From NCBI GenBank assembly GCA_028277845.1, contig JANQFL010000009.1, positions 1-64,000 on the forward strand: DNA of 64,000 nucleotides, in the 5' to 3' direction. Shown piece by piece: positions 1-64,000 of this stretch. This DNA is from Sneathiellales bacterium (GTDB lineage: Bacteria; Pseudomonadota; Alphaproteobacteria; JANQFL01). Each line of letters opens with the position of its first letter. Positions within the stretch are counted from its first letter, which is position 1. Under the pieces are notes generated by a model. It was not told where the DNA came from and searched no databases. It saw only the letters and a list, made by a program, of their open reading frames with translations. A program made the translations under genes and the position numbers.

Positions 1-104
1 GGTATGGCCGAGACGGCAGCCGCCGGATTTGGCGCCAAGACGCCCGTCCCTCCGGGTTTCCGAGCGGCCGCCCCCCACGGCGTCAGACGGCTTGCGCGAC
101 CTCT

Positions 105-138
105 CTTCGCCCGCCGAAGCGGGCTTCGCGAAGGCGGG
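105..138. repeat. GC-rich nested hairpin
   Basis: CCCGCC at 110-115 pairs with GGCGGG at 133-138, enclosing GAAG/CTTC arms (116-119 and 124-127) around a CGGG loop and followed by GCGAA. It lies downstream of metZ in a stretch (1-224) where I see no convincing gene. It has no U-run, so it is more like a palindromic intergenic element than an intrinsic terminator. Confidence 0.4.
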
Positions 139-202
139 TGCCCGGCATCGCGCTGCCCCGTCTTCCTGGTGGATGGGCAGGCCGCTCGAAAAACAGAATG
201 GA

Positions 203-228
203 TTCCATCTAAAGAGGAATTGCTCTAG
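203..228. repeat. Dispersed 26-nt motif, copy 1
   Basis: TTCCAT, five bases, then GAGGAATTGCTCTAG. The same arrangement recurs at 21317-21342 with 23 of 26 positions identical. The CTAG end supplies the stop codon (TAG, 227..225) of metZ on the minus strand. Similar CTAGAGCA-type repeats are scattered in alphaproteobacterial intergenic DNA; the function is unknown. Confidence 0.5.
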
Positions 229-1424
229 GTCGCCAGGGCCGACCTCAGGTCGTCGACGATGTCCCGGACGTCCTCCAGCCCCACGGACAGCCGGACCAGA
301 CCTTCCCCGATACCCAGATGGGCCCGCTCTTCGGGCGTGAGCCGTTGATGGGTCGTCGTCGCGGGATGGGTGATCAGCGACTTGGCGTCGCCCAGATTGT
401 TCGAGATATCGATCATGTTGAGCCGGTTGAGGGCTTGGAACGCGGCCGCCTTGCCGTCCTTGATGTCGAACGCGACCAGCGGTCCGCCGCAGCCCATCTG
501 CGACAGGGCGAGGTTGTGTTGCGGGTGCGCCGGCAGGCCGGGATAGATAACGGTTTCGACGGCAGCGTTACCGCATAGGGCTTCCGCAACGGACAGCGCA
601 TTGTCGCAGTGCCTTCGTACGCGCAGGTCCAGGGTTTCCAGGCCCTTCAACAGCGTCCAGGCGTTGAACGGGCTCATGCAGGGGCCCGTATGACGCAGAT
701 AGTCCTTCAACGGACCGTCGCAAAACTCCTGGCTGGCCAGGATGACGCCGCCCAGGCAACGGCCCTGGCCGTCGATGTGCTTGGTGGCGGAATAGACGAC
801 CACGTCGGCGCCCAGTTCCAGGGGGTGCTGCAGGATCGGCGTGGCGAAGACGTTGTCGACCACCAGGCAGGCGCCGGCGCCCTTGGCGATTTCGGCGACC
901 GCGGCCAGGTCGATGATTTCCAGCGTTGGGTTGGACGGGGTTTCCAGGAAGAAGCACTTGGTTTCCGGCCGCACGGCGGCCCGCCACTGATCCAGGTCGG
1001 TGCCGTCGACCAGGGTGCTGGACACGCCGAAACGCGGCAGCAGGTCGTTGACGATATAGAGGCACGAGCCGAACAGGGCCCGCGAGGCGACCACGTGATC
1101 GCCGGCGCTGAGCTGGCTGATCAGGGCGGCGTTGACGGCGGCCATACCGCTGGCCGTGGCCCGCGCGGCCTCGGCCCCTTCCAGCAGGGCCATGCGTTCC
1201 TCGAACATGGCGACGGTGGGGTTGGCGTAGCGCGAATAGATGAAACCCTGCTCCTCGCCGAGGAACCGGGCCTCCGCCGCCTCCGGCGAGTCGTAGCGGT
1301 AACCGGAGGTCATGTAGAGCGCTTCCGACGTTTCGCCGTGTTCCGAACGGCGCGTGCCGCCCCGGACCAGTTTGGTCTGCGGGCGCCAGCCGTTGCCGTC
1401 AGTCGTCGAAGTATCGGCAGCCAT
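225..1424 (-). CDS. metZ: O-succinylhomoserine sulfhydrylase
   Basis: A 399-residue PLP enzyme of the Cys/Met metabolism family. It should convert O-succinylhomoserine plus sulfide to homocysteine, the direct sulfhydrylation route to methionine. The PLP lysine is K215 in SATKHIDGQGR, a context typical of MetZ rather than cystathionine gamma-synthase. Start ATG 1424 has GAAAGGAAA just upstream. The leader carries a SAM-II riboswitch with a terminator, so expression should fall when SAM is high, which fits the assignment. The stop codon lies inside a dispersed repeat motif. No metX/metA homologue is seen nearby. The exact acyl-homoserine substrate is inferred from the family. Confidence 0.93.
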   Translation of the reverse strand: MAADTSTTDGNGWRPQTKLVRGGTRRSEHGETSEALYMTSGYRYDSPEAAEARFLGEEQGFIYSRYANPTVAMFEERMALLEGAEAARATASGMAAVNAALISQLSAGDHVVASRALFGSCLYIVNDLLPRFGVSSTLVDGTDLDQWRAAVRPETKCFFLETPSNPTLEIIDLAAVAEIAKGAGACLVVDNVFATPILQHPLELGADVVVYSATKHIDGQGRCLGGVILASQEFCDGPLKDYLRHTGPCMSPFNAWTLLKGLETLDLRVRRHCDNALSVAEALCGNAAVETVIYPGLPAHPQHNLALSQMGCGGPLVAFDIKDGKAAAFQALNRLNMIDISNNLGDAKSLITHPATTTHQRLTPEERAHLGIGEGLVRLSVGLEDVRDIVDDLRSALAT

Positions 1425-1441
1425 GACCGTTTCCTTTCAAC

Positions 1442-1470
1442 AAAAAAACCCCGGCCGCTGGGCCAGGGTT
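1442..1470 (-). terminator. Intrinsic terminator of the metZ leader
   Basis: On the minus strand AACCCTGGCC pairs with GGCCGGGGTT across a CAGC loop (10 pairs, one T-G), followed directly by a run of T. It lies between the SAM-II aptamer and the metZ start. Its 5' arm can alternatively pair with GGTCGGGAGTT (1486..1476) to form an antiterminator. Confidence 0.85.
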
Positions 1471-1479
1471 CCTACAACT

Positions 1480-1538
1480 CCCGACCTTTTAGCGGATTGT
1501 TTAACGTGGTCGCAAGCCGGTCGGCTCAAATCTCCACG
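1480..1538 (-). ncRNA. SAM-II riboswitch upstream of metZ
   Basis: Read on the minus strand, CGTGG (from 1538) pairs with CCACG to form P1. The loop holds GATTTGAG, CCGACC and GGCTTGC, and the 3' part reads GTTAAACAA...CGCTAAAAGGTCGG. These match the SAM-II (metA motif) consensus known upstream of met genes in Alphaproteobacteria. Loop CCGACC is complementary to the 3' GGTCGG, giving the expected H-type pseudoknot. SAM binding should favour the downstream terminator and switch metZ off. Confidence 0.9.
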
Positions 1539-1576
1539 GACGGTCTAGATACTCCGCCGGCCCCGGCCGGTCAAGT

Positions 1577-2458
1577 CTATTCGGCGGCGACACCCGCGTG
1601 CCGCACGGCTTCCGCCGCCGGCCATAGATGCGAACCAGGGGTTATTTCTTGGCCCTGGGCGGCCGTTTCCGCCTCGGGCAGGATATCGCAGTTGTCCCAC
1701 AATCCCGTGCCGAGGCATGACGCGTATTCTTCCGGCAGATTGTGGTCGCGCATGCGCCGGGCGGCGCCGGCATGGTCGTATTCGAGGGGGCGATGGGCGA
1801 AATGAATGCCGCCGGGCGCGGGCGTGACGACGCTGAACCAGGTCCGCGGCGTGCCGTCGTTGGCCGGCATGCCGACGACTCCGGCATTGTGCCACAGACG
1901 GTCGCCCAACGGCTGCGTAAACGGCAGGCCCGAATGACCGCAAATGATGGCGTCGGCGCCCGCTGCGTCCAATTCGGCCGCTTTGACCGTATCCGCAGTC
2001 GAGGCAAAGACAAACCGGTTGTTGGACGTCGCCGTCGCATGGGTGACGAACACCGTTCGTTCCGCCATGCGGAAGGTGACGGCGTCGGGTAAATCCGCCA
2101 TCCACCGGCAGGCAGCGGTATCCAGACTGTCTTGGGCATAGGCGTACCAGCGCGCCGACAGTTGATCGCATGTCGATCCTTCGTCGAAGCCGCAGCCGCA
2201 ATCCTCGGCATTGACGCCGAAGGACTCCTCGCAATTGCCTTTCACCACGTGAATGCCGGCAGCCCGGATGATGTCGCTGCAGGCCTGCGGGTCGCCGCAA
2301 TAGGCGGCGACGTCCCCGGTGCAGATAACGCGACGAAACGGGATGTTCAGCATGCGTGCTTCGGCCAGTATGGCTTCGGTCGCCTGCAGATTGCTGTACG
2401 GGCCGCCGAAGATCAAAAGCGGTTCGTCGATGTGTCCCAGGTGCTGCGTTTTGGCCAT
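1577..2458 (-). CDS. Metallophosphoesterase-like protein with altered metal motifs
   Basis: 293 residues with the calcineurin-like phosphoesterase fold signature: CTGDVAAY (motif II), VKGNCEES (motif III), THAT and CGHSGLPF near the C-terminal half. The usual first motif DxHGN is replaced by GGPYSNLQA and the last GHxH by GHSG, so several standard metal ligands are missing. An internal EDCGCGF segment adds cysteines. It starts 10 bases after the stop of the radical SAM gene (2469) and is probably co-transcribed and translationally coupled, as no clear ribosome site precedes ATG 2458. The substrate is unknown. It may act on the radical SAM product or have become non-catalytic. Confidence 0.75.
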   Translation of the reverse strand: MAKTQHLGHIDEPLLIFGGPYSNLQATEAILAEARMLNIPFRRVICTGDVAAYCGDPQACSDIIRAAGIHVVKGNCEESFGVNAEDCGCGFDEGSTCDQLSARWYAYAQDSLDTAACRWMADLPDAVTFRMAERTVFVTHATATSNNRFVFASTADTVKAAELDAAGADAIICGHSGLPFTQPLGDRLWHNAGVVGMPANDGTPRTWFSVVTPAPGGIHFAHRPLEYDHAGAARRMRDHNLPEEYASCLGTGLWDNCDILPEAETAAQGQEITPGSHLWPAAEAVRHAGVAAE

Positions 2459-2468
2459 GGTGCGCGCG

Positions 2469-3446
2469 TCACTCGGCGACGGAGCAGGATCCGCCGCCCA
2501 GCACGCAGAACTTGGCGCAATGGGGATGGTTCAGATGCACCGACCCGGCGGCGTCGGCCAGGGTCCGTCCCATTTCGAACTGGCTGTCGTAGGGCAGCAG
2601 CGTGCAGGGCAGAACCACCGGATCGTCCTCGCCCTTGCGTTTGACGATCATGCGCGAGGACGCGCACATCATGGCGTCGGGCGACACGCCCAGGATGCCC
2701 CAGCAGGCTTCGGTGATTTCCGGCACGTCGACGGTGGGGTCCATCTCGGGAAACAGAACCAGCTCCCGGTGGTTGTCGGCATCCACGTCGATGTTCAACT
2801 CGGCGAACAGCCGCGCGTAGCCATCGCGCAACTGCTGTTCCGATTCGCCGGTGAACGTGCGGCCGGCGATGTTGATGGCGAAACCGTTTTCCGACAGCCA
2901 CCGCACCCCATCCAGGGCCCGCGACCAGCTGTTTTCTCCCCGCTCGTACTGATGGCCGGATTCGGAATAGTGATCGACCGAAATGCGCAGTGTCAGTTTG
3001 TCGCCATGGGCTTGTTTGACCGCCAGCAGCGCCGGGGCGACTTTCATCATCGGCCGCATGGCGTTGGTCAGCACCAGTGCCTCGTAGCCGCGCGACAGCA
3101 CCAGATCCAGCATCTTGATGAGGTCCGGGTTCATGAACGGCTCGCCGCCGGTGAATCCGATCTCCAGCGGTCGCGTCTCGGCCGGCATGGCATCGAGCTC
3201 GTCCACATAGCGCGCCACTTCGTCGAGGGTCAGATAGACCAGGCTGTCATTGGTCGGGCTGGATTCGATATAGCAGTGCGAACAGGTCAGATTGCACAGC
3301 GTGCCCGTGTTGAACCACAGCGTCTCCAGGCGCTTGAGCGCGACGGAGGCTCGCTTCTCGCCTTTGGCCGTTACCAAAGGATCGCGGAACTTGGCGGGAT
3401 CAAGGACAGGGACGGTTTCGGCGGTCGCAGCGCTTCCAGTACTCAA
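2469..3446 (-). CDS. Radical SAM protein
   Basis: About 325 residues. The radical SAM cluster motif is CNLTCSHCY (CxxxCxxC), followed by a GGEPF motif that binds SAM. The C-terminal end has further cysteines (PCTLL, HPHCAKFCVLGGGSC), resembling an auxiliary cluster region. I prefer the TTG at 3446..3444 as start because AGGAG lies six bases upstream; a longer frame reaches 3497 without a ribosome site. It is the first gene of a two-gene unit with the metallophosphoesterase-like gene. The closest broad group is MoaA/PqqE-like radical SAM enzymes. I do not recognise a characterised product. Confidence 0.8.
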   Translation of the reverse strand: MSTGSAATAETVPVLDPAKFRDPLVTAKGEKRASVALKRLETLWFNTGTLCNLTCSHCYIESSPTNDSLVYLTLDEVARYVDELDAMPAETRPLEIGFTGGEPFMNPDLIKMLDLVLSRGYEALVLTNAMRPMMKVAPALLAVKQAHGDKLTLRISVDHYSESGHQYERGENSWSRALDGVRWLSENGFAINIAGRTFTGESEQQLRDGYARLFAELNIDVDADNHRELVLFPEMDPTVDVPEITEACWGILGVSPDAMMCASSRMIVKRKGEDDPVVLPCTLLPYDSQFEMGRTLADAAGSVHLNHPHCAKFCVLGGGSCSVAE

Positions 3447-3669
3447 GATATGCTCCTGGCGGCAAAAACGGGATGACGCGACAAGCCTGCTCGCCACGAC
3501 GATGAAGCAAATCTATGACCATGGGGACTCCTGTCAACCGAAGGGCGAGGTTCTCAACAAACTGTGATCGTTTCGAGAAGAGGCGAATTGGTGCCCGCGA
3601 CGGCGCGATTCACGGCGATGCGGCTTTGATCCCGGCCCCGGAATACGGTACAACCCATGACCGGTCCCG

Positions 3670-3743
3670 GCGGGCGTAGCTCAATGGCAGAGCAGAAGCT
3701 TCCCAAGCTTACGACGAGGGTTCGATTCCCTTCGCCCGCTCCA
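3670..3743 (+). tRNA. tRNA-Gly (anticodon CCC)
   Basis: GCGGGCG pairs with CGCCCGC to form the acceptor stem, with CCA encoded at 3741-3743. The D arm (GCTCAATGGCAGAGC), anticodon loop TTCCCAA and T arm (GGGTTCGATTCCC) are all present. The anticodon loop gives CCC, reading GGG glycine codons. The outermost anticodon-stem pair is a G-A mismatch. Confidence 0.95.
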
Positions 3744-3829
3744 GACCGGCTCTCTGATCGCTCCACCGTCGCGTACCAGAAGCATGCCGGCCCACGCGAC
3801 CCTGCTGATCGCCCCGTCGATGCAACCGG

Positions 3830-4633
3830 TCAGTCGGTGATGCGGCGATACACCCGGTAGGCTTCCCGCAACTGCGCGTCCCGAACGCCTTCCGCGACCT
3901 GCCCCTGACAGTGATTGGCCAGATCCTTGCGGCTGTCGAAACGGGACACGCGGACGGGCTCGTGGAACGTCACGTCCACGGTGGCGCCACGCAGGCACAG
4001 CGCCTTGAACAGATGCGGCGCCAGCGTCATGTCGCCGTGCCAGGCGTAGGCGTCCTCCAGGCCGAGCCGCAGGGTTTCGCCGCCGGCCGACCGGACATAG
4101 GCGATGGAGACCGGCTGTACCCATACGGGCTTGTCGATGCTATCGGCGCTCCGGAACGCCTCGAACAGGGCGCTTTTGAACGCCAGGACGGAATGACCGT
4201 TGCTGCTGGTGCCTTCGGGAAACAGCACCATGCTGGCGCCGTGATGCAGGCGCTTTCGGATGTCTCCCGCCTGGTTCCGGGCGCGCCGCGGATCCCGGTC
4301 GACAAACACCGTCCGGCCGAGGCGGGCGATCAAGCCGAACAGGGGCCAGGACGCCACTTCGCTTTTGGCGACAAAGACTGCGTCGAGCAGAAACCCGAGC
4401 ACGGGGATGTCCAGGTACGAGACGTGGTTGCAGGCGAACACCACCTGCCGGCCGGACGCCGGCAGACCACGGACGTCGATTTTCAGCCCCGTCAGGCTGC
4501 AGCACACGGCGAACCACAGTTCCGCCGCGCCGCGCCGCAAGCGGTCATTGAGCGTCATGCTCACCACGTACACGGCGATCATCAGCCCGGTAAACGACAG
4601 AAAGACCGCACCGCGCGCAATACCGCGCAGCAC
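3830..4633 (-). CDS. olsA: Lyso-ornithine lipid acyltransferase (PlsC family)
   Basis: About 267 residues. The PlsC acyltransferase motifs NHVSYLD (HxxxxD) and FPEGTSS are present, with a hydrophobic N-terminal anchor at about residues 7-25. The frame is open to 4732, but that would overlap the upstream gene. GTG 4633 is preceded by CGGAG six bases away and begins just after the upstream stop (4648), so I use it. It directly follows an OlsB-like N-acyltransferase. That pairing is the classic ornithine-lipid pathway, in which OlsA adds the second, ester-linked acyl chain. A general lysophosphatidic acid acyltransferase role is the alternative. Confidence 0.8.
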   Translation of the reverse strand: MLRGIARGAVFLSFTGLMIAVYVVSMTLNDRLRRGAAELWFAVCCSLTGLKIDVRGLPASGRQVVFACNHVSYLDIPVLGFLLDAVFVAKSEVASWPLFGLIARLGRTVFVDRDPRRARNQAGDIRKRLHHGASMVLFPEGTSSNGHSVLAFKSALFEAFRSADSIDKPVWVQPVSIAYVRSAGGETLRLGLEDAYAWHGDMTLAPHLFKALCLRGATVDVTFHEPVRVSRFDSRKDLANHCQGQVAEGVRDAQLREAYRVYRRITD

Positions 4634-4647
4634 CGAATACTCCGCCG

Positions 4648-5469
4648 CTAGTTCAGACCCGCCGGCGTCGTCGTCCCGATATAGTGCCGGTAATATTTCT
4701 CCGACACCTGCTTCATCTCTACGAGCATACATATGTCAACCGTATTGAACTGGTGGTCAATGACGGCGCCGTCGCCGACAAAGCCATTGAGACGCAGATA
4801 CCCTTTGACCAGAGGCGGCAACTTGGCCAGCGCCCGAACCGGATTGATATCGTCTTTGGCGATCAAGTCCATGGAACAATAGCGTTCGGGCAAGGCCACA
4901 GGGCGGCACCGTTCCGGCGCCAGATGGAAGTGATGCAGATAGGACAGATATCCGGCGACATCGGCGGGATCGTTGCCGTGGAAGCTGGCGCAGCCGAACA
5001 TCAAGCCGATGTCGTGGGTGACGACGTAGTCGGCGATGCCTTTCCACAGCAATTGCATGATGGCGCGGCCGCGATAGGCGGCGTCGACGCACGAACGTCC
5101 GAGTTCCAGAATCTCTCCCGGGTAGGTCTTTATGCTGCTCAGGTCGTATTCGTCGGCGCTGTAAAACCCGCCGTGGTTGAGGGCGACGGACCGGCGCAGT
5201 AGCCGGTAGGTGCCGACGATTTTGGGCGGGGCGTCCGGGTCCGATTCGTCCAACACCAACAGATGGTCGCAGATCTCGTCGTAGCGATCGAAATCCCGGC
5301 CCCGCGCCGCCATCTCCGGCGATGGGGAAGCGCCCATCTGCCGGTAGAAGATCTCATATCTCAGTTCTTGGGCGGCATCCAGTTCGTCCGTGGATTCCGC
5401 CAAACGCACGGCAAATCCGTTAATGCGGACGGGTTTGGGATGAGCGGCGGATTGGGCGGTGGTCAGCAA
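4648..5469 (-). CDS. olsB: L-ornithine N-alpha-acyltransferase (OlsB-like)
   Basis: 273 residues of the OlsB/GNAT-like acyltransferase group, with LRYEIFYRQMGA, GRDFDRYDEICDHLLVLD and VGTYRLLRR segments typical of it. OlsB transfers a 3-hydroxyacyl group from acyl-ACP to ornithine, the first step to ornithine membrane lipids. The first codon appears to be TTG 5469..5467, with AAAGG upstream. olsA follows directly. Ornithine lipids are often induced under phosphate limitation; I saw no clear Pho box in the AT-rich leader. Assignment rests on similarity and the olsBA pairing. Confidence 0.82.
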   Translation of the reverse strand: MLTTAQSAAHPKPVRINGFAVRLAESTDELDAAQELRYEIFYRQMGASPSPEMAARGRDFDRYDEICDHLLVLDESDPDAPPKIVGTYRLLRRSVALNHGGFYSADEYDLSSIKTYPGEILELGRSCVDAAYRGRAIMQLLWKGIADYVVTHDIGLMFGCASFHGNDPADVAGYLSYLHHFHLAPERCRPVALPERYCSMDLIAKDDINPVRALAKLPPLVKGYLRLNGFVGDGAVIDHQFNTVDICMLVEMKQVSEKYYRHYIGTTTPAGLN

Positions 5470-5757
5470 TGTGTTCGCCTTTCGGTCACGTGAAGGTCCA
5501 TGCCGGGTGATGGCCCATCTTCACAATTCGCCGCAGCCTAAAAGTTGTTCAAGACCTAAATTTTGCAAAAATAAGGCGAATTTATGACATCTGGAAACGC
5601 CGGTTAGTCGCCGATAACTGCATAAAACCGGCAATTTCTAAGTTATATACACTAGATTTATGTATAAATAATTATTCTACAAATTTCTTTTGACATTATA
5701 CAGATCAAACATATTTACTGTGGAGATATTCATTGCGTTCGGTCTGGATCGGGGCAC
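5470..5757. promoter_or_regulatory. AT-rich divergent promoter region olsB / cysG
   Basis: 288 bases much richer in A+T than the surroundings, between divergent olsB and cysG, so both promoters must lie here. For cysG a plausible -35 is TTGACA at 5690-5695 with TATTTA (5712-5717) 16 bases on as a weak -10. No ORF or riboswitch was recognised. Confidence 0.5.
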
Positions 5758-7185
5758 ATGCAGCAACTACCGCTTTCCATCGACTTGACGGGCCGCCGGG
5801 CCGTCTTGATCGGGTCGTCCGCCGCGGCGGCGGCCAAGGCGCGCCTGCTGCTCGGCGCGGGGGCCACGGTTATGTGGATTCCCGACCGTTCGGGCGATCA
5901 GCCTTTCCAGTCCTTGTCTGACGCGCACGCCACCACAGCGCCTTTCGACGCGGCGGCTTTGACGCCCGATGTCATCCGGCGGTCATTGCACGATGCGGTT
6001 TTGTTCGTCATCGCGACATCGCGCCGCGACGAAGACGAACGCATTTCGGCCCTGCTTCGGGCCGACGGGCGCATCGTCAATGTCGTTGACCGCCCCGACC
6101 TGTCCACGGTGACGTTCCCGGCCATCGTCGACCGGGGTTCCGTGACGGTGGGGATCTCCACCGGCGGGGCGTCGCCGCTGTTGGCGCAACGCATCCGCCG
6201 GGTGATCGAAGGTATCTTGCCGAACGGCATCGGCCGGGTCGCCGACCTGGCGTCCGAGTTCCGGCAAACGGTCGCATCCCATGTCTCCGATTCCGTCGAA
6301 CGCCGGCGGTTCTGGAACCGGATCATCGACGGCCCGGTCGCGGCCAAGGCGCAGGCGGGTCAACTGGCCGAAGCCCGGCAGGATATGATCGCCGCTCTCA
6401 ACACATTCGAATTCGACCACTCGGCAGCCGGCGGGCGCGTGGACATCGTCGGTGCCGGACCGGGCGATCCCGATCTGCTGACGTTGAAGGCCCATCGTCT
6501 GTTGTCGCAGGCCGACGTCATTCTCTACGACCGGCTGGCCGGTCCCGGCGTGCTCGGCCTGGCGCGGCGCGATGCCGAATTGATCGATGTCGGCAAGGCC
6601 CCCGGCGACCACCGCATGGGCCAGAAGGGCATCAACGCCCTCATGGTGGCGCGGGCGCAATCGGGTCAGCGCGTGGTCCGTCTGAAAGGCGGCGACCCCA
6701 ACACGTTCGGCCGTGGCGGCGAGGAACTCGAATATCTCCGTGACCATGGTATTGATGCCACCGTGGTCCCGGGCATTACGTCGGCGGCGGGCTGCGCGGC
6801 GGCCGCCGGTTTTCCGCTGACCCATCGCGACCATGCCAGCCAGGTCGTGTTCGTCACCGGCCACGCCAAGGATGGCGGTGCCGAAACCGACTGGTCCGGC
6901 CTGGCAACCGGCGAGCGCACCATCGTCGTCTACATGGGCCTGGCGCGGGTGAGAGACATCGTTTCCCGGCTGGTGTCGGCGGGCATGTCTCCGTTCACGC
7001 CGGCCGCGATCGTCGACCGCGGCACATGGGCGGATCAACGGATCTTCCGCGGTGTGCTGAGCGATCTTCCGCTCATGGTCGATCAGGAAACCATTCAAGG
7101 GCCGGCGTTGCTCGTTATCGGATCCGTCACAACCCTCGCCGATGCGCCGCAATGGCGCAGCCATCTGCAACAGACTGCCTCGTAA
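5758..7185 (+). CDS. cysG: Siroheme synthase (multifunctional)
   Basis: 475 residues with two modules. Residues about 1-210 are the precorrin-2 dehydrogenase/sirohydrochlorin ferrochelatase part, with NVVDRPDLSTVTFPAIVDRG containing the conserved Asp. Residues about 220-465 are uroporphyrinogen-III C-methyltransferase, with VGAGPGDPDLLTLKA, VRLKGGDPNTFGRGGEE and VPGITSAAG. It makes siroheme for the sulfite reductase encoded two genes on. The N-terminal dinucleotide motif is LIGSSAAAAAKA rather than the usual GGGxVA, so NAD-dependent oxidation may be weakened or use a variant site. First gene of a four-gene plus-strand operon. Confidence 0.92.
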   Translation: MQQLPLSIDLTGRRAVLIGSSAAAAAKARLLLGAGATVMWIPDRSGDQPFQSLSDAHATTAPFDAAALTPDVIRRSLHDAVLFVIATSRRDEDERISALLRADGRIVNVVDRPDLSTVTFPAIVDRGSVTVGISTGGASPLLAQRIRRVIEGILPNGIGRVADLASEFRQTVASHVSDSVERRRFWNRIIDGPVAAKAQAGQLAEARQDMIAALNTFEFDHSAAGGRVDIVGAGPGDPDLLTLKAHRLLSQADVILYDRLAGPGVLGLARRDAELIDVGKAPGDHRMGQKGINALMVARAQSGQRVVRLKGGDPNTFGRGGEELEYLRDHGIDATVVPGITSAAGCAAAAGFPLTHRDHASQVVFVTGHAKDGGAETDWSGLATGERTIVVYMGLARVRDIVSRLVSAGMSPFTPAAIVDRGTWADQRIFRGVLSDLPLMVDQETIQGPALLVIGSVTTLADAPQWRSHLQQTAS

Positions 7186-7196
7186 AGGAGAGACCC

Positions 7197-7517
7197 ATGT
7201 CCGTGTCCCCCGTATATCAAGTCATGACTGCGAACCGGCTGACCGATGGACTGGCCGTCTATTGCCGCAGCGACGGGTCCTGGTCGCCGGATATCGCATT
7301 GGCCGCCGGCGCCCACGACGACGCAGGCCGCGAAAAGCTGCATCTGCATGGCCAGCAATCGGCGGAGGATCATCATGTGGTTGACCCGTACTTCATCGAT
7401 GCCGTCATTGCCGACGGGCTGTTCGAACCGGTCCGGCTGCGTGAACGCATCCGGGCGTCCGGTCCGACCGTCGCCCTGGCCGCACTTCCATCGCAGGCCT
7501 ACGCCGTAGGCGACTGA
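7197..7517 (+). CDS. DUF2849 family protein
   Basis: 106 residues, starting at ATG 7197 behind AAAGGAGAG. It resembles the DUF2849 family, small proteins encoded between cysG and the sulfite reductase hemoprotein in many Alphaproteobacteria. It contains VMTANRLTDGLAVYCRSDGSW and HHVVDPYFIDAV. Its role is not established; genomic linkage points to sulfite reduction. It ends 14 bases before cysI. Confidence 0.8.
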   Translation: MSVSPVYQVMTANRLTDGLAVYCRSDGSWSPDIALAAGAHDDAGREKLHLHGQQSAEDHHVVDPYFIDAVIADGLFEPVRLRERIRASGPTVALAALPSQAYAVGD

Positions 7518-7531
7518 CCAAGAGTAAATCC

Positions 7532-9193
7532 ATGTATCAATACCGCGACATCGACCGCGACTTCGTGCGTCAACGGGTCGAGCAATTCCGCGACCAGGTC
7601 CGCCGTCGCCTGGATGGCGATCTCAGCGAAGACGAATTCAAGCCCCTGCGCCTGATGAACGGCGTGTATCTGCAACTGCATGCCTACATGCTGCGCGTCG
7701 CCATTCCCTACGGCACCCTGTCGTCGGACCAGATGCGCCGGCTGGCGCATATCGCCCGGCGCTACGACAAGGGCTTCGGACACTTCACGACGCGCCAGAA
7801 CGTGCAGTTCAACTGGCCGAAACTGATCGACATTCCGGACATCCTAGGCGAATTGGCCGATGTGGACATGCACGCCATCCAGACCAGCGGCAACTGCATC
7901 CGCAACGTCACCGCCGATCATTTCGCCGGTGTCGCCGCGGACGAAGTGGACGATCCCCGCATCTACGGCGAGATCATTCGCCAGTGGTCCACCCTGCATC
8001 CGGAGTTCACCTTCCTGCCGCGCAAATTCAAGATCGCGGTCACCGGATCGCCGGCCGACCGCGCGGCAACGCGCTTTCACGACATCGGACTCATTCTGCG
8101 CAAGGGCGGCGAGAGCGGCGACCGGATCGGATTCGAGGTGGTTGTCGGCGGCGGGCAGGGACGCACGCCCATGGTCGCCAAAACCATCCGCGACTTCGTG
8201 CCCGAGCAGGACATGCTGTCGTACCTGGAGGCGATACTGCGCGTCTACAACATGCTCGGACGGCGCGACAACAAGTACAAGGCGCGCATCAAGATCCTGC
8301 TGCACGAAACCGGTGTGGAGAAATTCACGCAACTGGTCGAGGACGAATGGCGGCACATCAAGGATGGACCGTTGGTGCTGCCGGTGGATACGGTCGCGGC
8401 CATCCGCGCCGACTTCGCGCTGCCGCCCTACCAGGACGCGGCCGCCGCGTCCGACGGGTTCGAACCCGCCCGCGTGGCGAATCCGGACTTCGACCTGTGG
8501 GTGACGCGCAACGTTCATGCCCATAAGCAACCCGGGTATGCCATCGCCACGGTATCGTTGAAGCCGGTCGGCGGCATTCCCGGCGATGCGACGGCGGAAC
8601 AGATGGATGCCGTCGCGGATCTGGCCGACCGGTTCAGCCTCGGCGAGATCCGGGTCAGCCATGAGCAGAACCTGGTGTTCGCCCATGTCCGCCGGGCCGA
8701 TTTGTTCGCCCTGTGGCAGGCGTTGCAGGCGATCGGGCTGGCGACCGCCAACGAGGGTCTGGTGTCCGACATCATCGCCTGCCCGGGCCTCGACTATTGC
8801 GCCTTGGCGAACGCCCGGTCGATTCCCGTATCGCAGCGGATCAGCAGCCTGTTCGACGATATGCGCAAGCAGCACGACATCGGCGAACTGAAGATCAAGA
8901 TCTCCGGCTGCATCAACGCCTGCGGCCATCACCATGTCGGCCATATCGGCATTCTCGGGGTCGACCGGCGCGGCACCGAGAACTATCAGATCACGCTCGG
9001 CGGAGACGCCGGACCGGATGCGAATATCGGCACGATCATCGGGCCCGGTTTCGACGACGACGGCGTCGTCGCCGCGGTGAAGACGCTGATCCACCGCTAT
9101 CTCGACATCCGCGATGACGGCGAGCGGTTCATCGACACGTTCCGCCGCGCCGGCGTGCGGCCGTTCAAGGAGGCGGTGTATGGCTCTGCTTAG
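7532..9193 (+). CDS. cysI: Sulfite reductase hemoprotein subunit
   Basis: 553 residues of the nitrite/sulfite reductase family, with two ferredoxin-like half domains and siroheme-[4Fe-4S] domains. The cluster cysteines are C417, C423, C460 and C464 (CPGLDYC and SGCINACGHHH), the standard arrangement. GHFTTRQNVQFNW and SGNCIRNVTADHF are family signatures. Context (siroheme synthase before, DUF934 after) supports assimilatory sulfite reduction to sulfide rather than nitrite reduction. No flavoprotein CysJ is adjacent, so electrons probably come from ferredoxin or another reductase. Confidence 0.9.
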   Translation: MYQYRDIDRDFVRQRVEQFRDQVRRRLDGDLSEDEFKPLRLMNGVYLQLHAYMLRVAIPYGTLSSDQMRRLAHIARRYDKGFGHFTTRQNVQFNWPKLIDIPDILGELADVDMHAIQTSGNCIRNVTADHFAGVAADEVDDPRIYGEIIRQWSTLHPEFTFLPRKFKIAVTGSPADRAATRFHDIGLILRKGGESGDRIGFEVVVGGGQGRTPMVAKTIRDFVPEQDMLSYLEAILRVYNMLGRRDNKYKARIKILLHETGVEKFTQLVEDEWRHIKDGPLVLPVDTVAAIRADFALPPYQDAAAASDGFEPARVANPDFDLWVTRNVHAHKQPGYAIATVSLKPVGGIPGDATAEQMDAVADLADRFSLGEIRVSHEQNLVFAHVRRADLFALWQALQAIGLATANEGLVSDIIACPGLDYCALANARSIPVSQRISSLFDDMRKQHDIGELKIKISGCINACGHHHVGHIGILGVDRRGTENYQITLGGDAGPDANIGTIIGPGFDDDGVVAAVKTLIHRYLDIRDDGERFIDTFRRAGVRPFKEAVYGSA

Positions 9194-9635
9194 GAACGGC
9201 CGGTTGGCGGACGACCCGTGGATCCAGATTTCCGGCGAAAGTCCGGTGCCCGAAGGCGAACCCGTCATTCTCGACTACGAACGCTGGCTCGAGGAAAAGG
9301 ACCGGCTGGACGGCCGCAACGCACCGCTCGGCGTGCGGCTGGCGAGCGACCAGCCGCCCAGCCTGATCGCCGACGATCTCGCCCGGTTTTCCCTGGTGGC
9401 CCTGGAGTTCCCCAAATTCGCCGACGGGCGGGCCTATTCCTACGCCCGCCTGCTGCGGGAACGATTGGGCTTTGCCGGTGAATTGCGCGCCGTCGGCAAC
9501 GTTCTCAGGGACCAGTTCGTCTTCATGGAACGGTGCGGATTCGACGCCTTGGAGGTGCACGGCGGTGATCCCGAGGCCGCCTATGCCGCGGCCAAGGGTG
9601 AAATCACACACCAATACCAGCCGACGGGCGATTGA
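9180..9635 (+). CDS. DUF934 family protein
   Basis: 151 residues, starting at ATG 9180 and overlapping the end of cysI by 14 bases, with AAGGAGG upstream. DUF934 (COG3749) proteins are regularly encoded beside cysI and cysH and are annotated as oxidoreductase-related. Family features here are the GVRLASDQPP, FADGRAYSYARLLRERLGF and GNVLRDQFVFMERCGFD segments. It closes the operon. In many relatives cysH follows, but here the next gene is on the other strand. Confidence 0.85.
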   Translation: MALLRNGRLADDPWIQISGESPVPEGEPVILDYERWLEEKDRLDGRNAPLGVRLASDQPPSLIADDLARFSLVALEFPKFADGRAYSYARLLRERLGFAGELRAVGNVLRDQFVFMERCGFDALEVHGGDPEAAYAAAKGEITHQYQPTGD

Positions 9636-9655
9636 TCGCCGGTCCGGCGCGCGGC

Positions 9656-10030
9656 CTAAGTCAGTTTGCCGAGCCAGCGCTCGACCCGTTTGCGGTTGAC
9701 CCCGAGATCGGAATAGCCGACCCGCGACCGGCTGTACACGGCCAGCGCGGATTTGCTGCCGTCCTGCGGCACGACTTGCACATCGATGTCGTCGGCAAAT
9801 CGGAACAATGCGGATTTCTGAACCAAGCGGAACCGAAGCTCCGCGGCCGAACCTTCCGCCAATTCGGTGCGCGGTTCGGCCAGGGCGACATCGATGACCT
9901 TTTGCGCCAACTCCGACGGCGGCGCGTCAAATACGGGACTGGCAGCATGCGGTTTGGCGTTGCCGAACCCGTCCGGGCAAAGCAGAAATTGATTGGGGCT
10001 GGGTTTCAGTTTGAGTGTCGCGAAGTCCAT
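9656..10030 (-). CDS. DUF1499 family protein
   Basis: 124 residues with the DUF1499 pattern: PSPNQFLLCPDG near the N-terminus, a central AEPRTELAE, and a C-terminal SALAVYSRSRVGYSDLGVNRKRVERW. The function of the family is unknown. It lies 13 bases downstream of the CobW-type GTPase gene, so the two are probably co-transcribed. Converges with DUF934. Confidence 0.75.
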   Translation of the reverse strand: MDFATLKLKPSPNQFLLCPDGFGNAKPHAASPVFDAPPSELAQKVIDVALAEPRTELAEGSAAELRFRLVQKSALFRFADDIDVQVVPQDGSKSALAVYSRSRVGYSDLGVNRKRVERWLGKLT

Positions 10031-10043
10031 ATCCCTGTCCTGT

Positions 10044-11138
10044 TTATGCTGCCGCTTCGGCGGCCTTTTCCGGCATCATGGCCTTTAGCGTCTGCTTGAT
10101 AACGCCGCGGTCCAGATCCCGGGTGATGAAAACGATGCGTGACCGCCGGTCTTCGCTGGGCCAGCCGTCCAACGCCGCCGGCGGGTGAAACAAATGCTGC
10201 ACGCCATGGATGGCGACGGGACCGTCCAGGCCGTCCACATTGACGATACCCTTGATCCGCAACAGGTCCTCGCCGCGAAAGCCGGCAAGGAAATCGAGCC
10301 ACATGGCCAGCCGATCCCAATCGAAGGGCGTGTCGAATGTCAGGCAGAACGACGCGATGCGGTCGTCGTGCCGGTTGGGGTCGTGCGGATGGTGGTCGTG
10401 GCCGCGATGGTGGCCGGAGTGTTCCTGCCGGTACGCCTCATCGTGCAGCCAGTTCTGCACATCGACCGTCTTGCGTGACGGGTCGAACAGACCGGCCCCG
10501 AAAAGCGCGGACGGCTCCACGTCGCCGTGCGCCACGGTTCGCGGTTTGGAGGCCGGGTTGATGCCTGCCAGTCTGGTGACAAGAGCGGCCAGTTGGCCGC
10601 CGTCGACAAGATCCGGTTTGGTGATCAGCAGCCGGTCGGCGACGGCGGCCTGTTTGACCGACTCGACATGTTCGTCCAACTGCCGGTTGCCGTTGACGGC
10701 GTCGATGGTGGTCACGATGCCGTCCAGCCGGTAGCGGGCGGACACCAGGGGGTCGCTCATCAACGTATGCAACACCGGCGCCGGGTCGGCCAGGCCGGTG
10801 GTTTCCACCAGCAGGCGCTCGAAAGCCGGTACTTCGCCGCGGACCCGTTTCAGGAACAGATCGCGCAGGGTGTTGATCAAATCTCCCCGCACGGTGCAGC
10901 ACAGACATCCGCTGTTGAGCACGACCATGTCTTCATCGGACGTGGCGATCAGTTCGTGATCCAGTCCGATTTCGCCGAACTCGTTGATGATCACGGCCGT
11001 CTCGCCCATATCCGGCCGCGGCAGCAATTTGCCGAGCAGCGTCGTCTTGCCGCTGCCGAGAAAGCCTGTAATAACGGTGACGGGAATGCGGTCGGCACCG
11101 GACACCGGCGGGTCGGAAATGTCTGTCATAGAGGGCAT
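10044..11138 (-). CDS. CobW/COG0523 GTP-binding metallochaperone
   Basis: About 364 residues. A G3E P-loop GTPase with GFLGSGKTT (Walker A), SGCLCCTVRGD (CxCC metal motif), ETTGLADP and TKPDLV (guanine-binding NKxD variant). A histidine-rich stretch (HSGHHRGHDHHPHDPNRHD) precedes the CobW C-terminal domain. COG0523 proteins move zinc or cobalt to client enzymes; which metal is not decidable here. Start may be ATG 11138 or ATG 11129, both downstream of GGCGGTAGG; a frame to 11165 exists but leaves no room from the divergent neighbour. No Zur site was identified. Confidence 0.82.
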   Translation of the reverse strand: MPSMTDISDPPVSGADRIPVTVITGFLGSGKTTLLGKLLPRPDMGETAVIINEFGEIGLDHELIATSDEDMVVLNSGCLCCTVRGDLINTLRDLFLKRVRGEVPAFERLLVETTGLADPAPVLHTLMSDPLVSARYRLDGIVTTIDAVNGNRQLDEHVESVKQAAVADRLLITKPDLVDGGQLAALVTRLAGINPASKPRTVAHGDVEPSALFGAGLFDPSRKTVDVQNWLHDEAYRQEHSGHHRGHDHHPHDPNRHDDRIASFCLTFDTPFDWDRLAMWLDFLAGFRGEDLLRIKGIVNVDGLDGPVAIHGVQHLFHPPAALDGWPSEDRRSRIVFITRDLDRGVIKQTLKAMMPEKAAEAAA

Positions 11139-11176
11139 CCTACCGCCTGCCGAGTGTTCCGCCAATCGGAGGTGTC

Positions 11177-11794
11177 ATGGAGTATCTAACCAACGGCCCC
11201 AAGTCGGCTGAAACCGTCATCGCATTGGCGCACGGCGCGGGCGCGCCCATGGACAGCCCGTTCATGGATGCCTTTGCCGCAGGCCTGTCCGGCGATGGCC
11301 GGCGGGTGGTGCGCTTCGAGTTTCCCTATATGGCGGGCCGGCGCGAGACCGGCAAGAAACGGCCGCCCGATCGCCAGCCGGTGCTGCTGGACACGTGGCG
11401 GGCGGTGGCGGCCGACCTCGGCACCGGTGCCCGGCTGGTCGTCGGCGGTAAATCCATGGGCGGGCGCATGGCCAGCCTGATCGCCGACGAGGTGGGCGCC
11501 GCGGGACTGGTTTGTTTGGGTTATCCATTTCACGCGCCCGGCAAACCGGAGAGGCCCCGAACCGAACATCTTGCGGATCTAAAAACACCCGGCCTGATCG
11601 TCCAGGGCACCCGCGACCCGTTCGGCACACGGAGCGACGTCGACGGCTATGCCTTGTCGGATTCGATTGCTTTCCATTGGTCCGAGGATGGCGATCACAA
11701 TCTCAAACCGCGCAGGGCATCCGGCCGCACCGAACGGCAAAACTGGGACGAAGCCGTAGCCCGGATCGGTGAGTGGCTGAACGCCTTGACCTGA
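11177..11794 (+). CDS. Alpha/beta hydrolase, KANL3/Tex30-type
   Basis: 205 residues. The nucleophile elbow is GGKSMGGRMAS. LAHGAGAPMDSPFM forms the oxyanion side, VQGTRDPFG supplies the acidic residue, and DGDHNLKPRR the histidine, so the triad looks complete. This matches the short alpha/beta hydrolase family annotated as KANL3/Tex30-like. Start ATG 11177 follows CGGAGGTG. Divergent from the CobW-type gene. The substrate is unknown. Confidence 0.8.
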   Translation: MEYLTNGPKSAETVIALAHGAGAPMDSPFMDAFAAGLSGDGRRVVRFEFPYMAGRRETGKKRPPDRQPVLLDTWRAVAADLGTGARLVVGGKSMGGRMASLIADEVGAAGLVCLGYPFHAPGKPERPRTEHLADLKTPGLIVQGTRDPFGTRSDVDGYALSDSIAFHWSEDGDHNLKPRRASGRTERQNWDEAVARIGEWLNALT

Positions 11795-12089
11795 CGGAGA
11801 CGGACCGGCCGACCGGTTGCAAGCGGGCTCCGCCACCGTATCGGACCGAAGGATTAATCTATTGGTAGTAGAAAATTTGTAGATCTACTAATCCAATTAG
11901 GGGAAAAATGACCGGAATCCGGGTCAATTGTCGGGCAAAATTTCCTTTTTCAGAGTCTACAATCTACATTCTCAGGCCATTTTGTTTCTCCGTGTAAGCG
12001 TTTTCGAATGGCGAAGTAATCCAGCATCAACGGGAGGCGTTCCCGTGTGGGAACGCGGCACAGTTGTCGAGTACGTTTGAGAGATCGGA
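11795..12089. other. Intergenic leader of the PAS hybrid kinase
   Basis: No gene seen. The central part (about 11850-11960) is AT-rich and contains TAGTAGA and TCTACTA as inverted arms around 11 bases, including the palindrome GTAGATCTAC, a possible operator or promoter region for the kinase gene downstream. Confidence 0.35.
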
Positions 12090-14135
12090 ATGCCAGACCG
12101 CAAAGCCCGACCGTTTCGCCCTCTTGCACAGGTGCTTGGTGCAGACGACTATCGGCGTCTCTACGAACACGCCTCCATCTGTATTTTCCGCTCGACACCC
12201 GACGGACGATACGTCAACGCCAATCCCGCCGCGGTCAAACTGCATGGCTATGACAGCGAGGAAGAGCTTCTGAGCGCCGTCGGGAACGTTCCCGAAGAGG
12301 TCTATGTCGATCCCATCGACCGTACTGTCATGCAAGAGTTGATGGACGTCCATGGCGCGGTGGACGGCTATGAGTGTGAAATCTACCGCCACAAAAGCCG
12401 CGAGCGGCGCTGGGTACGGCAGCATATCTATTCGGTGTGTGATTCCGACGGCGTCGTCCAATTCCTGGAAGGATATGTCGAAGACATCACGCAATGGAAA
12501 AAGGCCGAGCAGGATCTGGAGGATGCCCGTGAACACCTCGAACGCAAGGTCGTCGAACGGACCGAGCAGTTGGAGGCCGTGAACCGGGCCCTGAAGAACA
12601 AGATCGAGGAATTGAACCGGTCGGAAGAGGAAACCCGCACACGCGACGCCTGGATCAAATCCATTTTGGAAAACAGCCCGATCGAGATCGTGATCAAGGA
12701 CACCGAGGGCCGCATCCTCGCCATCAGCACCAATGTCGCCGAGCAGCAGAATGTTCCGGTCGAATCGTTCTTCGGTACGACCACGGCTGACTATCTGCCG
12801 GCCGATATCGCCGATATTTACATGTCCGCCGACCGGCGTGTGGTGGAGACGGGAGAGCCTTACCAGAATGAAGTAAAGGAGGAACTGGACGGTCGCACCC
12901 ATTTCTTTCTCAGCCAGAAGTTTCCCATGCGCGACGGGGACGGCTTGATCAACGGCATTTGCAGCCTGACCACGGACATGACCGAGATTCGGGAGGCGGA
13001 GGCCCGTTTGGTGCAGGCACAGAAAATGGAAGCGGTGGGCCAGCTAACCGGGGGTGTCGCCCACGACTTCAACAATTTGCTCGCGGTCATCATGGGTAAT
13101 GCCGAGTTGCTGGCGGAACGTCTCGGCCGGGACAAACTTGTCGACGCCATTATTCGGGCGTCTACGCGTGGTTCGGAATTGACGCAACGCCTTTTGGCGT
13201 TTTCTCGGCGTCAGCCCTTGCAGCCGCAGGCTTTGAACGTGGCCGATCTCGTGCAGGGTATGATAAGCCTGCTGTCGCGCACCCTTGGTAAGACCATCGA
13301 GTTGGACACCTGCTTTCCGCCAAGTACTTGGCCCGCCTGGGCGGATCCGGGACAAGTGGAAGACGCATTATTGAATTTGGCCGTCAATGCGCGTGACGCC
13401 ATGTCCGACGGCGGCCGGCTGCGTATTTCGGGCGGCAACGAACACCTCGATGATGCCTACGTTTCCCGTCACCCGGAAATGGTCGCGGGGGACTATGTCG
13501 TCATTTCGGTTCAAGACGACGGTGCCGGTATGTCGCCCGATACGGCCGCGCAGGCGTTCGAGCCGTTTTTTACCACCAAATCGGTGGGGCAAGGCTCCGG
13601 CCTGGGTCTGTCGATGGTGTATGGCTTTGCCAAGCAATCGGGTGGGCACGTCTCCATCGACAGCGAAGCCGGTCGCGGCACGACAGTCAAACTCTATCTT
13701 CCTCGACCCGAACATGCGGGTAATTCGATTCCCGCTACCACTTCCGATGATCCGCCGCACGGCATGGGAGAGACCATATTGCTGGTCGAAGACAATCCCG
13801 ACGTTCGGGAACTGGCCGTGGACATGCTGCGCGGTTTGAACTATCGCGCAATCGAAGCGGAAGACGCGGCACAGGCACGCGAGATGATTGGCCGGCATCG
13901 CGATATCGCGCTGGTGATGTCCGGTGTCGTGCTTCCCGGTGGAACGAGCGGCCTGGCATTTGCCGAGCAAATGAAATCGAGCAATCCGGCGCTGCCGTTC
14001 GTGTTCATGTCGGGATACCTAGCCGAATCCAGTCAACCGAGTGGCACTGTCGCGCCTGGCCGGGTGTTGTTGAACAAGCCCTTTCAACGGGAACAACTGG
14101 CCGAGACATTACGCACTGTCCTCGGTGAGGACTAG
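12090..14135 (+). CDS. PAS hybrid histidine kinase with degenerate receiver
   Basis: 681 residues, no membrane segment, so cytoplasmic. Order: PAS/PAC (about 14-135), a charged coiled coil (136-185), a second PAS (188-305), HisKA with H325 in GVAHDFNNLLAV, HATPase with VEDALLNLAVNARDA, QDDGAGM and GSGLGLSMV, then a receiver (about 560-680). The receiver keeps the acidic pair (LVEDN), Ser (FMSGY) and Lys (NKPF), but the phosphoacceptor Asp is Gly612 (MSGVVLPGG, codon GGT). Phosphotransfer within the protein is therefore doubtful. It converges on the cqsA-type gene with a 20-base gap. It may take part in that signalling system or be unrelated. Confidence 0.88.
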   Translation: MPDRKARPFRPLAQVLGADDYRRLYEHASICIFRSTPDGRYVNANPAAVKLHGYDSEEELLSAVGNVPEEVYVDPIDRTVMQELMDVHGAVDGYECEIYRHKSRERRWVRQHIYSVCDSDGVVQFLEGYVEDITQWKKAEQDLEDAREHLERKVVERTEQLEAVNRALKNKIEELNRSEEETRTRDAWIKSILENSPIEIVIKDTEGRILAISTNVAEQQNVPVESFFGTTTADYLPADIADIYMSADRRVVETGEPYQNEVKEELDGRTHFFLSQKFPMRDGDGLINGICSLTTDMTEIREAEARLVQAQKMEAVGQLTGGVAHDFNNLLAVIMGNAELLAERLGRDKLVDAIIRASTRGSELTQRLLAFSRRQPLQPQALNVADLVQGMISLLSRTLGKTIELDTCFPPSTWPAWADPGQVEDALLNLAVNARDAMSDGGRLRISGGNEHLDDAYVSRHPEMVAGDYVVISVQDDGAGMSPDTAAQAFEPFFTTKSVGQGSGLGLSMVYGFAKQSGGHVSIDSEAGRGTTVKLYLPRPEHAGNSIPATTSDDPPHGMGETILLVEDNPDVRELAVDMLRGLNYRAIEAEDAAQAREMIGRHRDIALVMSGVVLPGGTSGLAFAEQMKSSNPALPFVFMSGYLAESSQPSGTVAPGRVLLNKPFQREQLAETLRTVLGED

Positions 14136-14155
14136 CTTGAGTAAGGCGGTCCGCT

Positions 14156-15388
14156 CTAGCCGGAATTCCTGTGCCGGAACAGGGAAGGCCAGGTTTCCGG
14201 TTGAACCTGGGGACGGATCTGCTTGCAGACGTCGATCAAGCGGACCACGTCGTCGTCGCCTAGACCGACATTGATGCAAAGGCGAACGAGCGAGCGGTTG
14301 CGCGGCGTCGCCGGCGCACAAAATACCGAACCGAAAACGCCACGGCTTTCCAACGCGTCCCGTAGTTGTTTCGTGCGTTCCTCCGGTCCGGCGACAAGCG
14401 GAATGATTTGCGTTTGCGAGGTGCTGACGTCGTAACCCGAATCGATCAGGTTGCCGCGCACCTGGTCCGCCAGTCTGAACAAGCGGCGCCGCGACTCCGT
14501 CGCATCCTGGATGACCTCCAGCGTGCGGGCAAAGCGGGCGATATCCCACGGCAATATCACCGAGCTGAAGATCGCCGGCCAGGATTCGTATCGGAAGTAG
14601 TCAACGAACCGGCTTGATGCACAAATGACTCCGCCACGTCCGACAAAGGCCTTGGACAGGCTGAACGTGCGAAACGGCACACGATCGCCCAGGCCCAGCG
14701 ACGCCACCAAACCTTGACCGCGTTCGCCCAAAATGCCGATGGCGTGGGATTCGTCGACTACCAGCGTACAGCCTTCCTCTTCGCAGACATCGAGAACGTC
14801 CTCGATGCGGCAGACGTCGCCGCTGATACTGTAGATACTGTCGACCACCACGACGCCTGGGCCATGTTGACGGACCTGGGATCGCAGGTGATCGACATCG
14901 TTGTGCCGGAACATATGGGCGGGCGCCTGTGCGGCCCGCGCGCCTTGCCACAATGACGCATGCGCGAACATGTCGAGATACACCGGCGTGGTCGGATCGG
15001 CGATGCTCTGAATCAGGCCCTCGTTCGCGGAAAACCCCGATTGGCAAATAACGGCGTCTTCGCTGCCGACAAATGACGCGAATTGACGTTCCAGTTTGCG
15101 CTGTGCCTCAAGATACTGAACGAATACGCCCGACATGTAGACTTCCTGGTCCGGGGTTGCCAGGGCGCCGAGCTGGCTTTCCAGAATCCGACCATCGCGG
15201 GTCAAGGCGAGATAGTCGTTGGTGGCCAGTTGAATGTCGTCTGGTCCGGGTTTGCGGCCACAGGTGATATGGCCGTCACCGTACTGGGCGTAATGGCGAT
15301 CGATGCGGGCGGCCAATGCCGGCAACTCGAGACAGGCCCTCCCTTTTGCGCGAACACTTTCGTGCTGCGTGCGATTATGTACGTACAT
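14156..15388 (-). CDS. cqsA: CqsA/LqsA-type alpha-hydroxyketone autoinducer synthase
   Basis: About 410 residues, a PLP alpha-oxoamine synthase-fold enzyme. It matches CqsA of Vibrio rather than BioF or KBL: DDIQLATNDYLAL, YLDMFAHASLWQGAR, HGPGVVVVDSIYS, VVDESHAIG, SWPAIFSSVILP, SRGVFGSVFCAPAT and VRLCINVG all have close CqsA counterparts. The PLP lysine is K246 in SLSKAF, counted from ATG 15388. CqsA/LqsA condense acyl-CoA with an amino-acid-derived substrate to make CAI-1/LAI-1-type ketones. The start is uncertain: TTG 15424, ATG 15388, or TTG 15325 (GGGAGGG 11 bases upstream, the best ribosome site). Divergent from a six-helix histidine kinase, as expected for a signal-receptor pair. No bio genes are near. 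Confidence 0.87.
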   Translation of the reverse strand: MYVHNRTQHESVRAKGRACLELPALAARIDRHYAQYGDGHITCGRKPGPDDIQLATNDYLALTRDGRILESQLGALATPDQEVYMSGVFVQYLEAQRKLERQFASFVGSEDAVICQSGFSANEGLIQSIADPTTPVYLDMFAHASLWQGARAAQAPAHMFRHNDVDHLRSQVRQHGPGVVVVDSIYSISGDVCRIEDVLDVCEEEGCTLVVDESHAIGILGERGQGLVASLGLGDRVPFRTFSLSKAFVGRGGVICASSRFVDYFRYESWPAIFSSVILPWDIARFARTLEVIQDATESRRRLFRLADQVRGNLIDSGYDVSTSQTQIIPLVAGPEERTKQLRDALESRGVFGSVFCAPATPRNRSLVRLCINVGLGDDDVVRLIDVCKQIRPQVQPETWPSLFRHRNSG

Positions 15389-15424
15389 ACGCGTTTTGCT
15401 GGCTAATACGCAGCCAACCCCCAA

Positions 15425-15596
15425 GAAATCGTCGTTGTTATTCAGTAACCGTAATTTGACATGTTTAATAAACTATTACGGGAATAAGAAGAATTTTGCG
15501 TTGTTAATGGTTTATTTTCTTCCTTATTAGTAGAACGACATCGGATGACACTTAACGGGCATCGATAATTAAAGGGTCGAACAAGGAACTGCCCTC
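15425..15596. promoter_or_regulatory. AT-rich divergent promoter region cqsA / membrane kinase
   Basis: 172 AT-rich bases between divergent cqsA and the membrane kinase. They contain an inverted repeat GTTTA-A-TAAAC and TTGACA near 15457, but no convincing -10 at the right distance. A shared regulator site is possible but not demonstrated. Confidence 0.4.
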
Positions 15597-16979
15597 ATGT
15601 CGATCTACGCAACAGCCGCGACATGGTTCATCGGGGGGTTGGACTGGTTCATTCCCGATCAACTGAAGACCGATAAGGAAGGTCTGCGCCGCATTCGCGC
15701 GTTTCTTGTCAGTCACGTGGCGGGACCGCCGTTCGGGGCCGTCGTAGCGGGCTATCTGGTGCACGTCCAACCGGGCTTCGCATCCTGGGGTTTGACGCTG
15801 GGCGTCCTGTTTTTTCTCAGTTTTCCATTTCTGCTGCGCAGGACGGGCCGGTACGAAGAAATCGCCCTGTTTTCATTGCTGCACTTCCAGTTGCTGATTT
15901 TCTTCGTTACCTATCACAGTGGCGGCGTGGCGTCGCCGGCTCTGCCCTGGGCCCTGACCGTTCCGATCGTTTGCGTGTTTTTCGTTCGTGGCTGGTATCG
16001 CATCATCGGCATCGTGGCACTCATGGCCTGTTTCGCTGTTTTTGCCGCGTTGTATGCCAGCGGGTTCGAGTTCCCCAACGCTTTCAAGGCCGACACGGCC
16101 GGGGCCGGCATGAACCTGGTGCTGATCCTGTCGGCTGCCGGTTACATCACGGTCATGGCGCTCACCTACATCAATCTGTACGAATACAGCCTCAAGCGAT
16201 TGCGCTGGGCCAAGGACGCGGCCGAAAGCGCCAACCGCGCAAAGTCGGAGTTCCTGGCGACCATGAGCCACGAACTGCGCACCCCGCTAAATGCGGTCAT
16301 CGGTTTTTCGCAGATGATGAGCAACGAGACTTTCGGCCCTCTCGGTCATGCCAACTATCGCGAATACAGCAAGGATATCGAAACCAGCGCGTCTCACTTG
16401 CTGGAAATCATCAGTGACATTCTCGATATCGCGCGGATCGAATCCGGCCATGAGGATGCCCGTGCCGTTGAGTGTGACCCGCACATGCTGGCGGAAGAAG
16501 CGGTGCGCATCGTGCGCCCGCTGGCGTTGGAAAAGAAGATCGGCTTGAACGTACGATGTTGTGACGTCGTACCACGGGTCAGGGGCGATACCCGCTTGCT
16601 GCGTCAAGTGGTGATCAATCTGTTGTCGAACGCCATCAAGTTTACGCCGCCGGGCGGAAGCGTCGATTTAAAGGTCGATCAAGACGCCGCGCGGGACGGG
16701 TGGCTGCGCCTTGAGGTGTGTGATGACGGAGAAGGCATTCCCGAAAGCGATATCGAACGGGTCCTGCAGCCGTTCGAGCAGGTTGAGTCCGCCATGAGCC
16801 GCAAGAACGGCGGCGTTGGACTGGGACTGCCGCTGTGCGAACGCATTGTCGCACTACACGGCGGCAGCCTGGATTTACACAGTTGCTACGGTGAAGGGAC
16901 TGCAGTAACGGTGCACCTGCCTTCCGTCGCGGTGACCGGCCGTATGCCCGCCAAATCGGTTAACAACGAAGCTTTGTAA
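15597..16979 (+). CDS. Six-helix membrane sensor histidine kinase (candidate AHK receptor)
   Basis: 460 residues. Six hydrophobic segments (about 33-55, 57-78, 85-105, 110-127, 130-150, 165-190) precede a HisKA domain with H225 in MSHELRTPLNAV. A HATPase follows, with INLLSNAIKF (N box), CDDGEGIPESD (G1) and GVGLGLPLCERI (G2). There is no receiver. CqsS and LqsS, the CAI-1/LAI-1 receptors, also have a six-helix sensor followed by a kinase, and the divergent neighbour is a cqsA-type gene, so I infer it senses that signal. The kinase core looks like the common PleC/BarA type, so similarity alone would not name it. Start ATG 15597 follows AAGGAAC. Confidence 0.85.
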   Translation: MSIYATAATWFIGGLDWFIPDQLKTDKEGLRRIRAFLVSHVAGPPFGAVVAGYLVHVQPGFASWGLTLGVLFFLSFPFLLRRTGRYEEIALFSLLHFQLLIFFVTYHSGGVASPALPWALTVPIVCVFFVRGWYRIIGIVALMACFAVFAALYASGFEFPNAFKADTAGAGMNLVLILSAAGYITVMALTYINLYEYSLKRLRWAKDAAESANRAKSEFLATMSHELRTPLNAVIGFSQMMSNETFGPLGHANYREYSKDIETSASHLLEIISDILDIARIESGHEDARAVECDPHMLAEEAVRIVRPLALEKKIGLNVRCCDVVPRVRGDTRLLRQVVINLLSNAIKFTPPGGSVDLKVDQDAARDGWLRLEVCDDGEGIPESDIERVLQPFEQVESAMSRKNGGVGLGLPLCERIVALHGGSLDLHSCYGEGTAVTVHLPSVAVTGRMPAKSVNNEAL

Positions 16980-17058
16980 GCCGTTGACCCGACCTAGTGC
17001 GGACCAACCGGCGCCGGAATGGAACTGCCGGATAAATTCGATTTGATCGGAAGCGCAA

Positions 17059-17958
17059 TCAGTCGCCGTCAATGGCACGGTCGTACAGCCTGATGATGGC
17101 CGAGTGATCGAGGCTGCCGTCACCTTCTTCGATCAGCCTGTCCCACAAGGAGAGATTCAGTTCCGTCGCCGGCAAACGGATGCCGAGCTGGCGGGCAAGA
17201 TCGAGGGCCTGCGCCACATCCTTGCGCTGCACGGTTACGCGCCCCCCCGGTTCGAAGGCACCGTCTATCATACGCTGTCCCTGCAGTCCGAGAATGGTGG
17301 AGTCGGCGAAACCGCCGGCGAGCGCTTCTCGTACCTTGGCCGGTTCGACGCCGGCCCGTTTGGCCAAGGAGAAGGCCTCGGCGATCGCATCAACCGTCAA
17401 TGCAACAATCATCTGATTGGCGGTCTTGGCGATTTGACCGGCACCGATATCGCCTACGTGCGTTGCCCGATCGCCCAATATCGCGAACAACGGCATGGCG
17501 CGCGCGAAGGCGGCTTCCGTGCCGCCGGCCATGATCGACAGCGTCGCCGCCTGGGCGCCGACCTGCCCGCCCGATACCGGCGCGTCGACATAGTCGCCCC
17601 CAGCCCTGGATACTTCGTCGGCGAACCGCCGGGTCGCATCGACCGCCGTCGTGCCCATGTCGATTACCAGCGCCCCCGGCTGCAATCCGTGCTCGATGCC
17701 GCTTTCTCCCAGCAGCACGGTCTCCACCGATGGCGTGTCGGTGACACAAACAATAATGACGCCGTCGCCCACCTGTCGGGCCAGATCCCGCGGCGACGTG
17801 GCGCCGCTCATGCCTTCCGCCACCAGTTCGTCAAGCGACCCGCGGCTGCGGTTGTAAACGATGGTGTTGACGTCGGCCGCATGCAGGTGACGCGCCATGG
17901 GCTTGCCCATCAGCCCGAGACCGATGAAGCCGACGGTTTGCGCAGCCGGACCGCTCAT
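17059..17958 (-). CDS. 3-hydroxyisobutyrate dehydrogenase-family reductase
   Basis: 299 residues of the beta-hydroxyacid dehydrogenase family. GFIGLGLMGKPMA is the NAD(P)-binding loop, DAPVSGGQVGAQAATLSIMAGG the substrate region, and GQIAKTANQ carries the catalytic lysine. Members reduce or oxidise 3-hydroxyisobutyrate or tartronate semialdehyde (MmsB, GarR/GlxR). Neighbours do not decide between valine catabolism and glyoxylate metabolism. Apparently single, with the TerB-like gene upstream on the same strand. Confidence 0.82.
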   Translation of the reverse strand: MSGPAAQTVGFIGLGLMGKPMARHLHAADVNTIVYNRSRGSLDELVAEGMSGATSPRDLARQVGDGVIIVCVTDTPSVETVLLGESGIEHGLQPGALVIDMGTTAVDATRRFADEVSRAGGDYVDAPVSGGQVGAQAATLSIMAGGTEAAFARAMPLFAILGDRATHVGDIGAGQIAKTANQMIVALTVDAIAEAFSLAKRAGVEPAKVREALAGGFADSTILGLQGQRMIDGAFEPGGRVTVQRKDVAQALDLARQLGIRLPATELNLSLWDRLIEEGDGSLDHSAIIRLYDRAIDGD

Positions 17959-18001
17959 CGAAGGATGCCGAAGTGCGTCTGTTCCGACATCGCCGGTAGA
18001 T

Positions 18002-18415
18002 TTATTTGGTGGCGTGCCGGGCCCGGGCGCCGCGCTCGATGCCGGCGGCGACCAAGCGGTCGATGTCGAGCTGATGACGAATCATCTCGAGCAGGCGCAA
18101 TTCCTCCTGGCCGGCCCGGCCGTCGGCGGCGGCCACTTCGCAGGCCAGGGCATAGGCGGTTTCCCGCAAGGCAGGCGACAGGGCTTCGCGGACCAGTCCC
18201 AAAGCCGTTTCCAGACCCTCTTCCTGTTGCAGCAGGCTGGCGCAGTCTTCCGACGCCGCCGTCAGCTTGGACATGTCGAAGTCGGCGAAGACCGGCAGTG
18301 TGCGGGTCACGTCGCCGATGGTCTGCAACTCCTGATCGGTCATATCGCTGTCGGCGGCCGAAGTCAGAACCATGGCGTAGACGAGGGCGGTTTGGGCGCT
18401 GATGGTCGTGGTCAT
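18002..18415 (-). CDS. TerB-like protein
   Basis: 137 residues, starting at ATG 18415 with GGAG seven bases upstream. Helical, with two acidic EF-like repeats (TSAADSDMTDQE and EVAAADGRAGQEE), the pattern of TerB/DUF533-type tellurite-resistance-related proteins. No other ter genes are near, so a metal or stress role is only suggested. It lies just downstream of the helicase gene on the same strand. Confidence 0.65.
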   Translation of the reverse strand: MTTTISAQTALVYAMVLTSAADSDMTDQELQTIGDVTRTLPVFADFDMSKLTAASEDCASLLQQEEGLETALGLVREALSPALRETAYALACEVAAADGRAGQEELRLLEMIRHQLDIDRLVAAGIERGARARHATK

Positions 18416-18474
18416 TGAAGAAACTCCGAATTCGATATGCGCCAACATATGGGGAGAAACCCCGGCGCCACAAG

Positions 18475-21258
18475 TCAGATTTTCAAGGCTCCCCGAACGT
18501 CCGGTTCGGCATTTCCGGTGAAGCTTCCGACGATATCGACGGCGTCCGCCAATCCCACCCGTTCGATGGCCACCTCGGGCGGAAAGGCATCCGTCAGGCG
18601 GGACGGCAGCATGGCGTCGAGCATGACGAAAACGCCCCGGTCGGTCTCCCGGCGGATCAACCGGCCGTAGGCCTGCTTCAGCTTCAGGCGGGTCAACATG
18701 TCGTCATAGGCCGACTTGCCGAAGGCCGCTTTGCGCGCCCGGTGCAGGATATCGGGGCGCGGCCACGGCACCCGGTCGAAGACGATCAGCCTGAGCGCCC
18801 GGCCGGGCACGTCGACTCCGTCGCGCACGGCATCCGTGCCCAGCAGGCAGCTGTCTTCCTCGGCGCGGAAGATGTCGACCAGGGTGGCGGTGTCCAGGGG
18901 ATCGACATGCTGGGAATAGACCGGGATGCCCGCCCCTTCCAGCGGTTCCAGGATGCGTTTCTGGACCGCTCGCAGGCGCCAGATGGCGGTAAACAGGCCG
19001 AGCGCGCCGCCGCCCGATGCCGTCATCAGCTCGCGGTACGCCGCCGACACCTGGTTGACATTGTCGCGGCGCACGTCGGTCACCACCAGGATGCGCGTCG
19101 ACGCGGCGTAATCGAACGGCGACGGCAGCGACACCCGGTGGGGCGGCAGCGGCAGGTGGTTGGTGCCGGTGCGCACGTCGGCGGCCTCCCAGCCCTCCTG
19201 CTCCAACCGGTTTTTGTCACGCAACGTGGCCGACGTCATCAGCACGCCATGGGCGTTGGCCAGCAGTGTCTTGGCCAGGGGCAGGGTGGGGTCGACCCAG
19301 TGGCGGTGATAACCCATGTCGGTCTCGCGGCTGTCGCTGCGGGACAGGGAATACCAGTCGACGAATTCCGCCGGCGTGTGTTCGTGCAGGTCCTGCAGCA
19401 TGGCCGACCAGGGTTTGAGGGCCCCGTCGAGCCGGCGCTGCAGGCCGCGCGCCGCCGCCTCGATGCGCTGGCGGGTGGCCGTGTCCAGGTCCGCCGCCTC
19501 GTCGTCCAGCCGGGCGGCCAGCAGCCGGATCAGCGCCTTGACCGGTGTGATCAGCGCATTCAGCGCGGCCGACAGCTTGTCGGCCACGTCCAGCAGGCCC
19601 TCGACCGGGTCGTTGGTGCCGGCCTCCAGGCCGTAGGGGCTGTCGGGGTCGTTGCAGCGGGCCAATGTTTGCTGCCGTACCTTGGCCAGGAAGCGCTCGC
19701 ACGGGCCATAGCCCTCGCCGCCGGAAATGCGCGCCAGCCAGCCGCTGCCGGGCAGGCAGCGGGCCGCGGCGACGGAGTCCTGCATGGCCTTGGTGACTTT
19801 GTCGTCGCCGCTGGCGAGGTCGCCGATGCGTTTTTCCAGCCCCCGGGCCCGGCTGCGCCGGCCTTCGCCGCCACAGATCCAGCGCCGCAGTTCGGCCGCC
19901 TCCGCCCCGGTCAGGTGGGCCGAAAACGCGCCGTCGGCCGCGCCGAACACGTGGTGGCCCTCGTCGAACACATAACGCAACGGCAGGTCCCCGTCACCGG
20001 CGCCGATGGCCGCCTGGATCATCACCAGGGCATGGTTGGCGATGACGATCTCCGCCCGTTTGGCCCGCCGCGCCGATTTTTCGATGAAGCATTTGCGGTA
20101 GTGATCGCAGGCCGAATAGATGCACTCGCCGCGACGGTCGGCCAGTTCGGTCAAGCGGCTCGCCCCGAACAAGGTCAGCAGCCAGGACGGGAAGTCGCCG
20201 CCGATCATGTCGCCATCGCGGCTGGCGCGGATCCATCGGGCCATGATGGCCAGGGCGACGACGTCGCCCTGGCGCCCGGTGCCGCGGGCGACGGCTTCCT
20301 CGAAATTCAACAGGCAAAGATAATTCTCCCGCCCCTTGCGCACGACGGCCTTGAGGCGCTTGTCCACCGGGTCGGGATACAGCCGGTCCAGTTCCTGGTC
20401 GATCTGCCGTTGCAGGTTCTTGGTGAAGGTGGAGATCCACACGGCGCCGCCGTTCTTCTCCGCCCATACGCTGGACGGCGCGATGTAACCCAGCGTCTTG
20501 CCGACGCCCGTCCCCGCTTCGGCCAGCACCATGTTGGGAGCACCGGCGGAATCACGCGGCCCGAACGCCGCCGCCACCTGTTCCGCGTAAGTTTGTTGCT
20601 GCGGCCGGGCCTCGCTATCGTCCGGCGCCGCCTGCAGCAGCGTCTGCAAGCGTTCGCGGGATTCCTCCGCCGACACCGGCACGTCTTCCGGCGGCGGTTC
20701 GGGCGCGTGTTCGCTCCACTCGCCCAGGCCTTTCCAAACGTCCAGTCCGGCGCCGTGGCTCGTGGCCGGCATGTCGCCGCCCAGCGCCGCCAGGGCCGGC
20801 GGGCCCCAGTTCCAGCCGGCGCGCGCCATGGTCATGGCCAACCGTGCGCATTGACGCCGTTCCTTGGCGTCCAATTGGGCCAGGGTACCGAGCAGCGCAC
20901 CGGCGGCGGCCACCAGGGTCAGAGCCTGTTGTTCCAGGGACGCGGGAACCTTCAGTCCGAGGGCCTGTGCCAACCCCAGGGGCGTGGGCAGGCAGAACAC
21001 CGCCGGCCGTACGAAGGCGAACAATTCCAGGACATCGTGTGCCGGAAACCGGGCCAGGCCCAGCCGTCGGGCCGTCGCCGGCCCGTGGCAGACCAACGGC
21101 GGGGTGTTTCCCAAATGCGCTGACAGGTCGTCCGGCGCCAGGACATCGACGGCGCCGTCCGCCGTCAGCAGATGGGCGCGGCCGGCGGCCGCGATCAGGA
21201 CGGGCACGGCAGGAATGCGGATGTCGGCGGCGTGGGCGGGGTCGGATGAACCGGGCAT
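18475..21258 (-). CDS. DinG/XPD-type ATP-dependent DNA helicase
   Basis: 927 residues. The helicase core has AEAGTGVGKT (Walker A, about residue 245), FDEGHH (DEAH-type Walker B, about 430) and LLGTDAVRDGVDVPGRAL near the end. Between them lie four cysteines (NYLC, GEC, SAC, RKC) fitting the FeS cluster of the XPD/DinG group. About 200 extra N-terminal residues distinguish it from E. coli DinG. Expected to unwind DNA 5'-3' in repair or R-loop removal. The very long opposite-strand frame here is a GC-codon shadow. Confidence 0.88.
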   Translation of the reverse strand: MPGSSDPAHAADIRIPAVPVLIAAAGRAHLLTADGAVDVLAPDDLSAHLGNTPPLVCHGPATARRLGLARFPAHDVLELFAFVRPAVFCLPTPLGLAQALGLKVPASLEQQALTLVAAAGALLGTLAQLDAKERRQCARLAMTMARAGWNWGPPALAALGGDMPATSHGAGLDVWKGLGEWSEHAPEPPPEDVPVSAEESRERLQTLLQAAPDDSEARPQQQTYAEQVAAAFGPRDSAGAPNMVLAEAGTGVGKTLGYIAPSSVWAEKNGGAVWISTFTKNLQRQIDQELDRLYPDPVDKRLKAVVRKGRENYLCLLNFEEAVARGTGRQGDVVALAIMARWIRASRDGDMIGGDFPSWLLTLFGASRLTELADRRGECIYSACDHYRKCFIEKSARRAKRAEIVIANHALVMIQAAIGAGDGDLPLRYVFDEGHHVFGAADGAFSAHLTGAEAAELRRWICGGEGRRSRARGLEKRIGDLASGDDKVTKAMQDSVAAARCLPGSGWLARISGGEGYGPCERFLAKVRQQTLARCNDPDSPYGLEAGTNDPVEGLLDVADKLSAALNALITPVKALIRLLAARLDDEAADLDTATRQRIEAAARGLQRRLDGALKPWSAMLQDLHEHTPAEFVDWYSLSRSDSRETDMGYHRHWVDPTLPLAKTLLANAHGVLMTSATLRDKNRLEQEGWEAADVRTGTNHLPLPPHRVSLPSPFDYAASTRILVVTDVRRDNVNQVSAAYRELMTASGGGALGLFTAIWRLRAVQKRILEPLEGAGIPVYSQHVDPLDTATLVDIFRAEEDSCLLGTDAVRDGVDVPGRALRLIVFDRVPWPRPDILHRARKAAFGKSAYDDMLTRLKLKQAYGRLIRRETDRGVFVMLDAMLPSRLTDAFPPEVAIERVGLADAVDIVGSFTGNAEPDVRGALKI

Positions 21259-21316
21259 GGCCGGCAGTATATCGGCGCCGGTATTCGTTCGCTATACGTT
21301 CTTTCCGGTCAAACGG

Positions 21317-21342
21317 TTCCATTTCAGGAGGAATTGCTCTAG
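21317..21342. repeat. Dispersed 26-nt motif, copy 2
   Basis: TTCCAT-N5-GAGGAATTGCTCTAG, the same unit as at 203-228. It sits in the short gap between the helicase and lysK genes, 37 bases before the lysK start. Confidence 0.5.
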
Positions 21343-21379
21343 TGTCCCGCGACTTTTCACCGCCAACCGTTGACGTCCC

Positions 21380-22987
21380 ATGACCAGCACCATCGATCCC
21401 GCCGCCGCCGCACACGCCCTGGACAGCAAGGCGTGGCCGTTTGTCGAAGCCCAGAAGCTTGTCGACCGCGTCGCCAAACACGGCCAGGCGAAGGATTACG
21501 TGCTGCTGGAAACCGGCTACGGCCCGTCCGGCCTGCCCCACATCGGCACCTTCGGCGAGGTGGCGCGCACCACCATGGTGCGTCAGGCCTTCGCCGTGCT
21601 GTCGGACATCCCGACCCGGCTGTTCGCCTTCTCCGACGACATGGACGGCCTGCGCAAGGTGCCGGACAACATCCCCAACAAGGAGATGGTGGCGGAACAT
21701 CTCGGCAAGCCGTTGACCCAGGTGCCCGATCCGTTCGGCACCCACGACAGTTTCGGCGCCCACAACAATGCCCGCCTGCGGGCCTTCCTCGACGAGTTCG
21801 GCTTCGAGTACGAATTCGTCTCGTCCACCGATTGTTATCGTTCGGGCCAATTCGACGATGCGCTGCTGGCCGTGCTGCGCCATTACGACGAGGTGATCAA
21901 CGTCATCCTGCCGACCCTGGGCGCGGAGCGGCGGGCAACCTACAGCCCGTTCCTGCCGGTCTGCCCGCGCACCGGCGTGGTGCTGCAGGTGCCGGTGATC
22001 GAACGCAACGAGGACGCCGGCACCATCGTCTACGAGGACGACGACGGCACGAAGACCGAAGTGCCGGTGACCGGCGGCGCCTGCAAGCTGCAATGGAAGG
22101 CCGACTGGGCCATGCGCTGGTATGCCCTCGGCGTCGACTACGAGATGGCCGGCAAGGACCTGATCGAATCGGTGCGCCTGTCGAGCCGCATCTGCCAGAT
22201 CCTCGGCGGTCGCCCACCCGAGGGCTTCAACTATGAACTGTTCCTGGACGAGAACGCCGAGAAGATTTCCAAGTCCAAGGGCAACGGCCTGTCCATCGAG
22301 GAATGGCTGACCTATGCCTCGCCGGAAAGCCTATCGCTGTTCATGTACCAGTCGCCGCGCAAGGCCAAGCGGCTCTACTTCGACGTCATCCCGCGCAACG
22401 TGGACGACTATCTGACGCACCTGTCCAAGTTCGATGGGTTGGAGGGCAAGGAGCGTTTCGCCAACCCGGTGTGGCACATCCACAACGGCGCGGCGCCGGA
22501 AGAAGAGGTGCCGCTCAGCTTCGCCATCCTGCTCAACCTGGCCAGCGTCTGTAACACCGAGGATGCGTCCGTTCTGTGGGGCTTCATCAGCCGCTACGTG
22601 CCGGGCGCCGCGCCGGAAAACCATCCGATCCTCGACCGCCTGGTCGGCTACGCGCTCGCCTACTACCGGGATTTCGTCAAGCCCAACAAGCACTACCGGG
22701 CGCCGGCGGACATGGAGCGCGAGGCGCTGGAGGATCTGGTCACTGAGTTGGAAGCCCTGCCGGCCGATGCGTCGGCCGAGGACATCCAGACCCAGGTCTA
22801 CGAGGTGGGCAAGCGCCACCCGTTCGAAGGGCTACGCCAATGGTTCGGCGCCTGCTACGAGATTTTGCTCGGCCAGCCGCAGGGGCCGCGCATGGGCTCG
22901 TTCATTGCGCTTTATGGCCGCGACGAAACCGTTGCGCTGATCAGGCGCGCCCTGGCCGGAGAAGATCTGGCGCAGGCGGCGGGGTAG
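21380..22987 (+). CDS. lysK: Class I lysyl-tRNA synthetase
   Basis: 535 residues. A Rossmann-type class I synthetase with [13 protein letters not shown] (HIGH box) and [10 protein letters not shown] (KMSKS loop, near residue 294). Class I LysRS occurs in most Archaea and in many Alphaproteobacteria, unrelated to class II LysS of E. coli. It charges tRNA-Lys. Start ATG 21380 has only a weak ribosome site. Divergent from the helicase gene. No class II lysS is visible in the window. Confidence 0.93.
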
Positions 22988-23085
22988 CCGCCACACTGAA
23001 TTGTCACAGGCCGCTCTGTAAACCGCAACCATGATAGGAAGGTCCCGAGGCGGCTTGGCGATGATCGACTCTTCCGAATCGTTTG

Positions 23086-23553
23086 CTAACTGCCTTTGTT
23101 GGCGGCGATGATTTTGGCCGCTGTTTTGATCCCCGTCCGAATGCCGTTGTAGGTGCCGCAGCGGCAAATATTCGTCATGGCATCCTCGATGTCCCCGTCG
23201 CTGGGGTTGGGTGTCTCTTTCAACAGGGCAGCGGCCGCCATGATTTGTCCGGACTGGCAGTAACCGCATTGAGGTACGTCCAGTTCCAGCCAGGCCTGCT
23301 GCACCGGATGGGATGAGTCTTCCGACAGGCCTTCGATGGTCGTGACGTTGGCGCCTTCGGCGTCACTGACTTCCATTGTGCAGGAACGGACGGCCTCGCC
23401 GTTCATATGCACGGTGCAGGCGCCGCACTCGCCGACGCCACAACCATACTTGGTCCCGGTCAAGCCGAGCGTATCTCTGATCACCCACAGAAGGGGGGTA
23501 TCGGCCTCAACATCCAGATTGTGACGGCGGTTGTTAATCGTGATTTCGATCAT
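23086..23553 (-). CDS. [2Fe-2S] subunit of a molybdenum hydroxylase (IorA-like)
   Basis: 155 residues. A plant-type ferredoxin domain ([21 protein letters not shown]) followed by an all-helical domain ([18 protein letters not shown]), binding two [2Fe-2S] clusters. This is the small subunit of the xanthine oxidase family, of the isoquinoline 1-oxidoreductase/aldehyde dehydrogenase type. It passes electrons from the molybdenum subunit encoded 26 bases upstream. No cytochrome partner gene is visible. Confidence 0.9.
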
Positions 23554-23579
23554 GGTGTGTTTTCCCGTCGAATTTGTGC

Positions 23580-25739
23580 CTAGAGGCTGTAGCCGTGTTT
23601 ATGGAACGGCAAGTCGCGCACCCGGTCGCCAGTCGCCTGGAAGAGCGCGTTGGCGAAGGCGGCGGCGATGGGCGGGACGCCGGGCTCGCCGACGCCTGTG
23701 GGACTTTCCGAACTATCGACGATGTGGACGTCTACCTTTGGCGCCTGCGCCAGACGCAAGACCGGATAGTCATGGAAATTGCTCTGTTCCACCCGGCCCT
23801 GGTCGATCGAAATCTCGCCGAAAAAGGCGTTGTCCAAACCCCAGAGGACGCCGCCGGTAATCTGCGCCTTGACCAGGTTCGGATTGACGGCGATACCGCA
23901 ATCGACCGCACAGGTGACCTTGTGGATCGTGACGGTCTTTTCTCGATCCACCGACAGCTCCACGATCTCCGCGACATAGGTATCGAAGGAACGATGGACG
24001 GCGATACCCTGGAAACGGCCCTTGGGCGCCTTGCCCCAATGTGCTTTCGTCGCGGCGAGATCGAGGACCGCATGATAACGCGGGTCCTCTTGTATCAGTT
24101 TCTTGCGGTAGCCGAGCGGATCTTGCTCGGCAGCGTGGGCGCATTCATCAATGGCGGACTCTTTGTAAAATCCCGAATAAGAATGCTGTACGGAGCGGTG
24201 CGAACCGCACGGCACATGAAAATCCATGACCTCCAGGTCGATATCCAGATCGCCCACTTCGTACGGGAAGGGATTTGGTTCGAATACCGACTTTTGCAGA
24301 CCGCCCTTGGCCGTGCTATGGCCCATGAGTTTCATGACCGGCAGCCAGCTTATGGCGGGTATGTTTTCGTCGATCATGCGCTGCATGAACGTCGTCGCCG
24401 CAAGCTTGCTCTTCCAGCCGACCGGCCGGCCTTGTTCATCCAAACCAACCTGAATACGCACCGCTGTCGCCGGCCGGTAAAAGTCGTGCTGCATGTCCTC
24501 TTCGCGTGACCACAACACTTTCACGGGCTTGCCCACCGCCTTGGCAATCAACACGGCCTGCCTAACGAAATCGCCTTCCAGCCGGCGGCCGAAACCGCCG
24601 CCGAGATAGGTGGTGGTCACCTCGATCTCATCGCGCGGAATACCGGTAACATCGCTGGCAATCACCCCGCAAACGTGCTGGTTTTGGGTCGGTACCCAGA
24701 TTTTGCAGAACGTGTCGGTGACGTGTGCCGTGCAGTTCATCGGTTCCATGGGCTGATGCGCGACGAAGGGGACTTGATAACGCACATCCAAAACCTGGTC
24801 CGCGTTGCCGAAGTCCTCCTTTTCCATGTCCGACAGCGAAGCCTGCATACGCGCGGCAAAGGTTTTGCTGTTGTGTGCGGTGTTGGCGCCGCCGTCGAAC
24901 ACTGCCTTCAACGCATCCAAGCCCTTTTTTGCCCGCCAATAACTGTCTGCGACAACGGCAATGCCGTCTGGAATCTCGACGACCGCCTTGACCCCCGGGC
25001 TCGCCATCGCGGCGGCCTCGTCGAATTGCGTGAGCTTGCCGCCAAATACCGGTGATTGCGCGACTGCGGCATGAAGCATGTCCGGCAAACGGACATCGAT
25101 ACCGTATCGCGCGCTGCCGTTTATTTTCTTGGCGGTGTCCCGCCGTGGCATTGGTTTTCCGATGTACCGGAACTGGCTCGAAGATTTCAGTTTTGGCGAC
25201 GACGGCGGTGAGCGCCGCGCTGCGGCTGAGGCCAAATCGCCGTAGGTCAGACTTCTGCCATCAGAGTGAATGACTTTTCCGTTTTCGGTTCTGAGACTGG
25301 TTGTGGGAACTTGCCATTTCTCCGCCGCGGCCTCCGTCAACATTGTGCGGGCCGTCGCTCCCAGTTCGCGCAAAGGTTCCCAAAAACTCTTGATCGAGTT
25401 ACTGCCCCCGGTGGCTTGAAATCCGCTGGGTTTCGCAAAAACCTGGTCATAGGGTGCCAGAACACTGACCATTTTGCGCCAATCCGCATCCAATTCATCC
25501 GCAACGATTTGTGTCAGGCCGGTTTCGCTGCCCTGCCCCATTTCGGATGCCGGTACGAAAAAAGTGATCGTGCCGTCGGGCGCAAAATGCAGCCATGCTT
25601 CTATCTGGCCCGAGGCGCCCGGCGTCCCAACGGGCGCCATCGGCTTCATATTCGCCGAGCAACCGACCAACAGGCCGCCGGTGGCGGCGAGACCCAGCTT
25701 GAGGAAATGCCGTCTATTGATGTTCCGAATGACCGTCAT
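23580..25739 (-). CDS. Molybdopterin-binding hydroxylase large subunit (IorB-like)
   Basis: 719 residues. The N-terminus [20 protein letters not shown] is a twin-arginine signal with a lipobox-like LVGC, suggesting Tat export and perhaps lipid anchoring. The body has the aldehyde oxidase/xanthine dehydrogenase molybdopterin-binding organisation typical of Ior[28 protein letters not shown] and [11 protein letters not shown], whose Glu is the probable catalytic base. The substrate could be an aldehyde or an N-heterocycle. First gene of the pair; the upstream region contains regulator remnants. Confidence 0.88.
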
Positions 25740-25927
25740 GATCTAATCACCTAAAGGGAATGTTCGTTGCGGCAGTCGTACGGTTGCCTCACCGACGCCC
25801 GGTGAAGCCCCTGTCACAAGGGGCGATTCTTTGGCGCCGTCAGACATCGCTGTCTCCAGCTCATTTGGACATTATACGTCTGTTTATACAAATTGACATT
25901 TAGCGCCCATTTGTCAACAAGCTATTC

Positions 25928-26018
25928 ATGAACGAGAAGGAAAAGCATCATCAAGGCTGCGGCGCGGCTATTTTCACGCTATGGCGTGAAGCGGACGAAC
26001 GGGAACGACATCGCTGGA
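25928..26018 (+). pseudogene. Remnant of a TetR-family regulator N-terminus
   Basis: From 25944 the frame reads SIIKAAARLFSRYGVKRTN then GNDIAG, the first two helices of a TetR DNA-binding domain. A TGA at 25929 blocks this frame. The only nearby start, ATG 25928 (MNEKEK), is in another frame, so a frameshift separates start and body, and after DIAG the recognition helix is not recognisable. It is divergent from the hydroxylase genes, where a TetR regulator would be expected. I read it as a decayed gene. Confidence 0.5.
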
Positions 26019-26350
26019 TTTCCAGGATGTCATCCGACTTGCAGCCTCAGTGGCGAAGCGCAAGGCGCGGAATCGGGATCACCGCGATATCCTTTCGATG
26101 TGTTTGAAGACTGCAATGCTCGCGGTTGCAGAAGCACAACACTCAACGATATGCGCCAAGGCGTAAGACCAGTCTTATGCGCAACTGGAATATCGGCTTC
26201 GGGTCAAATGTTGCCGTTCTGACGTCGGCGCCACTCATTCCGCTTCCAGAGTTAGAGCGGAAGAAAGATTCTGAACGTCTTCCGCCACCGCGAACCGAAC
26301 GGCGTCGACGTACTTCCGCGCTTCAAGGACCGGCGCCGGCCGGCCTGTAG
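26019..26350. other. Decayed intergenic stretch
   Basis: Between the two regulator remnants. Short open frames occur but none has a recognisable domain, ribosome site or normal codon pattern. It probably contains eroded coding sequence. Confidence 0.35.
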
Positions 26351-26611
26351 CAGTTAGTCGAAACGGAGGATGGACAGCGGCACTCCGAATGCCGCGTCGT
26401 CGCGGTCTCTGCCGCCGTCATGGCCGGGGTTGGCATTGCCGCGTCGACCCGGCGCATGTTGCCGTTCGGCGCGGTCGACGTCGGCCCGAAACTCGGGCTT
26501 CCCGATTTGCCGCGCCTGCCCGTAATCCTGCACTCAAGGGTCAGGGACGGCCGGGCGCGCGCTGCGCTTGCCGCGCTTTCGGCCGCTTACAAGAGTGCAG
26601 TGCGGGATTAG
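26351..26611 (+). pseudogene. Possible remnant of a LysR-family regulator C-terminus
   Basis: The frame ending at TAG 26609 reads VVAVSAAVMAGVGIA, then LPFGAVDVGPKLGLPDLPRL, then PVILHSRVRDGRARAALAAL. This is the layout of the last part of a LysR effector-binding domain, ending in the usual alanine-rich helix. A TAG at 26348 stops the frame upstream and no helix-turn-helix part was found. Similarity was judged by eye, so the family is tentative. Confidence 0.4.
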
Positions 26612-26677
26612 CGATCAATCCCGAAGAAAGGATTCCCGGCTCACATCATTCGATCAGGTTACTGTCCGGTCGCGGTG

Positions 26678-27523
26678 CTAGAAGACTTGAAACCCCTTCG
26701 CGTATTCGAAATACAGATCCCGGGCGCGGCGGGCCACCGGGCCGGGCTGCAGTTCGCGGTCTTCCACACGGTTGACCGGCATGACCTTGCCGTAGTTCCC
26801 GGTGTTGAACACCTCGTCCGCTTCCATCACGTCCTGGCGGGTGACGATGCCTTCCTCGACCGTGACGCCGTCGTCGCGCAGCAGTTGGATGACACGCTGG
26901 CGGGTGACGCCGTTAAGGAAGGTGCCGTTGATCGCCGGGGTGCGGGCGATGCCGTCCTTGGCGATCCACAGATTGGCGGTCCCGAATTCAGCCACGTTGC
27001 CATTGGGATCCATCATGATGGCGTTGTCGAAGCCGCGCTCGTTCGCTTCCTTCAGGGCCCGTGAGGTGTTGGGATAGAGGCACGACGCCTTGGCGTCGGT
27101 CGGTGCCATATCCCGGGCCGGGCGCCGGTGGGTCGAGAAACACACTGAGAAACCGTTTGGCTCCGGGATCGGTTGTTCATAGATCGCCAGGATGAACCGG
27201 GTCGTTTCCTTTTCCGGCAGCAGAAAGCCATCCTTGGCGAAGAACATGGGCCGGACATACAGCTCCGCGTCCTTCGGCATCATGCGGATGCCTTCCTTGC
27301 ACAGTTCGACGATTTCGTCGGCGCTCAATGGCGTGCCCAGCAGCATGTTGTTGGCTGAATTGACCAGGCGCTGGCAGTGTTGATCAAGATCGGGCGCCAG
27401 TCCCCGAAACGCCCGCGCGCCATCGAATACGACCGATGACATCCAAAAAGCGTGGTCCATCGGACCGGTCACCATGGGTTGTTCGGTCGACCATTCGCCG
27501 TCGTAGTAATACACACCCGCCAT
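26678..27523 (-). CDS. Class IV aminotransferase (branched-chain type)
   Basis: 281 residues, PLP fold type IV. Motifs: FDGARAFRG, YVRPMFF, ASCLYPNTSRALKEA (following the candidate PLP lysine in DAKAS), AEFGTANLWI and NGVTRQRVIQLL. Best fit is branched-chain amino-acid aminotransferase (IlvE-like), interconverting Leu/Ile/Val and their 2-oxo acids. D-amino acid aminotransferase or aminodeoxychorismate lyase relatives are less likely given the arginine and EFGTAN patterns. Single gene. Start ATG 27523. Confidence 0.82.
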   Translation of the reverse strand: MAGVYYYDGEWSTEQPMVTGPMDHAFWMSSVVFDGARAFRGLAPDLDQHCQRLVNSANNMLLGTPLSADEIVELCKEGIRMMPKDAELYVRPMFFAKDGFLLPEKETTRFILAIYEQPIPEPNGFSVCFSTHRRPARDMAPTDAKASCLYPNTSRALKEANERGFDNAIMMDPNGNVAEFGTANLWIAKDGIARTPAINGTFLNGVTRQRVIQLLRDDGVTVEEGIVTRQDVMEADEVFNTGNYGKVMPVNRVEDRELQPGPVARRARDLYFEYAKGFQVF

Positions 27524-27661
27524 GACGTACGTGTTTCCCTAGTAATTGATTTCATTTGCGTGCGGCCGGTCCGTGCCGTGCCGCTGTTGGCGCCCACCAT
27601 AACCGGGCGCGGAGCGGAGGCCAAGCCGCGTAAACGGGGGATCAGACCTGCGTGGAGAGCG

Positions 27662-28294
27662 CTACTGGCTGGCCCAGATGATGCGGCCGATCCAGGCGAT
27701 ATCCTCCACATCCAGGGTGCGGTCGGGCAGGTCCGGGTTGAGGGAGGCCAGTTCGACCTTGTGGGCGGTCTTGCGCGCCAGTTGCTGCGCCAGAACCTCG
27801 CCCGACTTGGTCCGGACAATGACCCGGTCGCCGCGGCGGACGCCGGCCGACGGTGAAACAATGACCAGGTCGCCGTCACGGTAGACCGGCGTCATGCTAT
27901 CGCCGCACACCTCCAGCGCATAACCGTCGGGGTCGTTGACCTCGGGAAACGCGACTTCGTCCCAGCCGCTGCCGGACGGGTATCCGCTGTCATTGAATTG
28001 CCCGTCGCCGCCGGCATCGGACAGCGACATCAGCGGCACCCGGAACGGCCCGGAATTGTCGCCGTTTTCTCCCACAAGGCCGACGAACTCGCCCAGCGAA
28101 CTGGACGTGGCCTCAAGGATCTTGGCGACGCTTTCGGTGCTCGGCCAGCGCGGCTTGCCTTCGCGCGAGACCCGTTTGCTGACATTGAACGTGGTTGGAT
28201 CCAGGCCGGCCTTCTTCGCCAAGCCGGATGGGGATAACCCATGGCGAGCGGCAAGTGCATCAACGGCATGCCATATGCCTTTATGGGTCAACAT
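27662..28294 (-). CDS. HTH regulator with S24 (LexA-like) peptidase domain
   Basis: About 210 residues from ATG 28294. An N-terminal helix-turn-helix (HGLSPSGLAKKAGLDPTTFN) is followed by an S24 domain with EVCGDSMTPVYRDGDLVIV (the Ser) and GDRVIVRTKSGEVLAQQLARK (the Lys). This is the layout of cI/LexA-type repressors that may self-cleave. Chromosomal members in Alphaproteobacteria are common and not necessarily phage; no phage genes are nearby. A longer frame to 28369 lacks domain support. Targets unknown. Confidence 0.8.
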   Translation of the reverse strand: MLTHKGIWHAVDALAARHGLSPSGLAKKAGLDPTTFNVSKRVSREGKPRWPSTESVAKILEATSSSLGEFVGLVGENGDNSGPFRVPLMSLSDAGGDGQFNDSGYPSGSGWDEVAFPEVNDPDGYALEVCGDSMTPVYRDGDLVIVSPSAGVRRGDRVIVRTKSGEVLAQQLARKTAHKVELASLNPDLPDRTLDVEDIAWIGRIIWASQ

Positions 28295-28501
28295 GGGAAG
28301 ATTTTCATACACAATGGGCAAAAATGCACTAGGAAAATGAGCGCAGAGTCCTGACCAGACAGCACGCAATCTCAGGATGGCTGTTTATTCCTAGAACGCC
28401 GGTGTTGTGCGGACTTGAGTCGGTTGTTCGGACACGGTCCAAGCCGATGGTTGCCTATGCGGTGGGATTTGTTAGGTTCCAGCGCGAAACGGGAGACGGC
28501 G

Positions 28502-28858
28502 ATGGACAACCGGCTGATTTATCACATGTGCCGCAAGGACGAATGGGACGCGGCGTGCCGCGTCGGCCGCTATGACGGCTCGTCCCAGGATCAGGCCGAC
28601 GGCTTCATCCATTTCTCCGACGGCAAGCAGGTGCGGGAAAGCGCCGCCAAGCACCGGGCCGGTCAGGACGGATTGGTGTTGTTAACCGTCGAGAGCAGCG
28701 TCCTGGGTGATGCCCTGCGCTGGGAAGCCTCCCGCGGCGGCGCCCTGTTTCCCCACCTCTACGGTCCGTTGAACCCGTCGGACGTGCGGATGGTCTGTGA
28801 CGTGCCGCTCGGAGCCGACGGCGCACATGTCTTTCCCGACAACGGAGACATCGTTTGA
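28502..28858 (+). CDS. DUF952 family protein
   Basis: 118 residues, ATG 28502 behind GGGAGA. Matches DUF952: YHMCRKDEWDAA, DGFIHFSDGKQVRESA, LRWEASRGGALFPHLYGPL. The family is often encoded directly before pyrD in Alphaproteobacteria. Function is unknown; an ADP-ribosyltransferase-like fold has been suggested for relatives. Its stop overlaps the TTG start of pyrD (TTGA), indicating translational coupling. Confidence 0.83.
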   Translation: MDNRLIYHMCRKDEWDAACRVGRYDGSSQDQADGFIHFSDGKQVRESAAKHRAGQDGLVLLTVESSVLGDALRWEASRGGALFPHLYGPLNPSDVRMVCDVPLGADGAHVFPDNGDIV

Positions 28859-29922
28859 CCGGCATGCTGGGCCTGGCCACGTCCTGTTTGCGCCTGCTGC
28901 CGCCGGAAGCGGCGCACCGGCTGACCATCCGGCTTCTATCCACCGGCCTGGCGCCGGCGGCTTCGGGCGGTGATGACCCGGTCCTGCAGACCACGTTGTG
29001 GGGCCGAACTCTGAGCAATCCGGTCGGGCTGGCTGCCGGCTTCGACAAGAACGCCGAGGTCTTCGCCGTGATGACCAAACTGGGGTTCGGCCTGGTCGAA
29101 GTGGGCAGCGTCACGCCCAGGCCGCAGGCCGGCAATCCGCGGCCCCGGCTGTTCCGCCTGCCGGAAGACCGCGCCGTGATCAACCGGATGGGCTTCAACA
29201 ATCTCGGCCATGCGGCGGCCCGGAAACGCCTGCAGGACCGCCAGGCCGGTGGCGCTTTGGTCGGCGTCAACCTCGGCGCCAACAAGGACAGCGCTGACCG
29301 CGTCGCCGATTACGTCACCGGCGTGGCGGTTCTGGGGCCGTTGGCCGATTACGTGGTGGTCAATATTTCGTCACCCAACACACCCGGCCTGCAGGCCTTG
29401 CAGGGCAAAGCCGAACTGGACGATCTGCTGTCGCGTGTGCTGGAGGCGCGCAACCAGGCGCGGGAGAGCACCGGCCGGGCCATGCCTCTCGTGCTGAAGA
29501 TCGCGCCGGACCTGACCGACGCGGACGTGGAGGACATTTGCGCCGCCGCGTTGGCGCATAAGCTCGACGGCCTGATCGTGTCCAACACCACCATCGCACG
29601 GCCGGACTCCCTGCGCAGCGCGCACAAATCGGAAGCCGGCGGCCTCAGCGGCCGGCCGTTGTTGGCGCCGTCGACGCAATTGCTGGCCGATGTCTACCGC
29701 CGTACCGGCGGCGCCATACCGCTGATCGGCGTCGGCGGCATCGCCTCGGGCGCCGACGCCTACGCCAAGATCCGCGCCGGGGCGTCGGCCGTACAGCTCT
29801 ACACCGCCCTGGTGTTCGCAGGCCCGAGCCTGGTCGGCGGGATCAAGCGGAACCTGGCAGGGCTTCTCAAACGGGACGGCTTCGGCACGATCGCGGACGC
29901 CGTCGGCGCCGACTGCCGCTGA
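28855..29922 (+). CDS. pyrD: Dihydroorotate dehydrogenase (quinone)
   Basis: 355 residues of class 2, membrane-associated type: an N-terminal helical extension (LPPEAAHRLTIRLL) for quinone access, then the FMN barrel with NPVGLAAGFDKNAEV, INRMGFNNLG, VNISSPNTPGLQ (Ser catalytic base) and IGVGGIASGADAY. It oxidises dihydroorotate in pyrimidine synthesis. The start is TTG 28855, supported by GGAGA six bases upstream and by the overlap with the DUF952 stop; ATG 28864 is the alternative. Confidence 0.95.
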   Translation: MTGMLGLATSCLRLLPPEAAHRLTIRLLSTGLAPAASGGDDPVLQTTLWGRTLSNPVGLAAGFDKNAEVFAVMTKLGFGLVEVGSVTPRPQAGNPRPRLFRLPEDRAVINRMGFNNLGHAAARKRLQDRQAGGALVGVNLGANKDSADRVADYVTGVAVLGPLADYVVVNISSPNTPGLQALQGKAELDDLLSRVLEARNQARESTGRAMPLVLKIAPDLTDADVEDICAAALAHKLDGLIVSNTTIARPDSLRSAHKSEAGGLSGRPLLAPSTQLLADVYRRTGGAIPLIGVGGIASGADAYAKIRAGASAVQLYTALVFAGPSLVGGIKRNLAGLLKRDGFGTIADAVGADCR

Positions 29923-29937
29923 CCGGGCGCCGCGCCT

Positions 29938-30789
29938 CTATGCCTCGTTCTTCAATGGATTGCGCAGCGTGCCGATGCCGCTGATCTCCACCTCCACCGT
30001 ATCGCCGTCTTTCATGTAGACCGGCGGCTTGCGCTTGAAGCCGACGCCGCCGGGCGTGCCGGTGATGATCACGTCGCCCGGGCGCAGCGGCATGAACGAC
30101 GAGATGTAGGAAATCAGATAGGGAATGTTGAAGATCAGCTGATCGGTGTTGGCGTGCTGCATCTGCTCGCCGTTCAGCCGGGTGGTCAGCGTCAGTTGGG
30201 TCGGGTCGGGGATTTCGTCGGCCGTCACCATCCAAGGGCCGAAGGCGCCGGTGGCGGGAAAGTTCTTGCCCGGCAGGAACTGATGGGTATGGCCCTGGAA
30301 GTCGCGGATGCTGCCGTCGTTGTAACAGGAATAGCCGGCGATGGTGGACAGCGCGTCCTCGCGACTGACATGCCGGGCGGTCTTGCCCATGATCACCGCC
30401 AGTTCGCCTTCATAGTCGTATTTGTCCGAGTTGCGCGGCACGATCATCGGCTGTGCGTGACCCACCTGGGAATCGGCGTAACGCGGGAACAGCACCGGAT
30501 AGCCGCTGGGCTCGCGGCCGGTTTCGACCCGGTGGTCCTCGTAGTTCAGGCCGACGCAGACGATCTTGCCGGGGCGCGGTATGACCGGGCGGAAGACCAC
30601 GTCGTCGAAGCCGTAGTCGGCGTCGGCGCCGGCCGCGGCTTGCGCCACCTGGTCGAGGGCCTCGCCGTCCAGAACCGCCTTGATCTTGGGCAGGCTGCCG
30701 CCGAGCCGCGGGGCCATGTCGATGACGCCGGAATCGGTGGCGACGCCGTAGGTTTCCGAATTGCCGACGGAAAAGGACATCAATTTCAT
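29938..30789 (-). CDS. Fumarylacetoacetate hydrolase-family protein
   Basis: 283 residues. FAH catalytic domain with CVGLNYEDH, YDYEGELAVIMGKTARH (metal-binding Glu), SIRDFQGHTHQFLPGKNF and IITGTPGGVGFKR. Such proteins are C-C bond hydrolases, isomerases or decarboxylases in aromatic and sugar-acid degradation (for example acylpyruvase or ureidoglycolate lyase annotations). Neighbouring catabolic genes do not fix the substrate. It lies downstream of an acyl-CoA dehydrogenase gene on the same strand, with a 99-base gap. Confidence 0.85.
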   Translation of the reverse strand: MKLMSFSVGNSETYGVATDSGVIDMAPRLGGSLPKIKAVLDGEALDQVAQAAAGADADYGFDDVVFRPVIPRPGKIVCVGLNYEDHRVETGREPSGYPVLFPRYADSQVGHAQPMIVPRNSDKYDYEGELAVIMGKTARHVSREDALSTIAGYSCYNDGSIRDFQGHTHQFLPGKNFPATGAFGPWMVTADEIPDPTQLTLTTRLNGEQMQHANTDQLIFNIPYLISYISSFMPLRPGDVIITGTPGGVGFKRKPPVYMKDGDTVEVEISGIGTLRNPLKNEA

Positions 30790-30888
30790 GGCCGAGTTAC
30801 TCCTGCAATGCCGAACAAGGGGCGGTCAAGCTGGCAAAGCCGCCCCGCCTTGTCAATGTGCGGCCGTTCCGGCATGCGGAAAAGGACG

Positions 30889-32049
30889 CTAGCGGCGCTG
30901 GTCAAACCGGCGGCCGATCATGGCGGCGGCGATGTTGACCTTCTGGATATCGATGGTGCCGCCGGCGATGCCCCAGCCCCATGAATCGCGGAAGCGCCGC
31001 TCGGCGGCGAAGGATTTGGAGTAGCCGTAGCCGCCCATCAGCTGCAACGCCGTGCCGCAGACCTCGCGGGCGATTTCGTTGGCGAAGCATTTGGCGACGC
31101 TGGATTCGTACACCGACGGCAGGCCGTGGGCCGAATTGTGCGCCGCCCGGTGAATGAGCAGCCGGGATGCCTCCACCCGCATGGCCATCTCGGCGAGCTT
31201 GAGCTGCACCGCCTGGAAGTCGGCGATGGGTTTGCCGAACTGATGACGCTCCTGCACGTAGGCGAGGGCGTCCTCCAGCGCGGCGGCGGCCTGTCCCAAG
31301 GCCATCGTGGCGTTGCCGCAGCGCTCCAGATCGAAGGCCTCCATCAGCTTGGGGAAGCCGCCGGCCGGCACGATCAGATTGTCGGCCGGCACTTCGGCGT
31401 CGTCGAGGAAGATGTCGGCGGACGGAATGCCGCGGAATCCCATCAGTTCGTCGTTGGGGCCGAAGCGCAGGCCCGGCGCGTCCTTTTCCACGTAGACCGC
31501 GCCGACGCCCTTGGCGCCGGGATCATCGGACAGGCGGCAATACACCAAGTAGCCGTCCGAATGGCCGCCGCCGGAACACCAGCGCTTCTGGCCGTTGAGC
31601 ACGATGGTGTCGCCCTTGACCACGGCGCGGGTCTTCAGATCGGTAAGCGCGGTGCCGGCATCGGGTTCCGACATGGACACGGCGATAACGATCTCGCCGG
31701 CGCACATGGCCGGCAAAACGCGGCGCTTCAGGGTCTCGTTGCCGAAATGCTCGATCGCCTTGGACGGCCCGACACAGCTCTCGAACACCGGGAAGGCCAC
31801 CGCCGACGAGACCTTGGCGAATTCCTCCAGCACCAGCAGGGCATCGAGATTGCTCATGCCCAGGCCGCCGTATTTCGGCGACACGTTGACGCCGAGGAAA
31901 CCCATCTCGGCATAGCGCTTGCGCCATTCCTCGGACAGCGGTTCGTTGCCGTCCTCCAGTGTGCGGGCGATATCGGGCAACTGTTCGGTGGCGAAGCGCC
32001 TGGCCGTTTCCTGCAGCGATTTCTGGTCTTCGTTCAGGGTAAAATCCAT
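30889..32049 (-). CDS. Acyl-CoA dehydrogenase
   Basis: 386 residues from ATG 32049, which has GGAG six bases upstream; a longer frame to 32163 has no support. Typical FAD enzyme: MSEPDAGTALTDLKTRA, GQKRWCSGGGHSDG, RHQFGKPIADFQAVQ and LQLMGGYGYSKSFAAER. It oxidises an acyl-CoA to the enoyl-CoA; chain specificity is unknown. It follows an MFS transporter gene by 14 bases, suggesting uptake and oxidation of one carboxylic acid. Confidence 0.88.
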   Translation of the reverse strand: MDFTLNEDQKSLQETARRFATEQLPDIARTLEDGNEPLSEEWRKRYAEMGFLGVNVSPKYGGLGMSNLDALLVLEEFAKVSSAVAFPVFESCVGPSKAIEHFGNETLKRRVLPAMCAGEIVIAVSMSEPDAGTALTDLKTRAVVKGDTIVLNGQKRWCSGGGHSDGYLVYCRLSDDPGAKGVGAVYVEKDAPGLRFGPNDELMGFRGIPSADIFLDDAEVPADNLIVPAGGFPKLMEAFDLERCGNATMALGQAAAALEDALAYVQERHQFGKPIADFQAVQLKLAEMAMRVEASRLLIHRAAHNSAHGLPSVYESSVAKCFANEIAREVCGTALQLMGGYGYSKSFAAERRFRDSWGWGIAGGTIDIQKVNIAAAMIGRRFDQRR

Positions 32050-32063
32050 GTTGCACTCCGCGA

Positions 32064-33308
32064 TTATCGTTGGGCCAGCGCCCGCACCAGCCAGAACGGC
32101 GTCGATCCGAGGGCGACGCCGATAATCGAAAAAATCAGGACGGCATTGTAGTCGCCGCTCCAATCATACAGGGCACCGCTGATCCACGACCCGCAGGCAC
32201 CGCCCAAACCGCCGCCCAGGGTGACGGCGCCGAGTATCGCACCCACATTGGGGCCGCGGAACAGGGTGGCGGTGGTGGTCGATACCAGCGGGCCGCGGGA
32301 CCCGAGCGTCAGCCCGGTGCAGATGACGAACAGCGGCAGCAGCCACGGCGCCGAATGGAACTGCATGACGTATAGGCAGAGCAGACCCGCCAACGTCAGC
32401 ACATAGGTCGCCATCACCGTATTGCGCCGTCCGAGCCGGTCGGCCAACCAGCCGGCGCTGAGCATGCCGACCGGCGTCAGGATCCCCGTGAAGCCGAAGG
32501 CGCTGGCAGCGGTCAGGGCGGAATAGCCGACGCTGGTCAAATAGGCTACGACCTGCACGACCATGGCGTAGATACCGACTGCCGTGAAGAAATAGACCGA
32601 GAACAATCCCCAGAACGCCGGATTACGGGCGACGGCGGCGAACGTCCACGGCTCACCGCCGGCATGGGCCGTCGTCGCCTGGTCCGTCCGGTCGCGCCCG
32701 TCGTGCGCCAATCTTTTCCACGGCAGAAAAACGATCAGAATGCCCAGAATGACAAACGCCGCGGCACCCAGCCAGACATAGGCCTGGCGCCAGCCTGCGC
32801 CGTCGATGAGGACTTGCGACAACGGCAGGACGGTGAAGGTGCCGATGCCCATGGCCGAATACACCAATGCCGTGACGGTGCTGAAGTTCTTGTCGAACCA
32901 GCGGCTCAGTAACGCGGTATGCGGGACGTTGCCCAGCGCCGCCCCGGCGAAGCCGATGGGAACGGACAGGCCCAAATAGAAGTGCCAGCGCGCGGTCGCC
33001 ATGCTGGCCACAAGCAGCCCGCCGGCCAGGGCGAGAATACCCAGGAGGTAAAGCCGCCTCGGCCCCCAGCGGTCGAACAAATGGCCGGCCAGCGGTGCCG
33101 ACAGGCCCGCCGTCAGCATGATCACGGAATAGATGCCTGTCAGGGAATTCCGTGGCCAGCCGAACTCCGCCGACAACGGCAGCAGAAACACCGTGAACGA
33201 TTCCGCCAGACCCCGGCTCACCATGCCGAACAGGAAGCATACGGCGACGATGATGAAGGCGAGCGTTCGGGGTGGCGGCATCCGTGTGCGATCGAAGTGA
33301 ATGGGCAA
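32064..33308 (-). CDS. MFS transporter, monocarboxylate-type
   Basis: 414 residues with about twelve hydrophobic segments. An N-terminal pattern (VSRGLAESFTVFLLPLSAEFGW, then NSLTGIYSVIML) is typical of the MCT/OxlT-like MFS group, with GHLFDRWGPRRLYL and AGWLADRLGRRNTV as the two MFS loop motifs. Inner-membrane uptake of a mono- or dicarboxylate is the likely role. Probably the first gene of a unit with the acyl-CoA dehydrogenase downstream. Confidence 0.85.
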   Translation of the reverse strand: MPIHFDRTRMPPPRTLAFIIVAVCFLFGMVSRGLAESFTVFLLPLSAEFGWPRNSLTGIYSVIMLTAGLSAPLAGHLFDRWGPRRLYLLGILALAGGLLVASMATARWHFYLGLSVPIGFAGAALGNVPHTALLSRWFDKNFSTVTALVYSAMGIGTFTVLPLSQVLIDGAGWRQAYVWLGAAAFVILGILIVFLPWKRLAHDGRDRTDQATTAHAGGEPWTFAAVARNPAFWGLFSVYFFTAVGIYAMVVQVVAYLTSVGYSALTAASAFGFTGILTPVGMLSAGWLADRLGRRNTVMATYVLTLAGLLCLYVMQFHSAPWLLPLFVICTGLTLGSRGPLVSTTTATLFRGPNVGAILGAVTLGGGLGGACGSWISGALYDWSGDYNAVLIFSIIGVALGSTPFWLVRALAQR

Positions 33309-33392
33309 ATTCAGCCCGTAAACCTAGCGGTGCGTGCGCGATGCGGCAAACCGTGACGAAGGTTGCCTGGGAAATTGCCCGGTTCCCCGGCG

Positions 33393-34367
33393 TCAGTGCA
33401 GAGCCAGCAGGAGTTTCCCCGCAGCTTGCCGGCTCTCGATCCGGCGGTGCATGTCGCGGACGTTGTCCAGCGGAAACGTCTCGACGATGGGCACATCCAG
33501 CCAGCCTTCGACCAGGGCATTGAGCACGTAATCCATGCCGCGCCGCCACAGAACCGGGTCGGGCATGACATGGCTGATGGAAAAGCGGGTGAAGGCGCAG
33601 GAGCGCGGCAGCACCCGGTCGCGGATGTTGTCGAACGGCTTGCCCTGGGCCTCGCCGATGTTGATCACGTGCCCGAGTATGCGCACGGCATCGAAACTGC
33701 GGTCCAGGGTTTTGTCGCCGAGCGAATCGATCACCAGGTCGACGCCGCGGCCGGCGGTTCGTTCCATCGCCACGGCGACGAAGTCCTCTTCCTTGAGATT
33801 GACGACCCGTTCCGCGCCGTACTCCAGCGCCTTCACTTCCTTGCCCCGTGTGCCGACCGTACCGATGACGCGTGCACCGGCTTTGACGGCCAACTGTATG
33901 ACCTGCAGGCCGACTCCGCCGCCCGCCGCGTGGACCAGCACCACGTCGCCTTCCTTCAACGCGACGACGGTGTGCAGCATGTGATAGGCCGTCAACGCCT
34001 GGATCGGAAAAGCGGCGCCGACATCCAAACCGACCTCATCGGGCAGCCTGGTCACCATGGCGCCGGCGGCGACGCACTTTTCCGCATAGCCACCCATGTT
34101 GGTCAGGGCCGTCACCCGGTCCCCGGCGGCGACATGATCGACGCCGGCGCCAGCCGCCAGAACGGTGCCGGAAACCTCCAAGCCGGGAACGACGGGAAAC
34201 GAATAGGGTTGCGGGTAGATGCCGCTGCGCACTTGGGTGTCGGCCCAGTTGCATCCGGCGAACGCGGTTTCGATCAGCACGTCGCCATCGCCCGCAACCG
34301 GGTCCGGCATGTCCTCGATGACCAGGGCGAACAACCCGCCCGCCGCTCTCACGTTCACTGCCCGCAT
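33393..34367 (-). CDS. Zinc-free quinone oxidoreductase-like MDR protein
   Basis: 324 residues from ATG 34367, behind GGGGAACGG. A medium-chain dehydrogenase/reductase with HAAGGGVGLQVIQLA (NADPH site), AGNNWADTQ-like segment GCNWADTQVRSGIYP, and no catalytic zinc ligands, so of the NADPH:quinone reductase (QOR) subgroup. The substrate may be a quinone or an enone. It lies 35 bases upstream of nothing else on its strand and is preceded by the hydantoinase B gene, so it may belong to that operon. Confidence 0.82.
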   Translation of the reverse strand: MRAVNVRAAGGLFALVIEDMPDPVAGDGDVLIETAFAGCNWADTQVRSGIYPQPYSFPVVPGLEVSGTVLAAGAGVDHVAAGDRVTALTNMGGYAEKCVAAGAMVTRLPDEVGLDVGAAFPIQALTAYHMLHTVVALKEGDVVLVHAAGGGVGLQVIQLAVKAGARVIGTVGTRGKEVKALEYGAERVVNLKEEDFVAVAMERTAGRGVDLVIDSLGDKTLDRSFDAVRILGHVINIGEAQGKPFDNIRDRVLPRSCAFTRFSISHVMPDPVLWRRGMDYVLNALVEGWLDVPIVETFPLDNVRDMHRRIESRQAAGKLLLALH

Positions 34368-34401
34368 AATCCGTTCCCCCCAATCCCAATCATATTGTTG
34401 C

Positions 34402-36183
34402 TCAGCGTGCCCGCGTCCGTTCGGTGGCGGCGGCATCGACGGTCAAATCGTCGCCGATGACGACGCCGTAATCGGCCAATGCCTGTTCGCGCGTCAGATA
34501 CCCGTCGAGCACGTCTTCCAATACCAGGGCCGGATCCCGTTCGCGCGGGTCACCGTATCCGCCGCCGCAAGGGCCGACCACTTCGATGCGGTCGCCGGCC
34601 CGGGTCGCCAGGTTGGGCAGCTTGGACGGCAGGCCCCGTTCGTTGCCCCGTTGCGGACGGAAACTCATGCGGGCCGTCTCGCCGTCGCGGCCACCGGCGA
34701 AACCCCATGGGGCATAGACATGGCCTTCGCCTTCGACCGAGACACCGCCGTCCTCGAGGAATTCAACCTCGCGTACCGAACCGATGCCGCCGCGCCAGCG
34801 GCCCGGCGGACAGGCATCGTCGCGCAGCTCATAGCGCCGCACCCGTAGCGGTAGGTGGGATTCGGTGTCCTCGATGGGATTGTTGCGGGTGTTGGCATAG
34901 AGCGTATCGACGGCATCCATGCCGTCCTTGCCCGGCCGGCCGCCATAGCAGCCTTCGTGGATTTCCATGTGCACCCAGTGCTCCTCGCCGCGCAGGCCGC
35001 TGAAGGCGACCACGTGCAGATTGCCGACACCGGCGCTGACTTTGTCCGGGACTGCCTGGGCCAGCGCCTTCATCAACGTATCGGCGGCCTGGTTGCCGGT
35101 GCAGAACCGGGCGATGGTCGGCGCCGGGAAGACCGGGTTCACCAGTGTTCCCTCGGGCGCGATGATGGTGATCGGCCGGGTCATGCCGCTGTTCTGCGGC
35201 ACATGGCCGTGGATGGCCGAATCCAGCAGGATCGATTTCAGCGTCAGCCAGACGGCGCAGTCGGTGGTACCTTCGAGGGGCATGTTGATCGGCCGGTCGG
35301 CGACCTGGGCCGCCGTGCCGGTGAAATCGACGGTCACGTCGCTGCCGTCGACCGTCACCGTGACCGTGATCGGCAGATCGCGCCGCGCCGCATCCTCGCT
35401 GTCGGTGAAGCCGTCGATGTGGGTGGTTGCCGAATAGGACCCGTCGGGCATGTCGGCGATGGCCTGGTGCATCAGGCGTTCGGAATGATCCATCATGAAG
35501 TCGGCGGCGGCGGAGATGGTCGCGGGGCCGTAGCGGTCGAGCAGATCGACCAGACGGTCGGCGCCGATACGGGCGGCGGCGATCTGGGCGTCCATGTCGC
35601 CGACCACCAGGTCGGAGGCGCGGATGTTGTCGCGCAGCATCTGCCACAGGGCCTCGTTGCGGCGGCCGCCCTCGACGATTTTCAAGGCGAGGAACTGCAA
35701 ACCTTCCGCGTAGGCGTCGATGGCGTCGACGATGCCGCAACTGCCCGGCGTCAAGGCCCCTATATCGAGGTGATGCGCCGTGGTGACGGAGAAGCCGACC
35801 AAATCACCGGCGTGGAATACGGGCACGCAAAACGCCACGTCGGGACCATGGCTGGCGCCGTGATAGGCCGAGTTGTGGATGATCACGTCACCCGGGGCGA
35901 AGTCGTCGCCACGCTCGGCGAAGATGCGCTTGATGCCGGCGACGTAGCCGGGGATGGGTCCCGATTGCAGCGGCGTGCTTTGCGGCGTCTCGGCGATCTG
36001 GCGGCCCTCGGCGTCGGTCAGGGCGGCGCCGAAATCCTCCGATTCGCGGATGATGCTGGAATAGGACATGCGCATCAGCTTGTGTCCCATCTCCACGGCG
36101 ATGTTCTCCAGCGCCCCTTGTATGACGCTCGCCGTGACCGGGTCGATGGTGCCATTGGCGGTCTTGTCGGCCGTTGCCGTCAT
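34402..36183 (-). CDS. Hydantoinase B/oxoprolinase family protein
   Basis: 593 residues of the HyuB family: [33 protein letters not shown] and [17 protein letters not shown]. It forms an ATP-dependent amidohydrolase or carboxylase with HyuA. Its ATG overlaps the hyuA-type stop by four bases (ATGA at 36183..36180). Members include 5-oxoprolinase, N-methylhydantoinase and acetone/acetophenone carboxylase subunits. The exact substrate cannot be read here; no third carboxylase subunit is adjacent. Confidence 0.88.
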
Positions 36184-38261
36184 GGCGTGTCTCCTTTGCT
36201 CAGAACCATGTTGCCGCCGCTGACGACAGTAGCGCGCCAGCCCGGCGGCACGACGGTGGTGGTGTCGTGCTGCAGGATCACCGCCGGCCCTTCGATGGCC
36301 GTGCCCATGCCCAGGACGTCACGGCGGTAGAACCCGGTCTCCAGTTCGCGCAATTGATCGCCGACGCGGAACGTGCAGGCGCCGCGGCGCACCAGGGCAT
36401 CCTTGGCGGTGCCCGTTCCGGCCGTGTCCTGGCGGCCGATCTTCGGCATGCGGCCCAGACCGGTGACGCGGATGTTGACGATTTCAATGGCATTATCGGG
36501 AAAGGCGTGGCCGTACTCGGCCTCGTGCCGGGCCGTGAAGGTCGCCCAGACGGCGTCGAGCTTGGCGCCGTCAAGTTGGCCCTCGGGTACGGCGACACGC
36601 AATTCGTAGCCTTGCCCGACATAACGCAGATCGCCGGTGCGCTGGACATCGACCGCGTCCGGGTCCAATCCGTCGGCGGAATATTGCGCCAGCAGCGCCG
36701 ATTCCAGTTCGGCGAAATCACGATTGAGCCGGTCAAGATCGACGGAACCGCTGATTTGGAACGCGGTCTTCAGAAGATCGTATTTGAGATCCGTCGTCAG
36801 CAAGCCGGCTGCCGAAGTGATGCCGGGATAGGGTGGGATGACCACTTCGGGAATGCTCAGCGCCGCGGCCACTTCGGCGCCGTGCAGCGGTCCCGCGCCA
36901 CCGAAGGCGACCAGCGTGAAATCCCGCGGATCGAGGCCCTTCTGAATGGTGCGCGCGCGGATCGCATTGGCCATGTTGGCGTTGACGATGGTCAGCACAC
37001 CCTCCGCCGTGTCGATCTCGCTCATGCCCAGCCTATCGGCCAGCGAGGCGATGGCGGTGCGGGCGGCCGCTTCGTCCAGGGTCATTTCGCCGCCGAGGAA
37101 ATTGCCCGAATCGAGGCGGCCCAGAACGACGTTGGCGTCGCTGACCGTGGGTTCGGTGCCGCCTCTGCCGTACGCCGCCGGCCCAGGCTGGGAACCGGCG
37201 CTGCGCGGACCGACCCGGAAGGCGCCGCCGCTGTCGACATGGGCGATCGAGCCGCCGCCCGCGCCGATGGTGGTGATATCGATCATCGGCACCAATACGG
37301 GAAACCCGCCGATCCAGGTATCGCGCGCCGTCGACTCGCTGTAACGGCCATCGACGATCAAACCGATGTCGGCGCTGGTGCCGCCGACATCGAAGGTGAT
37401 GAGGTTGCGCCGTTCGGTATCGCCGGTCGCCGACCAATGTCCGCCGAGCACGCCGGCGGCGGGGCCGGACAGCAGCGTGACAACCGGTTTTTCCGCCACC
37501 ATGTCGGCCGTGGCGACGCCGCCGTGCGAACCCATGATATGAAGATCGGCACCCAATCCGGCCTGTGTCAGCTCGCCGCCCAAGTCGCCGATATAGCTGC
37601 GCACCTTGGGGCCGATGAAGGCGTTCATGGCGGCGGTGGTGAAGCGTTCGAATTCGCGGAACTGCGGTGCCACCGACGACGACGTGGTGACGAACGCCTC
37701 GGGGTATTCCTCGAGAATGATTTCCTTGGCCCGGTCCTCGTGGCTCGGGTCGATATAGGAAAACAACAGGCAGACGGCGATGGACTGCACGCCGGCCCGG
37801 CGCAGCTCGCGTACGGCCTCGCGGACGCCGGCCTCGTCGAGCGGCTCGATCACCTCACCCGTCGGCGGCACGCGGCGTTCGCGCACGACCTTGCGGTGGC
37901 GCCGCCGGATCAGCGGCCGGTGCTGCCAGGGAATGTCCTGCATGATGGAGTAGTTCTGCGGCCGCTGATGGCGGCCGATGTGCAGCAGGTCGCGGAACCC
38001 TTCGTTGGTGATCATGCCGGTCACGGCGCCGTCGTGTTCGAGCACCGCGTTGGTGGCGATGGTGGTGCCGTGGAAGACGTGCCCGACCTGGTCCGGGGCG
38101 AGGCCGTTGCGGCGGCAAAGTTCGCCGATCCCTTGCACGACGCCGCGGGAGGGGTCGCCCGGCGTGGTCGGGGTCTTGTGGGTGTGAGTCGCGCCTGAAG
38201 AGGTGTCCGTGTAGACAATGTCGGTGAAAGTGCCGCCCACATCGACGCCGATCAAACGCAT
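36180..38261 (-). CDS. Hydantoinase A/oxoprolinase family protein
   Basis: 693 residues from ATG 38261, with GGGAGGGAGG just upstream. Actin-like ATPase signature [15 protein letters not shown] at the N-terminus, then [29 protein letters not shown] and [14 protein letters not shown], the HyuA/OplA N and A domains. ATP activates the amide or carbonyl substrate that HyuB works on. First gene of the pair, followed by hyuB and perhaps the quinone-reductase-like gene. Confidence 0.9.
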
Positions 38262-38486
38262 GTGCCTCCCTCCCTTCACGACTCGAACGCCTCGATTCGG
38301 CGTCTATTCGGCGCCACCAATGGCGCAAGGACCCTGCCCGACGATAGTGCTTGAAGCTCTGCCCGATAGTGTTCTCTTGGTCACTCAATCCATATGGATC
38401 GTATCCAATTCACACGACTATGAGAATAGAGTCACAGAAAGGGTCGTTCCGCGGCGCGGCGTAGGTTTGGCGGCCATGAATTGCAA

Positions 38487-38512
38487 CGCGGCGGCTCCAA
38501 GGAACCGCCGCG
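38487..38512 (-). terminator. Hairpin downstream of the PEP-CTERM gene
   Basis: CGCGGCGG (38487-38494) pairs with CCGCCGCG (38505-38512), extended by TTCC/GGAG pairing on the minus strand. It sits 27 bases beyond the stop of the minus-strand gene at 38539. The following T-run is poor (TTGCAATT), so termination is probable but not textbook. Confidence 0.45.
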
Positions 38513-38538
38513 TCGTCGATTGAGTTATGTAAACGGGA

Positions 38539-39525
38539 TCAGCGTGTCTTGCGGCGGCGCGCAGCCATGCCAATCCCGAGAATCGCGAGACCGATACCGT
38601 ACACACCGAGCGATGCCGGTTCCGGGACATCGACGAAGCACGGCGGCTGGTTGGGTCCGCCGCACGTTCCGAATGTGGTGCTGCCGATGGTGGACGACAC
38701 CGCCGCGTTGGAAAACGCGGTATTGACCGTACCGTGATAGGCAACGGGCGTCAGCGTCTGGCCGTTGGGCTGAACTCCCGCCGGTGCATAACTGGGCGAT
38801 GAATTGTCCCAAATGCACTGGTCCCCGGAACCGCACGGGAACGTCCCAACCCCTCCATTGTAAAGGGCGGAGTTCTGGTCGACGATCGCAACGCCAGGGT
38901 TGAGCGTTCCTTGGAAGAGATTGATGTTGATGGCCGCATTGATGTTGTTGATGCCGCTTACATATGCGTCGTGATCGGTGCCGAGAAGCAAGCCGCCGCC
39001 GCGTGCGGTCATTTCGGTTGCGTAGCCTTGGATCCAAGCCGTTTCATTGTTCCAGGCGGAAGAAATGATCCGGCCGTCCGCAATGAGGTTCTGGTTGGTC
39101 GCGGTCAGACTGTTGTACCACGCGCCGATATTGTTGTAGTTCGCGACTTGCGTGGCGTTGGTCTGCGCGCCCATACCCGCCGTGTACAGGTCGTAAACCC
39201 AGACCTGATCGAAGTTCGAATAATCGTTGTAAACGGCATCGCTGAGGTTGCGGATAGTGACATTGTAACCCGGCAACGCGTTCACATACCCGGCGATCTC
39301 ATTTCCATCTGCATGGTACACATGGCCCGTGTTCAACACGTGCGCGAACAGAATCTCAACCGCGTTGCCGGGTGAAGATACCGTGAGGGTCCCGAATACG
39401 ATGAGCGAATGCGCCGCGTACTTTCGAACGCGCGACCACGTTGACGCAAGTTTGGACTTCAAGCGTTCCACGACTCCCTCCCAGGATCGAAACGCGACAT
39501 GTTTTGCCGCTATGTTTTGAGTCAT
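38539..39525 (-). CDS. Secreted PEP-CTERM domain protein
   Basis: About 328 residues from ATG 39525, or 310 from GTG 39471, which has GGGAGG five bases upstream and gives a more normal signal peptide. Hydrophobic AAHSLIVFGTLTVSS ends at a likely cleavage after GNA. The body is rich in Asn, Thr and Gly with few Lys, as in surface proteins, and has no domain I know. The C-terminus VPEPAS, a hydrophobic stretch and AARRRKTR is the PEP-CTERM sorting signal, recognised by exosortase/EpsH and linked to exopolysaccharide. No exosortase gene is in the window. Confidence 0.85.
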   Translation of the reverse strand: MTQNIAAKHVAFRSWEGVVERLKSKLASTWSRVRKYAAHSLIVFGTLTVSSPGNAVEILFAHVLNTGHVYHADGNEIAGYVNALPGYNVTIRNLSDAVYNDYSNFDQVWVYDLYTAGMGAQTNATQVANYNNIGAWYNSLTATNQNLIADGRIISSAWNNETAWIQGYATEMTARGGGLLLGTDHDAYVSGINNINAAININLFQGTLNPGVAIVDQNSALYNGGVGTFPCGSGDQCIWDNSSPSYAPAGVQPNGQTLTPVAYHGTVNTAFSNAAVSSTIGSTTFGTCGGPNQPPCFVDVPEPASLGVYGIGLAILGIGMAARRRKTR

Positions 39526-39789
39526 TGAGAAGCAACATCCGTGCCGGGAAGGGAAAAGTCCGTGTTCCCAAAGTTTTACACGGGAACGCGTATTGCGTCT
39601 AAACAACTCCTGTAAGAATTCTCGACACTTCGGCGTTGACGGATCGGCGTCCGTGGCGCCGTAAATGAGAAAAAGTCATGTAATATCAATAGGTTGGCTT
39701 CAAACTGAGCATCCTTGGGAGTGTAAGAGATACCGACGCGTTGGCGGATACCGCCGCAGGTCCGCCCTCGGCGGGGCGCAACACTTCGC

Positions 39790-41358
39790 CTATCCGCGCA
39801 ATGCGTCCCGCATTTTTCGTGTTTTGGCGAGTTGGTCCAAAGCCAGTTCGTAGTACTGTGCGTGACTGGCCTGCTGGAACAGGGCGGTGGCGGCTTCGAG
39901 ATCGGCCACGGCCTGTTCGGCGATGGACGTGTCCTTGGTCCATTCCGCCAGGGTGCGTCGGGCAACACCTGCATTCGCCACGGTCATGGCCCAGTTGATG
40001 GGCGCGCGTTCGCGGGTCCAGACCTCGAGCGCGCTGTCGAACGCGGCGATCGCCTGCACCAGGATCTGCGCCTCGGCCTGATGTTCCGCCAACTTCTGCA
40101 ATGCCGCGCCCAGATTGTTCTGTGTCATGGCCCAATCCTGCGGGGCCCGCTCCCGGGTCCGTTCGGCCAGTGCGCTGCGGAACGCCGCGACCGCCTGTTC
40201 CAGTGTGCGCGGACCCTTGCGATGCGCGCCCAGGGCCTGCATGGCGGTGCCGAGATTGTTCATGGTCATGGCCCAGTCCAGCGGCGCATCGTCGCGGGTC
40301 CAGACATCCAGCACCGCCTTGTAGGCGTCGACCGCGCGTTTCAGGACGGTCGCGTCCTTCTTGCGCTGGCCGAGAGAGAACAGGGCCGCCCCGAGATTGT
40401 TCTGCGTCGTGGCGAAATCCTGTGGCGCATTGCTCTGGCCGCGCGCTTCGAGCGCGGCCTCGAACGTTCTCACCGATTTTTCCAGCAGATCGACGTCACC
40501 CTGGCGCTGGGCGAGAACGCCAAGGGCGTTGCCGAGATTGTTCTGCGTCTCCGCCCAGTCCTCGGGTGCGTTCGCCCGGTCGCGTTCCAGAAGCGCGTCT
40601 TCGAATGCCGCAACCGCCCGTTCCAGCAATCTTGTACCGCGCTGGCGTTGCCCGAGAATGCCCAGGGCGATCCCCAGTTTGTCTTGCGACGCCGACCAAT
40701 CGGCGGGCCGCTCTTCGCGTGGTGCAAGAGGAAGCACCGTGTTTTCATAGAGATCGACCGCCGCCTCAAGCGCGGTCATATCGCCGTATTCCCGGCCAAG
40801 GTCTTCGAGGGCCGTGGCGCGTTCGAGCTGGTGCCGCCATTGCGATGCAGCGTCCAGTCCGGGTGTGTCAGCGGCCTGGGCATTCAGCGCCGCCGCGCGC
40901 CTGTAATCCTGCCGCAGGGCAGCGATCGCCGCTTGTACACCCAACAAGCCGGCCGTGACGCCGGCCGCTTCGCCTTGCTCGATGCATCCGGCGCAAACGG
41001 TTTCGGCAGCCTGCGCGGCCTGTTCGAGAGAAATACCCGTACCCGGTTGCAGCACGCGGCACATGTCGTCGATGCTCGCCGCAAGTTCCGGATTGCCAGG
41101 CGTCGGGACGTCGCTATGGTCCAGCAGGATGCGCAATTTCAGCAGCCGGCCGTAAGTGTGTTTGAGCAGGGCCGGAACCTGGGCGCGCGGCACCTGCATG
41201 TCATGGATGTAGCGGATCAGATGCGCGAGATCGGAGGCATCGGCGCCAAGCGACGTGCACGCCATCTCGAGTTCGGGCGCATACAGAGCGGCCGAATCAG
41301 TGGGCGTCTCGTGCGGTTCGGCACAACTGGCCAATTGATCCGGATGCATGGGGATCAC
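39790..41358 (-). CDS. Tetratricopeptide-repeat protein
   Basis: 522 residues. The C-terminal two thirds consist of several repeats of about 50 residues built on APxDWAxTQNNLGxAL...AVxAFxxAL, the TPR type often annotated in large kinesin-light-chain-like proteins. No signal peptide or membrane segment, so probably cytoplasmic and a protein-binding scaffold. The N-terminal 170 residues include a CAGCIEQGEAAG stretch of unknown role. It lies between the PEP-CTERM gene and aprA; a hairpin separates it from aprA. Confidence 0.8.
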   Translation of the reverse strand: MIPMHPDQLASCAEPHETPTDSAALYAPELEMACTSLGADASDLAHLIRYIHDMQVPRAQVPALLKHTYGRLLKLRILLDHSDVPTPGNPELAASIDDMCRVLQPGTGISLEQAAQAAETVCAGCIEQGEAAGVTAGLLGVQAAIAALRQDYRRAAALNAQAADTPGLDAASQWRHQLERATALEDLGREYGDMTALEAAVDLYENTVLPLAPREERPADWSASQDKLGIALGILGQRQRGTRLLERAVAAFEDALLERDRANAPEDWAETQNNLGNALGVLAQRQGDVDLLEKSVRTFEAALEARGQSNAPQDFATTQNNLGAALFSLGQRKKDATVLKRAVDAYKAVLDVWTRDDAPLDWAMTMNNLGTAMQALGAHRKGPRTLEQAVAAFRSALAERTRERAPQDWAMTQNNLGAALQKLAEHQAEAQILVQAIAAFDSALEVWTRERAPINWAMTVANAGVARRTLAEWTKDTSIAEQAVADLEAATALFQQASHAQYYELALDQLAKTRKMRDALRG

Positions 41359-41420
41359 TCCTTACAGCGGACGCCAGACAACGGCCGTATGCGACGGTTG
41401 ATCGACACCCAGTCGTGCGT

Positions 41421-41452
41421 CGGGGCAAGGCCATGAAACCGACCTTGCCCCG
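41421..41452. terminator. Strong hairpin between aprA and the TPR gene
   Basis: CGGGGCAAGG (41421-41430) pairs perfectly with CCTTGCCCCG (41443-41452) around a 12-base loop. It lies 42 bases after the aprA stop and before the TPR gene on the same strand. There is no T-run, so it may act as a Rho-dependent stop or an mRNA-stabilising end. Confidence 0.5.
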
Positions 41453-41493
41453 CGTTGTCCAGCGTATCGTTCCGCGGCGATTGGACCCCGCCG

Positions 41494-43326
41494 CTAGTCG
41501 ACGATGTGATAGACCGGCGCCTTTTCCATCTCGTATTCGCCGGATTCGGGATCGCGGCGGGACACGGTCAGAACATGCCAGTTTTCGTCGTCCAGCTTCA
41601 TGTGGTCACCCCGGTAATAGTAGCCGGGCCAGCGGGTTTCCTTGCGGAACAAGGTGTGCTGGGTGACGCACTCGGACGCGATGGCCCGGTGCTTCAATTC
41701 CCAGGCGCGCTGCAGCTGGTGCAGGTCCTCGGCGCCGATGCACTGCAGGTCCTCCTGCAGGGTCTTCAGCAGGTGCAGGCCGCGCAGCAGCAGCTTTTCG
41801 TTGGTCATGTAGTTGACACTGATACCGCCGACATACTCGTCCATGATCTTCTCGAGCCGCTGCAGGCCGTGGATCGGTAGGATGTAGTTGGGCGAAACGG
41901 TGCCGCCGACGATCTCGTTGCGGTAGGTCTCGTAGTGCTCCATCGGCTGGTAGACTTCCTGCCGGAGACCGTTGATCTGCTTGTCGGTGACCTGGACCTT
42001 GTCCTTGTCGTGGTCGCGGATGAACTTGACCGCGGCCTTGGCGGCCAGCCGGCCCTCGGTGAACGAGCCCGACGAAAACGCGTGCGCCGTGCCGCCCAGG
42101 GCGTCACCGGCGCCGAACAGGCCGTCGACCGTCATCATACGGTTGTAGCCCCAGAAATACTCGTCGGGCGACAGGTCTTCCGGTCCGCTGGCCCAGGCGC
42201 CCGAGCAGGTGGCGTGGGAGCCCATGACATAGGGTTCCGACGTGGTCAGCTCGGGATTGATGTACTTGGGATCGATGTCCTGGGACGCCCAGACCACGGC
42301 CTGGCCGACGGTCATGCCGAGGAAGTTTTCCCAGCCCACCATTTCCTTGTGCGGGTCCTGGAAGGCTTCCTTGGTCACCATGTGGATGGGACCGCGGCCG
42401 GCCTTGACCTCCTCGATGAAGGCGTGGTTGCGCAGGCACGTGGGCGTCGGGTGGTGATCGATATACTCCCCGACGAGTTCCTTGGTGTTCTCGTACCAGG
42501 TCTTTTCGTAGTCCTCGCCATAGGCGTTCTGGGTGTAGGTCTTGAGGTGCAGGAAATACGCGCCGACCGGGCCGTAGCCGTCCTTGAAGCGGCACAGCAC
42601 GATGCGGTTTTCCATCTGGGTCATCTTGGCGCCGGCCATGATCGGCAGCGCATACGCCGACGCGCTGCTCCATGGTGCATACCAGGTGCGGCCCATGCCT
42701 TCACCGACCGAGCGGGGCTTGAAGATGTGCGACGCCCCGCCGGCGCCGACGATCACCGCCTTGGCGCGGAACACGTGGAAGTCGCCGGTGCGGACGTTGA
42801 AGCCGACGGCGCCGCCAACCCGGTTGGGCTGGTTCTCGTCCATCAGCAGATGGGTCACCATGATCCGGTTGTAGATCTTGTCGGCGGCCTTGCGCGCCGC
42901 CTCGGCGACGATCGGCTTGTAGCTCTCGCCGTGGATCATGATCTGCCACTTGCCTTCGCGCTGGTACCGGCCGGTTTCCGGATCGCGCATGAACGGCAGG
43001 CCCCATTCCTCGAACTTGTGGACCGTGCTGTCCACGTGGCGGGCCATGTCGTAGGCCAGATCCTCGCGCACCATGCCCATCAGGTCGTTGCGTGCGTAGT
43101 GCACGTGGTCCTCGGGCTGGTTCTCGTCCCACTGCATGCCCATGTAGCAGTTGATGGCATACAGGCCCTGGGCGACCGCGCCACTGCGGTCGATGTTGGC
43201 TTTCTCGGCGACGACGATTTTCAGATCGCGTCCCCAGTACCGCGCCTCGTAGGCGGCCCCGGTGCCTCCCATGCCCCCGCCGACGACGAGGATATCGCAG
43301 TCTTCGTATACGGTTTTGCGCGCCAT
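41494..43326 (-). CDS. aprA: Adenylylsulfate reductase alpha subunit
   Basis: 610 residues. FAD flavoprotein of the fumarate-reductase superfamily: DILVVGGGMGGTGAAYEARYWG (FAD loop) and DRSGAVAQGLYAINCYMG, with the SHATCSGAWASGPEDLSPDEY segment typical of AprA. It interconverts APS and sulfite plus AMP. Linkage to aprM rather than to qmo or dsr genes resembles the aprMBA arrangement of sulfur oxidisers. The oxidative direction (sulfite to APS) is inferred; no sat gene is in the window. Its ATG shares one base with the aprB stop. Confidence 0.93.
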   Translation of the reverse strand: MARKTVYEDCDILVVGGGMGGTGAAYEARYWGRDLKIVVAEKANIDRSGAVAQGLYAINCYMGMQWDENQPEDHVHYARNDLMGMVREDLAYDMARHVDSTVHKFEEWGLPFMRDPETGRYQREGKWQIMIHGESYKPIVAEAARKAADKIYNRIMVTHLLMDENQPNRVGGAVGFNVRTGDFHVFRAKAVIVGAGGASHIFKPRSVGEGMGRTWYAPWSSASAYALPIMAGAKMTQMENRIVLCRFKDGYGPVGAYFLHLKTYTQNAYGEDYEKTWYENTKELVGEYIDHHPTPTCLRNHAFIEEVKAGRGPIHMVTKEAFQDPHKEMVGWENFLGMTVGQAVVWASQDIDPKYINPELTTSEPYVMGSHATCSGAWASGPEDLSPDEYFWGYNRMMTVDGLFGAGDALGGTAHAFSSGSFTEGRLAAKAAVKFIRDHDKDKVQVTDKQINGLRQEVYQPMEHYETYRNEIVGGTVSPNYILPIHGLQRLEKIMDEYVGGISVNYMTNEKLLLRGLHLLKTLQEDLQCIGAEDLHQLQRAWELKHRAIASECVTQHTLFRKETRWPGYYYRGDHMKLDDENWHVLTVSRRDPESGEYEMEKAPVYHIVD

Positions 43327-43796
43327 CAGTAATATACGCCCTGTTTGAATTTGCTTTTATCGATGACCGGCAGGCCGGTATCGACGTTGAGAGCATCCGG
43401 TTCGTAACACAGAAGCTGGTTGTTCAGATCTTCCTCGGCAGGCGCCGCGAGCTCGGCGAGATTGGGTATCTTTTCGCCCCACGGCTGGGTGGTTATGGGC
43501 GAGACGAAATCCTTCACCCGGCCGTCGCGGAACTTGATCTTCCAGGAGATGGTGCCCTTCTCCTCCTCGCGCAGCACGCGGACGCTATGGCCCAATGGCG
43601 CGAAGTCGGCATAGCCGCGGCAATCGATGGCGTTCTGCGGACAGGCCTTCACGCAGGAATAACATTCCCAGCACATGTTGGGTTCGATGTTCACGGCGCG
43701 CCGGTAGGTCTTGTCGATATGCATGATATCGGACGGACAGATGTCGACGCAGTGCCCGCAGCCATCACATCGGGTCATGTAAACGAAAGTCGGCAT
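43326..43796 (-). CDS. aprB: Adenylylsulfate reductase beta subunit
   Basis: 156 residues. Two [4Fe-4S] clusters are bound by CDGCGHCVDICPSD and CWECYSCVKACPQNAID, followed by the AprB-specific beta domain (VRVLREEEKGTISWKIKFRD) and a tail that wraps AprA (LNVDTGLPVIDKSKFKQ). It carries electrons between the FAD of AprA and the membrane partner. AGGAGG lies ten bases before ATG 43796. Confidence 0.94.
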   Translation of the reverse strand: MPTFVYMTRCDGCGHCVDICPSDIMHIDKTYRRAVNIEPNMCWECYSCVKACPQNAIDCRGYADFAPLGHSVRVLREEEKGTISWKIKFRDGRVKDFVSPITTQPWGEKIPNLAELAAPAEEDLNNQLLCYEPDALNVDTGLPVIDKSKFKQGVYY

Positions 43797-43839
43797 GGCA
43801 CCTTTTCCTCCTGATCGGTTTTTATATGCGGGCTGAGCC

Positions 43840-44634
43840 TTAGTAGTGGCGGGGCAGTTCGCGCTTGATGCCGAGCCCGAACTGCTCCGGCGCGTCGGCC
43901 GGCGCCGGCAGGTTCTCCCGCGAGCCGTCCGCCTTGATGATGCGCTTCTGGTATGCCGCGGCCGGCTTGAAGAACATGTGCGCGAATTTCGACCACAGGA
44001 CGCCGCCGAACAGCACCGTGCTGGCGATAATGAACAGAGCCAGGAACAGCGTCGTCAGGCCCCCGGCGCCGGCCGCCTGCAACACGGCCCAAATCAGGCC
44101 GAACGTCGTCGTGGCGAGCAGCGACAGGATGAACAAATCGGCGCGTACGACGCGGTACCAGGGGTTGCCCTCGGCGGCGACATCGACGCGGATGAAGAAC
44201 CAGAACCAGTAGCCGCCGAAGCACACCATCAGCGCGCCGAGATACCAAAGCGCCGTCACGATGCCCGGTGCGGGCCGCTCAGGGGTCGCATAGGTGAACA
44301 CCAGGGAAATGGTCATCACGATGAACAGGATGAACCCGTACATGGTGAACAGATGCGAGACCCGGCGGCGCGGATTGCAGAACTCGGCCGAAGTCAGGAC
44401 ATCTTCCGCAACGGTTCTGACGGCGATGCCCACCTTTTCTCCGCCGCCCAGTTCGCGTTCCCGGTTGGCCTGGGCTTTCTTGGAATTTTCGAAGAAGTAC
44501 TTGGCGCTTTTCTTGTGGATCATGTCCAGCACCGTGCCGCCTACGACGAGGATCAGCATCAGGATGACGTAGGCCTGCATGAAGCCCAACGGAATGACGG
44601 TCGCAAGCTCGGCAAACGGATTGCTGGTGAACAT
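43840..44634 (-). CDS. aprM: AprM-like membrane anchor of APS reductase
   Basis: 264 residues. About five to six hydrophobic segments (near 13-35, 92-112, 125-147, 164-185, 190-212), with a cytoplasmic loop after the first. It heads aprMBA, behind GGAGGGGG. AprM is proposed to connect AprBA to the quinone pool in phototrophic and other sulfur oxidisers. It shows some resemblance to heterodisulfide-reductase/QmoC-type membrane domains, and a few histidines could bind heme. Assignment relies mainly on position. Confidence 0.8.
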   Translation of the reverse strand: MFTSNPFAELATVIPLGFMQAYVILMLILVVGGTVLDMIHKKSAKYFFENSKKAQANRERELGGGEKVGIAVRTVAEDVLTSAEFCNPRRRVSHLFTMYGFILFIVMTISLVFTYATPERPAPGIVTALWYLGALMVCFGGYWFWFFIRVDVAAEGNPWYRVVRADLFILSLLATTTFGLIWAVLQAAGAGGLTTLFLALFIIASTVLFGGVLWSKFAHMFFKPAAAYQKRIIKADGSRENLPAPADAPEQFGLGIKRELPRHY

Positions 44635-44984
44635 CTATCCCCCTCCCATATCGAACGATGATTTTGTTGTAAGAGATGTTCGAGATCGCTGTGTATTAGG
44701 TTTTGATCATATAATAGATTTCGAATATTTCAACACTGACAGCTTGTGGTTTCCGGTGATAGTGCCACGTCGGCAATATGCGATGAGCCAGGCTCTCCCA
44801 AGAACCGAAGGAAAACGCCGGGTATCCAAGCATCTCCGGGTTCGCCAGTGCCGCGCGTTCAATTTTCCGGGCCCAACAGGCAGCGTCAAAATACCGCACT
44901 TTTTGTACGGTCTTTCGCTTGACGACTCGCGGGCAGGTCACCCGTGACGCGTCGCGCCGCGGCCGAAATAGCGTGCAAGCTGTC
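44635..44984. promoter_or_regulatory. aprM leader and 350-base gap
   Basis: Holds the minus-strand promoter of aprMBA. The part at 44690-44745 is AT-rich, with TTGAAATATTCGAA and TATTATATGATC on the minus strand. A short minus-strand frame (44696-44941) lacks a recognised domain or ribosome site, so I do not call it a gene. No exact ATTC-N8-GAAT site of the SqrR/BigR type was found. Confidence 0.4.
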
Positions 44985-45731
44985 TTAGCTCTTGCGGAAT
45001 ACCGTGGCCGCCAGCCAGCCGGAGAACAGGGCGATGATGATGGCGGCGACGCCGTAGAAGAAGGGCTGGTCGTGGGCGAAATCGAAGATTTCCCGCTCCA
45101 CGCCGCTCTTGGCGATGAACAGGGGCGTCGATTGCGCCGCCACGACCACGTCGTCGTTCACCAGGTAGACCTGAATGGTGTAGGTGCCGACCGGGACGTT
45201 GGCCGGGAAGGTCAACTGGGTGTGGAACAGGCTGCGGCCGAGGAACGTGACATTGCCCACGTCCTCCTGAAACAGGCCGACATTGAGCCGGTCGCGGACC
45301 AGCGCTTCCTTGTAGGGCAGGACATCGGTTTCGTCGATATCGCCCCGAGCCTTCACGGTTAGGTTCTCGGCCCCGATCTGCAGTAGCGAGCGCAGGGAGT
45401 GGGAGGTGACCTGCTGGATTTCCTCGTTGGCGTACACCGAGTAGAAGCCGGGAACGCCGTCGAAGGTGATCGAGTCCGTATTGACCCAGATGCCGGCCTT
45501 GCGCGCCTTGCGCCGCACCACGACCGGCACTTCCGGGCCGCGGATGACGATGATGACGTCGCCCGGCTGGTCGATCTTGCCGAACAGCACCAGTTCCGTG
45601 CCGGTGAAGTTGGAGGTGATGGATATCAGGTTGGAGGACACGCCCGTGAGCAGGGCCTGGGCCTTGGCCCCTGTGGTGGCCGCGGCCATGGCCAGTACCA
45701 GGAAAACGCCTATGAGAGTTCCGCGTCTCAT
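44985..45731 (-). CDS. TIGR02186 family periplasmic/membrane protein
   Basis: 248 residues. N-terminal signal peptide (LIGVFLVLAMAAATTGAKA), a beta-rich periplasmic body with FTGTELVLFGKID and VIVIRGPEVPVVVRRKARKAG, and one C-terminal membrane helix (about 222-243) ending FRKS. This matches the TIGR02186 family, which is regularly encoded next to a TauE/SafE exporter. The biochemical role is unknown; a partner of the exporter is likely. It starts three bases after the exporter stop. Confidence 0.85.
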   Translation of the reverse strand: MRRGTLIGVFLVLAMAAATTGAKAQALLTGVSSNLISITSNFTGTELVLFGKIDQPGDVIIVIRGPEVPVVVRRKARKAGIWVNTDSITFDGVPGFYSVYANEEIQQVTSHSLRSLLQIGAENLTVKARGDIDETDVLPYKEALVRDRLNVGLFQEDVGNVTFLGRSLFHTQLTFPANVPVGTYTIQVYLVNDDVVVAAQSTPLFIAKSGVEREIFDFAHDQPFFYGVAAIIIALFSGWLAATVFRKS

Positions 45732-45734
45732 GGC

Positions 45735-46655
45735 TCAGTGTCCGATCGCGGTGCCGACCGCGTACAGGCTTTCGGGGGTGGCCACCAGATCGTAGGCCAG
45801 CTTGACGCAGACGCCCAGGACCATCAGGGCCAACAGCCCGCGCAACTGCTCGCCGCGCAGCTTGACGCCCACCCGGGTGCCGAACTGCGCGCCGATCACC
45901 GCGCCGGCCAGCAGCAGGATGGCCAGCACCACGTCCACCGTCTGGGTGTTGATGGAGTGCAGCAGCGTGACGTTGGCGGTGACGAAGATGATCTGGAACA
46001 GCGACGTGCCCACGACCACGGACGTCGGCATGCCCAGCAGGTAGATCATCGCCGGCACCATGACGAAGCCGCCGCCGACGCCCATGATGGCCGACAGAAT
46101 GCCGACAAAGAAGCCGATCATCAGCGGCAGGAACGCGCTGATGTAAAGCTTCGACTTGCGGAACCGCATCTTGAAGGGCAGGCCGTGCATCCAGGTGTGC
46201 TGGTGCAGCTTGCGCTTGGGGCGCTTGCCCGTGTGGCGGCGGATCAGGGCCCGGGTCGACTCCCACAGCATCAATGAACCGATGATGCCGAGGAACACGA
46301 CGTAGCTCAGCGAGATGACCAGGTCGATCTGGCCCACCTCGCGCAATACCTTGAACAGCCAGGCGCCCAGGCTGGATCCGAAGAAGCCGCCGACCAGCAA
46401 CACCGTGCCCATCTTGAAGTCCACATTACCCCTGCGCCAGTGGGCGAGGACGCCGGAAACCGACGAGGCGACGATCTGGTTGGCCTCGGTCGCCACAGCC
46501 ACCGGCGGCGGGATGCCGATGAAGATCAGCAGCGGCGTCATCAGAAAACCGCCGCCCACCCCGAACATGCCGGACAGAAAGCCAACCCCCCCGCCCATGG
46601 CGAACAGCAAAAAGATGCTGACCGACATTTCTGCGATGGGAAGGTATATCTGCAT
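45735..46655 (-). CDS. TauE/SafE-family sulfite or sulfonate exporter
   Basis: 306 residues. Eight or so hydrophobic segments in two halves, each with a glycine-rich motif: GFLSGMFGVGGGFLMTPLL and GILSAIMGVGGGFVMVPAM. These are TauE/SafE signatures. Proteins of this family export sulfite, sulfoacetate or related sulfur anions. With TIGR02186 behind it and aprMBA downstream, sulfite or another sulfur anion is the likely cargo. Start ATG 46655. Confidence 0.9.
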   Translation of the reverse strand: MQIYLPIAEMSVSIFLLFAMGGGVGFLSGMFGVGGGFLMTPLLIFIGIPPPVAVATEANQIVASSVSGVLAHWRRGNVDFKMGTVLLVGGFFGSSLGAWLFKVLREVGQIDLVISLSYVVFLGIIGSLMLWESTRALIRRHTGKRPKRKLHQHTWMHGLPFKMRFRKSKLYISAFLPLMIGFFVGILSAIMGVGGGFVMVPAMIYLLGMPTSVVVGTSLFQIIFVTANVTLLHSINTQTVDVVLAILLLAGAVIGAQFGTRVGVKLRGEQLRGLLALMVLGVCVKLAYDLVATPESLYAVGTAIGH

Positions 46656-46740
46656 GTGTTGGCGACAGTGCCGGAGGTTGGGTGATAAAGCCTAAATTAC
46701 GCGGCCACGGGACGGTCACGAAAAATAGGCGCTAAGTGTT

Positions 46741-46758
46741 ATGAAACCATTGATACAT
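46741..46758. promoter_or_regulatory. Candidate operator upstream of the TauE gene
   Basis: ATGAAACCATTGATACAT is an imperfect palindrome (12 of 18 positions symmetric) between the TauE gene start and the end of the arsR-type gene. It is a possible site for the ArsR-family repressor. By-eye call with low certainty. Confidence 0.25.
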
Positions 46759-46826
46759 TAGCGATCTCTAACAGACAAGGTGCCAGACGGCCAAGATCGG
46801 CTGGACAGGGCGGCACTTTGTCCGAT

Positions 46827-47195
46827 TCATACTTCGGCCAGGGCCAAACCGGGGTCCAGTCCTTCACCGCAATACACCTGATGCAACGTACCGATGACTC
46901 TGGCGACTTTTTCACACGCCAGGGAATAGAACGCGGTTTGCGACTGGCGCCGCACCCGCACGAGGTCGTCCGCCCGCAACCGGGCCAGATGCTGGGATAC
47001 GGCGGACTGGCTGAGACCGACAAGGCCGGACAGTTCGCCGACCGTGCGTTCGCCCCCGTAGATATGGCAAAGCAGTATCAGGCGTTTTTCGTTGGCCATC
47101 GCACGCATCAGCCGCGCCGCTTCCGCCGCGCTGCATTGCAGATCCATCAGCCTGGCCGATGCCGCGCCGGCGTCGCCGGAAAGGTCGGTGTGCAT
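46827..47195 (-). CDS. ArsR repressor of BigR/SqrR (persulfide-sensing) type
   Basis: 122 residues from ATG 47195. Winged-helix ArsR domain with AMANEKRLILLCHIYGGER, LVGLSQSAVSQHLARLR (recognition helix) and RRQSQTAFYSL. Cysteines fall at 43 and 109, 66 residues apart, the same spacing as the reactive pairs of SqrR (C41/C107) and BigR (C42/C108), which sense sulfide/persulfide; C21 and C94 are extra. The classical ELCVCDL metal site of ArsR is absent. It follows dctM by 17 bases, so it is probably transcribed with the TRAP genes, and it precedes the TauE/apr genes, which it may regulate. Confidence 0.87.
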   Translation of the reverse strand: MHTDLSGDAGAASARLMDLQCSAAEAARLMRAMANEKRLILLCHIYGGERTVGELSGLVGLSQSAVSQHLARLRADDLVRVRRQSQTAFYSLACEKVARVIGTLHQVYCGEGLDPGLALAEV

Positions 47196-47212
47196 ATGCC
47201 TCGGATGGGTGT

Positions 47213-48544
47213 TTATGGGATCAGCCCCGTGTTGAACAGGTCGGGCAGGAACAGCGATATCCAAGGAATAAAGACGATCAAGGCCAGCCGGACGATGTCG
47301 GCGCACCAGAACGGCGTCACGCCGCGGAAGATTTTGCCGGTGGAAATATCGGGCAGAACACTGCGCAGGACAAAGACGTTCAATCCCACCGGTGGGGTGA
47401 TCAGGCTGATTTCCGTCACCACCACGACGATGATGCCGAACCAGATCAACACCACCTCGGGCGACAGGATGCCGCCGAAATCCAGGCTGAGGATCATCGG
47501 GTAGAACACCGGCACGGTCAGCAGGATCATCGACAGGCTTTCCAGCACGCAACCCAGGATCAGGTAAATCACCAGCAAGAGCAGCACGACGATGACGGGG
47601 GACAGGTTGAAGCCGGTCACCCATTCGGTCAGCGCATCGGGCATGCCGGCGACATTGATGAAGTTGGAGAACATCAGGGCGCCGATCAGCACGGTGAAGA
47701 TCATCGCCGTGGTCCGGGCGCTTTCGATCAGGACGTCGATCAGCACCTTGACGGTCAGGGTGCGGCGCGCCAGGGCGAAGGCGAACGCGCCGGCGGCGCC
47801 GATGCCGGCCGCTTCGGTGGGCGTGAAGATGCCGCCGTAAATGCCGCCCATGACGATGACGAACAGGGTCAGCACGCCCCACACGCCCTTCAGCGCCATC
47901 ATGCGGCCGGCCCAGTCCGTGCGTTCGCCGGGCGGGCCGGCGTCGGGATTGATGGCGGTGGTCACCGAAACGGCGCCGAGATAGCAGAGGATGCCGAGGA
48001 TGCCGGGCAGGACGCCGGCGGCGAACAGCATGCCGATGTCGGTCTCGGTCATGATGCCGTAAATGACCAGGATGACGCTGGGCGGAATCAGGATGCCCAA
48101 GGTGCCGCCGGCGGCGACGGACCCCGCCGCCAAACTGTCGGAATAGCCGAACCGGCGCATGGACGGCATGGCCACCTTGGACATGGTGGCGGCGGTTGCC
48201 AGGCTCGAGCCGCACACGGCGCTGAAGCCGCCGCAGGCGACGATGGTGGCCATGGCCAGACCGCCGCGGCGGTGGCCGAGAAAGGCGTTGGACGCGGTGT
48301 ACAGTTCTTCCGACAGGCCGGCCCGGGTGACGAAATTGCCCATCAATACGAACAGCGGCACCACGGACAGGCTGTAGGCCAGCCCGGTTTCGTAGGTCAC
48401 GTTGGCGACCATGGCGAAGGCCGGGCCGAAGTCGATCAACAGGGCGAAGCCGAAGAACCCCACCAGGCCCATGGCGAACGCGATGGGCATGCGAAGCGCG
48501 ATCAGTGCCAGCAGCACCGCAAATCCGATCAACGATTCTTGCAT
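47213..48544 (-). CDS. dctM: TRAP transporter large permease (DctM)
   Basis: 443 residues with about twelve hydrophobic segments of the DctM/ion-transporter superfamily: ALRMPIAFAMGLVG, AVCGSSLATAATM and AAGGTLGILIPPSVILVIYG (conserved permease loop), and EISLITPPVGLNVFVL near the end. It drives Na+-coupled uptake with DctQ and DctP. It starts nine bases after dctQ. Confidence 0.93.
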   Translation of the reverse strand: MQESLIGFAVLLALIALRMPIAFAMGLVGFFGFALLIDFGPAFAMVANVTYETGLAYSLSVVPLFVLMGNFVTRAGLSEELYTASNAFLGHRRGGLAMATIVACGGFSAVCGSSLATAATMSKVAMPSMRRFGYSDSLAAGSVAAGGTLGILIPPSVILVIYGIMTETDIGMLFAAGVLPGILGILCYLGAVSVTTAINPDAGPPGERTDWAGRMMALKGVWGVLTLFVIVMGGIYGGIFTPTEAAGIGAAGAFAFALARRTLTVKVLIDVLIESARTTAMIFTVLIGALMFSNFINVAGMPDALTEWVTGFNLSPVIVVLLLLVIYLILGCVLESLSMILLTVPVFYPMILSLDFGGILSPEVVLIWFGIIVVVVTEISLITPPVGLNVFVLRSVLPDISTGKIFRGVTPFWCADIVRLALIVFIPWISLFLPDLFNTGLIP

Positions 48545-48553
48545 GGGGGTCTC

Positions 48554-49078
48554 TTAGGCCGGTGTGTTGTTTGATCGCAGGAACGTCGTCACGGTCAGCA
48601 TCGCGAGTACGACGGTGGTGGCGGCCGACATGATCACCATGAAGTAGGTCATCGGCCACATGGGAATGTTGAGGATGGCGGTGACATCGCCGTATTCGAC
48701 GGTTTCGGCGGCCTTGACGGACAGCCGCCAGGTGATGGCGCCCATCATGACGGCGCAGAACAGGTGCATCATGCCGTCCCGCGGGCGCCGCATCATCGAC
48801 GGGATAAAATGATCGAACAGGTCGATGGTGACATGTTCCTTGCGCGCGGTCACCAGCGGCAGACCGGCGAAGATCAGCGTCGCCATCATCATTTCGGTAA
48901 TTTCGAAACCGCCGGGGACGGGCAACGAGAACAGGTAGCGGCCGATGACGTCGACGAACGTCAACATCATCATGAAGAACAGAACGACGGCCGCCAAAAT
49001 GCCGAGCGACCGGCTGAGCCACTGGCTCAACCGGTCGTCCGAACCGTTCTGATGGGTATCAGTAAGCCCTTCGCTCAC
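48554..49078 (-). CDS. dctQ: TRAP transporter small permease (DctQ)
   Basis: 174 residues with four hydrophobic segments and the DctQ pattern (DVIGRYLF, GFEITEMMMATLIFAGLPLVTARKEH shortened core ITEMMMATLIF, VDLF-like TIDLFDHF). The start is GTG 49078, overlapping the dctP stop as GTGA. Inner-membrane partner of DctM. Confidence 0.88.
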   Translation of the reverse strand: MSEGLTDTHQNGSDDRLSQWLSRSLGILAAVVLFFMMMLTFVDVIGRYLFSLPVPGGFEITEMMMATLIFAGLPLVTARKEHVTIDLFDHFIPSMMRRPRDGMMHLFCAVMMGAITWRLSVKAAETVEYGDVTAILNIPMWPMTYFMVIMSAATTVVLAMLTVTTFLRSNNTPA

Positions 49079-50109
49079 TGACCGCTTTCGACCTTCTTCA
49101 CTTCGGCGCGCAGCTCGGTCAGCAGCCCGGCGGCGTCAAGGCCCTTCTTCGAAGCGGCGGCAACCCACTTGGCTTCGATCGGGTCGGTCACTTCCTTGAC
49201 CTCCCGCAGCAGGGTCTTGCTGGCATTGATGATTTCGATGCCGTCGGCCTTCATGGCGGCGACGCCGGCGGCGTCGGCGTCATCCCAGCCCTTGCCGGCG
49301 ATGCGCGAGAAGTTTTCGCCCGATGCCCGCATGACGGCGTCCTGATCTTCCGGAGACAGTCCGGCGAACTTCTTCGGGTTCATGACCAGGAAGAAACTGG
49401 TGTTGTACAGGCCGCCGGGAATGAAGGTGGCGTACTTGACCAGCTTGGTCAGCTTGAAGGACTTGATCGATTCCTTGGGGAAGAACACGCCGTCGGCCAC
49501 GCCGTTGGCCAGCAGTTCGTGCGACTTCGGCGCCGGCTTCAGCAGCGCGGTGGCGCCGATGGCCTTGGTGATGTCGTTGATCACGCCGCCGCCGACACGG
49601 ATTTTCAGGCCCTTGAGGTTATCCAGCGTGGTGATGGCGATCTTGCGGTTGTACATCGCGCCCGGACCGTGGGTGAACACGCCCAGGACCTGCACGCCCT
49701 TGTGTTCGTTGTATTTTTCCAGGTGCTTCTTGTACATCCGCCAGTACGCGACCGAGGTGGCGACGGCGCTGTCGCCGAGGAACGGCAGTTCGACCGCCTT
49801 GGTCAGCAGGAAACGTCCCGGCTGATAGCCGTGCACGCCGTACGTCACGTCGGCGATGCCGTCCTTCGCCAGGTCGAAGTGTGCCGGCGGCTTGCCCAGC
49901 GCCTTCGGCAAGATCTTGATCTTGACGTTGCCCTTGCTTTCCTTCTCGACCGCCGCGATCCATGGCTTGATCATATTGGCGACGATCGGATGCGTCGGCG
50001 GAAGCCACGACGACAAGGTCAGGGTCGTGGCCGCTTGGCCGGTGCTGGTCACTGCGAGCGCAGAAACGGCAATGGCGCCGGCGGCGACTGACTTAAACAA
50101 AGTTCTCAT
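49075..50109 (-). CDS. dctP: TRAP substrate-binding protein (DctP)
   Basis: 344 residues with a signal peptide (about 1-27, SALAVTSTGQA). Periplasmic DctP-family receptor: LSSWLPPTHPI at the mature start, LKGLKIRVGG with the conserved carboxylate-binding Arg, and ANGVADGVFFPKESIKSF. The ligand is an organic acid. Closeness to sulfur genes makes a sulfonate possible, but the sequence alone cannot decide. First gene of dctPQM, probably followed by arsR. Confidence 0.9.
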   Translation of the reverse strand: MRTLFKSVAAGAIAVSALAVTSTGQAATTLTLSSWLPPTHPIVANMIKPWIAAVEKESKGNVKIKILPKALGKPPAHFDLAKDGIADVTYGVHGYQPGRFLLTKAVELPFLGDSAVATSVAYWRMYKKHLEKYNEHKGVQVLGVFTHGPGAMYNRKIAITTLDNLKGLKIRVGGGVINDITKAIGATALLKPAPKSHELLANGVADGVFFPKESIKSFKLTKLVKYATFIPGGLYNTSFFLVMNPKKFAGLSPEDQDAVMRASGENFSRIAGKGWDDADAAGVAAMKADGIEIINASKTLLREVKEVTDPIEAKWVAAASKKGLDAAGLLTELRAEVKKVESGQ

Positions 50110-50413
50110 GTGTCAATATCCTCCCCATTTGACATGGTCTTGCGCTTGACCCGGATTTCCGTCGAGGCAACACCCAGCGCTGCTATTTTAGTATTATCGT
50201 GCTGGATTACCAGTATTTCGGTTTTACGTCCCCTTGTCCGGTGGGTGGTGGTCACTCTCCCGGGCTTATCTCCCTGGGTTACCCCAAGATGATGATGTGA
50301 AAACAAGTGTTATCACGACGGGATGCGGGGTGCCACAAGCTTACGCGGCGTAAACGTGATCCTGTCTTTTTGTTCGCGCGCCAATGACCCTACGGAAATT
50401 ACCACGAGTCAGG
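50110..50413. other. Intergenic region between dctP and merR
   Basis: No gene. It must carry the leftward dctP promoter. A 5'-TTTTAGTATTATCG-type AT-rich patch lies near 50186-50200. No riboswitch or terminator was recognised. Confidence 0.4.
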
Positions 50414-50442
50414 TTGACGTTTACGTCAACGTCAACTACATT
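50414..50442 (+). promoter_or_regulatory. Palindromic operator and promoter of the merR-type gene
   Basis: TTGACGTTTACGTCAA (50414-50429) is a palindrome with 7-base arms and a 2-base centre, followed by an overlapping half site CGTCAAC. TTGACG serves as a -35, with TACATT (50437-50442) 17 bases on as -10, so the operator covers the -35 and spacer as MerR-family sites do. It resembles the LiuR-type operators of branched-chain/fatty-acid degradation genes. Confidence 0.65.
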
Positions 50443-50489
50443 AAGGGTGCCGTCGGAAGGCGGTATTCACCGACAAGCGGACGAAATTC

Positions 50490-50894
50490 GTGGAAAGCAC
50501 ATTTTCAATTACGGAACTCGCCGAAGAGTTCGAAGTTACGCCCCGCGCCATCCGGTTCTACGAAGACAAGGGCCTGCTGTCGCCCAGGCGTAACGGACTG
50601 ACCCGTGTCTATTCCCATCGGGACCGGGCACGTCTCATTTTGATTTTGCGCGGCAAGCGCGTGGGCTTCAGCCTGGCCGAAATCAAGGAGATGCTCGATC
50701 TCTACGACGTGGATGACGAGCAGATCGAGCAGGCCCGGTATTTGGTCATCAAGTCGCGCGAACGCATCGATGCGCTCAAGGAACAGCGCGACGACATCGA
50801 TCAGGCCATCAAGGAGCTGGAAACCGGCTGCGAGCGGGCGGAAGACCACCTCCGGGATAAAGGCATCGCCTTGCACGATGCCGTTGCGGACTAG
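50490..50894 (+). CDS. MerR-family regulator (LiuR-like)
   Basis: 134 residues from GTG 50490. The winged helix-turn-helix reads FSITELAEEFEVTPRAIRFYEDKGLL, core EVTPRAIRFYEDKGLLSPRR, then a dimerisation coiled coil (about 82-118). No metal-binding cysteine pattern; only C112 is present, in ETGCERAE. It resembles LiuR-type MerR proteins, which control leucine and acyl-CoA catabolism in proteobacteria. Its leader has the palindromic operator, implying autoregulation, and acyl-CoA genes follow on the same strand, implying control of that cluster. Confidence 0.85.
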   Translation: MESTFSITELAEEFEVTPRAIRFYEDKGLLSPRRNGLTRVYSHRDRARLILILRGKRVGFSLAEIKEMLDLYDVDDEQIEQARYLVIKSRERIDALKEQRDDIDQAIKELETGCERAEDHLRDKGIALHDAVAD

Positions 50895-50999
50895 GGCGAT
50901 TTCAGGAACACCCCGCGCACGTGGACCGGCCTGACGCCGGACCGGCGCGGCCATGTACGGCAATCAACGAGACCCCTCCCGGACAGGGAAGGTACGGAT

Positions 51000-52718
51000 A
51001 TGAAGTACGAGAAAGAGACCCGAGGTCAGAATTTCTATGCGCTGGACGCCAACCTGCAGGCGATTCTGGGACGGCTGTGTCCGGACGATGCGCGGGCTTA
51101 CGAAGACCACCTGTCGTCATTCGGCGCCTGGGTCGGCTCGTTTCTCGACGAGGAAGCCGATTACACCGACCGCTTCGGCAAGCCGCGCATCGAGACCTAC
51201 GACCGCTACGGCGAAACCGTCAACCGCATCGCCCACAATGCCCTGTGGGAACAGGCGAGCGAGGACGTGTACCGCCGCGGTATCGTCGGCCTGAACTACC
51301 AGGACGATCCGGCGTCGTTCCTCGTCACCTTCGCCATGGGCTATCTGACGAGCCAGTCCGATCCGTCGTTGCACTGCCCGGTCACCATGACCGGCGCCGT
51401 CGCCTACGTGATCGACAAGTTCGCGCCGCCGGCGGTACGCGAGAAATACCTCCATCAGCTCACCCGCATGGACGGCCGGGCGCTGACCGGCGGCACATGG
51501 GCCACCGAATTGCATGGCGGCAGCGACGTCGGCGCGACCACGACCACGGCACGGGACGAGGGCGATCATGTGCGCCTCAACGGTTTGAAGTGGTTTACCT
51601 CGAACGCCAACGGCGGGCTGGCCGTGGCGACGGCCCGGCCCGTGGACGGTGACGGCGGTTCGTCCGGGCTCGGGCTCTACCTCGTCCCGACGCATCTGGA
51701 TGACGGATCGCCCAATCCGATGCGGCTGCGCCGGCTCAAGGACAAGCTGGGCACCGTCGGCGTGCCGACCGGCGAGATCGACCTCGAAGAGACCTGGGCC
51801 GTCGAACTGGCGCCGCCGCCGCTCGGTTTCAAACTGATGATGGAGGCGCTGGAATTCAGCCGCATCCAGAACGCCATGGCCTCGGTCGGCATGCAGCGCC
51901 GCGCGTTTCTCGAGGTCGTCAGCTACTGCGCCCACCGCGAGGCCTTCGGCAATATCATTACCCGCTACCCGATGGTGCAGGACGAAATCCTGAAGATCCT
52001 GGTGCAACTCGAGGCCGGCATGGCGCTGGCGTTCGAAGCGGCCCATGCCTTCCAGGGCGCGCACGACACGTCGCTTGACGACGTGGACAACCGGGCCCGG
52101 ACGTGGATGCGGGTGTCGACGGCGCTGGCCAAGTATCAGACCGCTGAGCGGGCCATCGACGCTGCCCGCGGCGCCATCGAAATCATCGGCGGCAACGCCT
52201 ACACCTACGACTATTGCACGCCGCGCCTGCTGCGCGATGCCCAGGTCACCACCGTGTGGGAAGGCCCGGCCAACATTCAGGCGCTCGAACTTTTGCGCCT
52301 GCTGGGCAACCGCTACGCCGGTTTCGAAGCATTCGAGACCCGGGTTCTGGGCATCGTCGAAGGGGCCTCCGGACAGCTCGACCCGGCCCTGGCCGCGATC
52401 CGCCAGGCCTTGGACGAGTGCCGTGACGCCGTCGCCTTCATGATGTCCGATGCCGCCGAAGCGCAACGCCATGCCCGCAAGCTGCTGGCCATGATGGCCG
52501 ATATCCTCGCGGCGGCGCTGCTGGCGGAGGAAGCCGATGCCGAGCTGAAGGACGGCAATGCCCGCAAGGCGCTGGTTCTGCGCCTGTTCGTCGAGGCCCA
52601 TTTGGACACGCCGCCGGCGCGCCGGGGCATCGGGCCGGGACAGGACTGGGCGCAGCGCAATTTCGAGGCGTTGGTGGGCTACGAAGCCATTGACGCGGCC
52701 GTGTTGGAGGCCACCTAA
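51000..52718 (+). CDS. Acyl-CoA dehydrogenase, AidB-like branch
   Basis: 572 residues, larger than the usual 380. It has GTWATELHGGSDVGATTT, LNGLKWFTSNANGG, REAFGNIITRYPMVQDE, IIGGNAYTYDYCTPRLLRD and VWEGPANIQALELLR, the AidB/long acyl-CoA dehydrogenase pattern with an extended C-terminal helical domain. AidB itself protects DNA; the setting in a beta-oxidation cluster argues for a true dehydrogenase. First structural gene after merR. Confidence 0.85.
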   Translation: MKYEKETRGQNFYALDANLQAILGRLCPDDARAYEDHLSSFGAWVGSFLDEEADYTDRFGKPRIETYDRYGETVNRIAHNALWEQASEDVYRRGIVGLNYQDDPASFLVTFAMGYLTSQSDPSLHCPVTMTGAVAYVIDKFAPPAVREKYLHQLTRMDGRALTGGTWATELHGGSDVGATTTTARDEGDHVRLNGLKWFTSNANGGLAVATARPVDGDGGSSGLGLYLVPTHLDDGSPNPMRLRRLKDKLGTVGVPTGEIDLEETWAVELAPPPLGFKLMMEALEFSRIQNAMASVGMQRRAFLEVVSYCAHREAFGNIITRYPMVQDEILKILVQLEAGMALAFEAAHAFQGAHDTSLDDVDNRARTWMRVSTALAKYQTAERAIDAARGAIEIIGGNAYTYDYCTPRLLRDAQVTTVWEGPANIQALELLRLLGNRYAGFEAFETRVLGIVEGASGQLDPALAAIRQALDECRDAVAFMMSDAAEAQRHARKLLAMMADILAAALLAEEADAELKDGNARKALVLRLFVEAHLDTPPARRGIGPGQDWAQRNFEALVGYEAIDAAVLEAT

Positions 52719-54800
<2,082 letters not shown>

Positions 54801-54835
54801 ATGGGCATTGAGATATCTGTAGGGAAATTGTCAGG

Positions 54836-55972
54836 ATGAAAAACGTCGTCATTTGCGAATTCAAGCGGTCACCGTTCACGCTGGCCAACAAGGGTGCCCT
54901 GGCCAAGGTGCGGCCCGATGACATCGTCGCCCAGGTCACCAAGAACCTGGTCGAAACTTCCGGCGTCAACGGCGACGACGTCGAAGACGTCATCATGGGC
55001 TGTTCGTTTCCGGAAGGCGAGCAGGGCTTCAACGTCGCCCGCATCGTCGCGCTGATGGCCGGCCTGCCGCAGACCGCGGCCGGCACCACGGTCAACCGGT
55101 TTTGCGGGTCGTCCATGCAGAGCATCCACATGGCCGCAGGCGCCGTACAGATGAACGCGGGTGACGCCTTCATCTCGGCCGGCATCGAATCCATGTCGCG
55201 CATCCCCATGGGCGGCTTCAATCCGGCCCCCAATCCGGCGCTCTATGAATCCGGCTCGCAGGCCTATGTGTCCATGGGCGTCACCGCCGAGAACCTGGCC
55301 AAGCAGTACGACATCTCCCGCGACGACCAGGAAGAGTTCGCCGTGCTGAGCCACAAGAAGGCCACCGCTGCCCAGGCCGACGGCAAGTTCGACGACGAAA
55401 TCGTGCCCATCGTGCAAGGCAACAACCGGGTCGAGCAGGACGGCTGCATCCGGCCGGAGACGTCGAAGGAAGGCCTGGCCGACCTCAAGCTGGCGTTCGA
55501 CGAAAGCGGGTCGGTCACGGCCGGTACCTCGTCGCCGCTGACCGACGGCGCCGCCGCCGTTCTGGTGTGCTCCGAAGACTATGCCGACGCCAACGGCCTG
55601 AAGAAGCTGGCCCGCATCAAGTCGATCTCGGTCGCCGGTTGCGCGCCCGAGGTCATGGGCATCGGTCCGGTCCCGGCGACCAGGAAGGCGCTGGAGCGCG
55701 CCGGGCTGGAGCTCGGCGATATCGACATCATCGAGTTGAACGAGGCCTTCGCCGCCCAGGCCCTGGCCGTGATCCGCGAATCCGGCATGGACATGGACAG
55801 GATCAACCTGGACGGCGGCGCCGTCGCCATGGGCCACCCGCTGGGCGCCAGCGGCGCCCGCATCACCGGCAAGGCGGCCTCGCTGTTGAAGCGTGAAGGC
55901 AAGCAGTTCGCGCTGGCCACCCAGTGCATCGGCGGTGGTCAGGGCATCGCCACCGTGCTGGAGGCCTGCTGA
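54836..55972 (+). CDS. fadA: Acetyl-CoA acyltransferase (thiolase)
   Basis: 378 residues. VNRFCGSSMQSIHMA (nucleophile Cys), GHPLGASGARITGKA (His) and QCIGGGQGIATVLE (second Cys). It cleaves 3-oxoacyl-CoA. Its stop TGA shares one base with the ATG of the bifunctional gene downstream, giving a FadA-FadN/B pair in which the two products usually form a complex. Confidence 0.93.
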   Translation: MKNVVICEFKRSPFTLANKGALAKVRPDDIVAQVTKNLVETSGVNGDDVEDVIMGCSFPEGEQGFNVARIVALMAGLPQTAAGTTVNRFCGSSMQSIHMAAGAVQMNAGDAFISAGIESMSRIPMGGFNPAPNPALYESGSQAYVSMGVTAENLAKQYDISRDDQEEFAVLSHKKATAAQADGKFDDEIVPIVQGNNRVEQDGCIRPETSKEGLADLKLAFDESGSVTAGTSSPLTDGAAAVLVCSEDYADANGLKKLARIKSISVAGCAPEVMGIGPVPATRKALERAGLELGDIDIIELNEAFAAQALAVIRESGMDMDRINLDGGAVAMGHPLGASGARITGKAASLLKREGKQFALATQCIGGGQGIATVLEAC

Positions 55973-58320
55973 TGCCAAACGAATCAAACACGATTAAGAA
56001 AGTCGCCGTGATCGGCGCGGGCGTCATGGGCAGCGGTATCGCCGCCCACGTCGCCAACGCCGGCATCCCGGTCGTGCTGCTGGACATCGTGCCCGAAGGG
56101 GCCGAGAACCGCAGCGTCATCGCCGAGGGCGCGGTGCAGAAACTGCTCAAGCAGAAGCCCGCGCCGCTGATGCACAAGCGCAACGCCAAACGCATCACCA
56201 CCGGCAACCTGGAAGACGACCTCGAGCTGGTCGCCGATTGCGACTGGATCTGCGAGGCCATCATCGAGCAGGTGGCGCCCAAGCACGACCTGTACAAGCG
56301 CCTCGACGGCGTGCGCAAGCAGGGCTCCATCGTCACCTCCAACACCTCGACCATTCCGCTCAACAAGCTGGTCGAGGGCCTGCCGGAAAGCTTCGCCCGG
56401 GACTTCGCCATCACCCACTTCTTCAATCCCCCGCGCTACATGCGGCTGCTGGAGCTGGTGGCCGACGAAAAGACCCGTGCGGATGCCATGGACGCCCTGC
56501 GGGCCTTCGGCGATGTCGCGCTGGGCAAGGAAGTCGTGGACTGCAAGGACACGCCCGGCTTCATCGCCAACCGTATCGGCATTTACTGGTCCTACACGGC
56601 CTTGAGCGCCGCCTACGATTTCGGCCTGACCGTCGAGGAAACCGATTCGATCGTCGGCAAACCCATGGGCATTCCCAAGACCGGTATTTTCGGCCTGATC
56701 GATCTGACCGGCATCGACCTGGCGCCGCACGTCAACGCCAGCATGCTGGACCTGCTGCCCGACAGCGATCCGTTCTGCCAGGCCTTCAGGGAAGATCATC
56801 CGCTCAACGCCCAGATCATGAAGATGATCGGCGAGGGCTATACCGGCCGCAAGGGCAAGGGCGGCTTCTACCGCATGGTCAAGGACAACGGCCGGCGCAG
56901 CAAGGAAGCCCTCGACCTGACCACCGGCGAGTACCGGCCGACGGTCAAGGCCAAGCTGGCGTCGGCGAAAGCCGCCAAGAAAGGCCTGCGGACCCTGGCC
57001 GAGTATGACGACAAGGGCGGCCAGTACGCCTGGCACGTGCTCAGCCGCGTGCTGTCCTACGCCGCCATGCTGGTGCCGGAGATTTCCGACGACATCGTCT
57101 CCATCGATAACGCCATGAAGACGGGCTATGCCTGGAAGTACGGTCCGTTCGAGCAGATCGACCAGCTCGGCACCGAATGGTTCGCCGAGAAGCTCGAGGC
57201 CGACGGCCTGCCGGTGCCCGAAATCGTCAAGGTGGCGGCCGGCCGGCCCTTGTATAAAGAGGAGGGCGAGACGGCCTACTACCTGACTCTGTCCGGCGAC
57301 TATGCCGAGATCGCGGTCGACGAAGGCGCCTGGATGCTGGCCGACAAGAAACGCGGCCGCGAACGCATCGACGGCAACAAGTCGGCCTCGCTCTGGGACA
57401 TCGGCGACGGTGTGGTCTGCCTGGAATTCCATTCCAAGATGAATTCCATCGACGCCGAGATGACCGAGATGCTGGCCAAAGCGGCCAAGATCGACAAGAA
57501 GGGCTACAAGGCCCTGGTCATCGGCAACGACGCCGACAACTTCTGCGTCGGCGCCAATATCGGTGTCGCCCTGTTCGCCGCCAACGCGGCCATGTGGCCG
57601 GTCATCGAGCAGGCCATCTCGGCCCTGCAGAACGCATTGATGGCGTTGAAGTACGCGCCGTTCCCGGTGGTCGCCGCGCCCGCGGGCATGGCGCTCGGCG
57701 GCGGTTGCGAAGTGGTGCTGCACGCCGACGCGGTGCAGCCCCATGCCGAGAGCTATATGGGCCTGGTCGAGGTCGGTGTCGGCCTGCTGCCGGCCGGCGG
57801 CGGGACCAAGGAACTGACGACCCGGGCGATCATGAACCCGAAACGACCGGGCGGCGCCATGCCGGCCATCGCGTCGGTGTTCGAGGCCATCTCGACGGCC
57901 AAGGTCGCCACCTCGGCCGAGGAAGCCCGCGACATGCTGATCGTGCGCCCCGGCGACACGGTGACCATGAACCGCACCCGCGTCCTGCCCGACGCCAAGG
58001 CCAAGGCGCTGGCGCTGGCCGAGGATTACACGGCGCCGGAACCGGTTGAAATCAGCCTGCCCGGCGCCACGGCGCGGGCGGCCTTCGACATGGCCGTGCA
58101 GGGTTTCGTGCTGCAGGGCAAGGCGACCAAGTACGACTCGGTCGTTTCCGCCGCGGTGGCCAACGTGGTCAGCGGCGGCGACACCGACATCAAGGACGTC
58201 ATCACCGAGAAGAAGCTGCTGCAATTGGAGCGCGACGGCTTCGTCTCTCTGATCAAGAACAACGCCACCCTTGACCGGATCGAGCACATGCTCACCACCG
58301 GCAAGCCGCTGCGCAATTAA
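55972..58320 (+). CDS. fadN: 3-hydroxyacyl-CoA dehydrogenase/enoyl-CoA hydratase, FadN-type
   Basis: 782 residues. The dehydrogenase comes first (VAVIGAGVMGSGIAAHVANAG, HFFNPPRYM, DTPGFIANRIG; about residues 5-440). The crotonase domain comes last (about 460-700) with FCVGANIG, ALGGGCEVVLHAD and GLVEVGVGLLPAGGG, both catalytic glutamates present. This dehydrogenase-then-hydratase order is that of Bacillus FadN, opposite to E. coli FadB/FadJ. With the thiolase before and the 596-residue dehydrogenase after, it makes a FadNAE-like set. Confidence 0.9.
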   Translation: MPNESNTIKKVAVIGAGVMGSGIAAHVANAGIPVVLLDIVPEGAENRSVIAEGAVQKLLKQKPAPLMHKRNAKRITTGNLEDDLELVADCDWICEAIIEQVAPKHDLYKRLDGVRKQGSIVTSNTSTIPLNKLVEGLPESFARDFAITHFFNPPRYMRLLELVADEKTRADAMDALRAFGDVALGKEVVDCKDTPGFIANRIGIYWSYTALSAAYDFGLTVEETDSIVGKPMGIPKTGIFGLIDLTGIDLAPHVNASMLDLLPDSDPFCQAFREDHPLNAQIMKMIGEGYTGRKGKGGFYRMVKDNGRRSKEALDLTTGEYRPTVKAKLASAKAAKKGLRTLAEYDDKGGQYAWHVLSRVLSYAAMLVPEISDDIVSIDNAMKTGYAWKYGPFEQIDQLGTEWFAEKLEADGLPVPEIVKVAAGRPLYKEEGETAYYLTLSGDYAEIAVDEGAWMLADKKRGRERIDGNKSASLWDIGDGVVCLEFHSKMNSIDAEMTEMLAKAAKIDKKGYKALVIGNDADNFCVGANIGVALFAANAAMWPVIEQAISALQNALMALKYAPFPVVAAPAGMALGGGCEVVLHADAVQPHAESYMGLVEVGVGLLPAGGGTKELTTRAIMNPKRPGGAMPAIASVFEAISTAKVATSAEEARDMLIVRPGDTVTMNRTRVLPDAKAKALALAEDYTAPEPVEISLPGATARAAFDMAVQGFVLQGKATKYDSVVSAAVANVVSGGDTDIKDVITEKKLLQLERDGFVSLIKNNATLDRIEHMLTTGKPLRN

Positions 58321-58339
58321 GTTAAGGAGACATCGACCG

Positions 58340-60130
58340 ATGCCGACTTATCAGGCCCCCGTGAAGGACATGCGGTTCCTGCTGCACGAGTTTCTGCAGA
58401 TGGACCGCTATGCGAACGTACCCGGTTTCGAGGAAGCGACGCCCGACCTGGTCGACGCCGTGCTCGAGGAAGGCGCCAAGCTGATGGAAGAGGTCATCGC
58501 GCCGCTCAATCAGGTGGGCGACGCCGAAGGCTGTACCTGGAACGACGGCGAAGTCACCACGCCGACCGGTTTCAAGGACGCCTACAAGGCCTATTGCGAG
58601 GCCGGCTGGGGCGGATTGACCGCCGATCCGGAATACGGCGGCCAGGGTCTGCCGCACGTCATCGGCTTCGCCATGAGCGAGATGATGACGTCGGCCAACC
58701 TGGCCTTCGGCATGTATCCCGGCCTGACCCACGGCGCCTACGAGGCCATTTACCGCCATGGGTCCGAGGAGCAGAAACAGACCTACCTGCCCAAGATGGT
58801 GACCGGCGAATGGACCGGCACCATGAATCTGACCGAACCCCATTGCGGCACCGATCTCGGCCTGATGCGCACCAAGGCGGTGCCCCAGGACGACGGCACC
58901 TACCGGGTCACCGGCACCAAGATTTTCATCTCGGCCGGCGAACACGACATGTCGGACAACATCATCCACCTGGTGCTGGCCAAGATTCCCGGCGGACCGG
59001 ACGGCATCAAGGGCGTGAGCCTGTTCATCGTGCCCAAGTTCATGGTCAACGACGACGGCAGCCTGGGCGAACGCAACGGTGTCGCCTGCGGCTCCATCGA
59101 ACACAAGATGGGCATCCACGGCAATTCGACCTGCGTCATGAACTACGAGGATGCGGTCGGCTATCTGGTCGGCGACGAGCACAAGGGCATGCGGGCCATG
59201 TTCACCATGATGAATGCCGCCCGCCTCGGCGTCGGCATCCAGGGCCTGGGCATTTCCGAGGTCTCCTACCAGAACGCCGTCGCCTACGCCAAGGACCGGC
59301 TGCAGGGCCGCTCCATCACCGGGACCAAGGCGCCGGACAAACCGGCCGATCCGATTATCGTGCACCCCGACGTGCGCCGCATGCTGCTGACCATGAAGGC
59401 GTTCAACGAAGGCGCCCGGGCACTGGCCCTGTGGACCGGCCTGACCATCGACCTGGCCGAAAAGCATCCGGACGACGAGGTGCGGAAGGAGTCGGAGGAC
59501 CTGGTCGCCCTGATCACGCCGGTGGTCAAGGCCTACCTGACCGACGCGGGCTACGAGAACGCCACCACCGGCCAGCAGTGTTACGGCGGCCACGGCTACA
59601 TCAAGGAATGGGGCATGGAGCAGTTCGTGCGCGATGCCCGCATCGCCCAGATCTACGAGGGCGCCAACGGCATCCAGGCGCTCGATCTGGTCGGCCGCAA
59701 GATCCCGGCCAATATGGGCCGCTCGCTGCGCCGCTTCTTCCATCCGGTCGATGCGTTCCTGCAGGACAACCTGGGCAACGCCGAGATGAAGGATTACGTC
59801 ATGCCCCTGGCCAAGGCCTTCGCCCGCCTGCAGCAGGCCACCGCCCACATCGGCGAAAAGGGCCTGAGCAATCCCGACGAGGCCGGCGCGGCGTCTTCGG
59901 AATATCTGCGTATGTTCGGCCTGGTGGCGCTCGGATACATGTGGGCGCGCATCGCCCAGGTGGCGCAGGAACGGCTGGCCGAAGGCACCGACGACAAGGC
60001 GTTCTACGAGACCAAGCTGGTCACCGGCAAATTCTTCATGGAACGGCTGCTGCCCGATACCGGCGCGCTGCTGTCCAAGCTGACGGCCGGTTCGGCGACC
60101 ATGATGGCGCTCGACGCCGACGCTTTCTAA
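58340..60130 (+). CDS. fadE: Acyl-CoA dehydrogenase, long form (FadE of FadNAE type)
   Basis: 596 residues from ATG 58340, behind AAGGAGA. Contains MNLTEPHCGTDLGLMRTKA, GTKIFISAGEHDMSDNIIHLV, CVMNYEDAVGYLVG, YGGHGYIKEWGMEQFVRDARI and IYEGANGIQALDLVGRK, then an extra C-terminal helical domain. Matches the roughly 590-residue acyl-CoA dehydrogenases encoded with fadN and fadA. It oxidises long acyl-CoA. A hairpin with TTTT follows. Confidence 0.9.
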   Translation: MPTYQAPVKDMRFLLHEFLQMDRYANVPGFEEATPDLVDAVLEEGAKLMEEVIAPLNQVGDAEGCTWNDGEVTTPTGFKDAYKAYCEAGWGGLTADPEYGGQGLPHVIGFAMSEMMTSANLAFGMYPGLTHGAYEAIYRHGSEEQKQTYLPKMVTGEWTGTMNLTEPHCGTDLGLMRTKAVPQDDGTYRVTGTKIFISAGEHDMSDNIIHLVLAKIPGGPDGIKGVSLFIVPKFMVNDDGSLGERNGVACGSIEHKMGIHGNSTCVMNYEDAVGYLVGDEHKGMRAMFTMMNAARLGVGIQGLGISEVSYQNAVAYAKDRLQGRSITGTKAPDKPADPIIVHPDVRRMLLTMKAFNEGARALALWTGLTIDLAEKHPDDEVRKESEDLVALITPVVKAYLTDAGYENATTGQQCYGGHGYIKEWGMEQFVRDARIAQIYEGANGIQALDLVGRKIPANMGRSLRRFFHPVDAFLQDNLGNAEMKDYVMPLAKAFARLQQATAHIGEKGLSNPDEAGAASSEYLRMFGLVALGYMWARIAQVAQERLAEGTDDKAFYETKLVTGKFFMERLLPDTGALLSKLTAGSATMMALDADAF

Positions 60131-60143
60131 GACCCGTGAACCA

Positions 60144-60178
60144 GCCGGGCCGGTGCGACCGCCGGCCCGGCCGCTTTT
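60144..60178 (+). terminator. Intrinsic terminator-like hairpin after fadE
   Basis: GCCGGGCCGG (60144-60153) pairs perfectly with CCGGCCCGGC (60162-60171) around an 8-base loop, followed by CGCTTTT. It lies 13 bases beyond the fadE stop. It may end the fadH-fadE transcript or reduce read-through to the downstream set. Confidence 0.6.
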
Positions 60179-60216
60179 CACGCACAACGAGAAACGACGA
60201 GTAGGGACGAAACACG

Positions 60217-61362
60217 ATGACGGCAATGCTTCCGCGCGTAACCATGGACGAGGACCTCGAACTGTTCCGCGACGCGGCGCGCAAGTTCATGGAAAAGGAG
60301 ATCATCCCCAACCACGACCAATGGGAAAAGGACGGCGTCGTCAGCCGCGAGGCCTGGCTCAAGGCCGGCGAGGCGGGACTGCTGTGCCCGACCATGCCGG
60401 AGGAATACGGCGGCTCCGGCGTCGACCGGCGCTACAGCGCCGTGGTGATGGAGGAACTCTCGCGCGCCTTCGCCTCGGGCCCGGGTTTCTCGCTGCATTC
60501 CGACATCGTCGCGCCCTACATCCTGCATTACGGCTCGGACGAACAGAAACGGGAATGGCTGCCCAGGATGGCCCGGGGCGAGGTGATCGGCGCCATCGCC
60601 ATGACCGAACCCGGCACCGGCAGCGACCTGCAGAACGTCAAGACGACGGCCATCGCCGACGGCAACGAACTGGTGATCAACGGCCAGAAGACCTTCATCA
60701 CCAACGGCCAGAACGCCGACCTGGTGATCGTCGTGTGCAAGACCGATCCGGGCGAGGGCGCCAGCGGTGTGAGTCTGGTGCTGGTCGAGGGCGATCGGGA
60801 AGGCTTCCAGAAGGGCCGCAATCTGGACAAGCTCGGCCTCAAGGCCCAGGACACCTCGGAACTGTTCTTCTCGGACGTGCGCGTGCCGACCACCAACATG
60901 CTGGGCGAGGAAGGCAAGGGCTTCTATTACCTGATGCAGGAACTGCCGTGGGAGCGGCTGCAGATCGCCATCATCGGCATTGCCGCCGCCCAGGCCGTGC
61001 TCGAGGAAACCATCGCCTACACCAAGGACCGCAAGGCCTTCGGCCGCTCCATCTCGGAGTTCCAGAACACCCGCTTCAAGCTGGCCGAACTGAAGACCGA
61101 GATCCAGGTCGGCCAGGTCTTCGTCGACCGCTGCCTGGAGCTGATCGTCGAGGACAAGCTCGATGTGGCCACGGCGGCCATGGCGAAATACTGGATCAGC
61201 GACCTGCAGTGCAAGGTCATGGACGAATGCCTGCAACTGCACGGCGGCTACGGCTATATGTGGGAATACCCGGTGGCCCGGGCCTACGCCGATTCGCGGG
61301 TCCAGCGCATCTACGGCGGCACCAACGAAATCATGAAGGAACTGATCGGCCGCACGATTTAG
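60217..61362 (+). CDS. Acyl-CoA dehydrogenase
   Basis: 381 residues, standard length. AMTEPGTGSDLQNVKTTA, INGQKTFITNGQNADLVIVV, RKAFGRSISEFQNTRFKLAE, QLHGGYGYMWEYPVARAYADSR and IYGGTNEIMKELIGRTI. The tail matches short-/long-chain dehydrogenases using ETF. Third acyl-CoA dehydrogenase of the cluster, followed by a thiolase 50 bases on. Confidence 0.92.
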   Translation: MTAMLPRVTMDEDLELFRDAARKFMEKEIIPNHDQWEKDGVVSREAWLKAGEAGLLCPTMPEEYGGSGVDRRYSAVVMEELSRAFASGPGFSLHSDIVAPYILHYGSDEQKREWLPRMARGEVIGAIAMTEPGTGSDLQNVKTTAIADGNELVINGQKTFITNGQNADLVIVVCKTDPGEGASGVSLVLVEGDREGFQKGRNLDKLGLKAQDTSELFFSDVRVPTTNMLGEEGKGFYYLMQELPWERLQIAIIGIAAAQAVLEETIAYTKDRKAFGRSISEFQNTRFKLAELKTEIQVGQVFVDRCLELIVEDKLDVATAAMAKYWISDLQCKVMDECLQLHGGYGYMWEYPVARAYADSRVQRIYGGTNEIMKELIGRTI

Positions 61363-61412
61363 TATGGTACGATACCTGTTAAACGCATTCAGGGACAGGA
61401 AGGACGCAAGAC

Positions 61413-62621
<1,209 letters not shown>

Positions 62622-62658
62622 GCGCACGACACGAACCGAGTTCAAGGGAAGCAAGATC

Positions 62659-64000
62659 ATGATCGACTACACCGTCGACGGCGACGGCATTGCCACCATC
62701 ACCTGGGACATGCCGGACCGCTCCATGAATGTGATGAACGTGGAGTCCATGACCGCGTTCGCCGACGCCATGACCAAGGCCATCGAGGACGACGCGGTCA
62801 AGGGCGTCGTCATCGCCTCGGGCAAGAAGGACTTCATCGCCGGAGCCGATCTGGAGATGATGCTCAACACCATGCCCGACGATGCCGCCGGGGTGATGGA
62901 GCGCATGGCCGACATGCAGGGCATGTTCCGTACGTTGGAAACCTCGGGCAAACCGTTCGCCGCCGCCATCAACGGCACGGCGCTGGGCGGCGGCTACGAG
63001 ATCTGCCTGGCCTGCCACTACAGGGTCGCGGCCGATAATCCCAAGGCCCTGATCGGCCTGCCGGAAGTGACCATCGGCCTGCTGCCGGGCGGTGGCGGCA
63101 CCCAGCGCCTGCCGCGCATGATCGGCATGCGCGAGGCCCTGCCGCTGCTGCTGGAAGGCCGCAAGGTCAATCCGCAGAAGGCGCTCTCGAACGGCATGAT
63201 CGACAAGGTGGTGCCGGCCGACGAACTGCTGGCCGAGGCCAAGCGCTGGCTGCTGGAGGACGGGCCCAAGAACGCCAAGAAACCGTGGGACAAGAGCGGT
63301 TTCCGCATGCCCGGCGGCGCCGTGCAAAGCCCCAACGGCATGCAGACCTTCGTGGCCGGCAACGCCATGCTGCGCGAGAAGACCAACGGCAACTATCCGG
63401 CGCCGCTGAATATCATGTCGGCGGTGTATGAAGGCTGCCAGCTCGACATCGACACCGGCCTCCGGGTCGAGGCGCGCTACTTCGTCAACCTGATCCTGGG
63501 CGACGTGGCCAAGAACATGATCCGCACCCTGTTCTTCTCCATGGGTGAGGCCAACAAGCTGGCGACCCGGCCCCAGGGCGTCGACAAGGCAAGCTATTCG
63601 AAAGTCGGTATTCTCGGCGCCGGCATGATGGGCGCGGGCATCGCCTACGCCACCGCCATGGCCGGCATCGACGTGGTGCTGCTCGACACGACGGTCGAGA
63701 GCGCCGAAAAGGGCAAAGCCTATTCCGACGGCCTGCTGGCCAAACGTGTGAGCCGCCGCCGCATGACGGCGGAGGACAAGGACGCGACGCTGGCCCGCAT
63801 CCACCCGACCATCGACTTCGCGGATCTCGCAGGCTGCGACATGGTCATCGAGGCGGTGTTCGAGGACCGTTCCATCAAGGCCGACGTTACCGCCAAGTCG
63901 GAAGCGGTGATCGCCGAGGACGCCATTTTCGCCTCCAACACCTCGACCCTGCCGATCACCGGCCTGGCCGAGGCCAGCGCCCGGCCGGCCAACTTCATCG
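62659..64000 (+). CDS. fadJ: Enoyl-CoA hydratase/3-hydroxyacyl-CoA dehydrogenase, FadJ-type (partial)
   Basis: Open from ATG 62659 (AAGGGAAG upstream) to the end of the window, at least 447 residues; the 3' end is missing. The hydratase comes first (FIAGADLEMML, ALGGGYEICLACHY, GLPEVTIGLLPGGGGTQRLPR; both catalytic Glu). The dehydrogenase starts near residue 315 (VGILGAGMMGAGIAYATAMAG), with IEAVFEDRSIKA and ASNTSTLPI. This is the E. coli FadB/FadJ order, opposite to the FadN-type gene at 55972. With the thiolase at 61413 it forms a second beta-oxidation complex. Confidence 0.93.
   Translation, partial: MIDYTVDGDGIATITWDMPDRSMNVMNVESMTAFADAMTKAIEDDAVKGVVIASGKKDFIAGADLEMMLNTMPDDAAGVMERMADMQGMFRTLETSGKPFAAAINGTALGGGYEICLACHYRVAADNPKALIGLPEVTIGLLPGGGGTQRLPRMIGMREALPLLLEGRKVNPQKALSNGMIDKVVPADELLAEAKRWLLEDGPKNAKKPWDKSGFRMPGGAVQSPNGMQTFVAGNAMLREKTNGNYPAPLNIMSAVYEGCQLDIDTGLRVEARYFVNLILGDVAKNMIRTLFFSMGEANKLATRPQGVDKASYSKVGILGAGMMGAGIAYATAMAGIDVVLLDTTVESAEKGKAYSDGLLAKRVSRRRMTAEDKDATLARIHPTIDFADLAGCDMVIEAVFEDRSIKADVTAKSEAVIAEDAIFASNTSTLPITGLAEASARPANFI

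Follow-up and report, generated by a model that had tools for sequence, protein, structure and literature searches.

The aprMBA genes of a Sneathiellales bacterium probably provide the sulfite-to-APS step of a full and versatile sulfur-oxidising pathway in an alphaproteobacterium, and they are placed beside what appears to be a sulfite-export operon. The genes were found in a 64-kb window, the whole stretch of DNA that was analysed. All genes named in the initial annotation were recovered there by profile matches, gene position, transmembrane segments and cysteines, namely dctPQM, a gene for a two-cysteine ArsR protein, tauE, TIGR02186, aprM, aprB and aprA, and all of them were located on the minus strand (Table 1). 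What was observed is the gene content, the family membership, the cysteines, the conserved linkage and the occurrence of the remaining pathway genes elsewhere in the genome. The parts themselves are ordinary and known. The novelty is modest and consists of the recurrent linkage of apr genes to the exporter and of TIGR02186 as a near-constant partner of TauE.

Table 1. Features of the aprMBA locus, with coordinates in the window
Feature	Coordinates	Strand	Evidence
aprA, dissimilatory APS reductase alpha subunit (lineage I)	41494..43326	-	TIGR02061, A. fulgidus AprA match, tree
aprB, APS reductase beta subunit	43326..43796	-	TIGR02060, PF12139; one-base overlap with aprA
aprM, membrane protein with five TM segments, presumed to connect AprBA with the membrane	43840..44634	-	position, homology, TM segments, weak QmoC/TcuB similarity
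intergenic region, 350 bp, likely aprMBA promoter	44635..44984	-	gap length, GC
TIGR02186 / Alph_Pro_TM	44985..45731	-	PF09608, AlphaFold2 model, tandem with tauE
tauE, TauE/SafE-family exporter, probably of sulfite	45735..46655	-	PF01925; 3 bp from TIGR02186
arsR, SqrR/BigR/HlyU-type repressor, Cys43 and Cys109	46827..47195	-	profile and alignment; start moved to ATG at 47195
dctM, TRAP large permease; neighbour, probably outside the sulfur function	47213..48544	-	PF06808 / TIGR00786
dctQ, TRAP small permease	48554..49078	-	PF04290
dctP, TRAP solute-binding protein	49075..50109	-	PF03480; nearest solved relative 4p56
palindrome GTTGACGTTGACGTAAACGTCAAC	50413..50436	none	merR-dctP gap

Apr, export and regulatory proteins

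Profile searches gave equivalog matches for AprA (TIGR02061, 997 bits, cut-off 642) and for AprB (TIGR02060, 191 bits, cut-off 136), and AprB was also matched by PF12139. The A. fulgidus AprA structures 1jnr/2fja aligned with the window AprA over the full length, and the residues that we take to form the FAD/APS site (W234, R265, H398 and N74 in A. fulgidus numbering) were all conserved. No Pfam family was assigned to AprM, for which five transmembrane segments were predicted and a weak similarity to QmoC/TcuB was detected by profile search. Its gene was co-directional with aprB and directly upstream of it, a position that aprM homologues occupied in 79 of 80 related loci. In the AprA tree, the window copy clustered with gammaproteobacterial sulfur oxidisers among the aprM-linked copies and apart from lineage II (SH-aLRT 100 for the split), and the second AprA copy of the same genome was placed in the other group. 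The linkage of lineage I AprBA with aprM is a rule given in PMC2211403, and an AprM-linked operon has also been described in PMC3779200. By profile, aprM position and tree, AprBA and AprM are assigned to the lineage I, oxidative type of APS reductase, which agreed with the earlier view that an AprM-type linkage indicates the oxidation of sulfite to APS.

The sat-aprMBA operon of Allochromatium vinosum (PMC3779200) was similar to the window locus in the aprM-aprB-aprA order, the five-TM AprM, the lineage I AprA and the presence of Sat in the genome, whereas the sat of the window organism was located on another contig and tauE-TIGR02186 and arsR preceded aprMBA. No sat gene adjoined aprMBA within the 64 kb. 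The gap between TIGR02186 and aprM (GC 0.53 vs 0.63) likely contains a promoter of aprMBA. Given its length of 350 bp, the genes on either side could be transcribed separately.

TauE was recognised by PF01925 with 187 bits, and seven transmembrane segments were counted by simple hydropathy. The TIGR02186 protein exceeded the cut-off of PF09608 (258 bits) and missed that of the stricter NCBIfam TIGR02186 (216 vs 255). A signal peptide, a beta-rich periplasmic domain and a C-terminal transmembrane helix were predicted for it. The AlphaFold2 model had a mean pLDDT of 86, and the fold search returned nothing significant (the best match had E 1.7e-3, and TM-scores by query length were 0.2-0.3), therefore the fold is described only as beta-rich, perhaps immunoglobulin-like. 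The tauE-TIGR02186 tandem was present in 28 of 30 loci sampled by TIGR02186 and in 30 of 30 sampled by tauE. It is a common alphaproteobacterial pair, often preceded by the same type of ArsR (15 of 30 loci had arsR immediately before tauE) and mostly without apr; the TIGR02186 family occurred in about two thirds of the sampled alphaproteobacterial genomes. Nothing was found in a literature search for TIGR02186 or Alph_Pro_TM together with TauE.

In excerpts of a study of the sHdrR/SoxR regulon of Hyphomicrobium denitrificans (PMC12423496), TauE is named as a sulfite exporter in sulfur oxidation, its substrate being the sulfite made by sHdr. Those excerpts and the window have in common an alphaproteobacterium that oxidises sulfur and carries ArsR repressors with two cysteines; apr genes are not mentioned in them, whereas arsR, tauE and aprMBA adjoin in the window. 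By family membership and the literature on other members, the window TauE probably exports sulfite, with TauE/TIGR02186 as the export route, and the claim of the initial annotation that the pair expels sulfite was retained at that strength.

The arsR reading frame was delimited at 46827-47120; a start at 47195, 17 bp downstream of dctM, is likelier and yields a protein of 122 aa. In an alignment with HlyU and SqrR, its Cys43 and Cys109 matched their alpha-2 and C-terminal cysteines. The protein shares the winged-helix ArsR family and two cysteines 66 residues apart with BigR and SqrR; it reached only 67.1 bits against the curated NCBIfam BigR cut-off of 155, and the name BigR was therefore discarded. 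What stood of the proposed BigR/SqrR-type repressor was a sulfur-sensing ArsR type with two conserved cysteines, probably an SqrR/BigR/sHdrR-type repressor and a putative persulfide sensor. A search of the cluster gaps gave no SqrR-like box (ATTC-N8-GAAT) and no clear ArsR operator, and the arsR-tauE gap showed no clear palindrome. The sole strong palindrome of the cluster gaps was near merR and presumably resembles a LiuR operator.

Linkage of apr and tauE in Alphaproteobacteria

A survey of AprA in public genomes consisted mostly of SAR11 and gammaproteobacteria, thus the alphaproteobacterial picture was not visible there, and it was complemented by class-wide searches of 385 alphaproteobacteria. 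Lineage I aprA was found in 19 sampled alphaproteobacterial genomes from 11 families. In 4 of the 11 families tauE was located <=10 kb from lineage I aprA; several gene orders occurred, and the AprA proteins concerned belonged to different branches. With the window left out, the count was 3 of 10, for which a simple binomial at 0.6% per family gave ~2.5e-5. Taking the small size of the SAR11 genome into account weakens this value but leaves it small. No tauE within ~10 kb was seen in 12 of the 19 lineage I genomes, some of whose contigs were too short to judge the distance. The orders recorded were tauE-TIGR02186-usp-aprMBA-sat (genomes G287 and G365), sat-aprMBA-tauE-TIGR02186 (G335), a divergent arrangement (G028) and aprMBA-tauE (SAR11). 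Proximity so far above chance, in several orders and branches, supports a functional link by which sulfite would be oxidised and its excess exported, and the pairing seems to have evolved independently on several occasions. The neighbourhood, whose lack of conservation in relatives would have told against the initial annotation, was thus conserved in part: apr-tauE-TIGR02186 and arsR-tauE-TIGR02186 recurred, and the TRAP genes did not. A literature search for aprBA or aprM with TauE yielded co-mentions in the text portions retrieved, with no gene linkage in them.

For the aprBA genes of SAR11 (Pelagibacter), a role in sulfite detoxification has been proposed (PMC5069961). There, tauE was close downstream of aprMBA in nearly all loci examined, whereas it is upstream in the window; P. 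ubique is without sat, whereas the window genome holds a full oxidative pathway.

Sulfur genes in the rest of the genome

The draft genome (124 contigs) contained dsrABEFHCMK, a dsrL-like gene, soxB, sox-like genes and an sHdr-like cluster (the last two read by eye), a second aprBA and two sat genes, on contigs C64 and C96. The C64 sat shared 72-73% identity with the sat beside aprMBA in G028 and G335, and only 32% with the C96 sat. An xsc gene (TIGR03457, 971 bits, over the cut-off) was located on another contig than the window. The contigs that carry dsr, sox, sat and xsc correlated with the window in tetranucleotide signature at r 0.96-0.98, compared with 0.86-0.91 for other alphaproteobacteria, and mis-binning was rejected on this basis. 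A search for a SorA/SoxC-type sulfite dehydrogenase domain gave none. The absence of sat, qmo, dsr and sox noted in the initial annotation was confirmed for the window; genome-wide it failed for sat, dsr and sox, and for qmo it stood only as regards qmoC over its cut-off. The view of the locus as a compact sulfite-detoxification or organosulfonate module had rested on that absence and was consequently not supported. The genome search that had been advised for sat and for sulfite-releasing enzymes was productive on both counts, giving the two sat genes and the Xsc gene.

Transporter ligand and competing explanations

DctM, DctQ and DctP were all over the Pfam cut-offs. In a phmmer search against solved structures, DctP matched 4p56 (E 1e-98) and 7nr2 (E 1e-51); in full-length alignments 4p56, 7nr2 and 5iga were nearest, and 5i5p and 7nqg also aligned. 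All of these are, we assume, aromatic-acid binders. Among the closest DctP class-mates, two of four were beside acyl-CoA-ligase-like genes. No aromatic pathway was recognised adjoining the TRAP genes, and no TRAP genes were present in the other apr or tauE neighbourhoods examined. The full-length alignment with the presumed aromatic-acid binders constitutes the likeness to the TarPQM-type aromatic-acid TRAP (PMC3610893). IseP, an isethionate TRAP protein of the same DctP family, holds the sulfonate by Arg156 and Arg177 (PMC11668362). Only the second of these arginines is apparently present in DctP, the first falling in an H-x-P-G region, as read by eye from alignments with proteins other than IseP, which was not named among the 60 solved DctP relatives listed. 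The H-x-P-G motif occupied the position of an arginine in two-arginine sulfonate/sialate binders, again by eye. Given the absence of TRAP genes from other apr loci, the acyl-CoA-ligase neighbours and the aromatic-type relatives, the suggested import of a sulfonate was not supported; the transporter likely imports an organic acid, probably an aromatic one.

The same observations bear on a dedicated organosulfonate module, in which the TRAP transporter would import a sulfonate, its breakdown would free sulfite, and AprMBA, TauE and TIGR02186 would handle that sulfite under ArsR. Such a module could draw on xsc, dctPQM is co-directional with arsR and 17 bp from it, and both sulfonate TRAP proteins (PMC11668362) and taurine degraders with AprAB-Sat (PMC10356861) are known. 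However, xsc is on another contig and inspection of the 64 kb by eye revealed no desulfonating gene, which, together with the DctP motif, relatives and neighbours and the confinement of TRAP to this locus, makes the module quite unlikely. A chance neighbourhood of independent units (TRAP, arsR-tauE-TIGR02186 and aprMBA) is unlikely as well. Although arsR-tauE-TIGR02186 is widespread without apr (tauE homologues in 252 of the 385 genomes, aprA in 22), TRAP is peculiar to this locus and 350 bp separate TIGR02186 from aprM, the proximity of tauE to lineage I aprA persisted when the window was left out. Reduction of APS to sulfite, as in sulfate reducers, was rejected as highly improbable: AprBA is reversible and dsrABCMK are present, but lineage I with aprM, dsrEFH and the dsrL-like gene mark an oxidative pathway, the genome also carries sox and sHdr-like genes, and AprA was placed among sulfur oxidisers in the tree.

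We therefore favoured sulfite oxidation beside an export operon, and from it we infer the direction of flux, the exported substrate, the regulation and the TRAP ligand. Points that count against this reading are the non-adjacent sat, the 350-bp gap before aprM, the majority of lineage I genomes in which no tauE was seen nearby, the draft state of the genome and the failure to find a clear ArsR operator in the gaps. Cytoplasmic sulfite would come from reverse Dsr and sHdr, and possibly from a sulfonate product cleaved by Xsc. AprBA would convert sulfite and AMP to APS, its electrons reaching the quinone pool via AprM, and a Sat whose gene is on another contig would convert APS to sulfate and ATP. 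Excess sulfite would be let out by TauE, which TIGR02186 would assist as a periplasmic partner anchored in the membrane. The two-cysteine ArsR would repress its neighbours, tauE foremost, until reactive sulfur linked the cysteines. Upstream of arsR, the TRAP transporter is probably a later addition and may import an organic, likely aromatic, acid.

A bolder proposal is offered tentatively, and we consider it rather doubtful as a whole: the TauE sulfite exporter of Alphaproteobacteria would consist of two parts, with TIGR02186 as an indispensable periplasmic subunit, and would act as an overflow valve to which AprMBA sulfite oxidation was repeatedly and independently wired, in the window under a sulfur-sensing ArsR that also captured a TRAP transporter.

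Sulfite is toxic and is a branch point of sulfur oxidation. If true, a link between APS reductase and TauE (TIGR02186) that recurs in SAR11 and in larger alphaproteobacteria alike would imply that such cells balance the energy gained from sulfite against its leakage. It would bear on the release of sulfite in seawater and sediments, and it would suggest what TIGR02186, so common in the class, may do.

Composition of the cluster

On the minus strand of the window, the genes were found in the transcription order dctP-dctQ-dctM-arsR-tauE-TIGR02186-aprM-aprB-aprA. All genes named in the initial annotation were present and family searches agreed with each name; the observation was confirmed, and its interpretation held in part only. 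For aprM, the family search gave no Pfam family. Five transmembrane segments were predicted in AprM, and in 79 of 80 related loci an aprM homologue immediately preceded aprB. The parts are known; in the literature searched, no account of their combination as a linkage was found.

The most likely start of ArsR gives a product of 122 residues and, since only 17 bp separates it from the end of dctM, a transcript shared by dctPQM and arsR is suggested. The cysteines of the repressor (Cys43 and Cys109) aligned with those of HlyU and SqrR. A 2025 Hyphomicrobium study (PMC12423496) describes the same pair, there Cys50 and Cys116, likewise 66 apart, as the sulfane-sulfur sensor.

The proposed import of a sulfonate by the TRAP transporter was left without support, as dctPQM adjoined apr in none of the other apr loci compared and two of its relatives lay by acyl-CoA-ligase-like genes. 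DctP was found at E ≤ 1e-90 in only 4 of 384 other genomes (46-51% identity), and in two of these loci (L167 and L169) dctP was located directly behind an acyl-CoA-ligase-looking gene. The closest solved proteins were 4p56 (E 1e-98), then 7nr2, 5iga, 5i5p and 7nqg, which we take to bind aromatic acids such as mandelate. A sulfonate is a possible ligand.

Sulfur oxidation in the source genome and origin of aprMBA

The source assembly, in 124 contigs, is 98.5% complete with 0.9% contamination. It contained dsrA and dsrB above cut-offs, followed by dsrE, dsrF, dsrH, dsrC, dsrM, dsrK and a dsrL-like gene; SoxB above cut-off, with sox-like and sHdr-like genes around soxB, read by eye; and another aprBA, which is of lineage II type. 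The genome search for sat and a sulfite-releasing enzyme, as suggested initially, yielded two copies of Sat and, above cut-off, Xsc. In the genome, no qmoC scored above cut-off, and the SorA/SoxC Mo-co dimer domain was not found either. Hence, the statement that no sat, qmo, dsr or sox gene is seen failed genome-wide for sat, dsr and sox and stood for qmoC above cut-off. Because dsr, sox, sat and xsc occur in the same genome, the window aprMBA is one step in a complete sulfur-oxidation pathway. Mis-binning of the sulfur-gene contigs was considered unlikely, since their tetranucleotide signatures correlated with the window at r 0.96-0.98, as high as the correlation between parts of the window (0.94-0.96) and higher than that for other alphaproteobacteria (0.86-0.91). 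To our knowledge, rDsr and sHdr in one genome are uncommon. Their co-occurrence was reported for marine-sediment genomes (PMC12345210).

The Sat of contig C64 (72-73% identity to the Sat adjoining aprMBA in the alphaproteobacterial genomes G335 and G028) is the counterpart of that enzyme; the Sat of contig C96 (32% identity to the C64 copy), which adjoins a cysC-looking gene, is not. The window genes at 5758-9635, some 32 kb away from aprMBA, probably form an assimilatory cluster for sulfite reduction.

A tree built from 58 AprA sequences placed the window AprA within a clade of gammaproteobacterial sulfur oxidisers and SAR11 (SH-aLRT 100), where its closest neighbours (support 93) were the Thiogranum, Hydrogenophilales and Thioglobus-like copies, and apart from most other alphaproteobacterial AprA, e.g., those of G028, G335, G287 and G365. 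Identities to the ten nearest gammaproteobacterial copies were 85-91% for AprB and 58-72% for AprM, and those to other alphaproteobacterial copies were 66-77% and 53-62%, respectively; both comparisons agree with the AprA tree. The simplest reading is that aprMBA was acquired from a gammaproteobacterial-type donor.

Coordinates of features in the window and in the compared loci
Source	Coordinates	Feature
Window	5758-9635	cysG-like gene, cysI-type sulfite reductase (NIR_SIR), further small gene
Window	34402-38279	hydantoinase B/A-like gene pair
Window	38539-39606	protein with C-terminus VPEPASLGVYGIGLAILGIGMAARRRKTR, a PEP-CTERM-type sorting signal
Window	47195	most likely ArsR start
Source genome, xsc contig	L107:16502-18571	similar hydantoinase A-like gene
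Source genome, C22 and C77	L115:3626-19353; L106:2676-10854	sox-like genes, sHdr-like cluster with lipoate-binding-protein-like gene, near-complete reverse dsr set
Source genome, C69	L011:5591-7967	lineage II aprBA; neither aprM nor qmo nearby; YkgJ-looking gene next
G365	L160:8259-8744	universal-stress-protein-like gene between TIGR02186 and aprM
G287	L161:6963-7481	universal-stress-protein-like gene between TIGR02186 and aprM
G028	L008:14475-14693	tusA-like gene adjoining TIGR02186
G335	L158:13486-13761	tusA-like gene adjoining TIGR02186
SAR11	L148:10860-11210	116-aa small gene separating aprA from tauE

The probable exporter module and its pairing with apr

Among 385 alphaproteobacterial genomes, tauE homologues (E ≤ 1e-50) were present in 252 and aprA in 22, 19 of them lineage I. 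TIGR02186 directly followed tauE in all of the 30 best tauE loci, a BigR/SqrR-type ArsR lay just upstream in 15 of these, window included, and 28 of 30 loci sampled via TIGR02186 had tauE directly upstream. Based on these counts and neighbourhoods, arsR-tauE-TIGR02186 is a widespread module, mostly unrelated to apr. In loci L120, L125 and L133 it was divergent from merR, and in two of them fatty-acid genes like those flanking the window cluster lay behind it. The window retained this order, with dctPQM separating merR from arsR and with aprMBA following TIGR02186. In the AlphaFold2 model of TIGR02186 (mean pLDDT 86), a beta-rich domain is preceded by a signal helix and followed by a C-terminal transmembrane helix; the model had no significant match among solved structures. 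As it almost always accompanies TauE, TIGR02186 may be a periplasmic partner of the exporter.

The order of the window, with sat added, recurred in G287 and G365 as tauE-TIGR02186-usp-aprM-aprB-aprA-sat. It was sat-aprMBA-tauE-TIGR02186 in G335, sat and aprMBA were divergent from tauE-TIGR02186 in G028, and nearly all SAR11 loci read aprMBA-small gene-tauE. Thus, tauE lay beside apr in 4 of the 11 families that carry lineage I apr, or 7 of 19 genomes. With the window left out, 3 of 10 families remained (p ~2.5e-5, simple binomial with a 0.6% chance per family; the true value is somewhat larger given the small SAR11 genome). As the gene orders differ and the apr genes lie on different branches, it is probable that the pairing arose several times over. 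Such recurrence is the main evidence that sulfite export and oxidation belong together; the cluster offers a testable tie between the two and a possible role for a common family, TIGR02186.
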